A stretch of DNA of 64,000 nucleotides from Sulfitobacter sp. HNIBRBA3233 (GTDB lineage: Bacteria; Pseudomonadota; Alphaproteobacteria; Rhodobacterales; Rhodobacteraceae): positions 1,736,001-1,800,000 of the forward strand of contig NZ_JBEFLP010000001.1 of NCBI RefSeq assembly GCF_040149665.1, written 5' to 3'. Position numbers and translations under genes: made by a program. The notes under the pieces were generated by a model. It did no database searches. It was not told the DNA's origin and saw only the letters and a list, made by a program, of their open reading frames with translations. Positions 1-64,000 of this stretch are shown in pieces (position 1 is the first letter of the stretch; each line of letters starts with the position of its first letter).

Positions 1-2
1 TG

Positions 3-611
3 ACGGCGGGTCTGCCCACCGTGGCGCTGCGCGTGCCCGCGCAGAAGGATGCGCAGGCGCTTCTGGCGGCGTTCGGCGGGCCGGTGGCCGCGCCGTCGGC
101 GAACCCTTCGGGCCGGATCAGCCCGACCACCGCCGCGCATGTGCTGGCGGGGCTGGACGGGCGGATCGCGGCCGTGCTGGACGCGGGCCCCTGCACGGTC
201 GGCCTTGAAAGCACGATCATCGGTTTCGAGGGCGACCGCGCCATCCTGCTGCGCGCCGGTGGCCTTCCGGTCGAGGCGCTGACCGACGTGCTGGGCCATG
301 TGCCCGCGCCCGCCACCGCCGACACGATCACCGCGCCGGGGCAGCTGGGGTCGCATTACGCTCCGCGCGCGCAGGTGCGGCTGGGCGCGACCGATGCACG
401 CGGCAGTGAGGTTCTGTTGGGCTTCGGTCCGGTGGCGGGCGATCTGTCGCTGTCGCCCTCCGGCGATCTGGTGGAGGCGGCCGCCTGCCTGTTCGAGCGG
501 CTCCACGAACTTGATGCGCTGGGGCGTCCCATCGCCGTCGCAGCGGTGCCTGAAACCGGTCTGGGCGTGGCGATCAATGACCGGCTGCGCCGCGCCGCGG
601 CGCCGCGCTAG
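3..611 (+). CDS. sua5: Threonylcarbamoyl-AMP synthase (Sua5/YciO/YrdC), C-terminal part
   Basis: Sua5 proteins make threonylcarbamoyl-AMP from threonine, bicarbonate and ATP, the first step of t6A37 modification of tRNAs. The frame is open to the left window edge (TAGLPTVALRVP precedes the GTG at 21), so the real start is outside and only about 200 residues are visible. They include the end of the YrdC fold (APSANPSGRISPT and GLESTIIGF) and then GSHYAP, the linker that opens the Sua5-type C-terminal domain, which separates it from the shorter TsaC/YrdC proteins. Its TAG stop shares the tetranucleotide CTAG with the stop of the convergent YqgE gene. Confidence 0.9.
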   Translation, partial: TAGLPTVALRVPAQKDAQALLAAFGGPVAAPSANPSGRISPTTAAHVLAGLDGRIAAVLDAGPCTVGLESTIIGFEGDRAILLRAGGLPVEALTDVLGHVPAPATADTITAPGQLGSHYAPRAQVRLGATDARGSEVLLGFGPVAGDLSLSPSGDLVEAAACLFERLHELDALGRPIAVAAVPETGLGVAINDRLRRAAAPR

Positions 612-1162
612 GCCCGCCCGGCAGCGCCAGACAGGCTGACCGGATCAATCCCGATGCTGGCCAGCGCCGCATCCCATTTCCGGTCGTTCGACGTGGCAAA
701 GACCAGATCCTGCGTTGGCGTCGCGGTCAGCCAGCCGTTTTCGGCGATCTCGCCCTCAAGCTGCCCCGCACCCCAACCGGCATAGCCCAGCGCAAAGAGA
801 TAGCGGTCGGGGCCCTTCCCCTGCGCGATCCGTTCAAGGATATCCTGCGTCGCGGTCAGCGCGAAACCACCGGGAATCACCAGCGGCTCGATCACGTCGG
901 GAAAGTCGCTGTCGTGCAGGAAAAAACCGCGCTCGGTCTCCACGGGGCCGCCGATGTGGATCGTCCCGCCGGTGTGTTCCTTGCGGCCCGCGATATCGAG
1001 CCGGTCGAGCACCTCGGAAAAGCGCATCCCGGTCACCGGCTTGTTCAGGGTCAGCCCCATGGCCCCGTCGCTGTCGTGGCTGCACACCAGCACGACCGAC
1101 CGCATGAAGCGCGGGTCAGTCATGCCGGGCATCGCAATCAGAAGCTGTCCTGTCAGATCCAT
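608..1162 (-). CDS. YqgE/AlgH family protein (UPF0301)
   Basis: A 184-residue cytoplasmic protein of the YqgE/AlgH (DUF179) family, whose biochemical function is not settled. The family pattern is clear: MDLTGQLLIAMPGM at the start, then DPRFMRSVVLVCSHD, GAMGLTLNKP, and the GGPVETERGFFLH block near residue 75. The frame runs open for 24 codons upstream, but homologues begin at the MDLTGQ methionine, so the start is put at 1162. It is convergent with the Sua5 gene and overlaps it by 4 bases. Confidence 0.88.
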   Translation of the reverse strand: MDLTGQLLIAMPGMTDPRFMRSVVLVCSHDSDGAMGLTLNKPVTGMRFSEVLDRLDIAGRKEHTGGTIHIGGPVETERGFFLHDSDFPDVIEPLVIPGGFALTATQDILERIAQGKGPDRYLFALGYAGWGAGQLEGEIAENGWLTATPTQDLVFATSNDRKWDAALASIGIDPVSLSGAAGRA

Positions 1163-1288
1163 ATCGTCCCCGCGTCGGTCAGACCCGTACCCTGCCCGTC
1201 CGCTGAACAAGGCGCAAGGCGCATGCGGTAACACGGGTTGACCTAAGTGTGACTTGGCAACCGCCGCGCAAACTCGCAGAAAGGGCGC

Positions 1289-2113
1289 ATGATGTACCCT
1301 ACCCTACGCCTTCTCCCTGCCGCACTGGCCCTCGGCCTGTCCGCTCTTTTTACACCGGCGACCGCGCAGGACGCCTCCGGCGGACCCGTGACCGCAGACC
1401 TGATCGAAGGATGGCAGATGCCCGACGGCAGCCGCATTGACGCGCTGCGCCTGCAACTGGCACCGGGGTGGAAGACCTACTGGCGCGCGCCCGGCGATGC
1501 GGGCATTCCACCCAGTTTCGACTGGAGCGGGTCGCGCAACCTCAAAGCGGTCAGCGTGCTGTGGCCGACACCGAAAGTCTTCGACCAGAACGGCATGACC
1601 TCGATCGGCTATACCGGTCAGGTGATCCTGCCCCTTGCGGTCGTGACCCGTGGCAAGGGACCTGCGGTCGACGTGAACCTGACGCTCGATATCGGAGTGT
1701 GCAGCGACATCTGCGTGCCCGAACGGCTGGAACTCTCGGGCACGCTGGACAGCACGGGCAGCAAACCCGTCCCCGCCATCGCAGCGGCACTGGCCGAGCG
1801 CCCCTTCACCGCCCGCGAGGCAGGCGCGCGGGGCGTCACCTGCACGCTGGAACCCACCGACCGCGGATTGAAGATCACCGCGACGCTGTCCCTGCCCCAC
1901 AGTGGCGGCACCGAACATGTGGTGATCGAAGCCGGTCGCCCCGATGTCTGGGTGTCCGAAGCCGAAAGCAGCCGCAGCGGGAACACGCTGACGGCCACGG
2001 CAGAGATGATCGCCAACGGTGGCGGTCTCTTGTCGCTCGACCGCTCCGCGATCCGGTTCACGGTGCTCGGCAAGTCCCACGCTGTCGATCTGCACGGATG
2101 TACCGCAGGATAA
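1289..2113 (+). CDS. Periplasmic DsbD N-terminal-domain-like protein
   Basis: A 274-residue predicted periplasmic protein. A signal peptide is visible (MMYPTLRLLPAALALGLSAL, likely cut after ATAQ near residue 26). The rest resembles the N-terminal thiol-exchange domain of DsbD (the DsbC/DsbD-N family), with WKTYWRAPGDAGIPP near residue 60 and a pair of cysteines, C138 and C142, in GVCSDICVP. No transmembrane DsbD domain or thioredoxin domain follows, so it is a stand-alone module; a role in carrying electrons to a periplasmic thiol partner is inference. A purine-rich AAAGGG lies just upstream of the ATGATG start. Confidence 0.8.
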   Translation: MMYPTLRLLPAALALGLSALFTPATAQDASGGPVTADLIEGWQMPDGSRIDALRLQLAPGWKTYWRAPGDAGIPPSFDWSGSRNLKAVSVLWPTPKVFDQNGMTSIGYTGQVILPLAVVTRGKGPAVDVNLTLDIGVCSDICVPERLELSGTLDSTGSKPVPAIAAALAERPFTAREAGARGVTCTLEPTDRGLKITATLSLPHSGGTEHVVIEAGRPDVWVSEAESSRSGNTLTATAEMIANGGGLLSLDRSAIRFTVLGKSHAVDLHGCTAG

Positions 2114-2117
2114 CGGA

Positions 2118-5100
2118 TCAGGTCGCGCGCCGGCGCAGCAGCATCGCCAGCGCGCCCACGATATATCCCGCAATCGCCATGACCGCGACACCACCCACGA
2201 ACAGCGCGAGCGCTGCGGCCATCGGGGACAAGCCGCCGAGCATCGGCAAGGCCCTCGCCAGCGCGGGGTAAAGTGTTCCCTGCCACATCACGTGGCCCAG
2301 CGTCAGCGCCGCCCAGACCAGCGTCACGCTCCACAAGAACACCAGCCCCATGCGCAGCGCCGTCACCCGCGTCCGCAGGCCGCGCCGCATGGCCACGATC
2401 TGGCGGGCGACATCGTGCTGAACCGCGACCAGCGCGGGCACAACCAGCAAAACCAGCAACATCCCGAAGCCGAGGCCATAGACCAGCGTGATGATCGTGG
2501 GTTTGAGAAATTGCGCCTGCTGGCTGCGCTCGAACAAAAGCGGCGCCATGCCCAGAACTGTCGTCAGCGTCGTCAGCATCACCGGCCGCAGGCGATCAGC
2601 TGCGCCGTCGATGATCGACGGGATCAACCCGCGCTCGGCTGCATATTCGTCGATCGTCGTCACCAGAACGATGCTGTCGTTGATGATGATACCGGTCATC
2701 CCCAGAAGGCCCACAACCGTGAACATGCTGAGCGGCACATCCCAGACGTAATGGCCGTAAATCGTGCCCACCAGACCGAAGGGAATGATCGCCATGACAA
2801 CCAAAGGGCGTGTCCAGCTGCCAAAGACCCAGGCCAGCACGAGGAAAATCCCGGTGAGACACAGGATCAGCCCGGTCAACGCATCGGTCAGGAACTGGTC
2901 TTCCTGCTCGCTCAGGCCCGCAAGGCGGAATTCGACCTGCTGTTCGGACGCGATGCGCGGCAGGATGTCTTCGGCCAGCGCTGTGTTGATCTCGCTCGCC
3001 CGTGCGGCGTCGTCTTCGGAAATATCGCCCGTGACCGAAATCAACCGGATCCCGTTCTCGCGCCGCACGGTGTTGAAGCCGGTGCGCTGCTCGACGCTCA
3101 CAATATCGCCCAGCGCGACATATTCGCCTGCGGGCGTGCGCATCTGCGTCCGGTCGAGGAAATCCGCCGTCAGCTCGCCCTCGGGTAGTTCGACGCGGAT
3201 CGCGGCAGAGCGTGGCCCCTCGGGATAGGTCGCCGCCTCGATCCCGCCCAGACGGTTGCGCAGAACCCGCCCCAGCGCGTCGATGGTAAAGCCCAGCGCC
3301 AGCCCCTGCGGCGTCAGGTCGAGGATCAGCTCTTCCTTGTCATAGGCGAGGTTGTCCTGAACCGCGCTGACCTCGGGGTATTGCAGCAGCGCGGTCTGCA
3401 ACGCTTCGGAGGCGGATTTCAGGGTCTGCGTATTGGCGCCGTAGAACTGGACATCCAGCGCATCGCCCCCCGGCCCCGACCGCCAGCCCCTGAAGCTGAC
3501 CTGCTCGGCCAGCGGATGCTGCACGACCTCTTCCTGCAAATCCGCGACGAAGGCAAAGCTTGAATAGGGGCGCAGATCGGCATCGATAAGCTCGATCGAG
3601 ATACCGCCGAGCAGGTCGGGGTCCTTGCCGTCCGCCGCGTCCAGACCGCGCCCGGAATTACCGCCGATCTGCGCGATGACGTAATCAAGCGGGTTCGCGC
3701 CATGTTCGGCTTCGAGCCGCGCGGCGACGGCTTCGGTCGCGCGCTGCATCTCGCGCATCATGGCAAGGGTATCGGCGCGGGTCGCACCTTCGGCCATGAT
3801 GAAGTTGCCGGTGACCGATCCGCGTTCGGGCGCGTTGAAGAAACGCCATTGCACGTCGCCACGGATGAACAGCGCCGCCTGCGAGGCCAGCACAACCAGC
3901 ACACCGGCCAGCACCACGTAGCGCGCGGCAATCACGCCGGCCATGAAGGGCCGGAAGACTCGTTCGCGCATGGCAACGAAGCCGCGGTTGATCACGTAGG
4001 ACGGTGTATCGATCCCGTGGGTGCCGACAGACCGGACCAGCCGGTCGAGCCTGCCCGCGTTCAGCGCGATCACGGCAGCGATCACCGCGACAGGCACCAG
4101 CGCCAGCAGATGCCACCGCCCCTGCGCCATCGGCATGATCGTGGTCACATCGCCGCCGGTGATGCTGAAATAGGCGTAGAGTGCGGCAAACAGGGCCGCG
4201 AGGCTCAGCACCGTTGCGACGGCGGCGGCGGCCAGCAGGCCGACGACCAGCTTGACGCCCGAGTACCGGTCCTTTTCCGCGCCCCGCGCGAGGGCGTGGT
4301 TCATGTGGTGCGGCAGGATCAGGAAACATTCGATCAGCGAGGCGATGAGCACCGCGATCACGGTGAACGGAATGTCGCGGATCAGATCGCCGAAACGGCC
4401 CCCCACCGCCACCAGCCCGAAGAACGCGATGACCGTGGTCAGCGTTGCCGCGAAAACCGGCATCGCCATGCGCTGCGCCGCCCCCTCGGCGGCCTCCGCC
4501 GGCGTCAGCCCACCGGACCGGTAGAGGTGGTCGGCGTGTTCGCCCACCACGATGGCATCATCCACCACGATCCCCAGCGTGATGATGAGACCGAAGAGCG
4601 AGATCATGTTGATCGTCAGGCCGCCCAGATACATGAACGCGATGGCCGCGCCCATCGCGACCGGGATGCCCGCCGCCACCCAGAAGGCCGTGCGCGCGTT
4701 CAGGAACAGAAACAACAGGCCGACCACCAGCCCCAGGCCCATTAGGCCGTTGTCGATCAGCAGATCGAGACGCCCGGTGATGGCTTCGGCGCGGGTTCGG
4801 ATTAACTCGGCCGTCACGGTAGACGGCAAGGTCGCGGCCAGTTCCGCCGCAACCCGTTCGACGCTTTTCTGGATGCCGATGGCATCGCCCCTGTCCGACC
4901 GGTCGACACGCACCGACATGGCCGGATCGTCGCCGACAAAGAACTGCTGCTCGCGGTCGACGCCTTCGCTGCGCACAGTGGCCACATCGCCGATCCTGAG
5001 CTTCGAGCCGTCAGGATTGGACCGCAGGGCGATATCCGCGATCTGCTGCGCGCTCCGCTTCGCGGTGCCGGTCCGCACACGGGTGTTGGCGCCCGCCACG

Positions 5101-5765
5101 TCCCCCGCGGGGTCCGCATCGACCTCCGACGCGATCGCCTGCGCGATTTCGGCCATCGTGATGTCATTGGCGATCAGTTTGGCCGACGGCACCTCGACCA
5201 GTGTCTGCGGGGCCGCGACACCCTGGATCGTGGTCCGCGTCACCCCCGCCGCAAACAGGCGGGTCACGAATTCATCGGCAAACCGGCCCAGCTGCTCGGG
5301 GGCGACCGGCCCCGTGATGACCACATCGGTCACGCGGTCCCGCCACGCACCGCGCCGCACGACCGGGTCTTCGGCCTCTTCCGGCAGGGTAGAGATCGCA
5401 TCGACCGCGCCCTGCACATCGTTGGCCGCGCGCGCCATGTCCCAGCCCGGCTCGAACTCCAGCGTGATCAGCGACCGCCCCTCCCGCGAGGTGCTGGAAG
5501 AGCTTTCGACCCCCTCAAGGCCCAGAAGCGCGGTTTCGAGCACTTGGCTGATGGCCTCGTCCACATCCTCGGCGCCGGCACCGTCCCAGACGGTGGTGAC
5601 GGCCACATTATCGAGGATCACATCAGGGAAAAACTGCGCCCGCATGTTCGGCGCTGCCGCGATACCGGCGACCAGCATCAGAACCAAAAGCAGGTTCGCA
5701 ATCGTTCGGTGGCGGGTAAAGTAGGACAGGATGCCCTTTGCTCCCTGCGGGATTGCGCGGGCCAT
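2118..5765 (-). CDS. RND efflux transporter permease (AcrB/MexB-like), with extra membrane helices
   Basis: The inner-membrane pump of a tripartite efflux system, driven by the proton gradient. It has 1215 residues, against about 1050 for AcrB. TM1 is near residues 20-37, two large periplasmic domains follow, and the paired aspartates of the TM4 proton relay are seen in VVDDAIVVGEHA near residue 400. Two extra hydrophobic stretches (about 507-535 and 550-570) lie between the first transmembrane bundle and the second half, and about 75 further hydrophobic residues extend the C terminus past position 1140. The adaptor gene lies 3 bases upstream, so they form an operon. No TolC-type gene is in the window. 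The substrate is unknown. Confidence 0.93.
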   Translation of the reverse strand: MARAIPQGAKGILSYFTRHRTIANLLLVLMLVAGIAAAPNMRAQFFPDVILDNVAVTTVWDGAGAEDVDEAISQVLETALLGLEGVESSSSTSREGRSLITLEFEPGWDMARAANDVQGAVDAISTLPEEAEDPVVRRGAWRDRVTDVVITGPVAPEQLGRFADEFVTRLFAAGVTRTTIQGVAAPQTLVEVPSAKLIANDITMAEIAQAIASEVDADPAGDVAGANTRVRTGTAKRSAQQIADIALRSNPDGSKLRIGDVATVRSEGVDREQQFFVGDDPAMSVRVDRSDRGDAIGIQKSVERVAAELAATLPSTVTAELIRTRAEAITGRLDLLIDNGLMGLGLVVGLLFLFLNARTAFWVAAGIPVAMGAAIAFMYLGGLTINMISLFGLIITLGIVVDDAIVVGEHADHLYRSGGLTPAEAAEGAAQRMAMPVFAATLTTVIAFFGLVAVGGRFGDLIRDIPFTVIAVLIASLIECFLILPHHMNHALARGAEKDRYSGVKLVVGLLAAAAVATVLSLAALFAALYAYFSITGGDVTTIMPMAQGRWHLLALVPVAVIAAVIALNAGRLDRLVRSVGTHGIDTPSYVINRGFVAMRERVFRPFMAGVIAARYVVLAGVLVVLASQAALFIRGDVQWRFFNAPERGSVTGNFIMAEGATRADTLAMMREMQRATEAVAARLEAEHGANPLDYVIAQIGGNSGRGLDAADGKDPDLLGGISIELIDADLRPYSSFAFVADLQEEVVQHPLAEQVSFRGWRSGPGGDALDVQFYGANTQTLKSASEALQTALLQYPEVSAVQDNLAYDKEELILDLTPQGLALGFTIDALGRVLRNRLGGIEAATYPEGPRSAAIRVELPEGELTADFLDRTQMRTPAGEYVALGDIVSVEQRTGFNTVRRENGIRLISVTGDISEDDAARASEINTALAEDILPRIASEQQVEFRLAGLSEQEDQFLTDALTGLILCLTGIFLVLAWVFGSWTRPLVVMAIIPFGLVGTIYGHYVWDVPLSMFTVVGLLGMTGIIINDSIVLVTTIDEYAAERGLIPSIIDGAADRLRPVMLTTLTTVLGMAPLLFERSQQAQFLKPTIITLVYGLGFGMLLVLLVVPALVAVQHDVARQIVAMRRGLRTRVTALRMGLVFLWSVTLVWAALTLGHVMWQGTLYPALARALPMLGGLSPMAAALALFVGGVAVMAIAGYIVGALAMLLRRRAT

Positions 5766-5768
5766 CCC

Positions 5769-7223
5769 CTAGCCTCCCATCCGGCTTTCGATGCGCGCGA
5801 CCATCTGCGCGGGCACCTGCGGTTCGGCCAGACGGGCCAGCACCCGCGCCTTTGCCTCTTGCGGCATCCGGTCATTCGCCTCGACAAAAGCCACGAGCCG
5901 TGCGCGGCGTTCCTCCGTCAGTTCCAGCATTTCGGGGCCGGTGGCAGGATCGGGATCCGTCCCGCGCAGGGGGCGCACCGCGATGCCCGCCCCCAGAAGT
6001 GGCGAGCGCGCCTCGACCACCTCGCGCCCGTCGATCGGGCCGCGCACCAGCACGTCATCGCCCTGCCGGCGCAGAACCTCGACCCGCGCTTCTTCCAGCC
6101 GGTCGTCGGCGCCGAGGACAAGAAGCAACCCTTCGGCATCCACCGCCGAGGCCGGCAGCCGGATCACATCGTCCAGCGTGGGTTCGCGCACGCGCACGGT
6201 GACGAAATCACCGGGACGGAATCCGGGTGCAGTCTCCAAAGCGGCGAATACCAGACGGCCGGTCTGGCCCGCGCCGGTTGCCGCCGAGGTCCGGGTGATG
6301 CGCCCAGTGGCCGCCAGATCGACGCCCGCCACATCCAGCGTGACCGAGACCGGGGCGGCGATGATCGCGCCTTGGGCATCCAGTAGCCGCGCGTATTGCG
6401 CGGTCGACAACCGGAACGACACCTCCAGATCGGTGGGGTCGATCAGATCGGCAAGCCTTTCGTTCGGGCTGACCAGACGCCCCTCGATCACCGTGGGATC
6501 ACTGATGGTGCCGTCGAAAGGGGCCGCGATGACCAGATCATCAAGGCTACGCTGCGCCTCGGCAAGGGCGATTTCGGCGCGGGCCTGACGGGTTGCCGCC
6601 TGATCGATCCGCGCTTCGGCCTGCGTCAGCGCCTGACGGCGCGCCAGAACCGCCTGACGCGCCGCAGCGACGGCAAGTTCGGCGGTTTCGGTCGCGGCCG
6701 TGGTGCCCACGCCGCGCTCTGCCAGATCGCGCTGGCGCTCCAGCGCACGCTCGCGCAGGTCCGCCTGATCCTCGCCCGCGCGCAACTCGTCTTGCGCCAG
6801 ATCCAGTGCGCGGGCCGCATCACGCACTTCTGCCTCTGCATCCGCCAGATCGTTTTCGGCACGCGAAACGGCGGCCTGCGCATCCGCCGGATCGATCCGC
6901 ACCAGAACCTCGCCCCTTGCCACTTCACCGCCGTCCTCGAAGCCATCTGCAAGGGCAATCACACGTCCCGCACCGGCGGCGCGCAGCTCAAGCGTCCGGC
7001 GGCTGGCGATTTCACCGAAGCTTTCTAGGATGGGCGTTTCGGCAGCGGGCGTGGCGGTGACCACGTTTACCGCGAACACACGTTCGCGCGCCGGCGGCGC
7101 ATCGGGTTCGTCCGCCATGCGGGTCTGTACCGCGCCACCGACAAGCTGAACCGCCCAGAGCAACAGCCCCAGCGAAACCGCCGCCAGAAAAAAGCCGATG
7201 ATGGTCTGCCTCAGAAAGCGCAT
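5769..7223 (-). CDS. RND efflux periplasmic adaptor subunit (HlyD/MFP family)
   Basis: The membrane fusion protein that joins the RND pump to an outer-membrane channel. From the ATG at 7223 it has 484 residues; a TTG at 7274 would add 17 unlikely ones. A single membrane anchor is at residues 8-27 (TIIGFFLAAVSLGLLLWAV). It is followed by a lipoyl-like half, a long Ala/Arg/Glu-rich coiled-coil hairpin of about 110 residues, the second lipoyl half (IAAPFDGTISDPTVIEGRLV) and beta-barrel domains. It is followed 3 bases later by the pump gene. The roughly 120-base gap after moaB leaves room for its own promoter. Confidence 0.92.
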   Translation of the reverse strand: MRFLRQTIIGFFLAAVSLGLLLWAVQLVGGAVQTRMADEPDAPPARERVFAVNVVTATPAAETPILESFGEIASRRTLELRAAGAGRVIALADGFEDGGEVARGEVLVRIDPADAQAAVSRAENDLADAEAEVRDAARALDLAQDELRAGEDQADLRERALERQRDLAERGVGTTAATETAELAVAAARQAVLARRQALTQAEARIDQAATRQARAEIALAEAQRSLDDLVIAAPFDGTISDPTVIEGRLVSPNERLADLIDPTDLEVSFRLSTAQYARLLDAQGAIIAAPVSVTLDVAGVDLAATGRITRTSAATGAGQTGRLVFAALETAPGFRPGDFVTVRVREPTLDDVIRLPASAVDAEGLLLVLGADDRLEEARVEVLRRQGDDVLVRGPIDGREVVEARSPLLGAGIAVRPLRGTDPDPATGPEMLELTEERRARLVAFVEANDRMPQEAKARVLARLAEPQVPAQMVARIESRMGG

Positions 7224-7345
7224 TCGACTACCAATTTCACTGTCCTCTTCGGGAGATAGCTCGGGCCGGGGCAAGGCCCACGCAAGTATATACGAAAGCT
7301 GTGCGCGATTCCGTCACTCTTGCGTGAGAAAAATGCGTCCCTGCG

Positions 7346-7888
7346 TCATTTTCTGCGGTGATGTTCGTCCAGACGGGGCAAAATCTCAACGAAATTGCAG
7401 GGGCGGTGACGGTAATCGAGCTGCTTTTCCAGAATTTCGTCCCACGCGTCCTTGCAGGCGCCGGGGCTGCCGGGGAGTGCGAACATATAGGTGCCATTGG
7501 CAACGCCGCCCGTGGCGCGCGACTGCACCGCAGAGGTTCCGATCTTGCCCATGGAAACGATGGTGAACACCGTGCCGAAGGCATCGATTTCCTTCTCGTA
7601 GACGTCGCGGTGCGCCTCGACCGTGACATCGCGGCCGGTCAGGCCGGTGCCGCCGGTCGAGATCACCACATCCACGCTGTCGTCCGCGCACCACGCGCGC
7701 AACTGCGCCGCGATCTCGCTGCGTTCGTCACGCAGGATCTTGCGGTCTGCCAGCTGGTGTCCGGCCCCTTCGAGGCGCGCAACCAAAGTGTCGCCCGACC
7801 GGTCCTGCGACAGATCGCGGCTGTCCGAGACTGTCAGAACGGCAATCCGGACCGGAATGAATGGCTTGTCTTCGTCGATCGTGCTCAT
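7346..7888 (-). CDS. moaB: Molybdenum cofactor biosynthesis protein MoaB/Mog family
   Basis: A 180-residue cytoplasmic protein of the MoaB/MogA fold, which adenylates molybdopterin before metal insertion. The molybdopterin-binding motif is intact (VVISTGGTGLTGRDVT near residue 75), as is the later GSPGACKDAWDEIL. The length fits MoaB rather than the larger MoeA. The start is only 3 bases after the LysE-family gene, so it is probably read from the same message. moaD and moaE, from the same pathway, lie about 14 kb away in this window. Confidence 0.9.
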   Translation of the reverse strand: MSTIDEDKPFIPVRIAVLTVSDSRDLSQDRSGDTLVARLEGAGHQLADRKILRDERSEIAAQLRAWCADDSVDVVISTGGTGLTGRDVTVEAHRDVYEKEIDAFGTVFTIVSMGKIGTSAVQSRATGGVANGTYMFALPGSPGACKDAWDEILEKQLDYRHRPCNFVEILPRLDEHHRRK

Positions 7889-7891
7889 CGC

Positions 7892-8497
7892 TTACTCCAT
7901 TACCGCAAGGCGCAGCGCCAGTGCTGCATAGATCGTCCCCGTGACATAGCCCAACACATCGCTTTGGCGCACCAGCGTGCGGCCCAGCGTTCCGGCGTAG
8001 GATCCCACAAGGCCGTTCACGACCAGCCCGCCCAGCGCGATCATGATGCCGTAGGTCAGAAACTGGAGGAACACCGGGCCCGCATCGGGGCTGACAAATT
8101 GAGGTATGAATGCAAGAACGAACCAGATCACCTTGAAATTACTCAGATTAGTGAAGAGGCCCGTCCAGAAGGCACGCTGCGCGCTCATGCCCGGCGCACT
8201 GGCCTTGAGCCGTCCGCCCTGAAAGGCCCGCACCGCGAGATAGAGCAGATAGGCCACGCCGATCCACCGGATGATATCGAAAGCCTGCGGTATCGCGGCG
8301 ATCACGGCGCCCAGCCCCAGACCTGCAATCGTGACGTGGATCAGCCCCCCTGTGCTGACACCCGCACTGGCCGCCCAGGCCGCGCGCGGGCCGCTGCGCA
8401 GCCCCTGCGCGAGGCAGAGCATCATGTCCGGTCCGGGCGTGACGTTGAGGGCAAGGGCGGCAGGCACGAAGGCCAGCAGCAAGGTCGGGTCGATCAC
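7892..8497 (-). CDS. LysE/RhtB family amino-acid exporter
   Basis: A 201-residue inner-membrane exporter with about six hydrophobic helices. The family signature is near the N terminus (LNVTPGPDMMLCLAQGLRSG), and FTNLSNFKVIWFVLAFIPQF is the second conserved block. The likely start is the GTG at 8497, giving VIDPTLLLAF. Its first base overlaps the TGA of the upstream glycosylase gene in a GTGA arrangement, which suggests translational coupling. An upstream in-frame start at 8536 would add 13 residues unlike the family. The substrate is unknown. Confidence 0.87.
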   Translation of the reverse strand: MIDPTLLLAFVPAALALNVTPGPDMMLCLAQGLRSGPRAAWAASAGVSTGGLIHVTIAGLGLGAVIAAIPQAFDIIRWIGVAYLLYLAVRAFQGGRLKASAPGMSAQRAFWTGLFTNLSNFKVIWFVLAFIPQFVSPDAGPVFLQFLTYGIMIALGGLVVNGLVGSYAGTLGRTLVRQSDVLGYVTGTIYAALALRLAVME

Positions 8498-9270
8498 TTG
8501 TCCACAGCCTCTCTGAGGGTGAGAAGATCGGCCCAAGCCTCTCTTTTCGCGGCAGGATTGCGCAGCAGGTAAGCGGGGTGGAACATCGGCAGCGCAGGTT
8601 TATCCACAACCTTTTCCCAGCCCCCGCGCAGCCGCGTGATGCCGCGTTTGCCCAGAAGCGCCTGACAGGCCCAATTTCCCATCATCACCAGAACCTTGGG
8701 ATCCGCCAGTTCGATATGGCGCAGCAGAAACGGTTTGAGCATCGCGATTTCCTCGGGTTTGGGATCGCGGTTCTGCGGGGGGCGCCACGGCAGCGTGTTG
8801 GTAATGTAGATCGGCGCGTCTTCGCGGGTCCGGCCCATGTCGAGCGCCGCGAACATCCGGTCCAGCAACTGGCCCGCAGTGCCGACAAACGGCTTGCCCT
8901 GACGGTCTTCCTCACGGCCCGGTGCCTCGCCCACGATCATCACGGGGGCCCCTGCGATACCGTCGCTGAACACCAGATTGCGCGCGCCGCGCTTGAGATC
9001 GCAATGTTCGAACCCCTCGATCGCGGCCCGCAGGTCATCCAGCGTGCGCGCAGCCGACGCCGCCGCCTGCGCCTCGGCCACCGGGTCGGCTTCGGCGCGC
9101 AGCGCAGGCGCGGCAGGCCCCCGGGCCGGGGCGGAGGCCGCCTCGGGCTTGGCGATCTTTTCCGGCAAATCGTAGCGATTAACGGGCAGATCGACGATAC
9201 ATTCGTCCGCGCCCAGCTCTATCTGCCATTCCAGCATGGCCCGCGCCGTGTGATGATCGAGTGATTCCAT
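8494..9270 (-). CDS. Uracil-DNA glycosylase, family 4-like
   Basis: A 258-residue DNA repair enzyme expected to remove uracil from DNA. The first 90 residues are an Ala/Pro-rich extension typical of alphaproteobacterial members. The catalytic domain shows GEAPGREEDRQGKPFVG (water-activating loop), YITNTLPWRPPQNRDP and the MFHPAYLLRNP loop. Family 4 enzymes carry four cysteines for a [4Fe-4S] cluster. Here only EHC near residue 92 lies at such a site; the positions expected in the CxxC partner and in the NxxxCRPP region are Leu/Lys and Trp. It heads the minus-strand run that continues with the LysE exporter and moaB, and is divergent from pyrB. Confidence 0.88.
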   Translation of the reverse strand: MESLDHHTARAMLEWQIELGADECIVDLPVNRYDLPEKIAKPEAASAPARGPAAPALRAEADPVAEAQAAASAARTLDDLRAAIEGFEHCDLKRGARNLVFSDGIAGAPVMIVGEAPGREEDRQGKPFVGTAGQLLDRMFAALDMGRTREDAPIYITNTLPWRPPQNRDPKPEEIAMLKPFLLRHIELADPKVLVMMGNWACQALLGKRGITRLRGGWEKVVDKPALPMFHPAYLLRNPAAKREAWADLLTLREAVDK

Positions 9271-9315
9271 GACCGGACCTTACGCCGCTTGACCTGCAAC
9301 CGGAATGGCCTGCGC

Positions 9316-9344
9316 TTGCCCGCCTTCCATTGCGCGCCTATAAC
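9316..9344 (+). promoter_or_regulatory. Predicted sigma-70 promoter of the pyrB operon
   Basis: TTGCCC (9316-9321) and TATAAC (9339-9344) are separated by exactly 17 bases and end 23 bases before the pyrB ATG. The -10 box matches five of six consensus bases and the -35 four of six. This is a prediction from sequence only. Confidence 0.5.
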
Positions 9345-9367
9345 GCTTTAAACAGACGAGGTTGCCC

Positions 9368-10306
9368 ATGTCGTTCGCCCACCGCCACCTTCTTGGCATA
9401 GAGCCTCTGCACCCCGGCGACATCACCGCCCTTCTTGATCTGGCGGACGAATACGCCGCCCTGAACCGGCAGCCCAACAAACACGCCGACGCGCTGGCGG
9501 GCCTGACCCAGATCAATATGTTCTTCGAGAATTCGACGCGCACGCAGGCCAGTTTCGAGATCGCGGGCAAGCGTCTGGGGGCGGATGTGATGAACATGGC
9601 GATGCAGGCGTCGTCGATCAAGAAAGGCGAGACGCTGATCGACACCGCCATGACGTTAAACGCGATGCACCCCGATCTTCTGGTGGTGCGCCATCCCCAG
9701 TCGGGCGCGGTCGACCTCTTGGCGCAGAAGGTGAATTGCGCCGTTCTGAACGCGGGCGACGGGCGGCACGAACATCCCACGCAGGCACTGCTGGACGCGC
9801 TGACGATCCGGCGCAAGAAGGGCCGTCTGCACCGGCTTTCCATCGCGATCTGCGGCGATATTGCCCACAGTCGCGTGGCCCGCTCGAACATCATCCTTCT
9901 GGGCAAGATGGAGAATCGCGTGCGCCTGATCGGGCCGCCGACGCTGATGCCCGCGCAGATCGCGGACCTCGGCGTCGAGGTCTACGATAACATGCACGAA
10001 GGCTTGCAAGACGTTGATGTCGTGATGATGCTGCGCCTGCAAAAGGAACGGATGGACGGCGGTTTCATCCCAAGCGAGCGCGAATATTACCACCGCTACG
10101 GGCTGGATGCCGAAAAACTGTCGCACGCAAAGGAAGACGCCATCGTGATGCATCCCGGCCCGATGAACCGCGGGGTCGAGATTGACGGCACGCTGGCGGA
10201 CGACATCAACCGCAGCGTCATCCAGGATCAGGTTGAAATGGGCGTGGCTGTCCGGATGGCCGCGATGGATCTGCTGGCGCGCAACCGGCGCTCTGCTGCC
10301 GCATGA
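9368..10306 (+). CDS. pyrB: Aspartate carbamoyltransferase catalytic chain
   Basis: ATCase condenses carbamoyl phosphate with aspartate, the first committed step of pyrimidine synthesis, in the cytoplasm. With 312 residues it is of usual length. The carbamoyl phosphate site is visible as [12 protein letters not shown] near residue 50, followed by [10 protein letters not shown] near 135 and the aspartate-side [11 protein letters not shown] near 265. The ATG at 9368 ([12 protein letters not shown]) is preferred to the TTG two codons upstream. No pyrI regulatory-chain gene follows. Instead the operon continues, after three small genes, with a degenerate dihydroorotase, which points to an ATCase that assembles with a PyrC-like partner. 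Confidence 0.96.
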
Positions 10307-10440
10307 GCGCAACGGGCGCAGGGCAAATCGCGGCGGACCGGAACGAAACGCGCGGCCTGCGCCTTGTCTCCCTGTAGGTGGGCGGTGAAAATGCGCAGTA
10401 GCGTCGGGCGTGACGCGTGAACAAGGCGAAGGATGCGAAG

Positions 10441-10974
10441 ATGGCGAAAATTGAAATTCCGCAGCAGGAACTGGGCGTTGTGCGCGTCTTTGCAATCTCG
10501 AAGCCGATCCCCGACATGTCGCGCCAGATCGCGTCTGGAGGTAAATCCGCCGTCGCCAGCGACCTTCTGGGGCACGGGGTCGACGAACGCGACATCGAGC
10601 TTTTCGCGATCAGCGATCTGGCGGGAATGGGCCTTGCCGCCTATCTCGCCGAAGGGTACGGCATCCCGCGCGAAGCGCTTGGCGCGGATCGCGGGCGTCT
10701 GGATGGGCTGGACGGCTATGTGCTGCTGCTGCATTCGTCTGTCGCGCGGGACGGCGCGGTCACGGTGACACCCGATCCTGCGCTTACCCTGATCGGAACC
10801 TACGCGGAGCCCACGCGCAGCCGCGCGGCGGCGCCGATCCGGACCGAGGCCGCACGGCCCCACTCCGCCGAGACGGCAACGCCCACGCGTCCGGTGAAAT
10901 CGCGCCTCGGCAGCGTTCTGGGGCTGGTGATGCTCGCGATTGTCCTTCTTGTTCTCTGGCTGGTGCTGACATGA
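10441..10974 (+). CDS. Hypothetical protein with C-terminal membrane anchor
   Basis: No function recognised. The 177-residue product has a soluble N-terminal part of about 120 residues that opens with KIEIPQQELGVVRVFAIS, a disordered Pro/Thr/Ala/Arg-rich linker, and one hydrophobic helix at the very C terminus (SVLGLVMLAIVLLVLWLVL), so it is probably tail-anchored. A GTG at 10417 is an alternative start. Its TGA overlaps the ATG of the next gene, so the two are probably translationally coupled. It sits between pyrB and the dihydroorotase-like gene. Confidence 0.75.
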   Translation: MAKIEIPQQELGVVRVFAISKPIPDMSRQIASGGKSAVASDLLGHGVDERDIELFAISDLAGMGLAAYLAEGYGIPREALGADRGRLDGLDGYVLLLHSSVARDGAVTVTPDPALTLIGTYAEPTRSRAAAPIRTEAARPHSAETATPTRPVKSRLGSVLGLVMLAIVLLVLWLVLT

Positions 10975-11075
10975 AAGAACCCAAACCCGATCCGAAAATG
11001 TCGGGCAGAATCGCAACGATCGCCCTGCTGGTCATCTTCGCCGTGGCGTTTGGCATGATCTGGCTGGCCGGATGA
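10971..11075 (+). CDS. Small single-pass membrane protein, 34 residues
   Basis: A short gene (MKEPKPDPKMSGRIATIALL and on) supported by its context. It begins in an ATGA overlap with the upstream gene and ends in an ATGA overlap with the downstream gene. The composition is a charged N terminus followed by about 20 hydrophobic residues, the pattern of a single-pass micropeptide. Function unknown. Confidence 0.6.
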   Translation: MKEPKPDPKMSGRIATIALLVIFAVAFGMIWLAG

Positions 11076-11515
11076 ACGTGCCTCTGGCCGCCTGGCGTCC
11101 TTCGCTCTCTGTCTATGTCAAACACGTCGCACTTGTCGGTGTCGCGACGCTGGCGGTGATGGCGGCGGCGGGATGGGCCATCGGGGTTGCGACGGGCTAC
11201 TGGCAGGCGCTTTACGCGGGGCCGGCCATGGCTCTGGTCTATTTCGTGCTCTTCGACGATCCGCTCAGGTGGCGATCCATCCGCCAGACCCGCTGGCAGC
11301 TGACGACCGAAACGCTCACCCACGGGTTCCCCGACGGAGAAGAGAGCATCCCGCTGGCCGATGTGGTCGATGTGCGCAGCCGTCTTGGCCACAGCGTTGT
11401 GGCGTTCCTGCGCGGCGGGATGCGCGTCAGGATCAGCTATGTCGAGGATCCCTCTGAAATCGCCGCGCAAATCCTCAGGGCGCGCGACAGGGCCGTGGCC
11501 GGACCCGTGGCATGA
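11072..11515 (+). CDS. Hypothetical membrane protein, PH-like
   Basis: A 147-residue protein with two hydrophobic helices (about residues 18-36 and 41-60). A soluble domain follows whose strand pattern (RQTRWQLTTETLTHGFPDGE, then IPLADVVDVRSRLG) resembles bacterial PH-like domains that follow a helix pair. It overlaps the 34-residue gene by four bases and precedes the dihydroorotase-like gene by about 85 bases. Function unknown; the domain guess is an inference from pattern only. Confidence 0.7.
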   Translation: MNVPLAAWRPSLSVYVKHVALVGVATLAVMAAAGWAIGVATGYWQALYAGPAMALVYFVLFDDPLRWRSIRQTRWQLTTETLTHGFPDGEESIPLADVVDVRSRLGHSVVAFLRGGMRVRISYVEDPSEIAAQILRARDRAVAGPVA

Positions 11516-11600
11516 CAGGGCAGCGGTGGCAGCGGGTCGACATTGACGCAGGGGCCAAAAACCGTCACCTCCTAGCCAGGTTCAGTAAGGATGTGTTCCC

Positions 11601-12875
11601 ATGACGCTGCATTTCATCAACGCCCAGCTGATCGATCCAGAGGCCGGAACGCTGAGCGAAGGGTCCGTCACGGTCGAGGCAGGCCAGATCACCGCCGTTA
11701 CGCAGGGCAACATTGCCAACCCCAAGGGTCAGATCGTGGATTGCGGCGGACAGTACCTCGCCCCCGGCATGGTCGATCTGGGCGTGAAAGTCTGCGAGCC
11801 GGGCGAGCGGCACAAGGAAAGCTTCCGCTCCGCCGGGCTGGCTGCCGCGCGCGGGGGGGTCACCACGATGGTCACCCGCCCCGATACGACACCCGCCATC
11901 GACAGCCCCGAAACGCTTGAATTCGTGACCCGCCGCGCGAACGAGGCGTCGCCTGTGCAGGTCCTGCCCATGGCCGCGCTGACCAAGGGCCGCGAGGGCC
12001 GCGAGATGACCGAGATCGGATTCCTGATGGACGCGGGCGCGGTGGCTTTCACCGACTGCGATCACGTCGTCAGCGACACGAAGGTGTTTCAGCGCGCGCT
12101 GACCTATGCGCGCAGTCTGGGCGCGCTGGTGATCGCGCATGTGCAGGAACCGATCCTGAGCGCGGGCGCGGTTGCCACATCTGGAAAATTCGCCTCCCTG
12201 CGCGGGTTGCCTGCCGTGTCACCGATGGCCGAGCGTATGGCGCTGGACCGCGACATGGTATTGGTCGAAATGACCGGCGCGCGCTATCACGCCGACCAGA
12301 TCACCACCGCCCGTGCCCTGCCCGCACTGAAGCGGGCAAAGGCAAACGGGCTGGATGTGACCGCCGGTGTTGGCATCCACCACCTGACGCTCAATGCGCT
12401 GGACGTCGCGGATTACCGCACGTTCTTCAAGCTCAAGCCGCCCCTGCGGGACGAGGAGGACCGCATCGCGATGGTCGAGGCGGTGGCCTCCGGTCTGATC
12501 GACGTGATCTCCTCCATGCACACGCCGCAGGACGAGGAAAGCAAACGCCTGCCCTTCGAGGAGGCGGCCTCGGGTGCGGTCGGGCTCGAGACGCTTCTGC
12601 CAGCGGCGCTGCGCCTGTGGCACGCCGAGATGATCGACCTGCCGCAGCTGTGGCGTGCGCTGTCTTTCAACCCGGCGCGGCGGCTCGGACTGGCGTCGGG
12701 ACGGTTGCAGGCGGGCGCGCCCGCCGATCTGGTGCTCTTCGACCCGAACAAGCCCTTCGTGCTCGACCGGGCCACGCTGCGGTCGAAATCGCGAAATACC
12801 CCTTTCGACGGCATGCGCCTGCAAGGTAAGGTTCTGGCGACGTATGTCGCTGGCAATTGCGTCTACGAGAACTGA
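11601..12875 (+). CDS. pyrC: Dihydroorotase-family protein, probably non-catalytic (PyrC'/PyrX type)
   Basis: The 424-residue sequence has the amidohydrolase layout of type I dihydroorotase, but metal and catalytic residues are replaced. The HxH expected after PGxxD is GVK in APGMVDLGVKVCEPG (near residue 55). The HxxHxS site reads YHADQITT, and the catalytic TDHAPH reads SSMHTPQ (near residue 300). HHL of the metal site is kept. Known pyrBC' operons, as in pseudomonads, encode an inactive dihydroorotase homologue needed for ATCase assembly; the location downstream of pyrB fits that model. A catalytic dihydroorotase would then be elsewhere in the genome. Automatic annotation would call it dihydroorotase. 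Confidence 0.9.
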   Translation: MTLHFINAQLIDPEAGTLSEGSVTVEAGQITAVTQGNIANPKGQIVDCGGQYLAPGMVDLGVKVCEPGERHKESFRSAGLAAARGGVTTMVTRPDTTPAIDSPETLEFVTRRANEASPVQVLPMAALTKGREGREMTEIGFLMDAGAVAFTDCDHVVSDTKVFQRALTYARSLGALVIAHVQEPILSAGAVATSGKFASLRGLPAVSPMAERMALDRDMVLVEMTGARYHADQITTARALPALKRAKANGLDVTAGVGIHHLTLNALDVADYRTFFKLKPPLRDEEDRIAMVEAVASGLIDVISSMHTPQDEESKRLPFEEAASGAVGLETLLPAALRLWHAEMIDLPQLWRALSFNPARRLGLASGRLQAGAPADLVLFDPNKPFVLDRATLRSKSRNTPFDGMRLQGKVLATYVAGNCVYEN

Positions 12876-12890
12876 AGCGAAAGGCCATCC

Positions 12891-13499
12891 ATGCCCCTGA
12901 TCGAAACATTGCTGCCGCTGCTGATCCTCTGGGCGCTTGCCGGATACCTGATCGGATCAATCCCCTTCGGCATCCTGCTGTCGCGGGCCATGGGGCTGGG
13001 CAACCTGCGAGAAATCGGATCCGGCAACATCGGGGCCACGAACGTGTTGCGCACGGGATCGAAACCCGCTGCGGCGGCGACATTGCTGCTGGACGGGGCG
13101 AAGGGGGCCGTAGCCCTCCTGCTGGCCCGGATGCTGACCGGGGAAGACGCGGCACAGCTTGCGGCGGTCGCCGCGATGCTGGGCCATTGCTATCCGGTCT
13201 GGCTTCGTTTCAAGGGCGGCAAGGGTGTCGCCACATTCCTCGGCATTCTGATCGCCTTCGCGTGGCCGGTGGGCCTCGCGGCCTGTGTCATCTGGTTGCT
13301 GGCCGCGTTTCTCAGCCGCACCTCGTCTATGGGCGGCCTCACCTCGGCGGCGGCATCGACTTTCCTGATGGTCTTTCTGGGCTTCGGCTACGGGCTGGTC
13401 ATGGGCGCGCTGCTGACGCTTCTGGTGTTCTGGCGTCACCGCGCGAACATCGCGCGCCTGCGGGCCGGAACCGAACCCAAGATCGGCCAAAAGGGGTGA
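12891..13499 (+). CDS. plsY: Acyl phosphate:glycerol-3-phosphate acyltransferase
   Basis: PlsY is the inner-membrane enzyme that moves an acyl group from acyl phosphate to glycerol 3-phosphate, the first step of phospholipid synthesis. The 202-residue protein has about five helices and the three conserved motifs: GSIPFG (near 21), GSGNIGATNVLR (near 43) and GHCYPVWLRFKGGKGVAT (near 100). It starts 15 bases after the dihydroorotase-like gene and ends in a GTGA overlap with the next small gene, so it is part of the same operon. Confidence 0.95.
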   Translation: MPLIETLLPLLILWALAGYLIGSIPFGILLSRAMGLGNLREIGSGNIGATNVLRTGSKPAAAATLLLDGAKGAVALLLARMLTGEDAAQLAAVAAMLGHCYPVWLRFKGGKGVATFLGILIAFAWPVGLAACVIWLLAAFLSRTSSMGGLTSAAASTFLMVFLGFGYGLVMGALLTLLVFWRHRANIARLRAGTEPKIGQKG

Positions 13500-13765
13500 G
13501 ACAGGCCGCACCCGACGGGTTTGCGGCCACCCTTGACGCCATTCCCGAAGGCACCAGCCGCGGACAGGCCTTTGGCCGCCTCTACCTCGTGACGCGCAGC
13601 CTGTTCAACGGGGGCAAGTCGCAAAAGCTGGTCGCCGAAGCGCTGGACGGCAGCGACTATATCAGTCTCAATTTCTATAGCCTGACCGCCGGTGACCAAC
13701 TTGCCCCCTGCGAGATGCCGCACGACAAGGTCGTCCGCTTCGCACAAAGCTATCGCGCCGACTGA
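13496..13765 (+). CDS. Small conserved-looking hypothetical protein
   Basis: An 89-residue soluble protein beginning VRQAAPDGFAATLDAIPEGT. The GTG start at 13496 overlaps the plsY stop (GTGA), the main support for the start and for translational coupling. The sequence looks folded (GRLYLVTRSLFNGGKSQKLV, then DYISLNFYSL), with no membrane segment or known motif that I recognise. It is the last gene of the pyrB-plsY run. Confidence 0.65.
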   Translation: MRQAAPDGFAATLDAIPEGTSRGQAFGRLYLVTRSLFNGGKSQKLVAEALDGSDYISLNFYSLTAGDQLAPCEMPHDKVVRFAQSYRAD

Positions 13766-13899
13766 TTGTCCCACCGATGGGGGCGACTACCCCCGAACGG
13801 GAAACACTGCGTTTCTGCAACCTCTCGCTTTCGCCACAATCCGCCCATTTCGCGGACACAGACGCGATGCAACCTCTGCGGGACAACGAGGAGACAGCA

Positions 13900-14496
13900 A
13901 TGACCGGACCGTTCACCGCCCTTAACCTTGCCTTTGTGCGGATCTTCAACTTCTCGGGGCGTGCGTCGCGGTCGGAATTCTGGTGGGTCGCGCTGTTTGT
14001 CGGGACTTTCACCATTGCGGCGGCTGTCGTGGATCTTTTGAGCGTGTCGGCGCTCTTCGCGGCTGGCGGGCCGGAGGCACTGATCGGGCTGGGATTTTTC
14101 GATTTCTATTCGGGCCTCGTGTCGTTGATCTTCATCATCCCGATGACCAGCCTTTCGGTGCGGCGCCTGCATGACGCGGGGTTTTCCGGCTTCTGGATCC
14201 TCGCAAGCGTTGTGCCCATCGTCGGGGGATTGCTGCTGATGGTGATGTATGCCCTGCCCTCGCGCCAGACGACATCGGTACACGGGTCTCCGGCCGTGAT
14301 GGCCGCTGCGGCCCCCCGCGCCGCCCAGGGGTCGCAAAAGAACCGGCAGGCCGATGCGCAAAAGCGCGCGATGCAGGGCTACGCGCTGCTGTTCGACAAG
14401 GACCAGCCCGTCACGCCGGAAATGGAAGCTGCCCGCAAGGCGGAAATCTCCGACTACTACCGCAGCCGGGTCCTGAAGCCCGCGGCGAGCGCCTGA
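13900..14496 (+). CDS. DUF805 family membrane protein
   Basis: A 198-residue inner-membrane protein of the DUF805 family. The signature is plain: FNFSGRASRSEFWWVALF near residue 20 and SVRRLHDAGFSGFW near residue 88, around four hydrophobic helices. A 70-residue Gln/Ala-rich cytoplasmic tail follows the last helix. The start ATG at 13900 has a GAGGAGA ribosome site about 8 bases upstream; an open frame extends upstream to 13777 without family similarity. Function of the family is unknown. Confidence 0.88.
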   Translation: MTGPFTALNLAFVRIFNFSGRASRSEFWWVALFVGTFTIAAAVVDLLSVSALFAAGGPEALIGLGFFDFYSGLVSLIFIIPMTSLSVRRLHDAGFSGFWILASVVPIVGGLLLMVMYALPSRQTTSVHGSPAVMAAAAPRAAQGSQKNRQADAQKRAMQGYALLFDKDQPVTPEMEAARKAEISDYYRSRVLKPAASA

Positions 14497-14518
14497 GCGC
14501 CACGCCGCGCCGGTCGCT

Positions 14519-15889
14519 TCAGTAGGAGAAGTCGGCGTAGATCCGGCTCAGATCGCCGTTCCAGTCGCCGTGGTAATGTTCCAGCAGTTCGTCGGCTGGC
14601 ACTTTACCGGTCTCGACACTTTCCTTCAGCGCATTGAGAAAATGCGTCTCGTCAGGGACAAGCCCCCCCGCGCCGGGGCGCGCGCGGGCCTTCAGACCCG
14701 CTTCGGAAAGGGCGACGACTTCGCGGGCAAGATCGTGCATCTTCACGCCGTTGACCTCGGCCTGAAGCGCGTCCACGGATGCGGCCACACGCAGACCTTC
14801 GCGCGTTTCGGCATCCCAGCCCTTCACAAGATCCCACGCCCCATCCAGCGCATTCTGGTCGTACATCAGCCCGACCCAGAAGGCCGGAAGCGCGCACAGA
14901 CGCCGCCACGGGCCGCCATCGGCACCGCGCATCTCGATGAATTTCTTCATCCGCGCTTCCGGGAAAGCCGTTGTCAGGTGGTCGGCCCAATCGCTGAGCG
15001 TTGGCGTCTCTCCGGGCAGCGCGGGCAGTTTGCCCTGCATGAAGTCGCGGAAGGACTGGCCCAGCGCATCGATGTATTTGCCGTCGCGGTAGACAAAATA
15101 CATCGGCACATCCAGCGCGTAATCAACCCACGCCTCGAAGCCGAACCCCTCGTCGAAGACGAAGGGGATCATGCCCGTGCGCGCATCGTCGAGATCGCGC
15201 CACACGCGCGAGCGCCACGATTTGTGGCCGTTCGGCTTGCCCTCGAAAAACGGGGAGTTGGCGAAAAGCGCCGTCGCAAGCGGCTGCAATGCCACGGCCA
15301 CGCGCATTTTCTGCACCAGATCGGCCTCTGACCCGAAATCCAGATTGACCTGCACGGTGCAGGTGCGGCGCATCATGACGCGGCCCATGGTGCCGACCTT
15401 GGTCATGTAGTCGTTCATCAGCTTGTAGCGGCCCTTGGGCATCAGATCCATCTGATCGTGGGTCCATTCCGGCGCGGCGCCCAGACCGATGAAGCCGACG
15501 CCGATCTCGTCGGCGACGTCCTTCACCTCACGCAGGTGGGTGTTTACCTCGTCGCAGGTTTCGTGGATCGTCTCGAGCGGCGCGCCCGAGAGTTCCAGCT
15601 GCCCGCCGGGTTCGAGGCTGATGTTGGCGCCGTCCTTTTCCAGACCGATGATCTTGCCCGCTTCCTCGACCGGCGCCCAGCCATGGCGGTCGCGCAGCCC
15701 TTCCAGCATCACCCGGATGGAGCGGTCGCCTTCGTAGGGCAGCGGTTTGTGGGTGTCGCGGCAATACCCGAACTTTTCGTGTTCGGTGCCGATGCGCCAG
15801 TCTTCGCGGGGCTTGCAGCCATCGGCAAGATATTGTGCCAACTGATCAAAACTTTCGATCGGCCCGCCGCCGGATTGTGGAATGGACAT
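14519..15889 (-). CDS. gshA: Glutamate-cysteine ligase (plant/alphaproteobacterial type)
   Basis: Joins glutamate to cysteine using ATP, the first step of glutathione synthesis, in the cytoplasm. The 456-residue length and motifs are those of the alphaproteobacterial/plant group: WRIGTEHEKFGY near residue 40, ANISLEPGGQLELSGAPLE near 90, MGRVMMRRTCTVQVNLDF near 150. It is the third of three minus-strand genes (rsmE, an unknown membrane protein, gshA), convergent with the DUF805 gene. Confidence 0.94.
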   Translation of the reverse strand: MSIPQSGGGPIESFDQLAQYLADGCKPREDWRIGTEHEKFGYCRDTHKPLPYEGDRSIRVMLEGLRDRHGWAPVEEAGKIIGLEKDGANISLEPGGQLELSGAPLETIHETCDEVNTHLREVKDVADEIGVGFIGLGAAPEWTHDQMDLMPKGRYKLMNDYMTKVGTMGRVMMRRTCTVQVNLDFGSEADLVQKMRVAVALQPLATALFANSPFFEGKPNGHKSWRSRVWRDLDDARTGMIPFVFDEGFGFEAWVDYALDVPMYFVYRDGKYIDALGQSFRDFMQGKLPALPGETPTLSDWADHLTTAFPEARMKKFIEMRGADGGPWRRLCALPAFWVGLMYDQNALDGAWDLVKGWDAETREGLRVAASVDALQAEVNGVKMHDLAREVVALSEAGLKARARPGAGGLVPDETHFLNALKESVETGKVPADELLEHYHGDWNGDLSRIYADFSY

Positions 15890-15946
15890 GGGCAGAGGCT
15901 CCTCGGTTACGCTTGGTCCCGCAATCTAAGCGGAATCACTGGAGCG

Positions 15947-16471
15947 TCAATGCAGCAGCGCGTGGGCCGGGCGCAAGGGGGTGCGTTCCCATATCACGAC
16001 CGCTTGAGCCGTCCCGCCCCTGAGTTCGGACAGCATCCGTTCGGTGTGAAACTGCGGCAGCGACGCGTAGGCATCGAAAAGGGCGTCGGCATTTGCGGCG
16101 TTCACGGGGATCATCACCGGCTCCTGTCCCGGGGCGTCCAGCTGCCAGTGCGGCGGGCGTGCCGTGCGCACGAGGCTGATCCGCTCAAGATCGCGCAGCG
16201 CCACCACACCGCCCGTCAGCGGACCAAGATAGCTGACCTGCCCCTCATCGACCGACACCACGCCCGCCCCTTCGCCGTTGCCGCGAAACCGCGCGCGCTG
16301 CACGCCGATCCACGCGAGCGCGGCCCCGATCCCCACCAGCGCCACAGCGGGCACCGCCAACAGCCCGCCGGGCCCCAGCAGCCACCACAGGCCAAGACAC
16401 ACCAAGGCCCCTGCTACGAGAACCTCGCGCCAGCGCCACAGCGCGGCCTTGGCTTCAGGCCGGAAAAACAT
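15947..16471 (-). CDS. Hypothetical membrane protein
   Basis: No function recognised. The 174-residue product has two N-terminal hydrophobic helices (about residues 17-34 and 38-56), followed by a soluble domain with PH-like alternation (VVSVDEGQVSYLGPLTGG) that ends HALLH. It lies 27 bases after rsmE and 57 bases before gshA on the same strand, so it is probably co-transcribed with them. Confidence 0.72.
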   Translation of the reverse strand: MFFRPEAKAALWRWREVLVAGALVCLGLWWLLGPGGLLAVPAVALVGIGAALAWIGVQRARFRGNGEGAGVVSVDEGQVSYLGPLTGGVVALRDLERISLVRTARPPHWQLDAPGQEPVMIPVNAANADALFDAYASLPQFHTERMLSELRGGTAQAVVIWERTPLRPAHALLH

Positions 16472-16498
16472 GCTGCCCCTCCAGCGAATACACCTGCG

Positions 16499-17218
16499 TC
16501 ATTGCCAATCTCCGAACCGTTGCTGCCAGACTGTCAGCGCCGCGACCGCCGCCGTATCCGCGCGCAGGATGCGCGGGCCGAGCGACACGGGCACCGCTGC
16601 CGGATGTTCGCGCAGCCGCGTGCGTTCCCGGTCGGAAAAGCCGCCTTCGGGCCCGATGAAAATTGCCCAGGGGCCCGGATCGCCGGCCAGCGGGGCCTGA
16701 TCGTCGGACAGCGCCTCGTCGCAGAACATGATCCGCCTATCCCCCGGCCATTGGTCGAGCAGCCTGTCCATGCGGTACAGATCGGCCACTTCGGGCACGT
16801 AGGTGCCACCGCATTGCTCGGCAGCCTCGACCGCATGTGTCTGCAACCGGTCGCGCTGGATCCGGCCCGCGTTGGTGAATTCGGTCTGGACAGGCACGAT
16901 CCGCGCCGCCCCCATCTCGGCCGCCTTTTCGACGATGAAATCGGTGCGCGCCTTCTTGATTGGGGCGAAACACAGCCACAGGTCGGGCGGCATCTGCAAG
17001 GGGCGTGTCTGCGCGTCGACCCGCAGGGCGCCACCGCGCTTGCCGGCATCGGTGATCGTCGCGTGCCATTCGCCGTCACGGCCATTGAACAGCAACACCG
17101 CCCCGCCCACGGCCTGCCGCATCACCCCGAAAAGGTAATGCGCCTGCGCGCGGTCCAAAGGAACCGTTTGCTCCTGCCCCAAGGGGTGATCTACATACAG
17201 TCTGATTTTTGCGTCCAT
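16499..17218 (-). CDS. rsmE: 16S rRNA (uracil-1498-N3)-methyltransferase
   Basis: RsmE methylates U1498 of 16S rRNA with S-adenosylmethionine. From the ATG at 17218 (MDAKIRLYVDHPLGQ) it has 239 residues. The SPOUT knot is visible near the end as IFIGPEGGFSDRERTRL and SLGPRILRADTAAVAAL. The frame is open for 97 codons further upstream, but that stretch runs across ubiA and has no family similarity. Only 11 bases separate its start codon from that of the divergent ubiA. Confidence 0.93.
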   Translation of the reverse strand: MDAKIRLYVDHPLGQEQTVPLDRAQAHYLFGVMRQAVGGAVLLFNGRDGEWHATITDAGKRGGALRVDAQTRPLQMPPDLWLCFAPIKKARTDFIVEKAAEMGAARIVPVQTEFTNAGRIQRDRLQTHAVEAAEQCGGTYVPEVADLYRMDRLLDQWPGDRRIMFCDEALSDDQAPLAGDPGPWAIFIGPEGGFSDRERTRLREHPAAVPVSLGPRILRADTAAVAALTVWQQRFGDWQ

Positions 17219-17229
17219 AAGGCCGATAT

Positions 17230-18204
17230 ATGCAAGACAGCCCTCCACCGCCAGAGCAGCCGTCAGACGGCGTGGTTGCAGATGCCTACGCGCGAAACTG
17301 GGTCGACCGCTACGCCCCTGCCGCCACGCGCCCCTACCTGCGCCTGAGCCGCGCCGACAGGCCCATCGGAACATGGCTGCTGCTGCTGCCCTGCTGGTGG
17401 GGGTTGAGCCTTGCGATGCTCTATGACGGGCAGGCGCGCTGGTCGGACTTGTGGATCTTCGCGGGCTGCGCCATCGGTGCCTTCCTGATGCGCGGCGCGG
17501 GCTGCACATGGAACGACATCACCGACCGCGACATCGACGCGCAGGTAGCGCGGACGAGGTCGCGGCCCATCCCCTCGGGTCAGGTCAGCACGCGGGGCGC
17601 GGTGGTCTGGATGGTCGTGCAGGCACTGGTATCCTTCTGCATCCTGCTGACGTTCAACGCCGCCGCGATCCGTCTGGGGATCCTCGCACTGGTGCCGGTG
17701 GCGATCTATCCCTTCGCCAAACGGTTCACCTGGTGGCCGCAGGTGTTTCTGGGTCTCGCCTTCAACTGGGGCGCCCTGCTGGCCTGGACGGCGCATACAG
17801 GCAGGCTCGATGCACCCGCTGTCGTGCTCTATCTGGCGGGGATCGCATGGACGTTGTTCTACGATACGATCTATGCCCATCAGGACACCGAGGACGACGC
17901 CCTGATCGGGGTGAAATCGACCGCGCGGCTCTTCGGGCAACGCTCCGGACAATGGCTGCGCCGGTTCCTCATGGCGACTGTCGGCCTGATGGGAATCGCC
18001 GTGGTCTATGCCGGTCTGCCGGAAGCGTCGGTGCTGGCGCTGGCCGTAGCGATCGCCGGGCCGTGGGCCATGGGCTGGCACATGGCGTGGCAGCTGCGCG
18101 GCCTCGACATCGACGATCCGGCCAAGATGCTGCAATTGTTTCGGGCCAACCGCGATACCGGCGTGATCCCGCTGCTGTTTTTCGCCACCGCGTTGCTGCT
18201 GTGA
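17230..18204 (+). CDS. ubiA: 4-hydroxybenzoate octaprenyltransferase
   Basis: The inner-membrane enzyme that prenylates 4-hydroxybenzoate in ubiquinone synthesis. It has 324 residues with about eight to nine helices. Both aspartate-rich, Mg-diphosphate-binding motifs are present: NDITDRDIDAQVARTRSRP near residue 96 and DTIYAHQDTEDD near residue 215. The N-terminal NWVDRYAPAATRPYLRLSRADRP is typical of Rhodobacteraceae UbiA. Its promoter must lie at least partly within the start of the divergent rsmE. Confidence 0.95.
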   Translation: MQDSPPPPEQPSDGVVADAYARNWVDRYAPAATRPYLRLSRADRPIGTWLLLLPCWWGLSLAMLYDGQARWSDLWIFAGCAIGAFLMRGAGCTWNDITDRDIDAQVARTRSRPIPSGQVSTRGAVVWMVVQALVSFCILLTFNAAAIRLGILALVPVAIYPFAKRFTWWPQVFLGLAFNWGALLAWTAHTGRLDAPAVVLYLAGIAWTLFYDTIYAHQDTEDDALIGVKSTARLFGQRSGQWLRRFLMATVGLMGIAVVYAGLPEASVLALAVAIAGPWAMGWHMAWQLRGLDIDDPAKMLQLFRANRDTGVIPLLFFATALLL

Positions 18205-18265
18205 TTGCACGTCCGCACTTGCCATCGTATCACCTTTGGACCGTCAACAGACGTTGAAAGAATCC

Positions 18266-20179
18266 ATGCGACTGTCATCCCTCCTCATGATTTTCCTCAC
18301 TTTTGCCGCTGCCGCAGTGGTGTCACTGGTTGCTGCGAATTTCTCGGTAAAGCTGATAGAGGAGTCATCGGAGATCGGTGTGCGGGACGCTCTGGACGCG
18401 CGGGGCATGACCTGGGCAGAGGTGCAGGCCAACGGATTGCAGATCGCGCTCTCCGGCACCGCGCCGACCGAGGCAATCCGCTTCTCCGCGCTGAGCACAG
18501 CTGGAACGGTTGTCGATGCGGCACGCGTGGTGGACGAAATGAGCGTCGCGGCGCAGGATGCGATCGCGCCACCCAAATTCTCGGCCGAGATATTGCGCAA
18601 CGACAGCGGCCTGTCGGTCATCGGCCTGATCCCAACCGCCACCGACCGCGATTATGTCATCGCACGCTTCAACAGCCTTCAGGGGTCCACCGGTGTCACC
18701 GACCTGCTGGAAAGCGCCGATTACCCCGCGCCCGACGGCTGGGACCGCGCGCTTGATTTCGCGCTGAGCGCCATGAGCCGTCTGCCGCGCGCGAAAGTGT
18801 CGGTCGAGGCCAATCGCGTGGCGATTACCGCGATCACCGACAGCGCGCAGGCCAAGGCAGACCTTGAACGATACCTCGAACGCACGGTGCCCTCCGAGGT
18901 CGAACTGATCCTCGAGATTTCCGCGCCGCGTCCGGTCATCACCCCCTTCACCACGCGGTTCCAGATCACCGAGAACGGCGCACGTTTCGATGCCTGTTCG
19001 GCTGATACCGAAGCCGCGCTGGAGCGCATCGTCGCGACCGCCGTGGCCGCCGGTGCGGAGGATCCGCGCTGTACCGTGGGCCTCGGCGTGCCAAGCCCCA
19101 GCTGGGCCGATGCCGTCACGGCCTCCATCAACGCGCTGGCAAAGATCGGCGGCGGATCGGTGACCATCGCGGACGCCGATATCACGCTGGTTGCCGCCGA
19201 AGGCACCAGCCAGTCGGAATTCGACACGGTGGTGGGCGAGCTGGAAAGCACCCTGCCCGATGTTTTTGCCCTTCAGGCCAGTCTGCCCGACACCGTCGAT
19301 CCGAATGCCGGTCCACAGGAATTCACCGCCACGCTGAGCCCCGAGGGCCAGGTACAGCTGCGCGGCCGGGTGTCTGACGTGGCGCTGCGCGAACTGGCCA
19401 CCAGCTATGCCAAGGCGCGCTTCGGATCCGACAGGGTGTACACGGCGACGCGGGTTGTCGATGACCTGCCGAAGGACTGGACAACCCGTGTGCTTGCCGG
19501 TCTGGAAGGACTGGGGATGCTCAGCAACGGGGCGCTGCGGGTCACGCCAGACGGGCTGAGCCTGTCCGGCAATACCGGGAATCCCGATGCCTCGACCGAG
19601 GTCGCGTCCTTGTTGGCCGGGAAGCTGGGCGAAGGCGCCAGTTTCGACGTCGACGTGACCTATCAGGAAAAGCTCGACCCCGTTCTGGGGCTGCCGACGC
19701 CGGACGAATGCGAGGCCGAGATCGCGGAAATCGTGTCGCGCGGAAAGATCAACTTCGAGCCGGGATCGGCAACCATCGACGCTTCGGCGCTCGGCACCAT
19801 GGACGACATCGCCGAAGTGCTGAAAACCTGCGGTGATATCCCGCTGGAAATCCAGGGCTATACCGACAGCCAGGGCCGCGAGAGCATGAATCTGTCGCTG
19901 AGCCAGAGCCGCGCGGAATCGGTACTCAACGAGCTGCGCGCGCGCCGTGTGCTGACCGGCTCCTACAGCGCCAAGGGCTACGGCGAGGAAAACCCCATCG
20001 CCGATAACCAGACCGAAGAAGGCCGCGAGGCAAACCGCCGGATCGAATTCAAACTGATCCGTCCGGACACTGTGGACACGCCCGAACAAACAACGCTAGA
20101 AAGCGCCGCCGAGGGCGCTGATCCCGCGCCTGCGGACGCCCAGCCAGAAGACGCAGAAGAAGAAAGCACCACCGAATGA
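18266..20179 (+). CDS. OmpA family protein with BON-like repeats
   Basis: A 637-residue cell-envelope protein. The start at 18266 gives a membrane anchor or uncleaved signal (MRLSSLLMIFLTFAAAAVV). The long middle holds repeated BON-like modules (for example VQANGLQIALSGTAPTEAIR near 40), and the C terminus is an OmpA-type peptidoglycan-binding domain (INFEPGSATID near 495, LEIQGYTDSQGRESMNLSLS, ANRRIEFKL). This layout resembles the mycobacterial ArfA class. An acidic tail of about 35 residues follows. It is coupled by ATGA overlap to the next gene. Confidence 0.88.
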   Translation: MRLSSLLMIFLTFAAAAVVSLVAANFSVKLIEESSEIGVRDALDARGMTWAEVQANGLQIALSGTAPTEAIRFSALSTAGTVVDAARVVDEMSVAAQDAIAPPKFSAEILRNDSGLSVIGLIPTATDRDYVIARFNSLQGSTGVTDLLESADYPAPDGWDRALDFALSAMSRLPRAKVSVEANRVAITAITDSAQAKADLERYLERTVPSEVELILEISAPRPVITPFTTRFQITENGARFDACSADTEAALERIVATAVAAGAEDPRCTVGLGVPSPSWADAVTASINALAKIGGGSVTIADADITLVAAEGTSQSEFDTVVGELESTLPDVFALQASLPDTVDPNAGPQEFTATLSPEGQVQLRGRVSDVALRELATSYAKARFGSDRVYTATRVVDDLPKDWTTRVLAGLEGLGMLSNGALRVTPDGLSLSGNTGNPDASTEVASLLAGKLGEGASFDVDVTYQEKLDPVLGLPTPDECEAEIAEIVSRGKINFEPGSATIDASALGTMDDIAEVLKTCGDIPLEIQGYTDSQGRESMNLSLSQSRAESVLNELRARRVLTGSYSAKGYGEENPIADNQTEEGREANRRIEFKLIRPDTVDTPEQTTLESAAEGADPAPADAQPEDAEEESTTE

Positions 20180-20502
20180 GCCCTCGTTTCCAATTCGTTC
20201 TGACGACAGCGGCCATTCTGTTCGTGGCTTTTTGCCTCGGATGGTTCGCAAACTGGCTTTTGCATCGCTTCACCCGCGTGGCCGCCGACGATGTGGCACA
20301 GCTGGACCGGATGAGCCAGGAACTGCACGAAGCCGAAGAAACCCGCGATCAGGCGATCACCTATCTTCAGCAGCGCGAGGCAGAGCTGACCAACCAGCTG
20401 GCCCAGACCGAGGCGGAACTGCGCGCCGCGATGGACGGCCTCAGGGACGCGCGTCACGAGACCGAAGAGCTGCGCGCATGGATCGACAGGCAGGACAAAT
20501 AA
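20176..20502 (+). CDS. Membrane-anchored coiled-coil protein
   Basis: A 108-residue protein with one N-terminal transmembrane helix (residues 8-29) and a coiled coil over almost all the rest (heptad-rich LHEAEETRDQAITYLQQREA). Its start overlaps the stop of the OmpA-family gene, so the pair is probably made together and may act together at the envelope. Function unknown. Confidence 0.75.
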   Translation: MSPRFQFVLTTAAILFVAFCLGWFANWLLHRFTRVAADDVAQLDRMSQELHEAEETRDQAITYLQQREAELTNQLAQTEAELRAAMDGLRDARHETEELRAWIDRQDK

Positions 20503-20524
20503 GGCCGCGACTCGCGTCACGGCC
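20503..20524. terminator. Possible bidirectional transcription terminator
   Basis: A hairpin of two nine-base arms (GGCCGCGAC and GTCACGGCC, one mismatch) with loop TCGC sits directly after the stop of the coiled-coil gene, between convergent genes. There is no clear T run on the plus side, so a role in termination is uncertain. Confidence 0.35.
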
Positions 20525-20558
20525 TGCCTCTGTCCGGTCGGAATAGTGCCGTCGGGCC

Positions 20559-21005
20559 CTAGGGCACCGTCAGACACGCGCAGGGCGCAAGCTTGCTGAT
20601 CTGGTGCGACGTGCTTCCCAACACCAGCGCGCCCAAATCCCCCAGCCCACGCCGGCCCGTCACGATCAGATCGGCATTGATCGCCTTGGCGCGCGATACG
20701 ATATCATGCGCCGGATCGCCCGTGCCGATATGGACCTCGACGTCTTTCACATCCGCTTCAGCCGCGATTTCCTTGGCCTGCTGCGCCATATGCTCCGCCG
20801 CTTCGCGCAACATGTCGGCCTGCGCCGCGGTCTGCCCCACATAGACGCCCGAGATGACCTCGGCGGCGTGGGTCACTGTCTCTCCGCGGGGGGTGTGCAT
20901 GATCTCGACGCGTGCGCCCAGCGAATTGGCCAGCGCGCAGCCCGTCTTGATCGCGCGGGCCGCCGGATCCGACCCGTCGTATCCGATGATGATGGATTTG
21001 AACAT
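20559..21005 (-). CDS. Universal stress protein (UspA family)
   Basis: A 148-residue single-domain Usp protein. It starts FKSIIIGYDGSDPAARAI and ends with the nucleotide-binding loop GRRGLGDLGALVLGSTS followed by CLTVP, so it belongs to the ATP-binding subgroup. It stands alone between a convergent gene and moaE. A role in stress survival is the family's, not shown here. Confidence 0.92.
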   Translation of the reverse strand: MFKSIIIGYDGSDPAARAIKTGCALANSLGARVEIMHTPRGETVTHAAEVISGVYVGQTAAQADMLREAAEHMAQQAKEIAAEADVKDVEVHIGTGDPAHDIVSRAKAINADLIVTGRRGLGDLGALVLGSTSHQISKLAPCACLTVP

Positions 21006-21071
21006 TGCGTGTTCTCCTGTGTTGGATGTCGCGAGAATCGCAGGTCCTGCCGCAGGCCGCGTTGATCCAGA

Positions 21072-21536
21072 TCAATCCCCTGCAGGATCGCCCGACCACC
21101 TCTCGAGTGCGCGTTCGTCGGCGTCGCGGGCCGCAACCCACGCGGCACCGTCTTCGGTGATTTCACGCTTCCAGAAGGGTGCGCGGCTTTTGAGGTAGTC
21201 CATGAGGAATTCCGCCGCGTCAAAGGCATCCTTGCGGTGCGGCGCTGCGGTGGCGACCATCATGATCATCTCGCCCGGGGTCAGCCGCCCGAAGCGGTGG
21301 ATGACCAGCACATCGCCCAGGGCAAACCGGTCGCGCGCCTCGGTCGCGATCTTTTTCAGCGCGCCTTCGGTCATCCCCGGATAGTGTTCGATCTCCATCG
21401 CGTGCAATGTCGATCCGGGCAGATCACGGACCACACCGGTGAAGGTGACGACGGCACCCATGTCGGTGCGCGCGCGGGCGAATTCCGCGGTCTCGCGTCC
21501 CAGATCGAACGGTTCGCTCTGCACCGAAATCCGCAT
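21072..21536 (-). CDS. moaE: Molybdopterin synthase catalytic subunit
   Basis: The large subunit of molybdopterin synthase, which inserts two sulfurs into precursor Z using thiocarboxylated MoaD. It has 154 residues. Key blocks are GAVVTFTGVVRD near residue 28, IEHYPGMTEGALKKI, HRFGRLTPGE near 85, and APFWKREIT with the catalytic lysine near 120. It follows moaD with one base between them and is the last gene of uvrC-pgsA-moaD-moaE. Confidence 0.95.
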   Translation of the reverse strand: MRISVQSEPFDLGRETAEFARARTDMGAVVTFTGVVRDLPGSTLHAMEIEHYPGMTEGALKKIATEARDRFALGDVLVIHRFGRLTPGEMIMMVATAAPHRKDAFDAAEFLMDYLKSRAPFWKREITEDGAAWVAARDADERALERWSGDPAGD

Positions 21537-21537
21537 A

Positions 21538-21783
21538 TCAGCCGCCCGTCATCGGCGGGAAAAACGCAACTTCGCGCACCCCTTCTAGGGATGCGTCGAA
21601 TTCGGAGAGTTCCTGATCCAGCGCCACGCGAAGCGCCGAGGTATCCTCGAAGGCGGCGGCATAGCGTTCCTCGCGCGCGCGCAGCTCGTCCACCAGATCG
21701 TTCACCGTCGGCGCCGATGTGTTCACGGTCTCGCGGGCGATGCCGATGCGTTCGCGGACCCAAGCGAAATAAAGAACGTCCAT
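21538..21783 (-). CDS. moaD: Molybdopterin synthase sulfur carrier subunit
   Basis: An 81-residue ubiquitin-like protein ending FFPPMTGG; the C-terminal Gly-Gly is the site of adenylation and thiocarboxylation. It starts MDVLYFAWVRERIG, as family members do. Its ATG shares a base with the pgsA stop, and moaE follows at once, so expression of the two subunits is tightly linked. Confidence 0.95.
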   Translation of the reverse strand: MDVLYFAWVRERIGIARETVNTSAPTVNDLVDELRAREERYAAAFEDTSALRVALDQELSEFDASLEGVREVAFFPPMTGG

Positions 21784-22448
21784 TAGCTTTCATCCTTCAG
21801 ATAGGGCAGCGCCTTGCGGAAATAATCCCAGCCTGTGATGGCCGTCAGCGCCGCCGCCAGCCACAACAGGATCAGCCCGACGATGCCGGACCAGTCAGTC
21901 GCAGCCACCTTCCACCCCAGCCCCAGCACGTCTTCCTGCTGGCCGCTCAGGATGCCCTGCACCATCGCCGCGTCCATGCCGTAGACGCTCATGCCGAGGT
22001 AGTGTTCGAACACCCCCTGACTGAACAGGACGGCGATCGCGGTCATCTGCACCGTGGTTTTCCATTTCGCCAGCTTGGTCACCTTCAGCGTCCCGGCAGT
22101 GTCGCCCAGAAACTCGCGCAGGCCCGATACGAAAACCTCGCGGAACAGGATCACCGTCGCGGGCAGGATCAGCCACGGCGACCAGCTGGAGAAGCCGACG
22201 ATCACCATCAGGGCGATCACCACCATCGCCTTGTCCGCGATCGGGTCCAGCATCGCGCCCAGTTTGGTCTCTTGTTTCCAGCTGCGCGCCAGATAACCGT
22301 CAAACCAGTCCGTCACCGCCGCAGAGACGAAAAGCAACAGCGCGAACCAGTCCGCATAGGGCCGCGTGAAGTAGAGAAACATCACAGCCACGGCGGGGGC
22401 CGCAAGAAGACGCAGAACAGTCAGGCTGTTGGGAAAATTCAGTGTCAT
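21783..22448 (-). CDS. pgsA: CDP-diacylglycerol-glycerol-3-phosphate 3-phosphatidyltransferase
   Basis: The inner-membrane enzyme that makes phosphatidylglycerol phosphate. Its 221 residues hold about five helices and the CDP-alcohol phosphotransferase motif, read as DWFDGYLAR then GAMLDPIADK (residues about 65-90). It starts MTLNFPNSLTVLRLLAAP. It lies about 80 bases after uvrC and overlaps moaD by one base. Confidence 0.95.
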   Translation of the reverse strand: MTLNFPNSLTVLRLLAAPAVAVMFLYFTRPYADWFALLLFVSAAVTDWFDGYLARSWKQETKLGAMLDPIADKAMVVIALMVIVGFSSWSPWLILPATVILFREVFVSGLREFLGDTAGTLKVTKLAKWKTTVQMTAIAVLFSQGVFEHYLGMSVYGMDAAMVQGILSGQQEDVLGLGWKVAATDWSGIVGLILLWLAAALTAITGWDYFRKALPYLKDES

Positions 22449-22527
22449 GGGCGCACCCTATACGCAGGCCGTGCCGGGTAAAAGGACCGAGCCCCGCCCG
22501 CCAGCGAATAATGCCACAAACATGCTC

Positions 22528-24393
22528 TCAGGCCCCCTCGTGGAAGTAGGCATAGATCGTCTCGGCCAGCGCATCGGACACACCGTCGACCGCCTTGAGA
22601 TCGCTCAGGTTGGCGCGCGATACCGCCTTGGCCGATCCGAAATGCGCCAGCAGCGCGCGTTTGCGCGCAGCCCCGACGCCCGGCACGTCATCGAGCGGGG
22701 TTGCCCCCACGGATTTCGCCCGCTTCGCGCGGTGGGTGCCGATGGCGAACCTGTGCGCCTCGTCCCTGAGCCGCTGGATGAAATAGAGGACCGGATCGTT
22801 GTGCCGCAGCGCCTTCACCGGCTTGCCGGTACGGTAGAACTCTTCCTTGCCCGCGTCACGGTCCTCGCCCTTGGCCACGCCCACCATGGGAATATCCTCT
22901 ACCCCGTATTCGCGCATGATCTCGCGCACGGCGCTGACCTGCCCCGCGCCGCCGTCGATCAGCAGAAGATCGGGCCAATGGCCTTCCTTCCGCTCCGGGT
23001 CCTCCTTGATCAGGCGCTTGAACCGGCGGGTCAGGACCTCTTTCATCATGCCGAAATCATCGCCGGGGGTAAGGCTGTCGCCGCGGATATTGAACTTGCG
23101 GTACTGGTTCTTCATCAACCCTTCCGGCCCCGCGACGATCATCGCGCCAACGGCGTAGGCCCCCTGAATATGCGAGTTGTCGTAGACCTCGATCCGCTCT
23201 GGCACCGCTTCTAGATCGAAGGCTTCCGCGATACCGCGCAGCAGTTTCGTCTGGGTGGCGCTTTCGGCCATCTTGCGGGCAAGGCTCTCGCGGGCGTTGC
23301 GCAGGGCACTGTCGATCAGCTCTGCCTTCTCGCCCCGCTGCGGCACCAGTATCTCGACCTTGCGGTCGATCTTGGTGCCCAGGGCTTCGGCCATCAGATC
23401 GGGGTTCTCGATCTCGTTGCTCAGGATCAGCTGGCGGGGCGGCTCACGGGTGTCGTAGAATTGCCCGACGAAGGCCTCCAGCACCTCGGCGGCATCCACA
23501 TCGTCGCCCACGCGCGGATAGTAGTCGTGGTTGCCCCAGTTCTGGCCGGAGCGGATGAAGAACACCTGCACACAGGCCTGACCGTCCTGAAGGTGGAGCG
23601 CGATGATGTCGGCTTCGGTCACGTTCCTGGGGTTGATGCCCTGTGCGGTCTGCACTTGCGTCAGCGCCTTGATCCGGTCCCGCAGGGCGGCGGCGCGTTC
23701 GAATTCCATATCCTCGCTCGCCTGCGCCATCTCGGCGGCAAGGCGGCCCTGAATATCGGTCGTCTTGCCCGACAGGAACTTCTGCGCGTCGCGCACGGTC
23801 TGGGCATAATCCGCGGCACTGATCTTGCCCACGCAGGGCGCCGAACACCGCTTGATCTGGTGTTGCAGGCACGGGCGCGTGCGGCTTTCGAACTGCGAAT
23901 TGCTGCAATCACGCAGCAGGAACACCCGCTGGAGCTGGTTCAATGTCCGGTTCACCGCCCCCGCGCTGGCGAAGGGGCCGTAATATGCGCCCTTTTCCTT
24001 CTTCGCACCGCGATGCTTCTTGATCTGCGGGTAGTCGTGGTCCGTCGTCACGAGAATGTTGGGGAAACTCTTGTCGTCGCGCAGCAGCACGTTGAACTTC
24101 GGCTTGAGCTGCTTGATGAGGTTTTGCTCGAGCAACAGCGCCTCGGTTTCGGTGCGCGTCGTCAGGAACATCATCGAGGCGGTATTCGAGATCATCCGCG
24201 CGATGCGCGGGCTGTGACCGGTGGGCCGCGCATAGCTGCTGACCCGTGCTTTCAGATTGCGTGCCTTGCCGACATAGAGAACGCGGCTTTCCGAATCCAG
24301 CATCCTGTAGACGCCCGGTGACCCGTCGAGCGTGCGAAGATATCCTTGGATAACCTCGTGTCCGAGTGGTTGCGTCTGGTCCGTTCCGGGCAT
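22528..24393 (-). CDS. uvrC: Excinuclease ABC subunit C
   Basis: UvrC makes the two incisions of nucleotide excision repair. The 621 residues show the GIY-YIG nuclease (SPGVYRMLDSESRVLYVGKA near residue 25), a cysteine cluster region, the UVR domain (ASEDMEFERAAALRDRIK near 215), the RNase H-like nuclease (EVYDNSHIQG near 415) and C-terminal helix-hairpin-helix repeats (LDDVPGVGAARKRAL). The ATG at 24393 is preceded by AGGAAAGAG; a GTG at 24420 has no ribosome site. Confidence 0.96.
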   Translation of the reverse strand: MPGTDQTQPLGHEVIQGYLRTLDGSPGVYRMLDSESRVLYVGKARNLKARVSSYARPTGHSPRIARMISNTASMMFLTTRTETEALLLEQNLIKQLKPKFNVLLRDDKSFPNILVTTDHDYPQIKKHRGAKKEKGAYYGPFASAGAVNRTLNQLQRVFLLRDCSNSQFESRTRPCLQHQIKRCSAPCVGKISAADYAQTVRDAQKFLSGKTTDIQGRLAAEMAQASEDMEFERAAALRDRIKALTQVQTAQGINPRNVTEADIIALHLQDGQACVQVFFIRSGQNWGNHDYYPRVGDDVDAAEVLEAFVGQFYDTREPPRQLILSNEIENPDLMAEALGTKIDRKVEILVPQRGEKAELIDSALRNARESLARKMAESATQTKLLRGIAEAFDLEAVPERIEVYDNSHIQGAYAVGAMIVAGPEGLMKNQYRKFNIRGDSLTPGDDFGMMKEVLTRRFKRLIKEDPERKEGHWPDLLLIDGGAGQVSAVREIMREYGVEDIPMVGVAKGEDRDAGKEEFYRTGKPVKALRHNDPVLYFIQRLRDEAHRFAIGTHRAKRAKSVGATPLDDVPGVGAARKRALLAHFGSAKAVSRANLSDLKAVDGVSDALAETIYAYFHEGA

Positions 24394-24677
24394 GGTCTGT
24401 CGATTCTCTTTCCTCTTCACGTTTCGCAGATCCGATCAATGCGAAACATGTCCACCGTTCCTGTGGATAACTGCGCGTATAACTTTTGGAAGCTATGTAT
24501 TTTGCCTTCAATTCTAAAGAGTTCGTTAATGTGCCCAATAAATGGGCATCAATATACATCATTGAAAACGTTAACTATTTTTATTGAAGCGCAAATCTCC
24601 CGCCTCCAAAACTGACCTAAGGTAACATCTCACAGCGCGATACGGTACCGGTGCAAAACTCCTGTAGTCACCTGCGT
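24394..24677. other. AT-rich intergenic region upstream of uvrC
   Basis: This gap is strikingly A+T-rich for the genome and holds no gene. It contains a perfect inverted repeat, TGCCCA and TGGGCA around ATAAA, at 24532-24548. It probably carries the promoter of the uvrC operon. I found no GTTC-N7-GTTC LexA box. Confidence 0.5.
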
Positions 24678-25457
24678 TTACTCCACTCCGACCACGTCCG
24701 GCGTGCGCCAGGCCAGGTGTTGCCCGCCGTCCACACAGACCAGTTGACCGGTGACAGAAGGCATATCCAGAAAGTATTCCAGCGTCCGGCAGATATCGCT
24801 TGGATCGGGTCCGCGCTCGAGGATCAGCGCCTCGCGCTGTTTGCGGAAATGCTCTTCGGATTGCCGGCCGCCTTTCAGCGTGGGCCCTGGCCCGATCGCG
24901 TTCACGCGGATCGCCGGTGCCAGCGCCTGAGACAGCGTTTGCGTGAGAGCCCAGAGCCCCATCTTGGCCAGGCCGTAGGTCATGAACTCAGGCGTTGGTT
25001 TGCGCACACGCTGGTCGATCATGTTGACGATCACGCCCGCTGCGACAGCCTCGCCGTTTTCATCCTCGCCCGGCGTCAGCCCCTGCTGGCTCATCGCCTG
25101 GCTGAGAACGAAGGGCGCGCGCAGGTTCGAGTTGATATGGCGGTCCCAGCTTTCACGGGTTGCCGTGTCGATATTGTCGTACTCGAAGATGGAGGCGTTG
25201 TTGATCAGGCAGGTGATCTTGCCGCCCAGCGCCTCAGCGGCCCGCGGCAACAGGCCTTCCATCTCGTCAAGGTTCAGAAGATCCGCCTGGACGGGCTGCG
25301 CGTTGCGCCCCATGGCCCGCAATTCGTCCACGACCTCCTGCGCGCCCTCCCGAGAGCTTGCGTAATGTACCGCGACGTCATAGCCGCGCTGCCCCAGTGT
25401 AAGCGCCATTGCGCGGCCCAGACGGTGCCCCGCCCCTGTTACCAAAGCTCGTGTCAT
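24678..25457 (-). CDS. SDR family oxidoreductase (pteridine reductase-like)
   Basis: A 259-residue NAD(P)-dependent short-chain dehydrogenase. The cofactor site is TGAGHRLGRAMA at residues 7-18, followed by INNASIFEY near 88 and the YGLAKMG active-site Tyr/Lys near 162. The arginine-containing TGAGHRLG form of the glycine motif is common in the FolM/pteridine reductase branch, so dihydrofolate or dihydromonapterin reduction is possible but not shown. It follows the Ca/Na exchanger by 9 bases. Confidence 0.85.
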   Translation of the reverse strand: MTRALVTGAGHRLGRAMALTLGQRGYDVAVHYASSREGAQEVVDELRAMGRNAQPVQADLLNLDEMEGLLPRAAEALGGKITCLINNASIFEYDNIDTATRESWDRHINSNLRAPFVLSQAMSQQGLTPGEDENGEAVAAGVIVNMIDQRVRKPTPEFMTYGLAKMGLWALTQTLSQALAPAIRVNAIGPGPTLKGGRQSEEHFRKQREALILERGPDPSDICRTLEYFLDMPSVTGQLVCVDGGQHLAWRTPDVVGVE

Positions 25458-25466
25458 GGGATCTCC

Positions 25467-26432
25467 CTAGAATGCCAGTATCACGTAGAGATAGGCGACA
25501 TAGAGCGCGGTCAATGCGATCCCCCAGAACCGCGTGATATTCCAGCCCATAAACACGAAGGGAACCAGAATAAGCGAGGAGGCCAGCATGACCCACAGAT
25601 CGAAACGCAGGAACTCGGGATCGACACGGATCGGACCGACAAGGCTGGCAATGCCGATGATCGCCAGAAGGTTGAACATGTTCGACCCGATGACGTTGCC
25701 CAGCGCCACATCCGCCTGACGCCGCAGGGCCGCGGCAACGGTCGTCGCCAGCTCGGGCAGAGAGGTCCCGACGGCGACGAGGGTCAGGCCGATAACGGTA
25801 TCGCTGACCCCGAACTCGCGCGCGATGATCGTCGCGTTGTCCACTAGCAGCGATGCGCCAGCCGGCAGGCCGATCAGGCCAAGCGCGAGGTAGAGACCGA
25901 TTTTCCAGCCGGGCATGTCCGGGTCGACCCCTTCGAGGTCCTCTTCCACATCGGTGGCGCAGGCCTGCTCCCCGTTGCGGTGGGCACGGGCATCCCGCGC
26001 AGCGGTATAAAGCATCACGGCAAGCGCCAGCAGAAGCACGACAGCCGCGATCCAGTCGAAGACACCGCGGAAGGCCAGAATGATGAACAGCACCGTGGCG
26101 GCGATCATCTGCTTGTAGGACGTGCGCGTGTCGCATTCCGAAGTATGCATCGTCGCAAGCAGCGCAGGCAGGCCCAGGACCAGAAGGACATTCGCGGTAT
26201 TTGATCCCACGACGTTGCCCAGCGCGATGCCCGGCACATCGTCCAGCACCGCCTTGATCGAGATCAGAAGCTCGGGCGCGGAGGTCCCGAAGGCCACGAT
26301 GGTCAGCGAAACGATCAGCGCGGGTATCCCCACCCGCAGGCTGAGGTTTACCGCACCCTTGACCAGCGCGTCCCCCGCGCACACCAGAATAAGAAGGCCA
26401 AGGCCCGCCAGCAGCCACACCTGAAGGATCAT
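25467..26432 (-). CDS. Calcium/sodium antiporter (CaCA family)
   Basis: A 321-residue inner-membrane exchanger with two homologous halves of about five helices. The alpha repeats are GTSAPELLISIKAVL near residue 48 and GTSLPELATTVAAALR near residue 207, each followed by a GNVVGSN or GNVIGSN block. It resembles YrbG. Its ATG overlaps the stop of the upstream 55-residue gene, within the run S49 peptidase, small protein, exchanger, SDR. Confidence 0.92.
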   Translation of the reverse strand: MILQVWLLAGLGLLILVCAGDALVKGAVNLSLRVGIPALIVSLTIVAFGTSAPELLISIKAVLDDVPGIALGNVVGSNTANVLLVLGLPALLATMHTSECDTRTSYKQMIAATVLFIILAFRGVFDWIAAVVLLLALAVMLYTAARDARAHRNGEQACATDVEEDLEGVDPDMPGWKIGLYLALGLIGLPAGASLLVDNATIIAREFGVSDTVIGLTLVAVGTSLPELATTVAAALRRQADVALGNVIGSNMFNLLAIIGIASLVGPIRVDPEFLRFDLWVMLASSLILVPFVFMGWNITRFWGIALTALYVAYLYVILAF

Positions 26433-26596
26433 CCCCGCCCCCCTTCACAGGGGCATGGCCCCTTGCCGATGCGAAAGCGCCCGCAGGAGCGACACTTCTT
26501 CTGGGTAAGGGTTTTGCCGCCGATCCAGTGCATTTTACCGAACCAGCCCAAGACCCCAATAAAGACGAGGAACAGTGCGACGATCTTCAGGATCAT
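26429..26596 (-). CDS. Small membrane protein with zinc-ribbon-like cysteines
   Basis: A 55-residue product from the ATG at 26596. It has one hydrophobic helix (MILKIVALFLVFIGVLGWFG) followed by a basic tail with CRSCGRF and CPCEGG, four cysteines spaced like a metal-binding knuckle. It starts 1 base after the S49 peptidase stop and overlaps the exchanger by four bases. Function unknown; metal binding is inference. Confidence 0.7.
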   Translation of the reverse strand: MILKIVALFLVFIGVLGWFGKMHWIGGKTLTQKKCRSCGRFRIGKGPCPCEGGRG

Positions 26597-26597
26597 T

Positions 26598-27395
26598 CTA
26601 AAGCCCGAACCGTGCGTATTCCGCACGTTCTTCGACGGCGCCTAGCGCATCGGCCACGATCCGCGCGCCAAAGCGCGACAGCAGGCCCTTCTTGATGCCG
26701 TAGCGGCGGAATTTGACCTTGTCGCCGAAACGGTCCTTGAGATGCGGTTTCAGATGACCGATCCCGTCGATCAATCCCAGCTCGGTGGCGCGCCGCGCCA
26801 GCCAGATCTCTCCGGTAAACAGATCACGGTCCTCCGGCAGCTTACCGGACCGGCGCGCGGTGACGTGATCCTTGAAGTTCACATGGATATCCTCAAGCAG
26901 CTCCTTGAGCCGCTCGATATCCTCGTCCTTGGCCGGGCGGAACGGGTCGAGCATGGATTTCGACTGGCCTGCGGTATAGACGCGCCGCTCGATCCCGTAG
27001 CGGCCGATCAGCTCGTGCAGGCCGAAGCCGGCCGAGATCACGCCGATGGACCCCACAACCGAGGACGGATCGGCATAGATTTCGTCCGCCGCAGCGGCCA
27101 GCCAATAGCCACCGGAGGCGGCGACATCCTCGACAAAGGCGATTACGGGGATTTCCTTTTCCTCGGCAAGGCGCCGGATACGCGCACCGATCAGCGAGGA
27201 CTGCACCGGGCTGCCGCCGGGCGAATTGATCTCAAGCGCGACGGCTGCGGGCTTGCCTTTGGAAAACGCCTTTTCGATCACCGGACCCAGCGTTGCGTCG
27301 CTGAGCACACCACGCCCCGTCGCTCCGATCACACCAGACAGGCGGATAACGGCGACGGTGGGCTGCTTTTTCAGGAAAGGAAACCATTCTGTCAT
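26598..27395 (-). CDS. S49 family serine peptidase (SppA/SohB-like)
   Basis: A 265-residue single-domain signal peptide peptidase-like enzyme. LEINSPGGSPVQSS is near residue 52, the nucleophile Ser is in VAASGGYWLAAAADE near 90, and the candidate general-base Lys is in YTAGQSKSMLDPF near 140, so the Ser/Lys dyad appears intact. Unlike E. coli SppA it has no second domain and no clear N-terminal helix, so it may be soluble or peripheral. First gene of its minus-strand run. Confidence 0.9.
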   Translation of the reverse strand: MTEWFPFLKKQPTVAVIRLSGVIGATGRGVLSDATLGPVIEKAFSKGKPAAVALEINSPGGSPVQSSLIGARIRRLAEEKEIPVIAFVEDVAASGGYWLAAAADEIYADPSSVVGSIGVISAGFGLHELIGRYGIERRVYTAGQSKSMLDPFRPAKDEDIERLKELLEDIHVNFKDHVTARRSGKLPEDRDLFTGEIWLARRATELGLIDGIGHLKPHLKDRFGDKVKFRRYGIKKGLLSRFGARIVADALGAVEERAEYARFGL

Positions 27396-27445
27396 GCTGG
27401 CCTATGTAGAACGCCCCGCCGCCCGCAACAAGGAGCGCGCCCCGA

Positions 27446-28207
27446 TTATTCCCGGATGCGCCAGCCCGTGCGGAAGATCCACCAGATTATCCCAAGGCAC
27501 AGGGTGGTGAAGGCGGCAATCGCCAGCAGGCTGATCCCGATGGGGACATCCGCAGAGCCATAGAACGACCACCGGAAGCCCGAGATCAGATAGACCACCG
27601 GGTTGAAATGCGAAATCGTCTGCCACACCGGCGGCAGCATGGTGATGGAATAGAACGACCCGCCAAGGAAGATCAGCGGCGTGATGATCAGCAGCGGCAC
27701 AAGCTGCAGCTGCTCGAAATTGCCTGCCCAGATGCCGATGATAAAGCCCATCAGCGCAAAGCTGATGCAGGTCAGCACCAGAAACCCGACCATCGCCAGC
27801 GGGTGCATGATCTCGAAATCGACGAACAGATAGGCCGTGGCCAGAATGATCGTCCCGATAAACAGCGCCTTGGTCGCCGCGGCCCCGACATAGCCCATGA
27901 CGATTTCCAGAAAATTCACCGGAGCGGACAGCAACTCGAAGATCGTACCGATGAACTTGGGAAAGTAGATGCCGAAGCTTGCGTTGCTGATCGACTGGGT
28001 GATGACGCTGAGCATGATCAGCCCGGGCACGATGAACGCCCCATAGCTGACCCCCTCGATCTGGTCGATGCGGCTGCCGATGGCCGCCCCGAAGACCACG
28101 AAATAGAGCGACGTGGACACCACGGGCGAGATGAAGCTTTGCATGATGGTGCGAAAGAAACGCGCCATCTCGAAAACGTATATGGATTTTACCGCCGTCC
28201 AGTTCAT
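27446..28207 (-). CDS. ABC-2 type transporter permease
   Basis: A 253-residue inner-membrane permease with six helices. Its ABC-2 signature lies near residues 140-190 ([17 protein letters not shown], then [16 protein letters not shown]). Its ATG overlaps the stop of the ATPase gene (ATGA at 28204-28207). The pair forms a simple exporter; the YadG/YadH family in E. coli is similar. The substrate is unknown. Confidence 0.9.
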
Positions 28208-29136
28208 GCGTCTTCTCCTTCGTGTACGAGGCCCACGAAAATCTCCTCAAGGCTCGACTGTCGCGTCACCACGTCGCGCAGGACCAGCCCCGCAGCGGAG
28301 ACTTCGGACAAGAGCTTGGTGATGCCGGTACGTTCGCGGTTCACATCGTAGGTATAGATCAGCGCCTGCCCGTCCGCAGAAAGCCGCAGCGCGTCGGATC
28401 TGAGGCTTTCGGGAATCGCGTCGATCCGTTCGGTCAACTGCACTTCCAGTTCCTTCTTGCCCATCCGCGCCATCAGCTTGTCCTTGTCTTCCACCAGCAG
28501 GATCTCGCCCTTCGAGATCACACCGATCCGGTCGGCGATGGCCTCGGCCTCTTCGATATAGTGGGTGGTCAGGATGATCGTCACACCGTCGCGCTTCAGG
28601 TCGGCGACGATCTCCCACATGTCGCGGCGTAGCTCCACGTCCACGCCCGCTGTCGGCTCGTCCAGAAACAATACGCGCGGCTCGTGGGCCAAGGCCTTGG
28701 CGATCAGCACACGGCGCTTCATACCGCCCGACAGCTCGCGGATCTGGTTGTCGCGCTTGTCCCACAGCGAAAGCTGCTTGAGGATCTTTTCCATCAGCGC
28801 AGGATCGGCACGCTTGCCGAACAGACCGCGCGAGAATTTCACCGTGTTCTGCACCCGTTCGAACGGCTCGAGGTTGATCTCTTGCGGGACCAGACCGATC
28901 ATCGACCGCGCGGCGCGAAAATCGCTGACAGTGTCATGCCCGCCGACCTTGACCGCGCCGGAGGTTGCAGTCGTGATGCCGCAAATGGTGGAAATCAGCG
29001 TGGTCTTGCCCGCCCCGTTCGGCCCCAGAAGGGCAAGGATCTCTCCTTCCTCGATTTGCAGGTTCACGCCTTTGAGGGCTTCGAACCCGTCCGCGTAGGA
29101 TTTGCGCAGGTCCTGTACGTCAACGATGGGGGACAT
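28204..29136 (-). CDS. ABC transporter ATP-binding protein
   Basis: The ATPase of the ABC-2 exporter. From the ATG at 29136 ([17 protein letters not shown]) it has 310 residues. Walker A is GPNGAGKTT near 38, the signature is LSGGMKRRV near 137, and Walker B is [13 protein letters not shown] near 155. About 90 C-terminal residues follow the ATPase core, as in drug and polysaccharide exporters. An open frame of 23 codons upstream has no similarity. Confidence 0.93.
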
Positions 29137-29247
29137 GGTGGTGCTCCGGTCTTGGGAGCCTCTACCTAGGACGGAACGGCGCCGGTCAACAAGGGTGTGC
29201 GGCATTGGGGGTGGACAGGGTCAACGGATTTGATCAAACCTCTGGCC

Positions 29248-30228
29248 ATGACCACTCTTCCCCAAAACCGCGCGGGCGCCGCGATCGCCTTTGTGCTGTT
29301 CGGGGTGCTTTGCATCTCGCTCAACGATATGCTGATCAAACAGCTTTCGTCCGGCTACCCGCTGCACCAGATCGTTTTCTTTCGCTCGTTCATCGCGCTG
29401 ATCTGCACCTTTGCCATCCTGCGGTTCGAAGGCGGGTTTGCGGCGCTGAGAACCGATGCGCCGGGTCTGCATGTGATGCGCGGGTTGCTGGTCGTGGTGG
29501 CGAACATGGCCTATTTTCTGGCGCTCGCGGTACTGCCCTTGGCGGATGCGACCGCGCTGTTCTTTGCCGCGCCGCTGTTCATCACCCTGCTGTCGATCCC
29601 GATCCTTGGCGAACGTGTCGGCCCGCTGCGGCTGGGGGCGGTCGTTCTGGGGTTCATCGGCGTGGTGATCATGCAGCGCCCGTGGGAGAGCAGCGCCAGC
29701 CTTGACGTGTCGCGGCTGGTCCTGTTGCTGCCCGTGCTGTCGGCCCTGACCTATGCGCTGAACCAGTTGATGACACGGCGGCTGGGCATGAAGGCCCCCG
29801 CGTCGGTGCTGGCCATCTACATTCAGGGCACATTCGTTCTGGTCTCGGTCGGGTTCTATCTGGTGGCCGGTGACGGAAGGCTTGCGGAAGGTCTGGAAAA
29901 CCGGTCCCTGATCTTTCTTCTGCGCGCGTGGGTCTGGCCCGCGCCGCAGGACTTCTGGGTGCTGATCGGCATGGGGGTGAACGGCGCGCTGATCGGGTAT
30001 TGCCTCAGCCAGGCCTACCGGATCGCGGATGCGGCGACGGTCGCGCCATTCGAATACATCGGCCTGCCGCTTGCCGTGTTCTGGGGCTTCGCCGTTTTCG
30101 GCGATCTGCCCAGCTGGGAAGTCTGGACCGGCATCGCGCTGATCCTCGCCTCGGGTCTCTTTGTCTTCTTCCGCGAGCGCGCCGTGGCGCGCCGTGTCAC
30201 ACCGCGCCCGGTGGCAAGACGCCACTAG
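29248..30228 (+). CDS. DMT superfamily transporter (EamA)
   Basis: A 326-residue inner-membrane protein with ten predicted helices in two EamA halves, starting MTTLPQNRAGAAIAFVLFG at 29248. Conserved features include LPLADATALFFAAPLFITLL near residue 95 and VAPFEYIGLPLAVFWGF near 265. Members move metabolites or act as exporters; the substrate cannot be told. Its TAG stop and that of the convergent quinone oxidoreductase share CTAG at 30225-30228. Confidence 0.9.
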   Translation: MTTLPQNRAGAAIAFVLFGVLCISLNDMLIKQLSSGYPLHQIVFFRSFIALICTFAILRFEGGFAALRTDAPGLHVMRGLLVVVANMAYFLALAVLPLADATALFFAAPLFITLLSIPILGERVGPLRLGAVVLGFIGVVIMQRPWESSASLDVSRLVLLLPVLSALTYALNQLMTRRLGMKAPASVLAIYIQGTFVLVSVGFYLVAGDGRLAEGLENRSLIFLLRAWVWPAPQDFWVLIGMGVNGALIGYCLSQAYRIADAATVAPFEYIGLPLAVFWGFAVFGDLPSWEVWTGIALILASGLFVFFRERAVARRVTPRPVARRH

Positions 30229-31187
30229 GACGTGGTGATCACGACCTTGCCCGTGGCCTTGCGCGTGCGCAGCAACTCCAGCCCCTCGTGGGTCCGCTCC
30301 AGTGGCAGCACATTGCTGACGTGCGGGCGGATCTTGCCCTCAACGTACCAGTCGGTGAGCGTCCTGAAACTGTCGGTAAGCACCTTGGGGTTCAGCGCCG
30401 CATAACCGCCCCAGTAGAGGCCCAGAACACTGATGTTCTTGACCAGAATGATGTTGGCCGGAATTTGCGGCACCTCGCCACTGGCAAAGCCGAGCGGCAG
30501 GATGCGGGCTTCGCGGTTGCAGGCCCGCAGCGCGGCCTTGAACTGGTCGCCGCCTACCGGATCATAGACGACATCGGCACCGCCCAGCGATTTCACGACC
30601 TCGCGGATATCGCCGCTGTCTGAATCGATCGTGTGATCGGCGCCCATCCTGCGGCAGATTTCGAGCTTCTCCTCGCCCCGTGCGCAGGCAATCACCTCTG
30701 CGCCCATGACCTTGCCCAGCTCCACAGCAGTCAGTCCGACACCACCGGACGCCCCCAGCACCAGAAGCCGCTCACCGGGTCGCATGCGCGCCTTGTAGTC
30801 GAGGGCGACGTGGCTGGTGCCATAGGCGATCAGAAACGCCGCGGCATCCTCGAAGGACATCTCGTCGGGGATCTGGACACATATGTCGGCGGGAATGGCG
30901 GCATAATCGGCCAGCCCGTGAAACCCGGAATAGGCCGCGATGCGCTGGCCGGGTTCCAGATCCCTCACACCCTCGCCCACGGCTTCGACCGTGCCGGCCA
31001 GCTCCATGCCCAATGTCGCGGGAAGCGGCGGCTTTTCCTGATAGGTGCCCTTGATGATCAGCAGATCACCGAAATTCAGGCCACAGGCCGCTACCTTGAC
31101 CAGAACCTCGCCCGCGCGGGGCTGCGGCTTGTCGATCTCGCGCAGTTCCAGAGGCTGATCGTGGGCGGTAAGCTGCATCGCGCGCAT
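30225..31187 (-). CDS. NADPH:quinone oxidoreductase family (zinc-independent MDR)
   Basis: A 320-residue medium-chain dehydrogenase/reductase that lacks the zinc-binding residues of true alcohol dehydrogenases. It starts MRAMQLTAHDQPLELREIDK. GLNFGDLLIIKGTY is near residue 35, and the cofactor site GASGGVGLTAVELGKVMGAE is near 145. It is probably a cytoplasmic NADPH-dependent quinone or enone reductase; the exact substrate is unknown. The frame extends upstream by 54 codons without similarity. Confidence 0.88.
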   Translation of the reverse strand: MRAMQLTAHDQPLELREIDKPQPRAGEVLVKVAACGLNFGDLLIIKGTYQEKPPLPATLGMELAGTVEAVGEGVRDLEPGQRIAAYSGFHGLADYAAIPADICVQIPDEMSFEDAAAFLIAYGTSHVALDYKARMRPGERLLVLGASGGVGLTAVELGKVMGAEVIACARGEEKLEICRRMGADHTIDSDSGDIREVVKSLGGADVVYDPVGGDQFKAALRACNREARILPLGFASGEVPQIPANIILVKNISVLGLYWGGYAALNPKVLTDSFRTLTDWYVEGKIRPHVSNVLPLERTHEGLELLRTRKATGKVVITTS

Positions 31188-31249
31188 GGGGTGTCTCCTG
31201 TTTCCTGGCGCGCAGACTGCCCGCGCCCCCCGAAGAAGACAAGCCCGCC

Positions 31250-31360
31250 TCAGGGCACGATGGCAAGCCTGATCGCATAGGCCACAGCACCCAGTACGGC
31301 GACGCTCGCAACCCAGAGGAAGACGAACCACGCAATCCTCTTTCCCCACGGTTTGGCCAT
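31250..31360 (-). CDS. DUF2474 family small protein of the cyd operon
   Basis: A 36-residue single-helix membrane protein (MAKPWGKRIAWFVFLWVASV and on). It begins in a TGATG overlap with the cydB stop. DUF2474 proteins of this length follow cydAB of the cyanide-insensitive type and are thought to act like CydX, stabilising the oxidase. Confidence 0.82.
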   Translation of the reverse strand: MAKPWGKRIAWFVFLWVASVAVLGAVAYAIRLAIVP

Positions 31361-32370
31361 CAGTGATACCCCTCTTCGGGATCGACCTTGCCGCGGAAAA
31401 CCCAGTAGGCGTAGCCGGTATAGATCAGGATCATCGGGACCAGCACCAGCGTGCCGACAAGCGCGAAGATCAGGCTTTCGTCCGGTGCCGCCGCGTCCAC
31501 GATGGTCAGGCTGGGCGGGACGATATGCGGATAGAAGCTGATGCCGATTCCGATGAACCCCAGCACGAACAGCGCCTGCGCACAAAGAAAAGGCCGCACC
31601 TCCTGCCGCTTTTGCAGACCGAAAAACAAGCCGGCCACGGCGACGGCAACCAGAACTGGCACAACCGCGCTGAAGGCCGCTGTCGGCCACGCGAACCAGC
31701 GCGAAAAGTAGACGGAGTCCAGAAACGGCGTCCACAGGCTGACCAGCCCCATGCAGATCACCGTGCCGATTGCCGCAGGCCACGCAAGGCTGCGCATGTG
31801 ACTCTGGATCCGGCCCTCCAGCTTCATGTTGAGCCATGTCGCGCCGAGCATCGCGTAGCCGATGGTGACAGCCACCCCGCACAGGATGGAAAACGGCGTG
31901 AGCCAATCCCACCAACCGCCCGCGTAGGCGCGGTTCTCGATCTCGATCCCCTGCACAAGCGCGCCCAGCGCGATCCCCTGACAGAAGGCCGCCGTCAGCG
32001 ATCCGCCGAAGAAGCCCAGATCCCAAAGCGGTTTCCAGCGTTCGGTCCGCCAGCGGTACTCGAAGGCGACGCCGCGGAACACCAACCCCAAGAGCATCAG
32101 GATGATCGGCATGTAGAGCGCGGGCATCACAACCGAATAGGCCAGCGGAAAGACAGCGAACAGCCCGCCGCCCCCCAGCACCAGCCAGGTTTCGTTTCCG
32201 TCCCAGACCGGCGAGACCGAGTTCATCATCACGCTGCGCTCTTCCTCGTCATCGGTCAGCGGAAACAGCAGCCCGATGCCCAGATCGAACCCGTCAAGGA
32301 CGACGTAGACCAGCACAGCGAAGGCGATGATCCCCGCCCAGATGAATGAAAGCTCAAGACCAAACATCAC
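31360..32370 (-). CDS. cydB: Cytochrome bd-type quinol oxidase subunit II
   Basis: The second membrane subunit of the bd oxidase, 336 residues with about eight helices. It starts MMFGLELSFIWAGIIAFAVL. YVVLDGFDLGIGLLFPL near 25 and WDGNETWLVLGGGGLFAVFP near 57 are family marks. It overlaps cydA by four bases and the DUF2474 gene by one. The oxidase reduces oxygen to water with quinol electrons without pumping protons. Confidence 0.95.
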   Translation of the reverse strand: MMFGLELSFIWAGIIAFAVLVYVVLDGFDLGIGLLFPLTDDEEERSVMMNSVSPVWDGNETWLVLGGGGLFAVFPLAYSVVMPALYMPIILMLLGLVFRGVAFEYRWRTERWKPLWDLGFFGGSLTAAFCQGIALGALVQGIEIENRAYAGGWWDWLTPFSILCGVAVTIGYAMLGATWLNMKLEGRIQSHMRSLAWPAAIGTVICMGLVSLWTPFLDSVYFSRWFAWPTAAFSAVVPVLVAVAVAGLFFGLQKRQEVRPFLCAQALFVLGFIGIGISFYPHIVPPSLTIVDAAAPDESLIFALVGTLVLVPMILIYTGYAYWVFRGKVDPEEGYH

Positions 32371-33785
32371 GCTGTCCCCCCTTCGCGTTTCATCGACTGC
32401 GCGATGGGCGTGGTGCCCGAAGACCGGATCGGCCCTTCCTTGCGGAACGGTTTGCTGCTGACTTCCTTCACCGGCTTGTTCATCATCCGCAGCAGGTAAT
32501 AGGTACCGGCGCCGAAAACGAAGAAATAGACGACGATGAACGCGGTCAGCGATGCCGCCACCGCCGGTGCCGCAATGGGCGCGAGGCTGTCAGAGGTCCG
32601 CATGAGGCCGTAAACCGTGAACGGTTGCCGCCCGACTTCGGTCGTGACCCAGCCCGCCAACACCGCCACGAAACCCATCGGTCCCATCGCAAGCGCCGCG
32701 CGGTGCAGCAGCGGCGCAGTATAGAGCCGGCCGCGCAGGCGCTGCACGAGCGCCCACAGCCCCAGCCCCAGCATCGCAAAGCCGAGCGAGATCATGATCC
32801 GGAAAGACCAGAAGACGATGGCGACGGACGGCTCGTCCTCGTCGGGGATCGTATCCAGTCCGGCCAGCGGCGCGTTCAGATCGTGCTTGAGGATCAGCGA
32901 GCTGAGCTTGGGGATCTCCAGCGCGTAATCAATCCGCTTTTCATCCGGGTTCGGGACGCCGAACAGGATCAGCGGTGCGCCCTCGGGGTGGCTGTCGTAA
33001 TGCCCCTCCATCGCCATCACTTTTGCCGGCTGGTGTTCAAGCGTGTTGAGCCCGTGGAAATCGCCCGCCACGATCTGCAGCGGTGTCACCACCACCAGCA
33101 TCCACATCGCCATCGAGAACATCTTGCGGCTGGCCATGTCGTAGCGGTCGCGCAGCAGATGAAGCGCACCGACAGCCCCCACGACCAAGGCGGTCGTCAG
33201 GTATGCGGCCAGCACCATATGCACCAGACGGTAGGGGAAGGAGGGGTTGAAGACGATGGCCCACCAGTCTTCGGGAACGAATTGCCCCACATCATTGACG
33301 CCGTATCCCGCGGGCGTGTGCATCCAGCTGTTGACCGACAGGATCCACGTCGCCGACAGCAATGTGCCGAAGGCCACAACAGCGGTCGCGACCATGTGCA
33401 GGCCGTTGCCCACACGCTCGCGCCCGAAAAGCATGATGCCCAGAAATCCGGCCTCGAGGAAGAAAGCCGACAGCACCTCATAGGCCATGAGCGGGCCGAT
33501 GACCGGCCCCGCGCGGTCAGAAAAGACGGACCAGTTCGTACCGAACTGATAGGACATCACGATGCCCGACACGACGCCCATGGCAAAGGCGACCGCGAAG
33601 ATCTTTTTCCAGTATTCGAACAGAACCTTGTAGGTTTCGTTGCCGGTTTTCAGCCAGAGCGCGTTCAGCACCGCAAGATAGCTTGCCAGGCCGATGGAAA
33701 AGGCCGGAAAGATGATGTGAAAGGAGACGGTGAAGGCGAATTGAAACCGCGCCAGCACCTCTGCCGAGAAACCGTCAAGCATCAT
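32367..33785 (-). CDS. cydA: Cytochrome bd-type quinol oxidase subunit I, CIO type
   Basis: The haem-bearing subunit, 472 residues from the ATG at 33785. It shows FQFAFTVSFHIIFPAFSIGL near residue 15 (haem ligand His), QFGTNW near 80, and GWVTTEVGRQPFTVYG near 390. The shortness compared with E. coli CydA (about 520) fits the short Q-loop, cyanide-insensitive (CioA) subgroup. It is the first gene of cydA-cydB-DUF2474. No cydDC genes are in the window. Confidence 0.95.
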   Translation of the reverse strand: MMLDGFSAEVLARFQFAFTVSFHIIFPAFSIGLASYLAVLNALWLKTGNETYKVLFEYWKKIFAVAFAMGVVSGIVMSYQFGTNWSVFSDRAGPVIGPLMAYEVLSAFFLEAGFLGIMLFGRERVGNGLHMVATAVVAFGTLLSATWILSVNSWMHTPAGYGVNDVGQFVPEDWWAIVFNPSFPYRLVHMVLAAYLTTALVVGAVGALHLLRDRYDMASRKMFSMAMWMLVVVTPLQIVAGDFHGLNTLEHQPAKVMAMEGHYDSHPEGAPLILFGVPNPDEKRIDYALEIPKLSSLILKHDLNAPLAGLDTIPDEDEPSVAIVFWSFRIMISLGFAMLGLGLWALVQRLRGRLYTAPLLHRAALAMGPMGFVAVLAGWVTTEVGRQPFTVYGLMRTSDSLAPIAAPAVAASLTAFIVVYFFVFGAGTYYLLRMMNKPVKEVSSKPFRKEGPIRSSGTTPIAQSMKREGGTA

Positions 33786-33908
33786 GAAGGTCCTTTCTGA
33801 TGTTCTGCCAACCATCTAGGTAAAGCATCGCCAATGGCAAAGAAGGCGGTTTGCCGCATCAAAGGATTAGCAGAAAACAACGCCCGCAGGTCAGAAATCT
33901 GCCACCGG

Positions 33909-35252
33909 TCAGGAACTGGGGAACTCGATCTCCACGCGAAGGCCCGGTTTCGCATCCGTCAGGGACAGCGTTGCCCGGTGCAATCTGGCCACCCCTTCCA
34001 CGAGGCTGAGCCCGAGCCCGTTGCCGGGCGTATGGCGGCTGCGGTCCAGCCGGTAGAGACGCTGCAACACCGCCGCGCGCTCGGATTCGGGCACGCCCGG
34101 CCCGTCATCCTCTACGATCAGGCGGACGTTGCCGGTCGCGCCCCGCGCCAAGATAACGGCGATCCGGCTGCCTTCGGGCGTATGGCGCAGCGCGTTCTCG
34201 ATCAGGTTCGCCAGCATCTGGCCCAGCAGATTGCGCTCGCCCGTCACGGCCAGCGCGTCCTCAGGCAGGGTGCACAGCAGCGTCCGGTTTCCGGCAACGG
34301 CTGTGGGTTCGTAAACCTCGACCATGGTGCGGCAAAGCGCTGCGAGATCGACCGGCCGAAAGGCACTGCGCAGGCTGCTGTTTTCGACCTGCGCCAGTTG
34401 CAGCAGCGCGTGGAATGTCGCGGCGATACCCTCGACTTCTGCGCGCGTCTGCGCCACCAGATCGGCGGCGGGGGTGTCCGGTTCCACCTTCTCGGCCAGC
34501 GCTTCCAGCTGGACGGACACCCGTTGCACCGGCGTTTTCAGATCGTGGGCGATATCCGATGACACCTGCCGGAGCGCGGTGACCGACCGTTCCTGCGCCT
34601 GCGCCATGCCGTTGATCGCGGTGCCGATGCGGACGAAATCGTCGGCCCAGCGCGGCCCCGGTTCAACCCGGGTGGCCAGATCGCCGCCGGTGAGTTTCTC
34701 GAGGGCACCCCGGATCACCTCGACGTGGCGGTTGGATCGCCGTGCGAGGAACACGCCGCCCCAAAGCGCGATCAACGCGGTGGGCAACAGGCTGACCAGC
34801 AGGATATTGACGAACACGGGGCGCAGCGCCTCGATTTCCGCGCGGCTGCGGGCGATGGTCAACTGACCGCCGAAGAGGTTTGTGCTCAGCGCCAGATACT
34901 CGCCCTCGAGCGCCGTGCCACCGTCCTCCAGCGACAGGATGTGAAACCCTTCGTCGTCGCGCGCGACCGCCCCGTTGCCGTAAACCTGCCCGGCGGGCGA
35001 CAGGTAGCTCAGCACCAGACGGTCGGGATCGGTTTCGCGGGATTCTGCCTGCACCAATATGGCGACGGCGCGCGCCGAAGGTGCGGCGCGGAAACCGGCC
35101 AGGTCCTGCGCCAGATCATCGCGGATCGCCTGCTCAAACGCTGCACGGCTGACGGCATAGCTTGCGGCGAGGCTCAGAAGGCTCACGGTGGTGAAAAGCA
35201 CCACCAGCGCCAGCGCCAGCCGCAGGGGGGTCGACCGCCACAGGCGCCTCAT
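33909..35252 (-). CDS. Sensor histidine kinase
   Basis: A 447-residue membrane kinase. TM1 is at about residues 10-30, a periplasmic sensor of about 115 residues follows, TM2 is near 150-168, then HAMP, the H box (SSDIAHDLKTPVQRVSVQLE near 235), N box (NLIENALRHTPEGSRI near 350) and G boxes (EDDGPGVPE, GNGLGLSLV). It overlaps the response regulator gene by four bases and should phosphorylate it. The signal is unknown; the divergent DegP-like protease suggests envelope stress. Confidence 0.93.
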   Translation of the reverse strand: MRRLWRSTPLRLALALVVLFTTVSLLSLAASYAVSRAAFEQAIRDDLAQDLAGFRAAPSARAVAILVQAESRETDPDRLVLSYLSPAGQVYGNGAVARDDEGFHILSLEDGGTALEGEYLALSTNLFGGQLTIARSRAEIEALRPVFVNILLVSLLPTALIALWGGVFLARRSNRHVEVIRGALEKLTGGDLATRVEPGPRWADDFVRIGTAINGMAQAQERSVTALRQVSSDIAHDLKTPVQRVSVQLEALAEKVEPDTPAADLVAQTRAEVEGIAATFHALLQLAQVENSSLRSAFRPVDLAALCRTMVEVYEPTAVAGNRTLLCTLPEDALAVTGERNLLGQMLANLIENALRHTPEGSRIAVILARGATGNVRLIVEDDGPGVPESERAAVLQRLYRLDRSRHTPGNGLGLSLVEGVARLHRATLSLTDAKPGLRVEIEFPSS

Positions 35253-35920
35253 CCGTCGATCCTGTAGCCTGCGCCGCGTACCGTCTTGATGATATCGCTG
35301 TCGAACGGTTTATCGACCTTGGCGCGCAGACGGCTGATGTGGGTTTCGACCACGTTGGTCATGGGATCGAAGGACAGATCCCACACCCCTTCCAGAAGCA
35401 TGGTGCGCGTCTGCACCCGCCCCTTGCGCCGCAGCAGAAACTCCAGCAGCGCGAATTCGCGCGGCAGCAGATCTATTTCCTGCCCTGCGCGCGTTACCTT
35501 GCGGGTCAGCAGATCGACCGTCAGATCCCCCGCCACAAGCGTGGTTTCCAGATCGGATGTCTGCGGCCGCCGCCCCAGCGCCGCCACGCGCGCCGATAAC
35601 TCGCCAAAGGCGAAGGGTTTGACCAGATAGTCGTCCGCCCCCGCGTTCAGCCCCGCGATGCGGTCTTCGACCGATCCCATGGCTGTGAGGAACAGCACGG
35701 GCGTGGTGTTGCCTGCCCCGCGCACGGTCTTCAGCAGCGTCAGCCCGTCGACGCCCGGCAACATACGGTCCACGATCATCACGTCGTAGGTGCCGGACGC
35801 CGCTTCGACCAGCCCGTCGCGCCCGTTATCGAGCAAATCGACAACGTGGCCCTCTTCGCGCAGGCCGCGCGCGATATAGCCGCCGGTGGTCACATCGTCT
35901 TCGATCACGAGTATCTTCAT
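35249..35920 (-). CDS. OmpR-family response regulator
   Basis: A 223-residue two-domain regulator. The receiver has the acidic pocket (IEDDVTTGG), the phosphoacceptor Asp near residue 51 (VMIVDRMLPGVDG) and a conserved Lys (DYLVKPFAFGEL). The C-terminal winged helix ends TVRGAGYRIDG. It is transcribed with the kinase and is divergent from the DegP-like gene with 140 bases between them, so that gene is a likely target. Confidence 0.94.
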   Translation of the reverse strand: MKILVIEDDVTTGGYIARGLREEGHVVDLLDNGRDGLVEAASGTYDVMIVDRMLPGVDGLTLLKTVRGAGNTTPVLFLTAMGSVEDRIAGLNAGADDYLVKPFAFGELSARVAALGRRPQTSDLETTLVAGDLTVDLLTRKVTRAGQEIDLLPREFALLEFLLRRKGRVQTRTMLLEGVWDLSFDPMTNVVETHISRLRAKVDKPFDSDIIKTVRGAGYRIDG

Positions 35921-35930
35921 AGTGTTTCCA

Positions 35931-35989
35931 TATAGCGCGTCGGCCTTCGTCCTGCACCTGCGTGTGAAATTACAGTTTTGTATAGCGCG
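35931..35989. promoter_or_regulatory. Pair of TATAGCGCG direct repeats upstream of the two-component operon
   Basis: TATAGCGCG occurs at 35931-35939 and again at 35981-35989, exactly 50 bases apart, inside the gap between the divergent response regulator and protease genes. They could be regulator sites or promoter elements; the role is not shown. Confidence 0.35.
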
Positions 35990-36060
35990 GGTGGGTGTCC
36001 GCGTAATGCTGGGCGCGCATCTGATGTGTCATCGAAACGAAGAATTCAAAGGAGTTCCAG

Positions 36061-37128
36061 ATGACATCTGTGCTTTCCAAATCCGCCTCTCTCGCGCTTG
36101 TTGCTTCCGTTGCCCTGCCCGGGATCGCGCTGGCGGTTCCCCCTGGTGGCTACGGCGATCTGGTCGAAGAAGTCGCCCCCGCCGTCGTCTTCATCGAGGT
36201 GACCGCGGCCCAGCCAACCGGTGGCCAGCTTCCACCGAACATGCCCGAGGCCCTGCGCCGCCAGTTCGGTGACCGGCTGCCCGAGGCCCGTCCGCAGCAG
36301 GGGCTGGGATCGGGTTTCATCATCTCGCAGGACGGCGAGATCGTGACCAACCATCACGTGGTCGCCGGCGCGCAGACAGTCAGCGTGACCCTGACCGATG
36401 GCCGCACCTACGACGCCGAGGTTATCGGGTCGGACCCCGCGACCGATATTGCCGTGCTCAAGATCACCTCGGACGCGAAGCTGCCTTTCGTGACCTTCGG
36501 CTCCTCCGAGGAAATGCGCGTGGGCGACGAAGTCGTGGCGGTGGGCAATCCCTTCGGCCTCAGCTCGACCGTGACGTCGGGCATCATCTCGGCCAAATCG
36601 CGCAACATCAACGCGGGCCCCTACGACGAGTTCATCCAGACCGATGCCGCGATCAACCGTGGCAATTCGGGCGGGCCGCTGTTCAACAATGAAGGTGAGG
36701 TTATCGGCGTGAACAGCGCGATCATTTCGCCCGGCGGCGGCTCTGTCGGCATCGGTTTCGCCGTGCCATCCGATCTGGTGGTCGACGTGGTCGAGGATCT
36801 GGGTGACGACGGCAGGGTAACACGCGGCTGGCTGGGTGTTCAGATCCGCCCGATGAGCGAAGAGGTCGCCGAAGTTCTCGGGTATGACAACCCGCGCGGT
36901 GCCGTGGTCGAGGCCGTTACCGAGGACAGCCCCGCCGCGAGGGCAGGCTTGAAAACCGGTGACATCATCCTCACCTATGCTGGGAAGGAAGTGCAGGAAC
37001 TGCGCGACCTGACCCGTGCCGTCGCCCTGACGGAGCCCGATGACAGCGCACAGATCGTGCTGCTGCGCAAAGGACGCGAAGAAACGCTGGACGTGACCAT
37101 CGGCACGCTGCCCGATCAAGACGCCTGA
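36061..37128 (+). CDS. Periplasmic trypsin-like serine protease (DegP/HtrA family)
   Basis: A 355-residue secreted protease. The signal peptide spans residues 1-26 (cut after ALA). The catalytic triad is seen as His in VTNHHVVAG near 98, Asp in DPATDIAVLKI near 130, and Ser in NRGNSGGPLFNN near 202. One PDZ domain follows (RGWLGVQIRPMSEEVAEVLG and on), against two in DegP, so it is closer to HhoB/DegS in layout. An AAAGGAG ribosome site is 8 bases before the ATG. Probably controlled by the divergent two-component system. Confidence 0.93.
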   Translation: MTSVLSKSASLALVASVALPGIALAVPPGGYGDLVEEVAPAVVFIEVTAAQPTGGQLPPNMPEALRRQFGDRLPEARPQQGLGSGFIISQDGEIVTNHHVVAGAQTVSVTLTDGRTYDAEVIGSDPATDIAVLKITSDAKLPFVTFGSSEEMRVGDEVVAVGNPFGLSSTVTSGIISAKSRNINAGPYDEFIQTDAAINRGNSGGPLFNNEGEVIGVNSAIISPGGGSVGIGFAVPSDLVVDVVEDLGDDGRVTRGWLGVQIRPMSEEVAEVLGYDNPRGAVVEAVTEDSPAARAGLKTGDIILTYAGKEVQELRDLTRAVALTEPDDSAQIVLLRKGREETLDVTIGTLPDQDA

Positions 37129-37558
37129 TTGCCCGGAACGATCCCCGGACGATCCACGATAGTCCGGTATCCCCGCCATAGGGGTGCCGGATCGGCCCTT
37201 CGGCTTACCTCGAAGGACCGCCGCCCCGCGCGCATCCCCCCGCGCCGGGGCGGCACTTTTCCGGCCCCGGCGGCAGGGTGCCGCAGGGTTTCGGACTGGT
37301 ACAGGCGGCGTGTGACGCATAGAGGTGCGGCATGACCGCCCTACACATTTCCCCCACTTACACCGCGTTGACGCCTGCGGTTTTTGCGGTGCGTGCGACG
37401 CTGCCTGTCGGGCATCGCGCCAGCGCTGCGCCGATCACGCCCGCCTTGGCGGATGTCATTGTACCGGGCGACCCGCACGGCGCGGGCATCGCCACAGGGC
37501 CGAAGGCCGCATCATCCAGAAGATACCAGCGTTCACATCGGGGCGCACAAAAACGGAT
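37129..37558. other. Intergenic region between protease and copper chaperone genes
   Basis: A 430-base stretch without a convincing gene. It contains the terminator of the protease gene at 37220-37254 and then presumably the promoter of the PCu(A)C gene. An open frame from 37332 runs into the chaperone start in another frame and shows no protein-like pattern. Confidence 0.5.
37220..37254 (+). terminator. Rho-independent terminator after the DegP-like gene
   Basis: Perfect nine-base arms GCCGCCCCG (37220-37228) and CGGGGCGGC (37246-37254), with further CGCG/CGCG pairing inside, are followed by ACTTTT. It lies about 90 bases after the stop codon. Confidence 0.7.
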
Positions 37559-38074
37559 ATGACCATGAAAACCATCCTCTCGATCGCCACGGCGGCGCTT
37601 CTTTCCGCGACAGCACTTTTGGCGCAGGAATACAGGGCCGGCGATATTTCCGTCGATCACCCGCGCAGTTTTGAAAAACCCGCTTCGGGGGCCGTCGGCG
37701 TCGGATATCTGACACTGACCAACACCGGCAGCACCGATGACGCGCTGATCGGGTTGCGCGGCGAAAGCCTGGAGCGCGTCGAGATCCACAAATCCGAAAC
37801 CGACGACATGGGCGTTGCCCGCATGGCCCGGCAGGAACGGATCGACATCCCCGCAGGAGAAACCGTGATCCTGCAACCCGGAGGCCTGCACATCATGTTC
37901 ATGGGCCTGTCGGGGCAGGAATGGGCAGAGGGCGACAGGTTCGAGGCCACGCTTGAGTTCGAGCGCGCGGGCCCGCTGGCGGTGGCGTTCAACGTGGAAA
38001 AACGCGGATCACAGGGCCACGGCGGGACCGCCCATTCCACCCATGGCGCTATGGGCGGCACCGCGCAGGACTGA
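37559..38074 (+). CDS. Periplasmic copper chaperone, PCu(A)C family
   Basis: A 171-residue secreted protein with a signal peptide (MTMKTILSIATAALLSATAL, cut after LLAQ or nearby). The copper(I)-binding His/Met set is visible: VEIHKSETDDMGVARM near residue 80 and PGGLHIMFMGL near 110. The family delivers copper to the CuA site of cytochrome oxidase. The C-terminal tail adds further His (HGGTAHSTHGAMGG). The ATG at 37565 is an alternative start. It is a single gene here, without a SenC/Sco neighbour. Confidence 0.88.
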   Translation: MTMKTILSIATAALLSATALLAQEYRAGDISVDHPRSFEKPASGAVGVGYLTLTNTGSTDDALIGLRGESLERVEIHKSETDDMGVARMARQERIDIPAGETVILQPGGLHIMFMGLSGQEWAEGDRFEATLEFERAGPLAVAFNVEKRGSQGHGGTAHSTHGAMGGTAQD

Positions 38075-38317
38075 GCGTCGCCTTTGGTGCCACCGGCACA
38101 ATGGCGCGCGCGCATTGCCCGCGTCAGTGGCGCAACGGGCTGCAGCCCACCCGTCCGGAGCAATCCGAATTGTCCTGTTCCCGGCGTGCCCCCGGCCTAG
38201 TATCTTCCCCAACGACCAGTAACCCGGATCCCGGCGACCGCCATACGGCCTACGCCGATCCGCGAACCGGAACACCCGCGCAGAGGCGCGACCGCCCTGC
38301 CCCGAAAGGATACCGCG

Positions 38318-39571
38318 ATGACATTGATGACCTCTTGGGTGGAAAGCGCGAATGACGCCGCCTGCCCGTTTCCGCTCAATAACCTGCCCTACGGCGTGTT
38401 CTCGACCAACAGCCTCGAGCCGCGCTGCGGTGTGGCCATCGGCGACATGATCCTCGATATGGCCGCCGTGGAAGAGGCACGGCTGATCGAACTGGCCGAT
38501 GACCCCGTGTTCGATGTGCCCTACTGGAACGACGTGATGGAGTTGGGCCCGGAGGCTTGGGAAATCCTGCGCCTGCGCCTGATGGGTCTTTTGCACATCG
38601 ACTCCACCGAGCAGGCCGCCGTTGCGCCGCATCTGGTCCCGATGGCTGAGGCACGGATGGAAATGCCGCTGGTGGTGGCGGAATATACAGATTTCTACGC
38701 GGGCAAACACCACGCGAGCAATGTCGGCACCATGTTTCGCGGTGCCGAAAACGCGCTGCCGCCAAACTGGCTGCACATGCCCATCGGTTACAACGGGCGC
38801 GCGTCCTCCGTCGTGGTATCGGGCACCGACATCATCCGGCCCAACGGCCAGACCAAGGCGCCGGATGCCAATGCGCCCGTCTTCGGCCCCAGCAAACGGC
38901 TCGATATCGAACTTGAAATGGGGGCGATTGTCGGCAGCGCTTCGGAACTGGGCCATCCGGTGACGGTCGCACAGGCCGACGAGATGATCTTTGGCTACGT
39001 TTTGTTGAACGACTGGTCGGCGCGCGACATTCAGGCTTGGGAATACCAGCCGCTCGGGCCTTTTCAGGCCAAGGCATTTGCCACGTCGATCAGCCCGTGG
39101 ATCGTGACACGGGCGGCGCTGGAGCCGTTCCGCACATCCACGCCCGCCCGCGAGCGCGATCTGCTGCCCTATCTGCAAGAGCCGCGCCCGATGCTTTACG
39201 ATATCGCGCTGTCGGTCACGTTGCGCCCGGAGGGCGGCGAGGAGACGACCATCTGCGAAACCAACTACAGCGAGATGTATTACTCCTCCGCGCAGCAACT
39301 GGCCCATCACGCGAGTTCGGGCTGCGCCATGACACCGGGCGATCTGCTGGGGTCGGGCACCATTTCGGGTGCGGGCAAGCACCAGCGCGGTTGCCTGCTG
39401 GAACTGACCTGGGGCGGAGAGGATCCCATCGACATCGGCGGCGGACAGACCCGCAGCTTTATCGAGGACGGCGATACCCTGACCCTGCACGGCGCGGCGA
39501 AGGGTGACGGCTATACCGTCGGTTTCGGCACCTGCACCAGCACCATCAAACCGGCGGTCAAATTCCCGTAA
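38318..39571 (+). CDS. fahA: Fumarylacetoacetase
   Basis: Hydrolyses fumarylacetoacetate to fumarate and acetoacetate, the last step of tyrosine/homogentisate breakdown. The 417 residues carry the active-site block YTDFYAGKHHASNVGTMFRG near 120, FGPSKRLDIELEMGAIVG with metal-binding Glu near 195, and LNDWSARDIQAWEYQPLGPF near 230. No homogentisate dioxygenase or maleylacetoacetate isomerase gene is beside it. It is convergent with the reductive dehalogenase gene, only 9 bases apart. Confidence 0.95.
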   Translation: MTLMTSWVESANDAACPFPLNNLPYGVFSTNSLEPRCGVAIGDMILDMAAVEEARLIELADDPVFDVPYWNDVMELGPEAWEILRLRLMGLLHIDSTEQAAVAPHLVPMAEARMEMPLVVAEYTDFYAGKHHASNVGTMFRGAENALPPNWLHMPIGYNGRASSVVVSGTDIIRPNGQTKAPDANAPVFGPSKRLDIELEMGAIVGSASELGHPVTVAQADEMIFGYVLLNDWSARDIQAWEYQPLGPFQAKAFATSISPWIVTRAALEPFRTSTPARERDLLPYLQEPRPMLYDIALSVTLRPEGGEETTICETNYSEMYYSSAQQLAHHASSGCAMTPGDLLGSGTISGAGKHQRGCLLELTWGGEDPIDIGGGQTRSFIEDGDTLTLHGAAKGDGYTVGFGTCTSTIKPAVKFP

Positions 39572-39580
39572 AGGGCCGCG

Positions 39581-42500
39581 CTAAAGATCGATCTCGACCG
39601 TGCCGCCCGCTGTGGCGGCGCGGCTCTGGCACAGGATGATCTCCTGCGCGCGCTGCGCTTTGGACAGCACGAAGTCGCGGTGATCCACCTCGCCCGAGAT
39701 CACACCGCAGCGGCACACCCCGCAAATCCCGTCGGCGCATTTGAGATCGACGTGATAGCCGTTCTCGACCAGCACATCGGCGGCACTGCGGTCCGCTGGC
39801 ACGGTAAATTCCCTGCCGGAGCGGGCGAGCTTGAGTGTAAAGGGCGCGCTTGGCGTCTCGGCCCTTTCCGGAACCGCGAAATACTCCAGATGCACGGCCT
39901 CTTCGGGCAGGTCCGCGGCCTTTGCCGTCTCGACAACGGCCTGCATGAAGGGTTCAGCACCGCAGGTGTAGACATGGGCACCCTTCGGCAGGTCCGACAC
40001 GATCCGCGAGATATACGCGCGGCTGCCCTCGTCGCTGATGTGCAGCGTGACGCGATCCGCCCATGGCAACTGCGCCAGATCGTCCAGATAGGCCATGCGC
40101 GACCGGCTTCGTCCCGAATAGTGCAAAGCAAAACGCCTTCCGCTGGCGTGGAGCTGGTGCGCCATCGCGATCATCGGCGTCACACCGATCCCCCCGCCCA
40201 TCAGCAACGAGAACGGCGCGTCGTGCAGCGGGAAGTGGTTGATGGGCCGAGAAACGAACACCCTGCGTCCTTCGGCAAAGATGCGGTGCAGCAGTTTCGA
40301 TCCGCCGCGCCCGTGATCCTCGCGCAGCACGCCGATTTCGTAGCAGGATCTGTCGGCAGGATCGCCCGACATGGAGTATTGCCGCAGGTAATCCGGCGCC
40401 ACCACGATATCGAGGTGCGCGCCCGCCTCCCACGCTGGCAGATCCCCCCCGTCGGGGCGGCGAAAGCGGAACCTTGTGATTTCGGGCGTCATCCTGACCG
40501 CCTGCGCGATCTCAAGTTCCAGAACGGGGCTCTCGCCGGGCACGGTATAGACATGCTGGGGCGCCGCGCCCCGCGCCGCGCGGGCGCGATATTCATCGGC
40601 GGTGATCATCGCCTGATAGGCCTCGATCCCGCGCTCGCGGTCCATCGGATGCGGATAGGGCCACGGCGGCGGCGCCAGAGGGGCGGGATAGACGGCCAGC
40701 GTCTGGTCGGCGTAGCGCAATTTCAACCCGCGCTGAAGGGACCGCGCATTCACGGGGGCATCAGCGGCGCGGTATCCGCCGTCTTCCTTCACCTCGATGT
40801 CCCACCACCATTTCTTGACCGGGTTGATCCCGCCGCGCCCCGCCGCGTCGTCAATCCGCGCCAGCGCGGGCGCAAGCTGCGGCACGTTCATCGCGGCCCA
40901 GCGGAACGGGGCCTCCTTGAACACGCCCTCAAGGTTCCAGGGACAGGTTTTCATGCACCGTCCGCACATCGCGCCCCCCGGTGTGCCCAACCGGTATGTC
41001 GCGCATTTCTGGCTGTCGGATTTCCAGATCTCGTAGCCGTTGAACATCAGCTTCGGACCGGCGGTGATCGCGCCGGAGGGGCATTCGCGGGCGCATTTGT
41101 TGCACGATTCGCAAAACCGCTGGAGCCCGAAATCGATGGGGCGGTCATGCTCCATCGGCAGATCGGTCGTGACCACACCGGACTTCAGCCTCGGCCCCAG
41201 AAACGGGTTCAGAATGACCTCGCCGATGCGGCTGACCTCGCCCAGACCGCTGAGCAGCAGCAACGGCGGTTGCAGGACTTCACCGTCGGTGACCGTGTGC
41301 GCCTTCGCCCCGTATCCGAGCCGGCGCAGCTGCGCCGCCAGGACGCCGCCGATCAGCGAGAACCGCAGATAGGCACGCATGGACTGCGCGACCGAGATCC
41401 AGTCATCGCCCGACGCGCCCTCCATCGTTTCGAACCCCTGATCGATAATGATCGAGATGGCCTGATCGTGGGGCGGGTCGATGGGCGCGCCGCGCGCGTC
41501 GTGGCTGTACCATGTCCAGTCGGGGCACCGTGAAACGCCGACCGCATCCGCGCCCAGCCAATAGGCCGTCGCCTTGACCAGATCGGCAGCCTGTCGCGCC
41601 GTGAACTCGCGCCGCGTTGGCGCTGCCGCACCGTCCTGCAGAAGCGTGAACGCGCCCAGCGCCCGGCGCTGCGCCATCGCGGGGGCGGATCGCCGGATGT
41701 ACTGCCCTCCGCGCGCGGTGTCCTGCACCTTCTTGCCCATGTCGCCGAACTGGGCGCGCGCGAACATATCCGCACGCTTTGGCACCCGCGCGACGTTCGG
41801 CTCGTCTATGTAGGTTGTCGGCGTATCGACACGTTTCAGCCGCTCGAACGGGTGAGCCCCGTCACGGAAGCGGCGTTTGGCGTAGGGCGTTGCCGTCGAT
41901 GCGCGCTTGGCCGACCGCAGGCCGGTTTTCCACGCCAGCCCAAAGGCGCGGGCGGGCTGTTGCGCCATCGGGGCCAGCGGCAGGTCGGGTGCCATGGCAA
42001 AATCGGTCGTCACCACGGCAAGTCCGAACCGCGTCCCGATGTAGGGGTGTTTCAGCGTCCCATCTTCAAGCGTGACAAGCCCCGCCGCCGCCGCCATCCG
42101 ACCTGCATCGACATCGCTGCACGACGCGGTATGCGCCCGCGCGCGGTATCCCAGCAAGCGCAGGTATCCCGCCAAGACAACCGCCGTTTCCGAGGCCAGC
42201 AGCGCCGCGCGGTGGGCCTGGGCGTCCATGATCCAGTCGCACCCCGCCTCCCCCACCGCCGGAGCGCGGGGGTTTTCGTACATCAGGACCAGCGCGTGGG
42301 TATGCGCGTCGATGGTGGTGGGCTCCGCGTCCAGCGCCTCCTTGAGATCGGCCATGATGCTGTCGATCCCCGACGCCAGCGTTTTGGTCTGGCGCGTCTT
42401 GAGGTCTTCGGACAGGCGGGCAAGATCGGGGTTGAGGTGAGGCCGCGCCAGCACAGCCGCACCGGGGATTTCACAGATCCCGACCCCGGCGGCGTCACAG

Positions 42501-42781
42501 AAATATCCGAACGCCTTGAGATGTTGCGCGCGGGTGAGCGGGTCGTCGGGCACTTCGGCCACGGCCCCGTTCACAAGGCCCTCGCGGATCGCATCCATCA
42601 TCGCCTGATGGTCGCGCATCGCGTTGATGATCGAAGGCCCATCCTCCGCGCGCGCGAAGGTCAGCGCAGGCGAAACCGCGATGGCCTCCAGATCGGGCAG
42701 ATCCTTCTGCCGCGCCAGCATTTCGCAGGGATAGGGGCCGGCGTGGACGGGCCGTCTGGCATCTGAAAATATGCGGCCCAT
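39581..42781 (-). CDS. rdhA: Self-sufficient reductive dehalogenase (BhbA/NpRdhA type) fused to flavin reductase and [2Fe-2S] ferredoxin
   Basis: A cobalamin-dependent enzyme expected to remove halogen from aromatic compounds using NAD(P)H. The 1066 residues have three parts. Residues 1 to about 340 look like a degenerate copy of the catalytic part (HPYIGTRFGLAVVTTD near 242 matches NPFLGPRLKSGVVTTD near 522). The catalytic part ends with two [4Fe-4S] motifs: CESCNKCARECP at 557-568, then a Cys near 592 and CGRCMKTCP at 606-614. From about 740 on is a ferredoxin reductase domain (GGGIGVTPMIAMA near 860) and a plant-type [2Fe-2S] domain (CADGICGVCRCG from 1015). There is no Tat signal, as in catabolic cytoplasmic members. 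The start at 42781 has GGAGG 5 bases upstream. It follows a MarR gene on the same strand. Confidence 0.93.
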   Translation of the reverse strand: MGRIFSDARRPVHAGPYPCEMLARQKDLPDLEAIAVSPALTFARAEDGPSIINAMRDHQAMMDAIREGLVNGAVAEVPDDPLTRAQHLKAFGYFCDAAGVGICEIPGAAVLARPHLNPDLARLSEDLKTRQTKTLASGIDSIMADLKEALDAEPTTIDAHTHALVLMYENPRAPAVGEAGCDWIMDAQAHRAALLASETAVVLAGYLRLLGYRARAHTASCSDVDAGRMAAAAGLVTLEDGTLKHPYIGTRFGLAVVTTDFAMAPDLPLAPMAQQPARAFGLAWKTGLRSAKRASTATPYAKRRFRDGAHPFERLKRVDTPTTYIDEPNVARVPKRADMFARAQFGDMGKKVQDTARGGQYIRRSAPAMAQRRALGAFTLLQDGAAAPTRREFTARQAADLVKATAYWLGADAVGVSRCPDWTWYSHDARGAPIDPPHDQAISIIIDQGFETMEGASGDDWISVAQSMRAYLRFSLIGGVLAAQLRRLGYGAKAHTVTDGEVLQPPLLLLSGLGEVSRIGEVILNPFLGPRLKSGVVTTDLPMEHDRPIDFGLQRFCESCNKCARECPSGAITAGPKLMFNGYEIWKSDSQKCATYRLGTPGGAMCGRCMKTCPWNLEGVFKEAPFRWAAMNVPQLAPALARIDDAAGRGGINPVKKWWWDIEVKEDGGYRAADAPVNARSLQRGLKLRYADQTLAVYPAPLAPPPWPYPHPMDRERGIEAYQAMITADEYRARAARGAAPQHVYTVPGESPVLELEIAQAVRMTPEITRFRFRRPDGGDLPAWEAGAHLDIVVAPDYLRQYSMSGDPADRSCYEIGVLREDHGRGGSKLLHRIFAEGRRVFVSRPINHFPLHDAPFSLLMGGGIGVTPMIAMAHQLHASGRRFALHYSGRSRSRMAYLDDLAQLPWADRVTLHISDEGSRAYISRIVSDLPKGAHVYTCGAEPFMQAVVETAKAADLPEEAVHLEYFAVPERAETPSAPFTLKLARSGREFTVPADRSAADVLVENGYHVDLKCADGICGVCRCGVISGEVDHRDFVLSKAQRAQEIILCQSRAATAGGTVEIDL

Positions 42782-42902
42782 GGGCGCCTCCATCATGCTG
42801 GAAAAAGACTTTGCACCGAAGCGACGCCGGGGGCCAGTGGCCGCGAGGGCCGCAAGCGCGCGCCGCGTCCCAACGAACCGGTTGCCCGGCCCGCACGCGC
42901 AA

Positions 42903-43361
42903 TCAATTTTCCTCGGCGTCGATCCGGTTCATTTCGTCCTCTAGCAGGTCGAGCACCCGGATGAAGGTCTTTCGCTCCTCTTCAGACATGACCGACAGCA
43001 ACCGGTCCTGACGGTCATAGATCAGGGGCCGAACCTTCTGAAACAAGGCACGTCCGCGTTCGCTGAAGTCGATGACCTGCCCGCGCATGTCATCGGTGTT
43101 GGGGACCGCTTCCAGCAGACCCCGCTCTGTCATGTCGCGGATTGTCCGGCTCAACTGGCCCTTGTCCAGGCCGGTCTCGCGCACGATCTCTGCCGGTGTC
43201 GTCTTGCCCAGCGCATCGAGCATGAACAAAACCCGCCACTGCATGACCGATAGCCGCTGATGATCGCGCAACAACTGCGCGATCTGGGCTGATAACCGCG
43301 CCTGTACCCGCGCGATCCTGAAGCCGAACATCGACCTCAAATTAACTCGTTTATGGTGCAC
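42903..43361 (-). CDS. MarR family transcriptional regulator
   Basis: A 152-residue winged-helix regulator. The DNA-binding part is seen as LSVMQWRVLFMLDALGKTTP near residue 37 and TGLDKGQLSRTIRDMTERGL near 63, then the wing DDMRGQVIDFSERGRAL. The start may be the GTG at 43361 or the ATG at 43331, which has TTGAGG upstream. It is the first gene before rdhA, 121 bases from it, and MarR-type regulators are known beside aerobic rdhA genes, so it is the likely regulator of the dehalogenase. Confidence 0.92.
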   Translation of the reverse strand: MHHKRVNLRSMFGFRIARVQARLSAQIAQLLRDHQRLSVMQWRVLFMLDALGKTTPAEIVRETGLDKGQLSRTIRDMTERGLLEAVPNTDDMRGQVIDFSERGRALFQKVRPLIYDRQDRLLSVMSEEERKTFIRVLDLLEDEMNRIDAEEN

Positions 43362-43434
43362 CTGGTGTCCTGATTAAAAGAAATGAGTATCGTAAAGCCA
43401 CAAAACAATATACTTGTGAATAAACGTAAATCCA

Positions 43435-43454
43435 TGAAAAGGGGAACCTTTTCA
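43435..43454. promoter_or_regulatory. Perfect palindrome, candidate MarR operator
   Basis: TGAAAAGG and CCTTTTCA flank GGAA, a perfect 20-base inverted repeat. It sits in an A+T-rich gap 74 bases upstream of the MarR GTG. The size fits a MarR-dimer site. A terminator for the flavodoxin-like gene is the alternative, but no T run follows on the minus strand. Confidence 0.4.
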
Positions 43455-43546
43455 TCAATTCCTTGAAAATTACGCGAAAAGAGTGACCTTTCCGCACACC
43501 CCTCGGTTGCAGGACCGCGATTTAACCGAAACAGCCCCCCGGCGGG

Positions 43547-44032
43547 CTAGAATACACCCATCGCAAGGCCCGCACCCAGCGCGGTGCCGATCTCGCGGCA
43601 GCGGTCCAGATCCGCTTCGCCGATGGTCTTGGTCGCGAGAATTTCTTCCGGCGTTTGCGCCTTCGTGCAGACGATGAGCGGCGGCTGGACTTCGCGAAGC
43701 CGCCAGCCCTTCGCGATTCGCGCCGTCTGGCGGGCCGCGTTCTCTCCGTCCGATCCGGCGCAGACCAACTGGGCATAGGGGCGGCCCTCGATCCGTCCCA
43801 AAACGGGATAATAGCAGCGATCGAAGAACTCCTTCATCGCACCGGACAGCGCCGCAAGGTTTTCCGGCGCGCAAAAGAGATACCCATCCGCCGCCAGCAC
43901 GTCTTCGGGTGACGTTTCGTCAGCGGTTTGCAGCAGCGTCGAAACCTCGCCCTCGGCGCCTTCTGCCGCCGCCTGCGCCATCTGGCGCGTGCCGTCGGTA
44001 CGGGAATGATAGACAATCAACAGCCTGGTCAT
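43547..44032 (-). CDS. Flavodoxin family protein
   Basis: A 161-residue FMN-binding fold from the ATG at 44032 (MTRLLIVYHSRTDGTRQMAQ). The phosphate-binding loop is YHSRTDGTRQ, and AADGYLFCAPENLAALSGAM near 60 is the second flavin loop. It could carry electrons or act as an NAD(P)H-dependent FMN reductase. It is upstream of marR-rdhA on the same strand with a 185-base gap, so a link to the dehalogenase is possible but not shown. Confidence 0.82.
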   Translation of the reverse strand: MTRLLIVYHSRTDGTRQMAQAAAEGAEGEVSTLLQTADETSPEDVLAADGYLFCAPENLAALSGAMKEFFDRCYYPVLGRIEGRPYAQLVCAGSDGENAARQTARIAKGWRLREVQPPLIVCTKAQTPEEILATKTIGEADLDRCREIGTALGAGLAMGVF

Positions 44033-44214
44033 GCAGCAAGGGTGAGGCCCGGTTGCGCATTTGTCAAAGCGATCACGCCTCCTGCAAGCTGGCGACACGG
44101 TCGTCCTTTGCTTGGCACACCGAAACCGTCAGGTCGCTGGGGCGGATTGTATGCGGGGCCGCAGCTGTGCAGTATTTCACCCGCAAGGCCCCGCAGGAGA
44201 AAGGAACACGCTGC

Positions 44215-44631
44215 ATGATCGCCTATGTCACGGTTGGCGCGGATGACATCGCGCGGGCGAAACGGTTCTACACGGCGTTTTTGCCTGCCCTTGGATATGA
44301 CCTGAAAGAAGGGGCCGACGGTCTCAGCTTTGCGCTGCCTGTGCCCCAGGGCCAGTTGCCCATGCTGCCGGATTTCTACGTGAAGCCTACGTTCGATGGC
44401 CGCCCCTCTTCTGCCGGAAACGGCGTGATGATCGCGTTCCAAGCGCGCAGCCAAAGACAGGTGCGCGAGCTGCATGCCGCGGCGCTTGCGGCGGGAGGCA
44501 CGGACGAAGGCCAGCCGGGGTTTCGTGCCCCCTACAGCGCGGATTTCTACGTGGGCTACCTGAGGGATCCCCAAGGCAACAAGATCGCCCTGTTCTCGAG
44601 CAATCCCGCTGACCCCGGCCGCGACGGCTGA
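44215..44631 (+). CDS. VOC (glyoxalase/bleomycin resistance) family protein
   Basis: A 138-residue protein of two beta-alpha-beta-beta-beta units, starting MIAYVTVGADDIARAKRFYT. The C-terminal block YVGYLRDPQGNKIALFSSN is typical of the family. Metal ligands are not obvious because the usual first His is Tyr/Val (IAYVTVG). An AGGAGAAAGGA ribosome site lies upstream of the ATG. Substrate unknown. It lies just before an IS6-type remnant. Confidence 0.85.
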   Translation: MIAYVTVGADDIARAKRFYTAFLPALGYDLKEGADGLSFALPVPQGQLPMLPDFYVKPTFDGRPSSAGNGVMIAFQARSQRQVRELHAAALAAGGTDEGQPGFRAPYSADFYVGYLRDPQGNKIALFSSNPADPGRDG

Positions 44632-44642
44632 AAAGACCGGCA

Positions 44643-44954
44643 GGTGCTGGCAGACCAATTCGAACCAGTCTCCACAAGGCCAGTGGCACTGCCCGTTTTG
44701 CCGTGCCGATACCGCGCCCCTTCCGAAAGAGCAGCGGCATGGTTGGGCTTGAAATTGTCTATTCTGTAGAGCGCACTCATGAAGAAGATACTTCAAATTG
44801 CGCAGCGACAGCCGAAAACCGCATGTACAGCATCACCGCCAGGCGGATTATCTTACGGCTCGTTTTGAAGCAGCGAAATGGATCAGGTTTGGTCATCCAT
44901 TGATTGCTAAGAAGCCGCCCTGCCCGCCTGAAGCCAGTTTCGTCTGACAGTGCC
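44643..44954 (-). mobile_element. IS6-family element, internally deleted remnant (312 bp)
   Basis: The ends are inverted (GGTGCTGGCAGAC at 44643; GGCACTGTCAGAC read inward from 44954) and match those of the IS6 copy at 53158. On the minus strand only about 30 N-terminal transposase residues (TKPDPFRCFKTSRKIIRLAV) and about 20 C-terminal ones (LYRIDNFKPNHAAAL) remain, joined across a large deletion. No 8-base target duplication is seen. Confidence 0.75.
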
Positions 44955-45117
44955 TAGTTTTCTTCTGTAGCTGAGGACGTCATCGCGCGTCGACTTTCAA
45001 TTGATGGATAGAAAACTCAAAACGTACTAGACTTCACCAAGAGCAAAGACGGGCGGCCCTGTGTCCGCGCCCCGACGATCCTTTCCAGATAGGCCCTTTC
45101 GCATCAATGAGGCTTCC

Positions 45118-46737
45118 ATGACGCACCCTGCTCCGCAATCGGATCTTGGCACACACGAGGTCCATAACCAGCCCGAGAGCCGAGGTGACTGCGATCTCTG
45201 GGAGAGCGATCCTGCCTTGCGTTCGATCGCGCCACAGATGGGCGCGCAGCGTGATCCTCTCCAGAGGTATGCGAAAGCCCTTGGAACGGAAGAATTACGC
45301 CAGGCCGCACGCGATGCCAATCGGCACACACCTGAGCTTGAGCTGTTCGATCGTCAGGGTCGGCGGCTCGATGAGGTGCGCTATCACCCGGCCTACCACC
45401 AGTTTATGGAAGTCTCGGCGGCGGCGGGGTATTCGGCGGTGGCGTGGGAAGGCACGCCGGGCGGGCATGCGACCCATGCAGCGATGGTTTACCTCGCCAG
45501 TCAGGTGGAACCGGGGCATTGCTGCCCACTGACGATGACATACGCCGCCGTGCCAGTCATCGCTGCCGCCCAAGGCATCCCTTCGGACTGGCACCGCAAG
45601 ATCCTGTCTCGGCAGTACGACCGCTCGGTCGGGCCGGTGTCCGGCAAACGCGGCGCAACCATCGGCATGGCCCTTACCGAAAAACAGGGCGGCTCGGATG
45701 TGATGGCAAACGCAACGCGCGCCGAGGCCGATGGTGCGGTGTGGCGGCTGACCGGACACAAATGGTTCTGTTCCGCACCGATGTCAGACGGGCTCTTGAC
45801 ACTCGCGCAGGGCCCCGAAGGCCTCACATGTTTCTTCGTGCCACGCTGGCTGGAGGGCACGCGCAATGGCATTCGCATCCAAAGGCTGAAGGACAAGCTG
45901 GGAAACCGCTCTAATGCCTCTGCCGAGATCGAATACGACCGTGCCCTTGCCTACCAGATCGGCGAAGGCGGGCGCGGGGTCCGGACGATTATCAAGATGA
46001 TCCACCACACCCGGCTGGACACCGCCATGGCTCCGGCTGGGCTGATGCGTGCGGCCTTGGTCGAGGCTCATCACTGGGTGGCCCATCGAACCGCCTTCCA
46101 GAAAAAGCTTATCGATCAGCCTCTGATGCGCAGCCTCCTCGCCGATCTGACGCTGGACTGGGAAGGGTCTCTCGCCCTCGGGATGCGCGTGGCCCAAGCC
46201 TTTGACGGGGACGCCGAGGAAGATCGTGCTTTCGCCCGCACCGGGGTCGCTCTGGCGAAGTTCATAAACAACAAGCTTTGCCCAATGGTCGTCGGCGAGG
46301 CGATGGAGATCCTCGGCGGCATGGGGTACATAGAGGACACGCCGTTACCCATGCTCTACCGGGAGGCCCCGCTGAACGGGATCTGGGAGGGATCGGGCAA
46401 TGTCATTTGCCTAGATGTGTTGCGCACCCTCGCAAAAGACCCGCGCGCGCGTGAGGCCTTGAACATGGAGCTGGACGCCGTCGCGGGGCAGGATCGGCAG
46501 TATGACGAGGCGCTTCAATCCTACCGAACACGTTGGCGCGGCCTCCCATCAGAAGAGGAAGCCCGCTGGTTCGTGGAAAGGACCGCGTATCTTTTGACCG
46601 CGTCAATCCTGATCCAGCATGCGCCGGAGCCAGTTGCAGCCGCCTTTGTCTCGACACGGCTTTCAGGCGAAAGAGGCCGTGTATCCGGATCGGTAAGCAA
46701 ACAGGAAACGCGTGAGATATTGTCAAGGCTTGGGTGA
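45118..46737 (+). CDS. Acyl-CoA dehydrogenase, AidB-like
   Basis: A 539-residue FAD enzyme, longer than ordinary acyl-CoA dehydrogenases (about 380) and close to AidB. Visible are MALTEKQGGSDVMANATRA near residue 200, GHKWFCSAPMSD near 222, GGMGYIEDTPLPMLYREAPL near 400 and the AidB-like IWEGSGNVICLDVLR near 425. AidB acts in the alkylation response in E. coli; here a role in fatty or branched acyl-CoA oxidation is equally possible. The ATG at 45118 is preferred over the GTG at 45061. It lies between IS6 remnants. Confidence 0.9.
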   Translation: MTHPAPQSDLGTHEVHNQPESRGDCDLWESDPALRSIAPQMGAQRDPLQRYAKALGTEELRQAARDANRHTPELELFDRQGRRLDEVRYHPAYHQFMEVSAAAGYSAVAWEGTPGGHATHAAMVYLASQVEPGHCCPLTMTYAAVPVIAAAQGIPSDWHRKILSRQYDRSVGPVSGKRGATIGMALTEKQGGSDVMANATRAEADGAVWRLTGHKWFCSAPMSDGLLTLAQGPEGLTCFFVPRWLEGTRNGIRIQRLKDKLGNRSNASAEIEYDRALAYQIGEGGRGVRTIIKMIHHTRLDTAMAPAGLMRAALVEAHHWVAHRTAFQKKLIDQPLMRSLLADLTLDWEGSLALGMRVAQAFDGDAEEDRAFARTGVALAKFINNKLCPMVVGEAMEILGGMGYIEDTPLPMLYREAPLNGIWEGSGNVICLDVLRTLAKDPRAREALNMELDAVAGQDRQYDEALQSYRTRWRGLPSEEEARWFVERTAYLLTASILIQHAPEPVAAAFVSTRLSGERGRVSGSVSKQETREILSRLG

Positions 46738-47141
46738 CCGAGGTCAATCCGGAAGGGTTTGAGCAAAAGTGGCTTGGCTCACGCGAGTTGTGAACACAGG
46801 TCCGTCACGATCGCCCTGAGCCGGCGCCCGTTGGATCGGGGACGACATCACGCGCGCGCCGAAGGCTGATTGATATCCGGTGCGGAGGCGATCGTCGCGA
46901 AGATCGCCGACAACTTGACGATGCACCTGCCGGACTTCTGCGCTGTAGCGTTTACTCAAACCTTTCAGGCGCGGAACGCACGGACGCTTGATGCGACAAC
47001 AAACTGAAGACGCGAGGGTTCATCGTGCTTGTCTCGTGATGCGACAGGGGGTACCCAGTACTTGCTACACTGGGGGGAAAGACCATCGATCAGATCGGAA
47101 AAGAACGGCAACGGCGTGGCAAGGCCATTTGGCTTGCAGCC
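46738..47141. other. Gap before the symporter genes
   Basis: About 400 bases without a supported gene. A 71-codon minus-strand frame at 46744-46959 begins SKRYSAEVRQVHRQVV, weakly like the start of IS3-type transposases, and may be debris. GATGCGAC occurs twice, near 46990 and 47037. The 5' part of the small symporter-associated gene may extend into this region. Confidence 0.4.
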
Positions 47142-47297
47142 ATGGCCATAACAGTGCTGGCAGGCATCGCCGTGCCTTATGGGGTGTTGACAGACAGCGC
47201 GATGACCATGGCCGTACCCCTGTTCTGGTTTCTTTTCGGTATCGTCGTCATCGTCCTGATCGTCATCGGCGTGGCGCGTTGGAGGGATGACGCATGA
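47142..47297 (+). CDS. Small membrane protein coupled to the sodium:solute symporter
   Basis: A short frame ending in an ATGA overlap with the symporter start. From the ATG at 47142 it gives 51 residues (MAITVLAGIAVPYGVLTDSA, then a second helix FWFLFGIVVIVLIVIGVA, and tail RWRDDA). The frame stays open back to 47040 with a plausible basic N terminus (GKERQRRGKAIWLAAM), but there is no ATG, GTG or TTG there. Two-helix proteins of this size, such as DUF3311, often precede SSS symporters and may be accessory subunits. Confidence 0.6.
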   Translation: MAITVLAGIAVPYGVLTDSAMTMAVPLFWFLFGIVVIVLIVIGVARWRDDA

Positions 47298-48769
47298 TCG
47301 CGCCTGGCCTTATCTGGGTGGTCATTGCTGTTTTTGCGGCGTTCGGCTTTATCATCGCGGTGCGCGCGGCACGCGCGAATTCCGGGACGGCGAGCGATTA
47401 CTATATCGGCGGACGCGACATCGGCGGCATGGTAGCCGGGCTTTCTTATGCCGCGACGACCTATTCCGCCTTCATGCTCGTCGTTTTGACAGGCCTCACC
47501 TACCGTGGCGGGATCGGCGCGCTTGGCTTTGAGCTGATCTATTTCGCGGGCCTGTCCCTGTTGGTGATCTTCGCACCGCGCTTTTGGCTTGTGGGCAAGC
47601 GTTGGGGGTTTATTTCGCCGGCCGAGATGATCGGTGCGCGCTATGGCAGCCGCGGCCTTGCCCGTGCGATGGCCATTGTCAGCATTGTGTTTCTTCTGCC
47701 CTATTGCACGACGCAGATGGCCGGAATTGGGCTGCTGCTATCGGGTGTGACGGGCGGAGAAATTAGCCTCTTTCAGGCGGTCGCGACGGGTGCGGCCCTT
47801 GCAATGTTCTGGGCCTTGCTCGCGGGTCTGCGCTCCGTAGCCTGGACCGATGCTGCGATGTCCGTTGTGATGTTGGTCTCAGGCCTGCTGGCCGTCGCCT
47901 TCGCAGTTGCGGCATTGGGCGGTCCGGCAGAATTCCTTGGCACCCTGCAAGCGGATCATGCCGAGTGGCTCACGGTTCCGGGGCCCGGTCTCTGGAGCCT
48001 TCCGACCTTTATCGCGCTGTCGCTTCCGTGGTTCTTCTTCACCCTTTCTAATCCGCAGGTCAGCCAGCGGTTGTTCATCCTGCGGGACTTCCAAGCCATG
48101 CGCCGGATGATCCTCTGGGTGCTGGGGTTCGGCTTTGTCTTCACGCTCGTTGCCGTGATCTGGGGGTTGGCCGCGCTGCAACTTGCGCCCGACATCGCTA
48201 ACACATCGATGGCGACGCCTGCGCTTCTTTCCTCAGGGGTCATTCCAACTTGGGTTGTGCTGCTCTTGATCATTGGCATTCTGTCGGCAGCGATATCAAC
48301 ACTGGACTCCATCGCGTTGACAGTCGGGGCGATGATCGCGCGCGACGTTGTGCCGAGGGTGGAAGCCCAAAACGACGCGCGACAGATACTTTCCGGTCGC
48401 CTCGTCATCGTTGCGGTGGTTTTGTTCGCGAGCTATTTCGCGCTGGAAAAGGCCGCCATCGTGGATCAACTGGCAGCGCTTTCTGCGGCAGGGCTGATGG
48501 TCTCTGTGCCGCCGATCGTGGGGGCCTTCTTCTGGCGCAGCGGCACCGCGACAGGCGCCATGGCAGCCATCGTCGGCGGCGCGGCCGTGGCTGTTTGGCT
48601 AGCGATCTTCCAGGGGGTCAGCGTATTCAACCCAGTGCTGCCTTTCGCTGTCGGGGGAACGAGTGTGCTACTTTTCATCGCGGTCAGCATTTTCACCAAG
48701 CCTCGGGCAAATGCGCTGGATTTCCAGAGCGAGATCACCGACCAACTCACCTATCACCGTGCATGGTAA
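47294..48769 (+). CDS. Sodium:solute symporter (SSS family)
   Basis: A 491-residue inner-membrane symporter with about 13 helices. SDYYIGGRDIGGMVAGLSYAATTYSAF near residue 37 is the family's N-terminal sodium-site region. SLPWFFFTLSNPQVSQRLFI near 245 and GILSAAISTLDSIALTVGAM near 330 are the other conserved blocks. The cargo is not certain. The nearby putA makes proline a candidate, but the sequence is not obviously PutP. It is coupled to the small protein upstream. Confidence 0.9.
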   Translation: MIAPGLIWVVIAVFAAFGFIIAVRAARANSGTASDYYIGGRDIGGMVAGLSYAATTYSAFMLVVLTGLTYRGGIGALGFELIYFAGLSLLVIFAPRFWLVGKRWGFISPAEMIGARYGSRGLARAMAIVSIVFLLPYCTTQMAGIGLLLSGVTGGEISLFQAVATGAALAMFWALLAGLRSVAWTDAAMSVVMLVSGLLAVAFAVAALGGPAEFLGTLQADHAEWLTVPGPGLWSLPTFIALSLPWFFFTLSNPQVSQRLFILRDFQAMRRMILWVLGFGFVFTLVAVIWGLAALQLAPDIANTSMATPALLSSGVIPTWVVLLLIIGILSAAISTLDSIALTVGAMIARDVVPRVEAQNDARQILSGRLVIVAVVLFASYFALEKAAIVDQLAALSAAGLMVSVPPIVGAFFWRSGTATGAMAAIVGGAAVAVWLAIFQGVSVFNPVLPFAVGGTSVLLFIAVSIFTKPRANALDFQSEITDQLTYHRAW

Positions 48770-48771
48770 TA

Positions 48772-49357
48772 GGTGCTGCCAGACGGGTTCGAACTCGTCT
48801 CTGGTAGGCCAGCAAACGACCGGTTTCCTGACAATCCGCCACCCCGATTTCCTTCAGCACGGCCCCATATGAACGCAGCTTGTCTGTGACGAATACGTGG
48901 GGACGGCCAGGCCGCTTCATCAATTTCCTGAGGAATTTCAATGCCACTTTCTTGTCGCGCTTTTTGGTCACGAAGCTTTCAAACACCGCGCCTTAGTGAT
49001 CATCGGCCCGGCATAGATACTGTCGCTCGCCATTGATCTTCACGAACATCTCATCCAGATGCCAACGCCAGCGGTTCGATCGCAGCCCCTCAATCCGGCG
49101 CTTCCGGATCTCCGAGGCAGACATCGGGCCGAAACGGCGCCACCAAAACCGGACCGTTTCATGGCTGATTTCCACACCGCGCTCCTGCAACACATCCTCA
49201 ACATTTCGTCGAGGCAGCGGGAACCGAATCTACAAAATCACCGCCAGGCGGACGATCTCAGGGCTGGTTTTGAAGCACTGCAGGGGAGCGCCTTTCGTCA
49301 CTCGTGAAGGCTGCGCAAACGTCCTGCACACCTCAAGCAGGTTCCTCTGACGCCCCC
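48772..49357 (-). mobile_element. IS6-family element, decayed copy (about 586 bp)
   Basis: The left end GGTGCTGCCAGACGGGTTCG resembles the other IS6 ends; the right end (GTTCCTCTGACGCC) stops about 9 bases from the putA stop codon. The transposase inside is a pseudogene. It is shorter than the intact copy at 53158 because the C-terminal third of the transposase is missing. Confidence 0.75.
48816..49301 (-). pseudogene. IS6-family transposase pseudogene
   Basis: In one reading frame the remnant matches the intact IS6 transposase from VTKGAPLQCFKTSPEIVRLA through the HTH, the first Asp (WHLDEMFVKING) and the second Asp (VTDKLRSYGA). It then breaks off after CQETGR, so the catalytic Glu region is lost. 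Two in-frame stops interrupt it: TAG where the intact copy has Tyr (MLYVRFP) and TAA where it has Glu (DHEGEV). Confidence 0.8.
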
Positions 49358-49365
49358 CCGCCGTA

Positions 49366-52300
49366 TCAGGATGTTGTTGCCAGCAGGCTTGCGTTGCCGC
49401 CCGCTGCCGTCGTGTCGATGCAAAGATGCCGCTCAAGGACGTAGCGCCACGGTGCGATACTTTCGGTCACAAGCGGCAAGATCGCCCCATCGCGCTCGGA
49501 CAATGCGATGCGCAGGCTGCGTGTCCAGTCGGACGCCCCCGCGGCCGCCACCACAGAAAACCCCTCCAAATCGACCAGTGTTTCGGGATCGAGCATTCCA
49601 TCGAGGGCCACGACCGGCGCACCTGCCGCGACCAAAGCATTGGCCATCGAGGCCGCAGCGCCCGGGACGACGATCACCGCACCGCACCCCGCACCGAGGG
49701 CCTGAATGGCCTGCGCCACCGCAATTTCTGGTGTCGGACCAAGGCACAGGACCGTCCCGCGCGGGAACATACGCAGGCGATTGCTCTCCCCCGTGGGGCC
49801 GGGCAAGGTCTGGGGCGTGGTATCAAAAGCCGCTGTTTCGGCCAGTGCCTTGCGCACCACGCCGGTCCGGCCCGTCAATGCCGCCCTGAGCACCGAGACA
49901 CGGTCCGCCCGTGCGGCCCAATTGCGGGCATCGATCTTTTCGATCGCCGCGTCGATTGCGCTGCGGGGCATCACTGTGCCGTATGGTTCGACAGCGGGAT
50001 CCGCTTTGCCAATGCGGCGGAACCGCGTGAGATAGTGCGGCCCCCCCGCCTTCGGTCCTGTGCCGGACAGGCCTTCACCACCAAACGGCTGGCTGCCGAC
50101 GATCGCACCGATCTGGTTGCGGTTTACATAGGCGTTGCCGACCTGGATCCGCTCCACGATCTGCTCGACCCGGTCGTCGATCCGGGTGTGCAGCCCGAAT
50201 GTCAGGCCGTAGCCGCGATCGTTGATCTCGTCGACGACCTTGTCGATATCCCGCGCCCGGAAGGTTGCGACATGCAGCACAGGGCCAAAAATCTCGCGCT
50301 CCATATCGGCGATGCCATTCACCTTTACCACGGCGGGAGTGGCATAGGTGCCGTGCGCAGGTACGTCGAGTTTCTTCAGCAGCGTGCCGGCTTTTTCATG
50401 CTCGGCCACATACTCCATGACCATCTTTTGCGCATCCGCGTCGATCACGGGCGATACGTCGACATCCGTTGACCACGGATCGCCCGTCACCAGCGCATCC
50501 ATTGCACCGTAGAGCATTTCTGTCAGCCGTTCCTCGGCTTCTTTCTGCACATAGAGGATCCGCAGCGCCGAACAGCGCTGGCCCGCAGACTGGAAGGACG
50601 AGATCAGAATGTCGCGCACGGCCTGCTCGGTCAGGGCGGAGGAATCCACCATCATCGCGTTCAGACCGCCGGTTTCGGCGATCAGCACCGCGTCGGCACC
50701 GGCGTTCTTGGCCAAGGCCTTGTGGATGATCTGCGCCACCTCGGTGGAGCCTGTAAAGCAGACGCCGGCGATCCGCGGGTCGCTGGTCAGCGGGCCGCCG
50801 ACCGTCGGGCCATCACCGGGCAGCAATTGCAGGACCGCCTCAGGCAGTCCCGCCTCGCGCATCAATTCGACAGCGCGTTGCGCGATGATCGGGGTCTGTT
50901 CGGCCGGTTTGGCGAGGACCACGTTGCCGACAGCCAAGGCCGCCGCGATTTGCCCCGAGAAAATTGCCAATGGGAAATTCCACGGGCTGATGCAGACAAA
51001 AATACCCAAAGCACTGCCCGGCTCCTCGTTCTCCAGACGCTCGGCTTCGTTCGCGTAGTAGCGCAAGAAATCGACCGCTTCGCGGACCTCGGCGATCCCG
51101 TCCAGCACGGTCTTGCCGGCCTCGCGGGTCGTGATCGAAGTAAGCTCCGCGATGTTCTCTTCGTAGAGGTCCGCGATCTTGCGCAGGATCGCCGCCCGCT
51201 CTTCCACCGGGGTCGCCGCCCAGTCCTCGAAGGCCGATTGCGCCGCGGTCAGGGCCGTCTCGACCTCGTCGGGAGTCGCATCGTAGATCTTGCCCACGAC
51301 ACGGTCAGGGTCTGCGGGCGACAGCGCATCGCGCGCCTCTCCCTGCGGTGCAGACAGGCCGGCCACCATCGGGCCACCGACCCATTGTTTGTCAGCGAAC
51401 TCTTCGCGGGCCGCAAGCAGCGGTAGGATCGATGCAGGTTCGTTCACGCGGAAACCCTTGGAATTCCTGCGCTGGGGCATGAACATATCCCACGGCTGCG
51501 CAATCGTCGGGTTACCAACCTGAGCGCCCAAAGCCTTGACCTGATCGACCGGATCCTTGGAGATCGCCTCCGACGGGATGTCCGTATCCACGATCTGGTT
51601 CACGAAGGACGAGTTGGCCCCGTTCTCCAGCAGACGCCGGACGAGATACGCGAGCAAATCCCGGTGGGCCCCGACGGGCGCATAGATGCGGCAGCGCGTG
51701 CCCTCCGCCTTCATGACGATCTCGTGGAGTGATTCACCCATGCCATGCAAGCGCTGGAATTCGAAGCTGTTCTTGTCATTGCCGGCCATCGCGATCACGG
51801 CTGCGCAGGTATGGGCATTGTGCGTTGCGAACTGAGGATAAATCCGGTCGCGGCGGTCCATGAGCATTTGTGCACAGGCCATGTAGCTCAGGTCGGTATT
51901 GACCTTGCGGGTAAAGACAGGGAACCGCTCCACGCCCAATTCCTGTGCAATCTTGATCTCGGTGTCCCAATATGCACCTTTGACCAGACGCACCATGATC
52001 TTGCGATCATACCTTTCGGCCATGTCATAAAGGGTCTCGATCACGGGGGCGGCCCGGCGGCCGTAGGCTTGGACCACCACGCCGAAGCCCTCCCAGCCTG
52101 CAAGCTCGGGATCCGAGAGCAGCGCCTCGATCACATCGAGAGACAGGTCCAGGCGGTCCTGCTCCTCCGCGTCGATGTTGAAACCGATATTGGCTTGGGC
52201 CGCTTGCTTGGCCAGTTCCAACGCGCGGGGGACCAATTCACGCATGACTGTTTCTTTGTGCGTATATTCGTAGCGCGGATGCAGCGCGGACAGCTTGACA

Positions 52301-53034
52301 GAAATCCCCGGGCTCGAACGGACATCACCCTTGGCTGCTTTCTCAATCGACGCAATCGCATCGCTGTAGGCCTTCTGATAGCGCTTGGCATCATCGTCGG
52401 TCCGTGCCGCCTCGCCCAGCATGTCGTATGAATACGTGTAGCCCTCGGCCTCTTCGCTGCGCGCGTTCTTCATGCCTTCCGAAATGGTTTGGCCCAGAAC
52501 GAACTGACGGCCGAGAATACGCATGGATTGCCCCACCGCTTTGCGTACAATCGGTTCGCCCATCCGCTTGACCAACCCGCGCAGGACGCGAGCAGGTCCT
52601 TTGGGATCGTCATCGAGAACGCGGCCCGTCAGCATGAGCGCCCAAGTGGATGCATTCACCAAAGACGAGGAAGACTGGCCCAAATGCGCGCCCCAATTCG
52701 ACGGGGCAATCTTGTCTTCGATCAAGTCATCAATCGTCTCGGCATCTGGAACCCGCAGCAAAGCCTCGGCCAGACACATCAGCCCGACGCCTTCCTCTGT
52801 CGACAGACCGTATTCGGCAAGAAATGCCTCCATCATCGACGGCGATGTTTCCTTGCGGACACGGTCCACATAACGTGCACCCGCCTTGGCAACCTTGGCG
52901 CGGTCTGCATCGGACAGCTTGATCTGTTCCGACAGCAACGCGACGACCTCTGCTTCTTCGACTTTGTATCTCTCGCGTACAAGCGACCTATACTTATTTT
53001 CATTGATTATATCGGAATTCGTATGGCTATTCAT
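49366..53034 (-). CDS. putA: Bifunctional proline dehydrogenase / glutamate-semialdehyde dehydrogenase
   Basis: Oxidises proline to glutamate in two steps, passing electrons to FAD/quinone and then NAD+. From the ATG at 53034 (MNSHTNSDIINENKYRSL) it has 1222 residues. The proline dehydrogenase barrel shows SVKLSALHPRYEYTH near 255 and KGAYWDTEIKIAQELG near 355. The aldehyde dehydrogenase has FTGSTEVAQ near 760, AETGGLNAM with the Glu near 785, and the catalytic Cys in QSAGQRCSALR near 820. A C-terminal domain follows. There is no ribbon-helix-helix domain at the N terminus, so it should not be a repressor. It lies between IS6 copies. Confidence 0.96.
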   Translation of the reverse strand: MNSHTNSDIINENKYRSLVRERYKVEEAEVVALLSEQIKLSDADRAKVAKAGARYVDRVRKETSPSMMEAFLAEYGLSTEEGVGLMCLAEALLRVPDAETIDDLIEDKIAPSNWGAHLGQSSSSLVNASTWALMLTGRVLDDDPKGPARVLRGLVKRMGEPIVRKAVGQSMRILGRQFVLGQTISEGMKNARSEEAEGYTYSYDMLGEAARTDDDAKRYQKAYSDAIASIEKAAKGDVRSSPGISVKLSALHPRYEYTHKETVMRELVPRALELAKQAAQANIGFNIDAEEQDRLDLSLDVIEALLSDPELAGWEGFGVVVQAYGRRAAPVIETLYDMAERYDRKIMVRLVKGAYWDTEIKIAQELGVERFPVFTRKVNTDLSYMACAQMLMDRRDRIYPQFATHNAHTCAAVIAMAGNDKNSFEFQRLHGMGESLHEIVMKAEGTRCRIYAPVGAHRDLLAYLVRRLLENGANSSFVNQIVDTDIPSEAISKDPVDQVKALGAQVGNPTIAQPWDMFMPQRRNSKGFRVNEPASILPLLAAREEFADKQWVGGPMVAGLSAPQGEARDALSPADPDRVVGKIYDATPDEVETALTAAQSAFEDWAATPVEERAAILRKIADLYEENIAELTSITTREAGKTVLDGIAEVREAVDFLRYYANEAERLENEEPGSALGIFVCISPWNFPLAIFSGQIAAALAVGNVVLAKPAEQTPIIAQRAVELMREAGLPEAVLQLLPGDGPTVGGPLTSDPRIAGVCFTGSTEVAQIIHKALAKNAGADAVLIAETGGLNAMMVDSSALTEQAVRDILISSFQSAGQRCSALRILYVQKEAEERLTEMLYGAMDALVTGDPWSTDVDVSPVIDADAQKMVMEYVAEHEKAGTLLKKLDVPAHGTYATPAVVKVNGIADMEREIFGPVLHVATFRARDIDKVVDEINDRGYGLTFGLHTRIDDRVEQIVERIQVGNAYVNRNQIGAIVGSQPFGGEGLSGTGPKAGGPHYLTRFRRIGKADPAVEPYGTVMPRSAIDAAIEKIDARNWAARADRVSVLRAALTGRTGVVRKALAETAAFDTTPQTLPGPTGESNRLRMFPRGTVLCLGPTPEIAVAQAIQALGAGCGAVIVVPGAAASMANALVAAGAPVVALDGMLDPETLVDLEGFSVVAAAGASDWTRSLRIALSERDGAILPLVTESIAPWRYVLERHLCIDTTAAGGNASLLATTS

Positions 53035-53157
53035 TCTGGATTCCCTATCGGCAATGAGTTCACTCGACGCTATTGGTGGTAGCACCCCGGGTCAAGCAGA
53101 CGGTAAAACGGGATGGTTGCAACCCTCCGTAGACGGCATCGGCACTTGCCAAAAAGA

Positions 53158-53975
53158 GGCTCTGTCAGACCAATTCGAACCAGTCTCAGTTCACCGCCAG
53201 ATGTCTGAACCTATGCCGAACAAAGCTGGCGCCACCCGGCGAGGGCGGCGGCGCGGTTCAGCTTGAAATCGTCACGTGTGTAGAGGTGGCGTTCCTGGTT
53301 GAAGTGGTTGCAGACAGAAGCATGAACGGCGGCGAATTTTTGCAGACATCGCATCTGCCGGAAGCGGAGCATCGCGCGTTCCCGTCGTCGGAAAGGTAGA
53401 TGCGAATTCTCCGCCCGGTTGTTCTGCCAACGGCCTGTTTCCTGTCGACTGGTGTTGCCGATGACCTTCATCGCGGCACCATAGGAGCGGAGTTTATCGG
53501 TCACGATCATTTCCGGATTGCCGTACCGCTTCATTGATTTCCTGAGGAATTTCAATGCGGCCTTACGATCCCGGCGCTTCGTGACGTAGCTCTCCAGCAC
53601 CTCGCCTTCGTGGTCGACGGCCTGCCACAAGTAATGCGTCGCGCCGTTGATCCTCACGAAAACCTCGTCGAGATGCCAACGCCAGTTCGAGTAACACCGC
53701 AACTTCTGGATACGTTTGCGGCGGATTTCAGCGGCAAACATCGGGCCAAATCTATTCCACCAGAAGCGGATGGTTTCGTGGCTCACATCGATGCCCCGTT
53801 CTTGCAACAGATCCTCGACATTTCTAAGTGACAACGGGAACCGAACGTAGAGCATCACTGCCAGGCGGATGATCTCAGGATTGGTTTTAAAGTAGCGAAA
53901 TGGAGAGCGTTTTGTCATCTGGCCAAACGACAAAACCGCCACACCCGTCTCAAGCCAGCTTCCTCTGACAATGCA
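53158..53975 (-). mobile_element. Intact IS6-family insertion sequence (about 818 bp)
   Basis: The ends are GGCTCTGTCAGACC at 53158 and, read inward from 53975, TGCATTGTCAGAGG, imperfect inverted repeats sharing TGTCAGA. A complete transposase fills it. The flanks show no 8-base direct repeat, so it may have arrived by cointegration or the flank was later rearranged. Exact ends are uncertain by a few bases. Confidence 0.75.
53211..53918 (-). CDS. IS6-family transposase
   Basis: A complete 235-residue DDE transposase from MTKRSPFRYFKTNPEIIRLA. The HTH is around NVEDLLQERGIDVSHETIRF. The acidic residues are Asp in WHLDEVFVRING near 80, Asp in VTDKLRSYGA near 135 and Glu in NRAENSHLPFRRRERAMLRF near 170. 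The frame continues 20 codons upstream, but family members begin at MTKR. It is intact and could be active. Confidence 0.92.
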   Translation of the reverse strand: MTKRSPFRYFKTNPEIIRLAVMLYVRFPLSLRNVEDLLQERGIDVSHETIRFWWNRFGPMFAAEIRRKRIQKLRCYSNWRWHLDEVFVRINGATHYLWQAVDHEGEVLESYVTKRRDRKAALKFLRKSMKRYGNPEMIVTDKLRSYGAAMKVIGNTSRQETGRWQNNRAENSHLPFRRRERAMLRFRQMRCLQKFAAVHASVCNHFNQERHLYTRDDFKLNRAAALAGWRQLCSA

Positions 53976-54034
53976 CACCGCTCGGTTTTAGAACCGTGAA
54001 TCACGCGCCTACGCGGAAATCATTGGGCCTTGAC

Positions 54035-55822
54035 TCAAGGCAACCCGGCCAGTTCCAAACCTTCAAGCAACCTTTGCCTGTCACTCTCGCGCTGTAGCCA
54101 CATCCGATCCTCGTGTTTGGTTCGCGTATAGCCCGGAATGATATCCAGCAGTCGAGAAACCGCCTTTCCTGCTTCTTCGAGCTCCCCCAAAAACGCGCAG
54201 GAAGCTGCAAGAAACGTGTAAACACCAAACCAGTTGGGTTTGATGAGAACATATCTTTGGCATTCCTGCTTGGTGATCTCGTAGTTTCCGCTAACGAAAT
54301 TCGCGATAATAATCGCCATTTGACGCTGAGACCGGTCCAGATCGCGTGGGCTTATATGATCGGCCTGCAGGCAGATTTCCAACGCTTCCTCGCTCTTGCC
54401 GGTAAATGCGAGGGCTGTTGCCAATGAGCTGTAGGCAGAGGTGAGGCTTGGATCGAGTTTCAGCGCGGCTTGCGCCGACAGGATGGCCTCGGGGAATTCA
54501 CGACAATAAATATGTACGGCAGCTTTGGCGTCGTAGCCTAGCGGGTTGGTCGGGCCGCAATCGATCGCTTGATGTGCAGAGTCTATAGCTAGTTTAAGCT
54601 CTTCTTCCTCGCTATCCCCCCATAGCTGATAAACTGCCGTGATATGACATCGGCTTAGCATCGCCCAGGCAGATGAGTATTCCGCATCCAGATCCAGAAC
54701 CCGGTGCAGATGCGAAATAGCCTCGCGATTGGCGTTTTCCGTCATTTTCTGCATCAGTTCAACGGACTGAAGATAGTGATCCCACGCTGAAAGGTCACCG
54801 ACCCGAACTTTTCTGGTGCGCTCTATCTCGGCGCGCGTAATTTCCGGAATGATGGCGGAGGTCAAAGCCGCCGTCATCTGGTCTTGCAGATCGAAAACGT
54901 CCTCTATTTCACCATCGAATTTATCTGACCAGACTTCCGTCGCAAGGGTTGTATCCACCAAGCTTGCGTTGACCCGAATTCGTGGTCCAGCCGTCCTAAC
55001 GCTCCCCTGAATGATATAGCGGGCGTTCAGCGACCGGCCAACTTGCTGGGGATCGATTGCGTTTGGGTCGAACGAGAAGGAAGAATTTCGGGCGACCACC
55101 CTGAAGAGTTGCGATTTCGACAAGGATGATTGCAAGTCATCGCAGATCCCGCGCACGAGATATTCCTGCTCTTCGTTGTTGGAGAGGTTCAGAAACCTCA
55201 AGACCGCCACCGAAGGTCTCGACGATTGGCGATGTTCACTGGAAACGGGGCGTTCGGGTGGCGCGACTGCCACGCTTTCAGGCAGCCACTGCCAAACCTT
55301 CATCGGTGTGTCCAGGTTCTTGAGGTCTACATTGCCCATCGAAACAAGCTTCCTGGTGACCTCGCCATTCAGATAGCCGTAAACCGGCTTGGAAACCAAC
55401 ATGCCGCCGGGCGCGGCCAGGCCTTCCAGGCGGGAAGCAACGATGACACCGTCGCCAAAAATGTCATCGCCGTCGACGATCACGTCGCCGACATGCACGC
55501 CAATGCGCAGCAAGACACGATCGTCGTCACGAAGGCCCGCATTCTTCTCTGCGATCTGTTCTTGAATCGCGAAACCAGACGAAACGGCGCTGGAAACGCT
55601 GCCAAATTCCATAAGAAAACCGTCGCCCATCGATTTGACAAGCCGCCCATTGTTTTCCTCGATGCAGCGCACAATCCCTGAGGCCAATTCCTTGATGCGG
55701 GCATGTGTGGCGACTTCATCGCGCTGCATGAGGCGCGCGTACCCCACGACGTCCGCGCACATGACGGCAACGAGTTTTCGGGACCTGTCAGGCTTTCTTT
55801 TCACAGGGCTAGATACACGCAC
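54035..55822 (-). CDS. Class III adenylate/guanylate cyclase with TolB-like and TPR regions
   Basis: A 595-residue cytoplasmic signalling protein. The cyclase domain occupies residues 15-180, with metal-binding Asp in MCADVVGYARLMQRDE near 23 and VKSMGDGFLMEF near 64. The middle (about 200-340) is a TolB/FlgO-like module (PSVAVLRFLNLSNNEEQEYL, ARYIIQGSVR). About five TPR repeats follow to the C terminus (for example ALKLDPSLTSAYSSLATALA). This layout is common in alphaproteobacteria, often in multiple copies. The signal sensed is unknown. The DsbA-like gene follows it upstream by 6 bases on the same strand. Confidence 0.9.
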   Translation of the reverse strand: MRVSSPVKRKPDRSRKLVAVMCADVVGYARLMQRDEVATHARIKELASGIVRCIEENNGRLVKSMGDGFLMEFGSVSSAVSSGFAIQEQIAEKNAGLRDDDRVLLRIGVHVGDVIVDGDDIFGDGVIVASRLEGLAAPGGMLVSKPVYGYLNGEVTRKLVSMGNVDLKNLDTPMKVWQWLPESVAVAPPERPVSSEHRQSSRPSVAVLRFLNLSNNEEQEYLVRGICDDLQSSLSKSQLFRVVARNSSFSFDPNAIDPQQVGRSLNARYIIQGSVRTAGPRIRVNASLVDTTLATEVWSDKFDGEIEDVFDLQDQMTAALTSAIIPEITRAEIERTRKVRVGDLSAWDHYLQSVELMQKMTENANREAISHLHRVLDLDAEYSSAWAMLSRCHITAVYQLWGDSEEEELKLAIDSAHQAIDCGPTNPLGYDAKAAVHIYCREFPEAILSAQAALKLDPSLTSAYSSLATALAFTGKSEEALEICLQADHISPRDLDRSQRQMAIIIANFVSGNYEITKQECQRYVLIKPNWFGVYTFLAASCAFLGELEEAGKAVSRLLDIIPGYTRTKHEDRMWLQRESDRQRLLEGLELAGLP

Positions 55823-55828
55823 GACAAC

Positions 55829-56422
55829 TCACCGCGTCGTGCAGAATTCGATGGCGTCTTCCAAGCGGTCATCGCCCCAGAACAACTCCTCGCCCACGAC
55901 AAATGTCGGAGCCCCGAAGATGCCGAGCCGCCTCGCCTCGTCGGTTTCCGCATCGAGCCTCGCCACTGTTTCGGGGTCTTTCGCGATTTCCATGACCGAT
56001 GCAGCATCTTGGCCGATGTCATCAAGGCACTCGACCAGATCGCTTTCCTCCATCCCGCTGTGCTCGGTCTCGAACCATTTGCGGTAGTAAGATTGGATGA
56101 AATCCACACCCCATCCATGGTCCAGACCGATACGCGCTATTCGATTGCCGAGATGAGCCTGCATATTGGGATAGGGCGCTGGCAGGTTCGGCTCCAGTCC
56201 CAGTTTCGATGACTTTCGTGCCAAGTCGTGCCACATATACGCGGTCTTTGGAGAGCCTTCCTTGAACGGAAGTCCGCTCAGTTCTTCGAGTATCGACTTG
56301 AGCTGAAACGGGCGCCAACGCATGCCCAAATCGTTTCTCGAGCAAACCTCGGAGCAGCGCATGACACTCAGATATGTATAGGTGCTGCCAAGGGAAAACC
56401 AAAAATCAATGCACCTAGTCAT
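55829..56422 (-). CDS. DsbA family protein, 2-hydroxychromene-2-carboxylate isomerase-like
   Basis: A 197-residue thioredoxin-fold protein of the kappa-GST/HCCA isomerase branch. The N terminus has FWFSLGSTYTYLSVM, with Ser in place of the DsbA CxxC, as expected for glutathione-using isomerases. GIFGAPTFVVGEELFWGDDR near 165 is the conserved C-terminal block with cis-Pro. HCCA isomerase acts in naphthalene breakdown, but most family members have other, unknown substrates. The cyclase gene follows by 6 bases, so they may be co-transcribed. Confidence 0.87.
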   Translation of the reverse strand: MTRCIDFWFSLGSTYTYLSVMRCSEVCSRNDLGMRWRPFQLKSILEELSGLPFKEGSPKTAYMWHDLARKSSKLGLEPNLPAPYPNMQAHLGNRIARIGLDHGWGVDFIQSYYRKWFETEHSGMEESDLVECLDDIGQDAASVMEIAKDPETVARLDAETDEARRLGIFGAPTFVVGEELFWGDDRLEDAIEFCTTR

Positions 56423-56542
56423 GTGTCCGCGCAGCCTCCTTACGTTATCTATCGTAAGGCAGAAGCCGGATTAAATCCAACTAAAAGCAGGGTGGGAGGA
56501 GGTGGGCTTCGAACCGAAGGTTCCTTAGGTTTTTTCCCAGCA

Positions 56543-58024
56543 TCAACTCCGCATCCTCGGTTTGTTGATCTGTTCGCGCCGACACCGTACCCGCATCGGA
56601 TCATCATGCGGCAGGGTGCGCCAGAAGCCATTACCCTTGGACCAATTCAGAAATTGGCTGAAGCTGTCGACCTGATCATCGTGTCGGCTGCGGGGAAAGC
56701 CCTGTAACTCGCGTTTAAATTCAGGGAGCCAGGGTGCCTCGCGCGGGAGGAGGACATTGCCAGCCTGCACCGGGGCACAGGCCGAGTTGAAACGGATTTC
56801 CTTGTTCTTTTCGGGGCGAACAAGGATGAACCGTGACTGGTCGGTCTGGCGGCATTCCTGTAGCAGGGGTCTGCCAGTTGCCGCATCCTCGATCAGGACC
56901 CGATCGGCTTTCCAAAGGTCACCGAGTGCGATTGCCTTGTGCTTGAGATCTGGAAAATCCAATCGACCACGGTATACATCCAAGAGATGCCACCTGTTCC
57001 CTTTGACCCCCCAGGTCGTGCACACGGAATAATCCGACCGAGGGTCTGCCGACATGCCGGTGTCCCAACTTTGGATGATCATCTGGTAGCCGTCGCGCTG
57101 TGCGACAGCCTCGTAGGTACCGAACCATTCCCACCTCAAGGGCGAGCCGTCAGGCGCGATCGGATTCTGCTGATATTGGCAGTTGAAAGTAGCCGCCCCC
57201 ATTTCGCGGCGCGTGCGTTCAAGGTCCTCAAGCCCCATGCGTTGGGGGAACAGCGCTTCACTGACATTGCGTCGATGGACCCTGCCCTGCCCCAGTGCCA
57301 CCACTTCGGATTTTTCGGCAATGGCTGGCAGCTCGAGATGCCGATATCCCCCTTTCCCCAGCAGATAGCCGGGCGGATCCATTTCGTGCAGGCGCTGCGC
57401 GATCATCACCACCCGGCCCTCCGAAGGGTTGTCAAACCGCGACAGCAAAGAACCGTCGATATAGTTCTGCGCCCTTTCAAGTTCGACCTCAGACGTGGCA
57501 TCCCCGGCCTTCATCAGATCGTCGATGATGATGTAGTCCGCGCCATGCCCGGTCACTGCACCGCCGATGGAGACGGATTTGCGTCCCCCACCGCTAGATG
57601 TCTTGAGCTCATCCATAGTGTTGCCGCGCTGAGCCAACCGAGTTCCGGGGAAGAGGCGGTGGTACCAGGCCGCATTCATGATCCGGAGGCAATCTCCGGA
57701 ATGTTTCTTGGCAAGATCGAGTCCGTAACTTGCAACAACGATCTTGGAATTTGGGTGATGCCCCAGCACGAAGGCCGCAAAGGCCACCGCCACCGTGATC
57801 GACTTGAGGTGTCGTGGCGGCACGTTAATGATTAACCGCTTGTTCTCACCTGCCCGAACTTTGTCCAACTCATGGCACATGGCTTCCACATGCCAGGTAG
57901 GCACGAACTGGGATGTCGCTCCGGGATGCAGCTCATCAAAGCAGCGCCAAACGAAGGCGTAAAAACTGGTGCGATATAGCGCATCAGTGATCATGCGGGC
58001 TTCAACAGGATCAATCTGTTTCAT
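56543..58024 (-). CDS. Phage terminase large subunit
   Basis: The motor that packages phage DNA, 493 residues. The ATPase site is the variant Walker A NVPPRHLKSI near residue 68, with Walker B DYIIIDDLM near 150. The nuclease half has SWDTGMSADPRSDYSVCTTW near 320 and DDQVDSFSQFLNW near 455. It overlaps the DUF5681 gene by four bases. No portal, capsid or tail genes are nearby, so it is a remnant or belongs to a small element without structural genes. Confidence 0.92.
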   Translation of the reverse strand: MKQIDPVEARMITDALYRTSFYAFVWRCFDELHPGATSQFVPTWHVEAMCHELDKVRAGENKRLIINVPPRHLKSITVAVAFAAFVLGHHPNSKIVVASYGLDLAKKHSGDCLRIMNAAWYHRLFPGTRLAQRGNTMDELKTSSGGGRKSVSIGGAVTGHGADYIIIDDLMKAGDATSEVELERAQNYIDGSLLSRFDNPSEGRVVMIAQRLHEMDPPGYLLGKGGYRHLELPAIAEKSEVVALGQGRVHRRNVSEALFPQRMGLEDLERTRREMGAATFNCQYQQNPIAPDGSPLRWEWFGTYEAVAQRDGYQMIIQSWDTGMSADPRSDYSVCTTWGVKGNRWHLLDVYRGRLDFPDLKHKAIALGDLWKADRVLIEDAATGRPLLQECRQTDQSRFILVRPEKNKEIRFNSACAPVQAGNVLLPREAPWLPEFKRELQGFPRSRHDDQVDSFSQFLNWSKGNGFWRTLPHDDPMRVRCRREQINKPRMRS

Positions 58025-58449
58025 GGCCCTGCCCCCCCATCATCCCCGGACCCACCCGATTCTTTTCGGATCTGGGCCGTGAAGTGCGCCAAAACCGCTT
58101 CGTCCGTTTTGTCCAGCGTAGTACCCATTGGCTGATCCATTTTAGTGCTGTCAGCTGATCCAACAAAAGAGCTGTCAATCGTCACGAGCATCCTCAAAGC
58201 TGCCATGTCGCCTTTAAGAGCAAGTTCCACCAAGCGCTTTGCGCCCGCCTCCGCCTTGGATATGTAGACGGAATGGTCGCCCTCCCGAACCATGATCTTC
58301 GCTTCCAATTCACGGTTGAGGCTAGCAATAAGTCCCTTGGCCCCTTTTGGTCGCCCTTTCGGATTGCCAGATTTTCCTTTTTGGAACCGGCTGGCTGTCG
58401 GCGGCTTGCCGTAACCCACTTCGTACTCGGGTTCATCCTTCTTAGACAT
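58021..58449 (-). CDS. DUF5681 family protein (probable terminase partner)
   Basis: A 142-residue protein with the DUF5681 signature at residues 8-38: YEVGYGKPP, then RFQKGKSGNPKGRPKGAKG. Such proteins commonly sit directly before terminase large subunits and may serve as the small, DNA-recognising subunit; that role is inference. It overlaps the terminase gene by four bases and the methyltransferase gene by eight. Confidence 0.85.
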   Translation of the reverse strand: MSKKDEPEYEVGYGKPPTASRFQKGKSGNPKGRPKGAKGLIASLNRELEAKIMVREGDHSVYISKAEAGAKRLVELALKGDMAALRMLVTIDSSFVGSADSTKMDQPMGTTLDKTDEAVLAHFTAQIRKESGGSGDDGGAGP

Positions 58450-59842
58450 CCTTGAGCTCCTTTTCAGTCAGGGCCGCGATAGCGTCATTACGCGCATTAA
58501 ATGTCTCGCCAGATCCGCTCAGTGCGGCCTCCTGCCCAGTCACTTCCTGCCAACGACGTATCGCGACATCGACATACAAAGGATCCAGCTCAATGAGCCG
58601 CGCCCTGCGGCCTGCCTTCTCAGCCGCCAGAAGCGTCGCCCCCGATCCACCAAAGGCGTCGAGCACGATGCTGCCGCGCTGGCTGACATCAAGAATGGCA
58701 TCGGCCACCAGTGCGGTTGGCTTGACCGTCGGGTGATCAACCAGATCAGCATCACGCCCAGCACCGAAGCTATTCACCCCCGCGTAATCCCAGACATTGG
58801 TGCGGTTGCGGCCATGCTTGCCGAGTTCTACATTGTTGACGTGGCGCGCACCGGGCTTCTTAAAGACGCAGACCAACTCGTGCTTGGATCGGTAGAGGCT
58901 ACCCATCCCGCCATTGGTCTTGTTCCAGACGCACAGGTTGATCAGATCCAACCCGCAGGCCCTGCCTTCGCCGATCAGCTCTTCGACGTGACGCCAGTCC
59001 ATGCAGATCATCGCAACGCCGCCTGCACACAGATTGTCGACCAGTCGCGTGATACTGGACTTGAGAAAGCTACGGAACTCAGATTTGGACATTTCTCCGG
59101 AGGCCATTGCAAACTCGCGGTGAGCACTGCCATTGCCGCTGCGCACATGGCCCTGCACCGCCACATTATAGGGCGGATCGGTAAAAATCATCGCGGCCAC
59201 TTCACCCTGCAAAACGGCCCTATGGCTCGCCTCTGCAAGCGCATCACCACAGTAGAGGCGGTGATCACCGAGGATCCAAAGATCGCCAGGTTGCGTCACG
59301 GCTGACTTATCCGGATCCGGGTCCTCGACTGTCTCAGTCGGTGCCGCCTCCGCCTCGGAGTTGCCGCCGATGATGATGTCGATCTGAGGTAGATTGAACC
59401 CAGTTACGTCGAGGTCAAAATCCAGTTCACCTGCGAGGTCCAGTTCGGCAAGATCGGCAAATTCTATCTGCAACGCCGTCTCGTTCCAGTCAGACAGTTC
59501 TGCCAAGCGGTTGTCAGCAATCCGCAACGCGCGGGCCTGTGCCGCGCTCAAATGATCTGCCAGTACAGTAGGCACGATGGGCAGACCAATCATCTTTGCC
59601 GCTTCATAGCGACCATGGCCCGCAATAATCACTCCTGATCTGTCGATCAGAATTGGTACGACAAAGCCAAAGGTCTCGACCGAGGTCGCCAGCCTTTTGA
59701 TACTCGCAGGATTGTGGATTCGGTTATTCTGCTTGTAGGGCTTCAGATCGCAAAGCGGTGTCTGGGTGACTGTGTCGGCCATCCAGATCAGTGGAGCAGG
59801 TGCCGGAACATCCTGTTTCGTTTTAGTGTTGGTGTGAGCCAT
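58442..59842 (-). CDS. ParB-like nuclease domain / DNA (adenine or cytosine-N4) methyltransferase fusion
   Basis: A 466-residue protein. Residues about 25-130 are a ParB/Srx-like domain (LIDRSGVIIAGHGRYEAAKM). The rest is a DNA methyltransferase of the beta class: catalytic TDPPYNV near 225 comes before the SAM-binding block VLDAFGGSGATLLAAEKAGR near 400. Such fusions are frequent in alphaproteobacterial prophages and may protect or mark the element's DNA. It leads a three-gene run with DUF5681 and terminase, and is divergent from the recombinase run. Confidence 0.92.
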   Translation of the reverse strand: MAHTNTKTKQDVPAPAPLIWMADTVTQTPLCDLKPYKQNNRIHNPASIKRLATSVETFGFVVPILIDRSGVIIAGHGRYEAAKMIGLPIVPTVLADHLSAAQARALRIADNRLAELSDWNETALQIEFADLAELDLAGELDFDLDVTGFNLPQIDIIIGGNSEAEAAPTETVEDPDPDKSAVTQPGDLWILGDHRLYCGDALAEASHRAVLQGEVAAMIFTDPPYNVAVQGHVRSGNGSAHREFAMASGEMSKSEFRSFLKSSITRLVDNLCAGGVAMICMDWRHVEELIGEGRACGLDLINLCVWNKTNGGMGSLYRSKHELVCVFKKPGARHVNNVELGKHGRNRTNVWDYAGVNSFGAGRDADLVDHPTVKPTALVADAILDVSQRGSIVLDAFGGSGATLLAAEKAGRRARLIELDPLYVDVAIRRWQEVTGQEAALSGSGETFNARNDAIAALTEKELKDV

Positions 59843-60370
59843 GTTGGCTTCCTCTCAAATGCGTCGGCGCGCGACACGGTTTCAAAAGGATCAGGTCGGG
59901 ATTTTTGGAGAGAGCATAGATAGCAACTCCCCGGACCGAGTGATCCGAGTTGTTGCCCTTTGGAATGCTCGATTTCGACCAAGATCAGATCGGATCTGGG
60001 TCTACAGCAAGCCTGGATCGGGTCCAGACGTACAGCGTGCTGCCACCAGGGCGGTAGTCGTGATGTTCCGATATGGAACGCCCTTAAGCTAGCCAACTTT
60101 CTCCTGACCGACAAGGCCTAAAACGACCTAAGCCATTGCTGACGAACAATCAATTACCTCCCACCAGCAATGCGCGCCGACGGCCGCGGGTCAAAATCCT
60201 GCTAGAATACCATCACGACGCGAGCCTCTCGCCATCCGTCCCGGCCTTCCGGCACAAAGGACTGGACTGCTCCGGTAAAGCACGCATCAATGGCCCCACG
60301 CCCGACCCTGTTTCGGGCGCTCCTCAGTACAGGGTCTGCACCCCGCAGCCCCGCGCAGAGGAGCAAGTGA
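59843..60370. other. Divergent regulatory region of the phage-like element
   Basis: A 528-base gap between the divergent methyltransferase and recombinase runs; no gene is supported. It contains a small palindrome, GTTCCGATATGGAAC at 60065-60079, and an inverted repeat with GACCCTGT/ACAGGGTC arms at 60304-60336. It should hold the promoters of both runs. Confidence 0.5.
60304..60336. promoter_or_regulatory. Inverted repeat upstream of the recombinase operon, candidate operator
   Basis: Perfect eight-base arms GACCCTGT (60304-60311) and ACAGGGTC (60329-60336) are separated by 17 bases and end 34 bases before the first gene of the recombinase run. The CCCTGT core recurs beyond the recombinase gene. 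Confidence 0.45.
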
Positions 60371-60598
60371 ATGTCAAAACCCAAGCAAACCAAGACCGCA
60401 AAAGTAACGGCCATGTTGCAGCGCCCGTCGGGCGCCACGCTGGAGGCGATCTGCAAAGCCACCGGCTGGCAGCCCCATTCGGCACGAGCAGCCTTGAGCG
60501 GGCTGCGCAAGGCCAACCATCAGATTGAACGCATCGCAAAGGAGGGAAGCGCCGCCTCCGTTTACCGGATTGTTTCCAGCACCGAGGCCCCGTCATGA
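60371..60598 (+). CDS. DUF3489-like small HTH protein
   Basis: A 75-residue basic protein with a winged-helix-like pattern: KVTAMLQRPSGATLEAICKA, then TGWQPHSARAALSGLRKA. Such DUF3489 proteins accompany DUF2924 and serine recombinases in alphaproteobacterial elements. A GAGGAG ribosome site lies about 10 bases before the ATG. It is coupled to the next gene by an ATGA overlap. It may regulate the run or assist recombination. Confidence 0.82.
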   Translation: MSKPKQTKTAKVTAMLQRPSGATLEAICKATGWQPHSARAALSGLRKANHQIERIAKEGSAASVYRIVSSTEAPS

Positions 60599-60999
60599 CG
60601 GTGACCGACATCGAGACCATGGACCGGGCCACATTGATCGACACCTGGTCTGCCTTATTGCGTACACCGGTGCCCAAAGGGCTGAGCAAAGCCTTGATGC
60701 GCCGGTTCCTAGCCATTGAGATGCAGACCCGCCGATACGGCGGCTTGACCAAGCAGGTGCGCAAAGCCTTGCGGCAGCCAAAGGACAATACACCACGCCC
60801 GAGGTCACCCGCCTTGAAGCCCGGCGGCCGGATACTGCGCGAGTGGAATGGGGTCACCCATGTGGTTGAGATCGGCGAAGATGGGTTCATATGGAAAGGC
60901 ACCCGATACCGGTCGCTTTCTGCCATTGCCCGCGAGATCACCGGCGCGCACTGGTCGGGCCCGCGGTTCTTTGGGCTGAATGGGGCATCCAAATCATGA
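60595..60999 (+). CDS. DUF2924 family protein
   Basis: A 134-residue basic protein. Recognisable DUF2924 features are LRTPVPKGLSKALMRRFLAI near residue 20, LKPGGRILREWNGVTHVVEI near 80, and YRSLSAIAREITGAHWSGPR near 105. It overlaps the genes on both sides by four bases and always keeps company with recombinases of the type that follows. It may be a recombination accessory or directionality factor; the biochemical role is unknown. Confidence 0.88.
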   Translation: MTVTDIETMDRATLIDTWSALLRTPVPKGLSKALMRRFLAIEMQTRRYGGLTKQVRKALRQPKDNTPRPRSPALKPGGRILREWNGVTHVVEIGEDGFIWKGTRYRSLSAIAREITGAHWSGPRFFGLNGASKS

Positions 61000-62666
61000 G
61001 TGCTGCCAGAATCCGCTGCGCCATCTATACGCGCAAGTCTACGGACGAGGGGTTGGATCAGGAGTCCAACTCACTGGATGCGCAACATGAGGCCTGTGCC
61101 GCCTATATCGCGAGCCAGAAGCACGAGGGCTGGAAGAGGCTGCCCGCACGATATGATGACGGTGGGATCTCCGGCGGCACGCTGGAGCGCCCTGCCCTGC
61201 AGCAACTCATGACGGATATCGATGCCGGGCGCGTTGACATGGTGGTAGTTTACAAGATCGACCGACTGACACGATCTCTCGCCGATTTTGCAAAGCTGGT
61301 GGAAAAGCTGGAGGCCGCAAACTGTTCGTTCGTTTCGGTCGCGCAAGCGTTCAACACGTCCTCTTCCATGGGGCGGCTGACGCTGAATGTCCTGTTGTCT
61401 TTCGCTCAATTCGAACGCGAGGTCACCGCCGAACGTAGCCGCGACAAGATCGCCGCGTCCAAGAAGAAAGGTCTCTGGATGGGAGGGATCCCGCCCCTTG
61501 GATATGATCCACATCCGGACAAGACACGCCGGGAGTTGGTGGTGAATGAGGTTTAGGCCGAAGTCGTTCGGCAGATATTCCAACTCTATGAGAGCCATCG
61601 CTGTCTGAGCGTGGTGGTGAGTGAGACAGACAGGCTGAGACTACAATCCAAGCGACACGTCTTTTCAACGGGGCGGACTCAAGGTGGCAATGCGTTCAGC
61701 CTTGGTCAGATTTATCATATGCTCACCAACCCTGTTTATCTCGGGACGATCCGTCACAAGGATCAGACTTTTGAAGGGCTGCACCCCGCGATCATCGACC
61801 AAGCCATCTGGGATCGGGTACACCAGCATCTCAAGTCCGCCAGCGCGCGCCGGCGCGGCGCAGCTGCAGGGCAAGCAACTGGATCGGACGCACCGCTCAA
61901 ATGCAAGGTGCGGGATGAGACCGGCGATATTCTGACGCCCACTCACACAGTACGGCGCGGCAAGCGGCTACCCTATTATGTCTCCAACCGGCTGATCTCG
62001 GGTGGCACTGATCCAACTGGCTGGCGACTCCCTGCGCAAGCCTTCGAGGATGCAGTCGTGCGCGCTATCTCCGATCACCTGCAAGATCATGCAGACCGAC
62101 ATGCCGTTCTCGGCACATGCGACGCTACAAGGTCAGAGATCGCATCAAACGCAGTTGGTGACCTGGCCAAAACGATCAGAACTGAGACTGCCCAACCGGC
62201 GTGTTCACTTATCTCAAACATTGTGATCGGACATGGTCGATTGCAAATCGCGGTTGATCAAACCGCGCTGGCTGCAGCCGTCGAACTCAAAACGGATGAC
62301 CTGCACGCCTCTCTTTACGCCATCGATGTTCCGTTCACATGCCGACGGCGCGGGGTTGAGACCAGAATCATCGCCGGAGATCGCGCCGCGGCAACGGACG
62401 AGACATTGCTCCGCGCCTTGCGCAACGCGCACGATTGGGCCGAATGCCTCAAATCTGGGGAGCCTCTCAAAACACTCGCCCAGCGCGTTGGACACTCTGA
62501 ACGCTACATCAGACGTGTGACGTCCCTGGTCTCTCTTTCACCCAAAATCCAGAGCGCGATCCTGGATGGAACACAGCCGCTTGAGATGACCCTTGAAACA
62601 CTGGTGCGCGCAGACATTCCGCTCGACTGGTCACACCAAGAGCAGCGCTTTGGATTTGGCAAATAG
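60996..62666 (+). pseudogene. Large serine recombinase interrupted by an amber codon
   Basis: The N-terminal resolvase domain is intact (CAIYTRKSTDEG with the nucleophile Ser near residue 14, DDGGISGGTLERPAL, YKIDRLTRSLADFAKL). Codon 187 (61554-61556) is TAG in place of the Glu or Gln expected in VVNEV-x-AEVVRQIF. The same frame then runs open to 62666 with the recombinase domain (SLGQIYHMLTNPVYLGTIRH) and a C-terminal DNA-binding part. Restoring one base would give a 556-residue integrase. Unless the amber codon is read through, the element cannot excise by itself. Confidence 0.85.
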
Positions 62667-62670
62667 CCAC

Positions 62671-62863
62671 TTCCCTGTTTGCGAATAACCGTTCCCTGAT
62701 ACACACCTGAACATTCCCTGTTCCGTCTAAAAATTTCCCTGTTATCTTCCTTAGGGAAATCCCATCTAAACCTCTGACTTTGCTTCTGTAATACACCTCC
62801 ACTCCCAGTGATTTTGGGTCAAATGCGCAAATTTCCCTGTAAATTGGTTATTATCAGGGAAAT
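62671..62863. repeat. Cluster of TTCCCTG repeats with two inverted pairs
   Basis: TTCCCTG occurs at 62671, 62692, 62714, 62735 and 62833, and its complement CAGGGAA at 62855. Two pairs form perfect inverted repeats: ATTTCCCT/AGGGAAAT at 62733-62760 and ATTTCCCTG/CAGGGAAAT at 62831-62863. The cluster starts 5 bases after the recombinase stop, in an A+T-rich gap of about 360 bases before tRNA-Arg that contains no gene. Confidence 0.75.
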
Positions 62864-63029
62864 ACCCAGAAAACCGGACCGGCGTTTTGAGCACAGTGAG
62901 ACGACTGGCATTCAACCTGCCAATGGGCCCACCACGGGGCGTCTCTGTTGGTGTGGGGGTTTCGCAAATAGCGGGAATTGCGCAAAAATTCTGCGCTGTT
63001 CGGTCATCGAAAATGGAGACAAGGGTGGG

Positions 63030-63106
63030 TGGCGGACCGAGGAGGATTCGAACCCCCGACCCCTTGATTCGTAGTCAAGTACTCTATCCAGCTGAGCTAT
63101 CGGTCC
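63030..63106 (-). tRNA. tRNA-Arg (anticodon ACG)
   Basis: A full 77-base cloverleaf read on the minus strand. The acceptor stem starts GGACCGA and the D arm GCTCAGCTGGATAGAGT follows. The anticodon stem-loop TTGACTACGAATCAA has anticodon ACG. The T arm contains GGTTCGAATCC, and the 3' CCA is encoded. It marks the edge of the accessory region. Confidence 0.95.
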
Positions 63107-63184
63107 ACTGGCGGCGGGTTTAGTCCGCCCGCGCGGGGTATGCAAGCCCTTCTCTCCGCGAATTTCACCTTTGTCGAAAAAACC

Positions 63185-64000
63185 TCAGCCCGATCTGTCG
63201 CCCTTGGGGAATCGCAGACGGAATTCGGTCCCCTCGGGGCCGGTTCTCGCCAGCCGGATGGTTCCGCCGTGGCCGCGGATCAGCTCTGCCGAGATGGCGA
63301 GGCCAAGCCCACTTCCGCCCTTGCTCATGGAGCCCTGAAACGGCTCGAACAGATGCGCCTGCGCTTTTCCCGGAATGCCGGGGCCGGTGTCTGTCAGGGT
63401 AATCAGCCATGCGTCGCTGACCTCCTCGGCCTGTACCACGATGTCGCCGGGGTTGCCCGTTGCGGCGATAGACTGGCGGGCGTTGCGGACAAGATTGCTC
63501 AGCACGCGGTGCAACTGCTCGGGATCGGCAGGCAGATGTAAATGCTGCGGCACATCGGCCCGCAGGGTGATCGGCGCCTCCCCGACGGCCAGACGCTCTC
63601 CGTCCAGCACATCCTCGACCAGCGGCGCGAGGTGCACACGGGACATGGTCGGGGTCGGCTCTTCGGCCTTGCCGAAGGCAAGTGTCGATTCGCACAGATG
63701 AACCGCGCGGGTGATAGAGCCGACAAGCTTGGGCGCCATACGCCCCACGACAGGGTCCTCGGATGCCTCGATGCGGTCCGTAAACAGCTGCGCCGAAGTG
63801 AGGATATTGCGCAGATCATGGCTGATCTTGCTGACGGCAGCACCCAGTTGGGCCAGCCGCTCTTTCTGGCGCAGCGCCGCTGTCAGTTCGGTCTGGAGCG
63901 ACTTCAGCGCCTCTTCGGCCTCGCGCAACTCGCGTATCCCCGCCGAGGGCGCGATGATGCGGCGCGCGTCTTCGGGCGCGTCCGCATAGCGCTGCATGTG
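63185..64000 (-). CDS. Sensor histidine kinase, C-terminal part
   Basis: The visible 270 or so residues contain the end of a HAMP-like linker (ADAPEDARRIIAPSAGIREL), a short coiled coil, the H box (VSKISHDLRNILTSAQLF near residue 57), the N box (LSNLVRNARQSIAATG) and the G boxes (DTGPGIPGKAQ, GSGLGLAIS). The frame is open at the right window edge, so the sensor and membrane parts lie outside. It ends 78 bases from tRNA-Arg. Confidence 0.9.
   Translation of the reverse strand, partial: HMQRYADAPEDARRIIAPSAGIRELREAEEALKSLQTELTAALRQKERLAQLGAAVSKISHDLRNILTSAQLFTDRIEASEDPVVGRMAPKLVGSITRAVHLCESTLAFGKAEEPTPTMSRVHLAPLVEDVLDGERLAVGEAPITLRADVPQHLHLPADPEQLHRVLSNLVRNARQSIAATGNPGDIVVQAEEVSDAWLITLTDTGPGIPGKAQAHLFEPFQGSMSKGGSGLGLAISAELIRGHGGTIRLARTGPEGTEFRLRFPKGDRSG

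What the first reader, a model, noticed from the sequence alone, without database searches (positions are those of the whole stretch)
39581..42781. Self-sufficient reductive dehalogenase with built-in electron supply
One gene encodes a cobalamin-type dehalogenase with both [4Fe-4S] motifs (CESCNKCARECP; Cys, then CGRCMKTCP) and, in the same chain, a ferredoxin reductase and a plant-type [2Fe-2S] domain. It has no Tat signal. This is the layout of the aerobic, catabolic BhbA/NpRdhA group, rare among bacteria. In an aerobic marine-type alphaproteobacterium it points to use or detoxification of brominated or chlorinated aromatics with NAD(P)H alone.
Basis: partly seen in the sequence, partly recalled or inferred. 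Interest (0 to 1): 0.85.

Follow-up and report, generated by a model that had tools for sequence, protein, structure and literature searches.

The report
Marine bacterial enzyme removing bromine, known type
The gene encodes a self-powered vitamin-B12 enzyme of a type already shown in a related bacterium to strip bromine or iodine from phenols, and its neighbours in related marine bacteria hint that its natural food is brominated breakdown products of tyrosine.

Summary
One minus-strand gene (39581-42781; 1,066 aa) fuses a cobalamin reductive dehalogenase with both [4Fe-4S] motifs to a phthalate-dioxygenase-reductase/[2Fe-2S] module. NpRdhA's catalytic Tyr426, Lys488 and Arg552 align with Y476, K538 and R602, and these are invariant in 138 of 138 full-length homologues. 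It is not QueG (22.6 bits against a cut-off of 200).

It is a known kind. BhbA (50.7% identical, same layout) and Jhaorihella JtRdhA are described examples. JtRdhA is NADPH-driven and oxygen-tolerant, and acts on bromo- and iodophenols but not chlorophenols (PMC10463259).

The added result is genomic context. In some relatives rdhA follows an hpaE-D-G-H (homoprotocatechuate) gene run and/or abuts the homogentisate cluster, in several geometries. The window matches the ancestral homogentisate locus of its genus, with fahA left beside rdhA. I infer that the native substrate is an ortho-brominated 4-hydroxyphenylacetate/tyrosine derivative. That is untested; 85 of 102 loci show no such link, and this strain lacks hpaB and hpaD. 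New member of a known kind.

The parts
39581..42781 (-). rdhA: self-sufficient catabolic reductive dehalogenase, 1,066 aa from the ATG at 42781 (the open frame begins at 42796, 1,071 aa; residue numbers in this report count from 42796)
42787..42791 (-). GGAGG Shine-Dalgarno-like site 5 nt before the ATG at 42781
   Evidence: sequence read
40553..42775 (-). reductive dehalogenase module (residues 8-748), including the N-terminal half that corresponds to NpRdhA's vestigial duplicate domain
   Evidence: alignment to 4ras/6zxu, q8-110 and q163-748
42311..42466 (-). residues 111-162: 52 residues where NpRdhA has about 10; consistent with the insert described for the reductase-fused type, identity with it not tested
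   Evidence: gap between the two aligned stretches; insert described in PMC10463259 section 4
41369..41371 (-). catalytic Tyr476 (NpRdhA Y426)
   Evidence: alignment; Y in 138 of 138
41183..41185 (-). Lys538 (NpRdhA K488)
   Evidence: alignment, where chain 6zy0 has Q instead of K in that column; K in 138 of 138
40991..40993 (-). Arg602 (NpRdhA R552)
   Evidence: alignment; R in 138 of 138
41078..41113 (-). first [4Fe-4S] motif CESCNKCARECP (C562, C565, C568, C572)
   Evidence: invariant in 138 of 138
40940..41005 (-). second [4Fe-4S] motif C598 ... CGRCMKTCP (C611, C614, C618)
   Evidence: invariant in 138 of 138
39605..40546 (-). phthalate-dioxygenase-reductase-like module (residues 751-1064): flavin and NAD(P)H domains, then [2Fe-2S]
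   Evidence: 2pia E 2.3e-57; Pfam NAD_binding_1 and Fer2
39629..39739 (-). plant-type [2Fe-2S] Cys (C1020, C1025, C1028, C1056)
   Evidence: Fer2 Pfam; kept in 137-138 of 138
38318..39571 (+). fahA, fumarylacetoacetase (last step of homogentisate degradation), convergent with rdhA, 9 bp between the two stop codons
   Evidence: TIGR01266 518 bits, cut-off 375; spacing; 87% identical to the hmg-cluster fahA of G034
42903..43361 (-). MarR-family regulator upstream of rdhA on the same strand; candidate ligand-responsive regulator (inference)
   Evidence: PF12802 51.5 bits; best NCBIfam BilQ/HpaR about 40 bits, below cut-offs; weak MarR relatives (about 27-31%) also lie next to rdhA in L087, L133, L135, L136, L137 and L191
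36061..37128 (+). DegQ/HtrA-type protease, a landmark: it lies beside the homogentisate cluster in relatives
   Evidence: synteny
22528..24420 (-). uvrC, far landmark of the same ancestral locus
   Evidence: Pfam; synteny

Best explanation
[quoted passage not shown] Electrons pass from NAD(P)H to the flavin, to the [2Fe-2S] cluster, to the two [4Fe-4S] clusters and to base-off cobalamin. The halogen ortho to a phenol OH is removed at cobalt, with Tyr476 (supported by Lys538/Arg602) giving the proton. The most likely native substrates are ortho-brominated (or iodinated) para-substituted phenols such as 3-bromo-4-hydroxyphenylacetate and 3-bromo-4-hydroxybenzoate, formed in the sea from brominated tyrosine and related compounds. 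The dehalogenated phenol then enters ordinary aerobic ring cleavage. Shown here: domain layout, catalytic and cluster residues, orthology, near-core presence in the genus, and physical linkage of rdhA to homoprotocatechuate and homogentisate genes in some relatives. Inferred: activity, electron path, substrate and physiological role.
For: NpRdhA and phthalate dioxygenase reductase are the best solved relatives of the two halves. F345, S472, M473, Y476, K538, R602 and all [4Fe-4S] Cys are invariant in 138 of 138 homologues, BhbA included; the same NpRdhA residues are listed as conserved in JtRdhA (PMC10463259 section 15). The genome has cobN over its cut-off, which suggests its own cobalamin; the rest of that pathway was not checked. 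Context: hpaE-D-G-H directly before rdhA on the same strand in 5 of 135 non-duplicate loci (L024, L031, L143, L144, L147), and homogentisate genes within 10 kb in 16 of 135. In L147 hpaR, hpaE, hpaD and hpaH pass their curated cut-offs; hpaF passes Pfam CHMI only, and hpaG is named from the FAA_hydrolase Pfam family and its place (in L031 hpaG is below the HpaG cut-offs). hpaH and rdhA are about 66 bp apart in L143 and L147. 11 of 53 rdhA-bearing genomes of the genus have hmgA within 10 kb, expected about 0.3 if placed at random (the genomes are related, so this is not a true probability). JtRdhA turns over 3-bromo-4-hydroxyphenylacetate at 99% of its top rate, and lets E. coli W grow on it (PMC10463259 sections 10, 14).
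Against: In the window genome the hpa pathway is missing (no hpaD over cut-off; no HpaB) and the full homogentisate cluster lies elsewhere, so the substrate inference rests on relatives. In 85 of 102 counted rows rdhA is not near these genes; by eye, other lineages keep it beside an ABC transporter and acyl-CoA genes, or beside genes that look like CoxMSL subunits (not scanned against families). On the RdhA tree linkage is clustered by kinship (7 changes where shuffles average 16; 5 forced).
Confidence: 0.86

Rival explanations
1. Detoxification rather than catabolism: the enzyme removes bromine from toxic bromophenols made by algae, worms or sponges, and the products are not used for growth. 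Linkage to ring-cleavage genes is then incidental.
For: rdhA stands apart from the hmg/hpa genes in 85 of 102 counted rows; the window genome lacks hpaB/hpaD; the window's rdhA is beside a MarR-type regulator, often a stress or toxin sensor (recalled), and weak MarR relatives sit next to rdhA in several other loci.
Against: hpaE-D-G-H precede rdhA in 5 loci and the homogentisate cluster abuts it in several geometries; the window genome has pobA, HPPD and a full hmg cluster that could consume debrominated products.
Confidence: 0.35
2. The linkage to hmg/hpa genes is neutral inherited synteny: rdhA landed beside the homogentisate locus in an ancestor and stayed, with no pathway link.
For: The linked state is clustered on the RdhA tree, and the hmg locus is itself a stable uvrC-degQ neighbourhood in this genus, so one insertion could be inherited by many.
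Against: At least three different geometries (rdhA convergent with the cluster; co-directional at its 3' end; on the hmgA-MarR side), links both to hpa and to hmg, links in records labelled Tateyamaria, Ascidiaceihabitans, Planktomarina and Roseicyclus, and 5 changes of state forced by supported branches (changes may be gains or losses).
Confidence: 0.35
3. It acts mainly on chlorinated aromatics or on a substrate outside halophenols.
For: Residues outside the invariant set vary between homologues; NpRdhA, a relative without the reductase, does reduce chlorinated compounds according to PMC10463259 section 15.
Against: The active-site residues F291, S422, M423, Y426, K488, R552 of NpRdhA are all kept, and the fused relative JtRdhA shows no turnover of the chloro and fluoro compounds listed as tested (PMC10463259 section 10).
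Confidence: 0.1
4. It is an epoxyqueuosine reductase (QueG) or another class III cobalamin enzyme misread as a dehalogenase.
For: QueG scores weakly (22.6 bits).
Against: TIGR02486 over its cut-off, QueG about a tenth of its cut-off; fused reductase; best structure NpRdhA at E 2e-157.
Confidence: 0.01

Closest known systems
JtRdhA, Jhaorihella thermophila (WP_104007082; PMC10463259)
   Same: Described layout: no Tat signal, duplicated cobalamin domain, two [4Fe-4S], fused phthalate-dioxygenase-reductase domain with flavin and [2Fe-2S]; the same NpRdhA active-site residues kept; marine bacterium.
   Different: Its sequence was not among the records I fetched, so identity to it was not measured; the window protein has no assay; its gene neighbourhood is a remnant homogentisate locus.
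BhbA, Comamonas sp. 7D-2 plasmid pBHB (WP_015585978; locus L187)
   Same: Same length (1,071 aa open frames), same domains, all catalytic and cluster residues.
   Different: 50.7% identical; BhbA lies on a plasmid typed conjugative, IncP, with protocatechuate 4,5-dioxygenase genes and porins, serving bromoxynil degradation (PMC10463259 introduction); the window gene is on a 2.7 Mb contig.
NpRdhA, Nitratireductor pacificus (PDB 4ras, 6zxu)
   Same: Reductive dehalogenase module, vestigial N-terminal half, catalytic Y426/K488/R552, cluster ligands.
   Different: No fused reductase; [quoted passage not shown] lacks most of residues 111-162 of the window protein.
Ros_A3X954, Roseobacter sp. MED193 (PMC13101508)
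   Same: Tat-less catabolic reductive dehalogenase of a roseobacter, debrominates 2,6-dibromophenol.
   Different: Reported highly oxygen-sensitive, cluster motifs at residues 283-345 (CDICTKCADACP / CAICMRVCP), no fused reductase described; a separate type. MED193 also carries a fused homologue 66.6% identical to the window's (L089).
hpa (homoprotocatechuate) and hmg (homogentisate) catabolic clusters
   Same: In some relatives they have rdhA as neighbour or next gene; the window keeps fahA beside rdhA.
   Different: The window itself has no hmgA, hpaD/G/H, FAD-monooxygenase or metallo-hydrolase of these clusters.

Membership tests
Self-sufficient catabolic reductive dehalogenase (BhbA/JtRdhA type) | Reductive dehalogenase core over the curated cut-off | tested here: met
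   TIGR02486 182.1 bits, cut-off 160.35
Self-sufficient catabolic reductive dehalogenase (BhbA/JtRdhA type) | Two [4Fe-4S] motifs | tested here: met
   8 Cys, invariant in 138 of 138
Self-sufficient catabolic reductive dehalogenase (BhbA/JtRdhA type) | Catalytic Tyr, Lys, Arg and nearby substrate residues of NpRdhA | tested here: met
   Y476, K538, R602, F345, S472, M473 (alignment; 138 of 138)
Self-sufficient catabolic reductive dehalogenase (BhbA/JtRdhA type) | Vestigial N-terminal copy of the cobalamin domain | tested here: met
   By sequence only: residues 8-110 and 163 onward align with the N-terminal half of NpRdhA; no structure model could be made
Self-sufficient catabolic reductive dehalogenase (BhbA/JtRdhA type) | C-terminal phthalate-dioxygenase-reductase module with [2Fe-2S] | tested here: met
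   2pia q751-1064 E 2.3e-57; Fer2 39.8 bits
Self-sufficient catabolic reductive dehalogenase (BhbA/JtRdhA type) | No Tat signal, cytoplasmic | tested here: met
   By eye in the translation; no signal-peptide program was available
Self-sufficient catabolic reductive dehalogenase (BhbA/JtRdhA type) | Binds cobalamin; NAD(P)H-dependent dehalogenation, oxygen tolerance | not testable with these tools
   needs protein; cobalamin-contact residues were not examined one by one
Respiratory reductive dehalogenase (PceA type) | Tat signal and RdhB membrane anchor gene alongside | tested here: not met
   no Tat motif by eye; the adjoining genes are fahA and a MarR gene; no search for RdhB elsewhere in the genome
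Epoxyqueuosine reductase QueG | TIGR00276 over cut-off | tested here: not met
   22.6 bits, cut-off 200
hpa / hmg catabolic cluster (window locus) | hmgA with fahA, or hpaD with hpaE, at the locus | tested here: not met
   of the baits only fahA (and a distant match of hpaE to the aldehyde dehydrogenase part of putA) is found in the window besides rdhA; hmgA is about 1.4 Mb away, no hpaD over cut-off in the genome

The most novel reading that the evidence does not exclude
In roseobacters the fused reductive dehalogenase is a near-core enzyme of natural halogen cycling. It is the entry step of a built-in module (hpaR / hpaF-E-D-G-H-rdhA, often beside hmgA-fahA) for aerobic growth on brominated 4-hydroxyphenylacetate or tyrosine derivatives, the same combination that Fisher et al. 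assembled by hand in E. coli W. The window is a decayed version of that module, keeping rdhA and the native fahA after the rest of the homogentisate cluster was replaced elsewhere in the genome.
Probability: 0.45. Interest if true: 0.55.

Novelty: new member of a known kind. Interest (0 to 1): 0.36.

Why it matters
The enzyme type is known, and its natural substrate is not settled in what I read. Gene order across relatives gives a concrete candidate, brominated 4-hydroxyphenylacetate/tyrosine derivatives. It also indicates that debromination may be a routine trait of a common marine genus rather than a rare pollutant-degrading skill. That makes marine bromine cycling testable in culturable roseobacters.

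Tried and rejected
Rejected: QueG or other class III enzyme; respiratory type (no Tat by eye, no RdhB alongside); a recent plasmid-borne gene in this strain (contig C1 is 2.7 Mb; uvrC/cydA/degQ order shared with relatives), though close homologues do occur on plasmids elsewhere (8 of 72,556 plasmid records hold a match over at least 80% of the query). Conserved window neighbourhood: FMN reductase, glyoxalase-like, AidB-like and symporter genes of the window are not kept near rdhA in the loci (one weak AidB match, L081); MarR is kept only as distant relatives.

The control I chose for chance linkage, uvrC, was not neutral: it lies near hmgA in many genomes of the genus and in the window. I therefore used it as a landmark, and the chance figure (0.5% per genome; 11 of 53) is an analytic estimate that ignores kinship.

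I first thought the fahA in the window was a second copy that came with rdhA. The tree says the reverse: it groups with the ordinary hmg-cluster fahA of near relatives (G034, 87%), while the copy beside hmgA elsewhere in this genome is the divergent one. The pairing of WIN with the rdhA-linked L150 in that tree is weak (88/45). Linked and unlinked fahA or hmgA copies do not form two clades (7 and 5 changes).

Counting of linkage: linked rows were counted whatever their length, unlinked rows only if the locus is at least 17 kb; the window counts as linked through fahA alone; 36 of 138 rows were not counted; L139, L140 and L142, which show no link, had been dropped as interrupted.

hpaD presence against rdhA presence in the genus: 27 of 53 with rdhA, 1 of 9 without, one-sided Fisher p 0.028, kinship ignored: weak, not used as evidence.

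Literature: linkage of reductive dehalogenase with homogentisate, homoprotocatechuate or hydroxyphenylacetate genes was looked for (listings) and by a term search of PMC10463259; nothing seen. The library holds open papers only; I did not look up the BhbA and NpRdhA original papers.
Full report
OBSERVATION. The window holds one long open frame on the minus strand, 39581-42796. Three in-frame ATGs open it. The third, at 42781, has GGAGG five bases before it and lies where the alignment to NpRdhA begins, so the finding's coordinates are right; only the strand was missing. phmmer against the PDB gives NpRdhA (4ras E 2.2e-157; 6zxu and 6zy0 similar) over residues 8-110 and 163-748, and phthalate dioxygenase reductase (2pia, E 2.3e-57) over 751-1064. 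TIGR02486 passes its cut-off and QueG does not.

CATALYTIC RESIDUES. In the alignment NpRdhA Y426, K488 and R552 fall on Y476, K538 and R602; chain 6zy0 has Q in place of K488 in exactly that column. F291, S422 and M423, also named as active-site residues in PMC10463259 (section 15), fall on F345, S472 and M473. I aligned 138 full-length homologues (window included; four interrupted or partial copies, L139, L140, L142 and L192, were dropped). All six residues and the eight [4Fe-4S] Cys are invariant in 138 of 138; the [2Fe-2S] Cys are kept in 137 or 138. Individual cobalamin contacts were not examined.

WHAT IS KNOWN. Fisher et al. 2023 (PMC10463259; I read the abstract and introduction, sections 4, 10, 14, 15 and a term search) describe JtRdhA with this layout: NADPH-dependent, oxygen-tolerant, active on bromo- and iodophenols, with the chloro compounds tested only inhibiting. 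Its best substrates are 3,5-dibromo-4-hydroxybenzoate and 3-bromo-4-hydroxyphenylacetate, and it lets E. coli W grow on the latter. Their Figure 1 legend lists a Ruegeria pomeroyi homologue. Li et al. 2026 (PMC13101508; abstract, the introduction, part 1 of the results and section 10, discussion) describe a different, short debrominase from Roseobacter MED193 and say that putative bhbA homologues are widely distributed in the Roseobacter clade. BhbA itself (Comamonas plasmid pBHB, L187) is 50.7% identical to the window protein. The type is known, so this is a new member.

DISTRIBUTION. The window's genus is Sulfitobacter in the broad sense (inference): five loci of unnamed same-genus genomes are identical over their whole length to named contigs, one titled Sulfitobacter undariae, three Sulfitobacter sp., one Rhodobacteraceae bacterium. 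In one search, 53 of 62 genomes of the genus have a match to the dehalogenase module. These are the window genome, 48 whole genes, one cut by a contig end (G026) and three interrupted (G028, G038, G045). The nine without are G003, G004, G010, G036, G037, G041, G051, G059 and G061; three of these genomes are under 90% complete. Outside the genus, 8 of 26 genomes of the family have the fused form (G062, G066, G068, G070, G074, G075, G076, G081). Among 57 further genomes of the class no fused form is in the listed matches (the list was cut at an E-value near 1e-25), and three (G088, G094, G130) match over the dehalogenase module only, at 43-47%. A scan of named genomes found 415 stretches encoding a relative, some of which may be the reductase part alone; the 80 kept all span nearly the whole protein, most titled as Rhodobacterales, with a few Hyphomicrobiales and five Granulosicoccaceae. 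Eight of 72,556 plasmid records hold a match over at least 80% of the query. 'Rare among bacteria' is therefore not a good description for this lineage.

CONTEXT IN RELATIVES. I took up to 20 kb around rdhA from 60 genus and family genomes, with the 80 named loci; five genus loci duplicate named ones, leaving 135. With family models naming the neighbours, five of 135 loci (L024, L031, L143, L144, L147) have hpaE-D-G-H directly before rdhA on the same strand; L143 and L147 show an hpaR gene divergent from hpaF-E-D-G-H-rdhA with about 66 bp between hpaH and rdhA. HpaR, HpaE, HpaD and HpaH of L147 pass their curated cut-offs; HpaF is under its NCBIfam cut-off but over Pfam CHMI's; HpaG rests on the FAA_hydrolase family and its place. 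Sixteen of 135 loci have homogentisate genes within 10 kb, in at least three geometries: convergent with the cluster (L024, L031, L143, L144, L145, L147, L150, L162); at its 3' end in the same direction (L023, L054, L063, L153); on the hmgA/MarR side (L149); and 4.5-4.8 kb away (L029, L133, L136). Eleven of 53 rdhA-bearing genomes of the genus have hmgA within 10 kb, against about 0.3 expected at random (kinship ignored). Against this, 85 of 102 counted rows show no such link (36 of 138 rows were not counted), and the linked state is clustered by kinship with 7 changes, 5 forced. By eye, other lineages keep rdhA beside an ABC transporter and acyl-CoA genes, or in Ruegeria beside genes that look like CoxMSL subunits (not scanned against families). 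A MarR-family gene stands next to rdhA in the window and, as distant relatives, in L087, L133, L135, L136, L137 and L191; one is also annotated beside rdhA on the Jannaschia M317 plasmid.

THE WINDOW'S OWN LOCUS. fahA (38318-39571, plus strand) ends 9 bp from the end of rdhA. In G030, the sister of the window protein on the RdhA tree (95, SH-like; by identity L143 is nearest, 74%), the order is uvrC, cydA, histidine kinase, degQ, PCuAC gene, then about 8.7 kb of other sequence, MarR, hmgA, fahA, metallo-hydrolase, FAD-monooxygenase, rdhA. In G034 the order is the same without that stretch and without rdhA, and with maiA at the end. The window has uvrC, cydA, kinase, degQ, PCuAC, fahA, rdhA: the same place with MarR-hmgA and the two genes between fahA and rdhA missing. 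The genome has a whole homogentisate cluster elsewhere (C1 near 336 kb; hmgA, fahA, metallo-hydrolase, FAD-monooxygenase, maiA, MarR), whose fahA is only 70% identical to the window's. The window's fahA groups with the hmg-cluster fahA of near relatives (87% to G034), and the other copy sits on a long branch. The simplest reading is that the old cluster decayed after replacement, leaving fahA and rdhA. The genome also has pobA, HPPD and cobN, but no HpaB and no hpaD over cut-off.

MECHANISM. By family: NAD(P)H to flavin to [2Fe-2S] to two [4Fe-4S] to cobalamin, halogen removed at cobalt, proton from the Tyr-Lys/Arg site. The cluster ligands and the Tyr, Lys and Arg are present; flavin, NAD(P)H and cobalamin contacts were not examined one by one. 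The electron path and the chemistry are inferred from JtRdhA and NpRdhA. For the substrate, the gene order in relatives and JtRdhA's preference point to ortho-bromo 4-hydroxyphenyl acids, which after debromination would enter the homoprotocatechuate or homogentisate route, or through pobA the protocatechuate route. In the window strain the hpa route is absent, so use via homogentisate or 4-hydroxybenzoate, or plain detoxification, remain open.

VERDICT. It is an ordinary member of a described and interesting enzyme type. The added value is the genomic evidence for a natural bromo-hydroxyphenyl-acid pathway, which I did not find stated in the papers searched.

Noticed in passing
L143, L144, L147, L024, L031: hpaE-D-G-H (with hpaF and hpaR seen in L143 and L147) run straight into rdhA: the pathway combination that was engineered in E. 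coli W in PMC10463259 exists naturally.
   Followed up: yes
window 38318-39571 and G000:C1:336424-342000 (L166): Two fumarylacetoacetase genes in one genome: the native one stranded beside rdhA, a divergent one in a complete homogentisate cluster elsewhere, suggesting replacement of the cluster.
   Followed up: partly
window 56543-63106: Terminase-like gene (PF17289), DNA methylase, a recombinase-domain gene and a tRNA-Arg at 63030-63106: perhaps a remnant of an integrated phage or gene-transfer element.
   Followed up: no
window 53211-53978: IS240-type DDE transposase next to putA (49366-53085).
   Followed up: no
L139, L140, L142 (G028, G038, G045) and L192 (Yoonia sp. SS1-5 plasmid): Interrupted or frame-broken rdhA copies: the gene may be decaying in a few relatives, or these are assembly errors.
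   Followed up: partly
G088:C24, G088:C110, G130:C22, G094:C339: Homologues matching over the dehalogenase module alone, 43-47% identical, in other families of the class: perhaps NpRdhA-like types without a fused reductase (G094's may be cut by its contig).
   Followed up: no
G031:C99:8180, G052:C9:74296, G021:C1:1440235 and others: A second, more distant RdhA-like gene (31-34%, residues about 384-670) in a number of genomes of the genus, perhaps the Ros_A3X954 type.
   Followed up: no
L041, L070, L081, L083, L091, L094, L096, L097, L098: In Ruegeria loci rdhA is followed by genes that look by eye like CoxM/CoxS/CoxL (molybdenum hydroxylase) subunits; not scanned against families, function and substrate unknown.
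   Followed up: no
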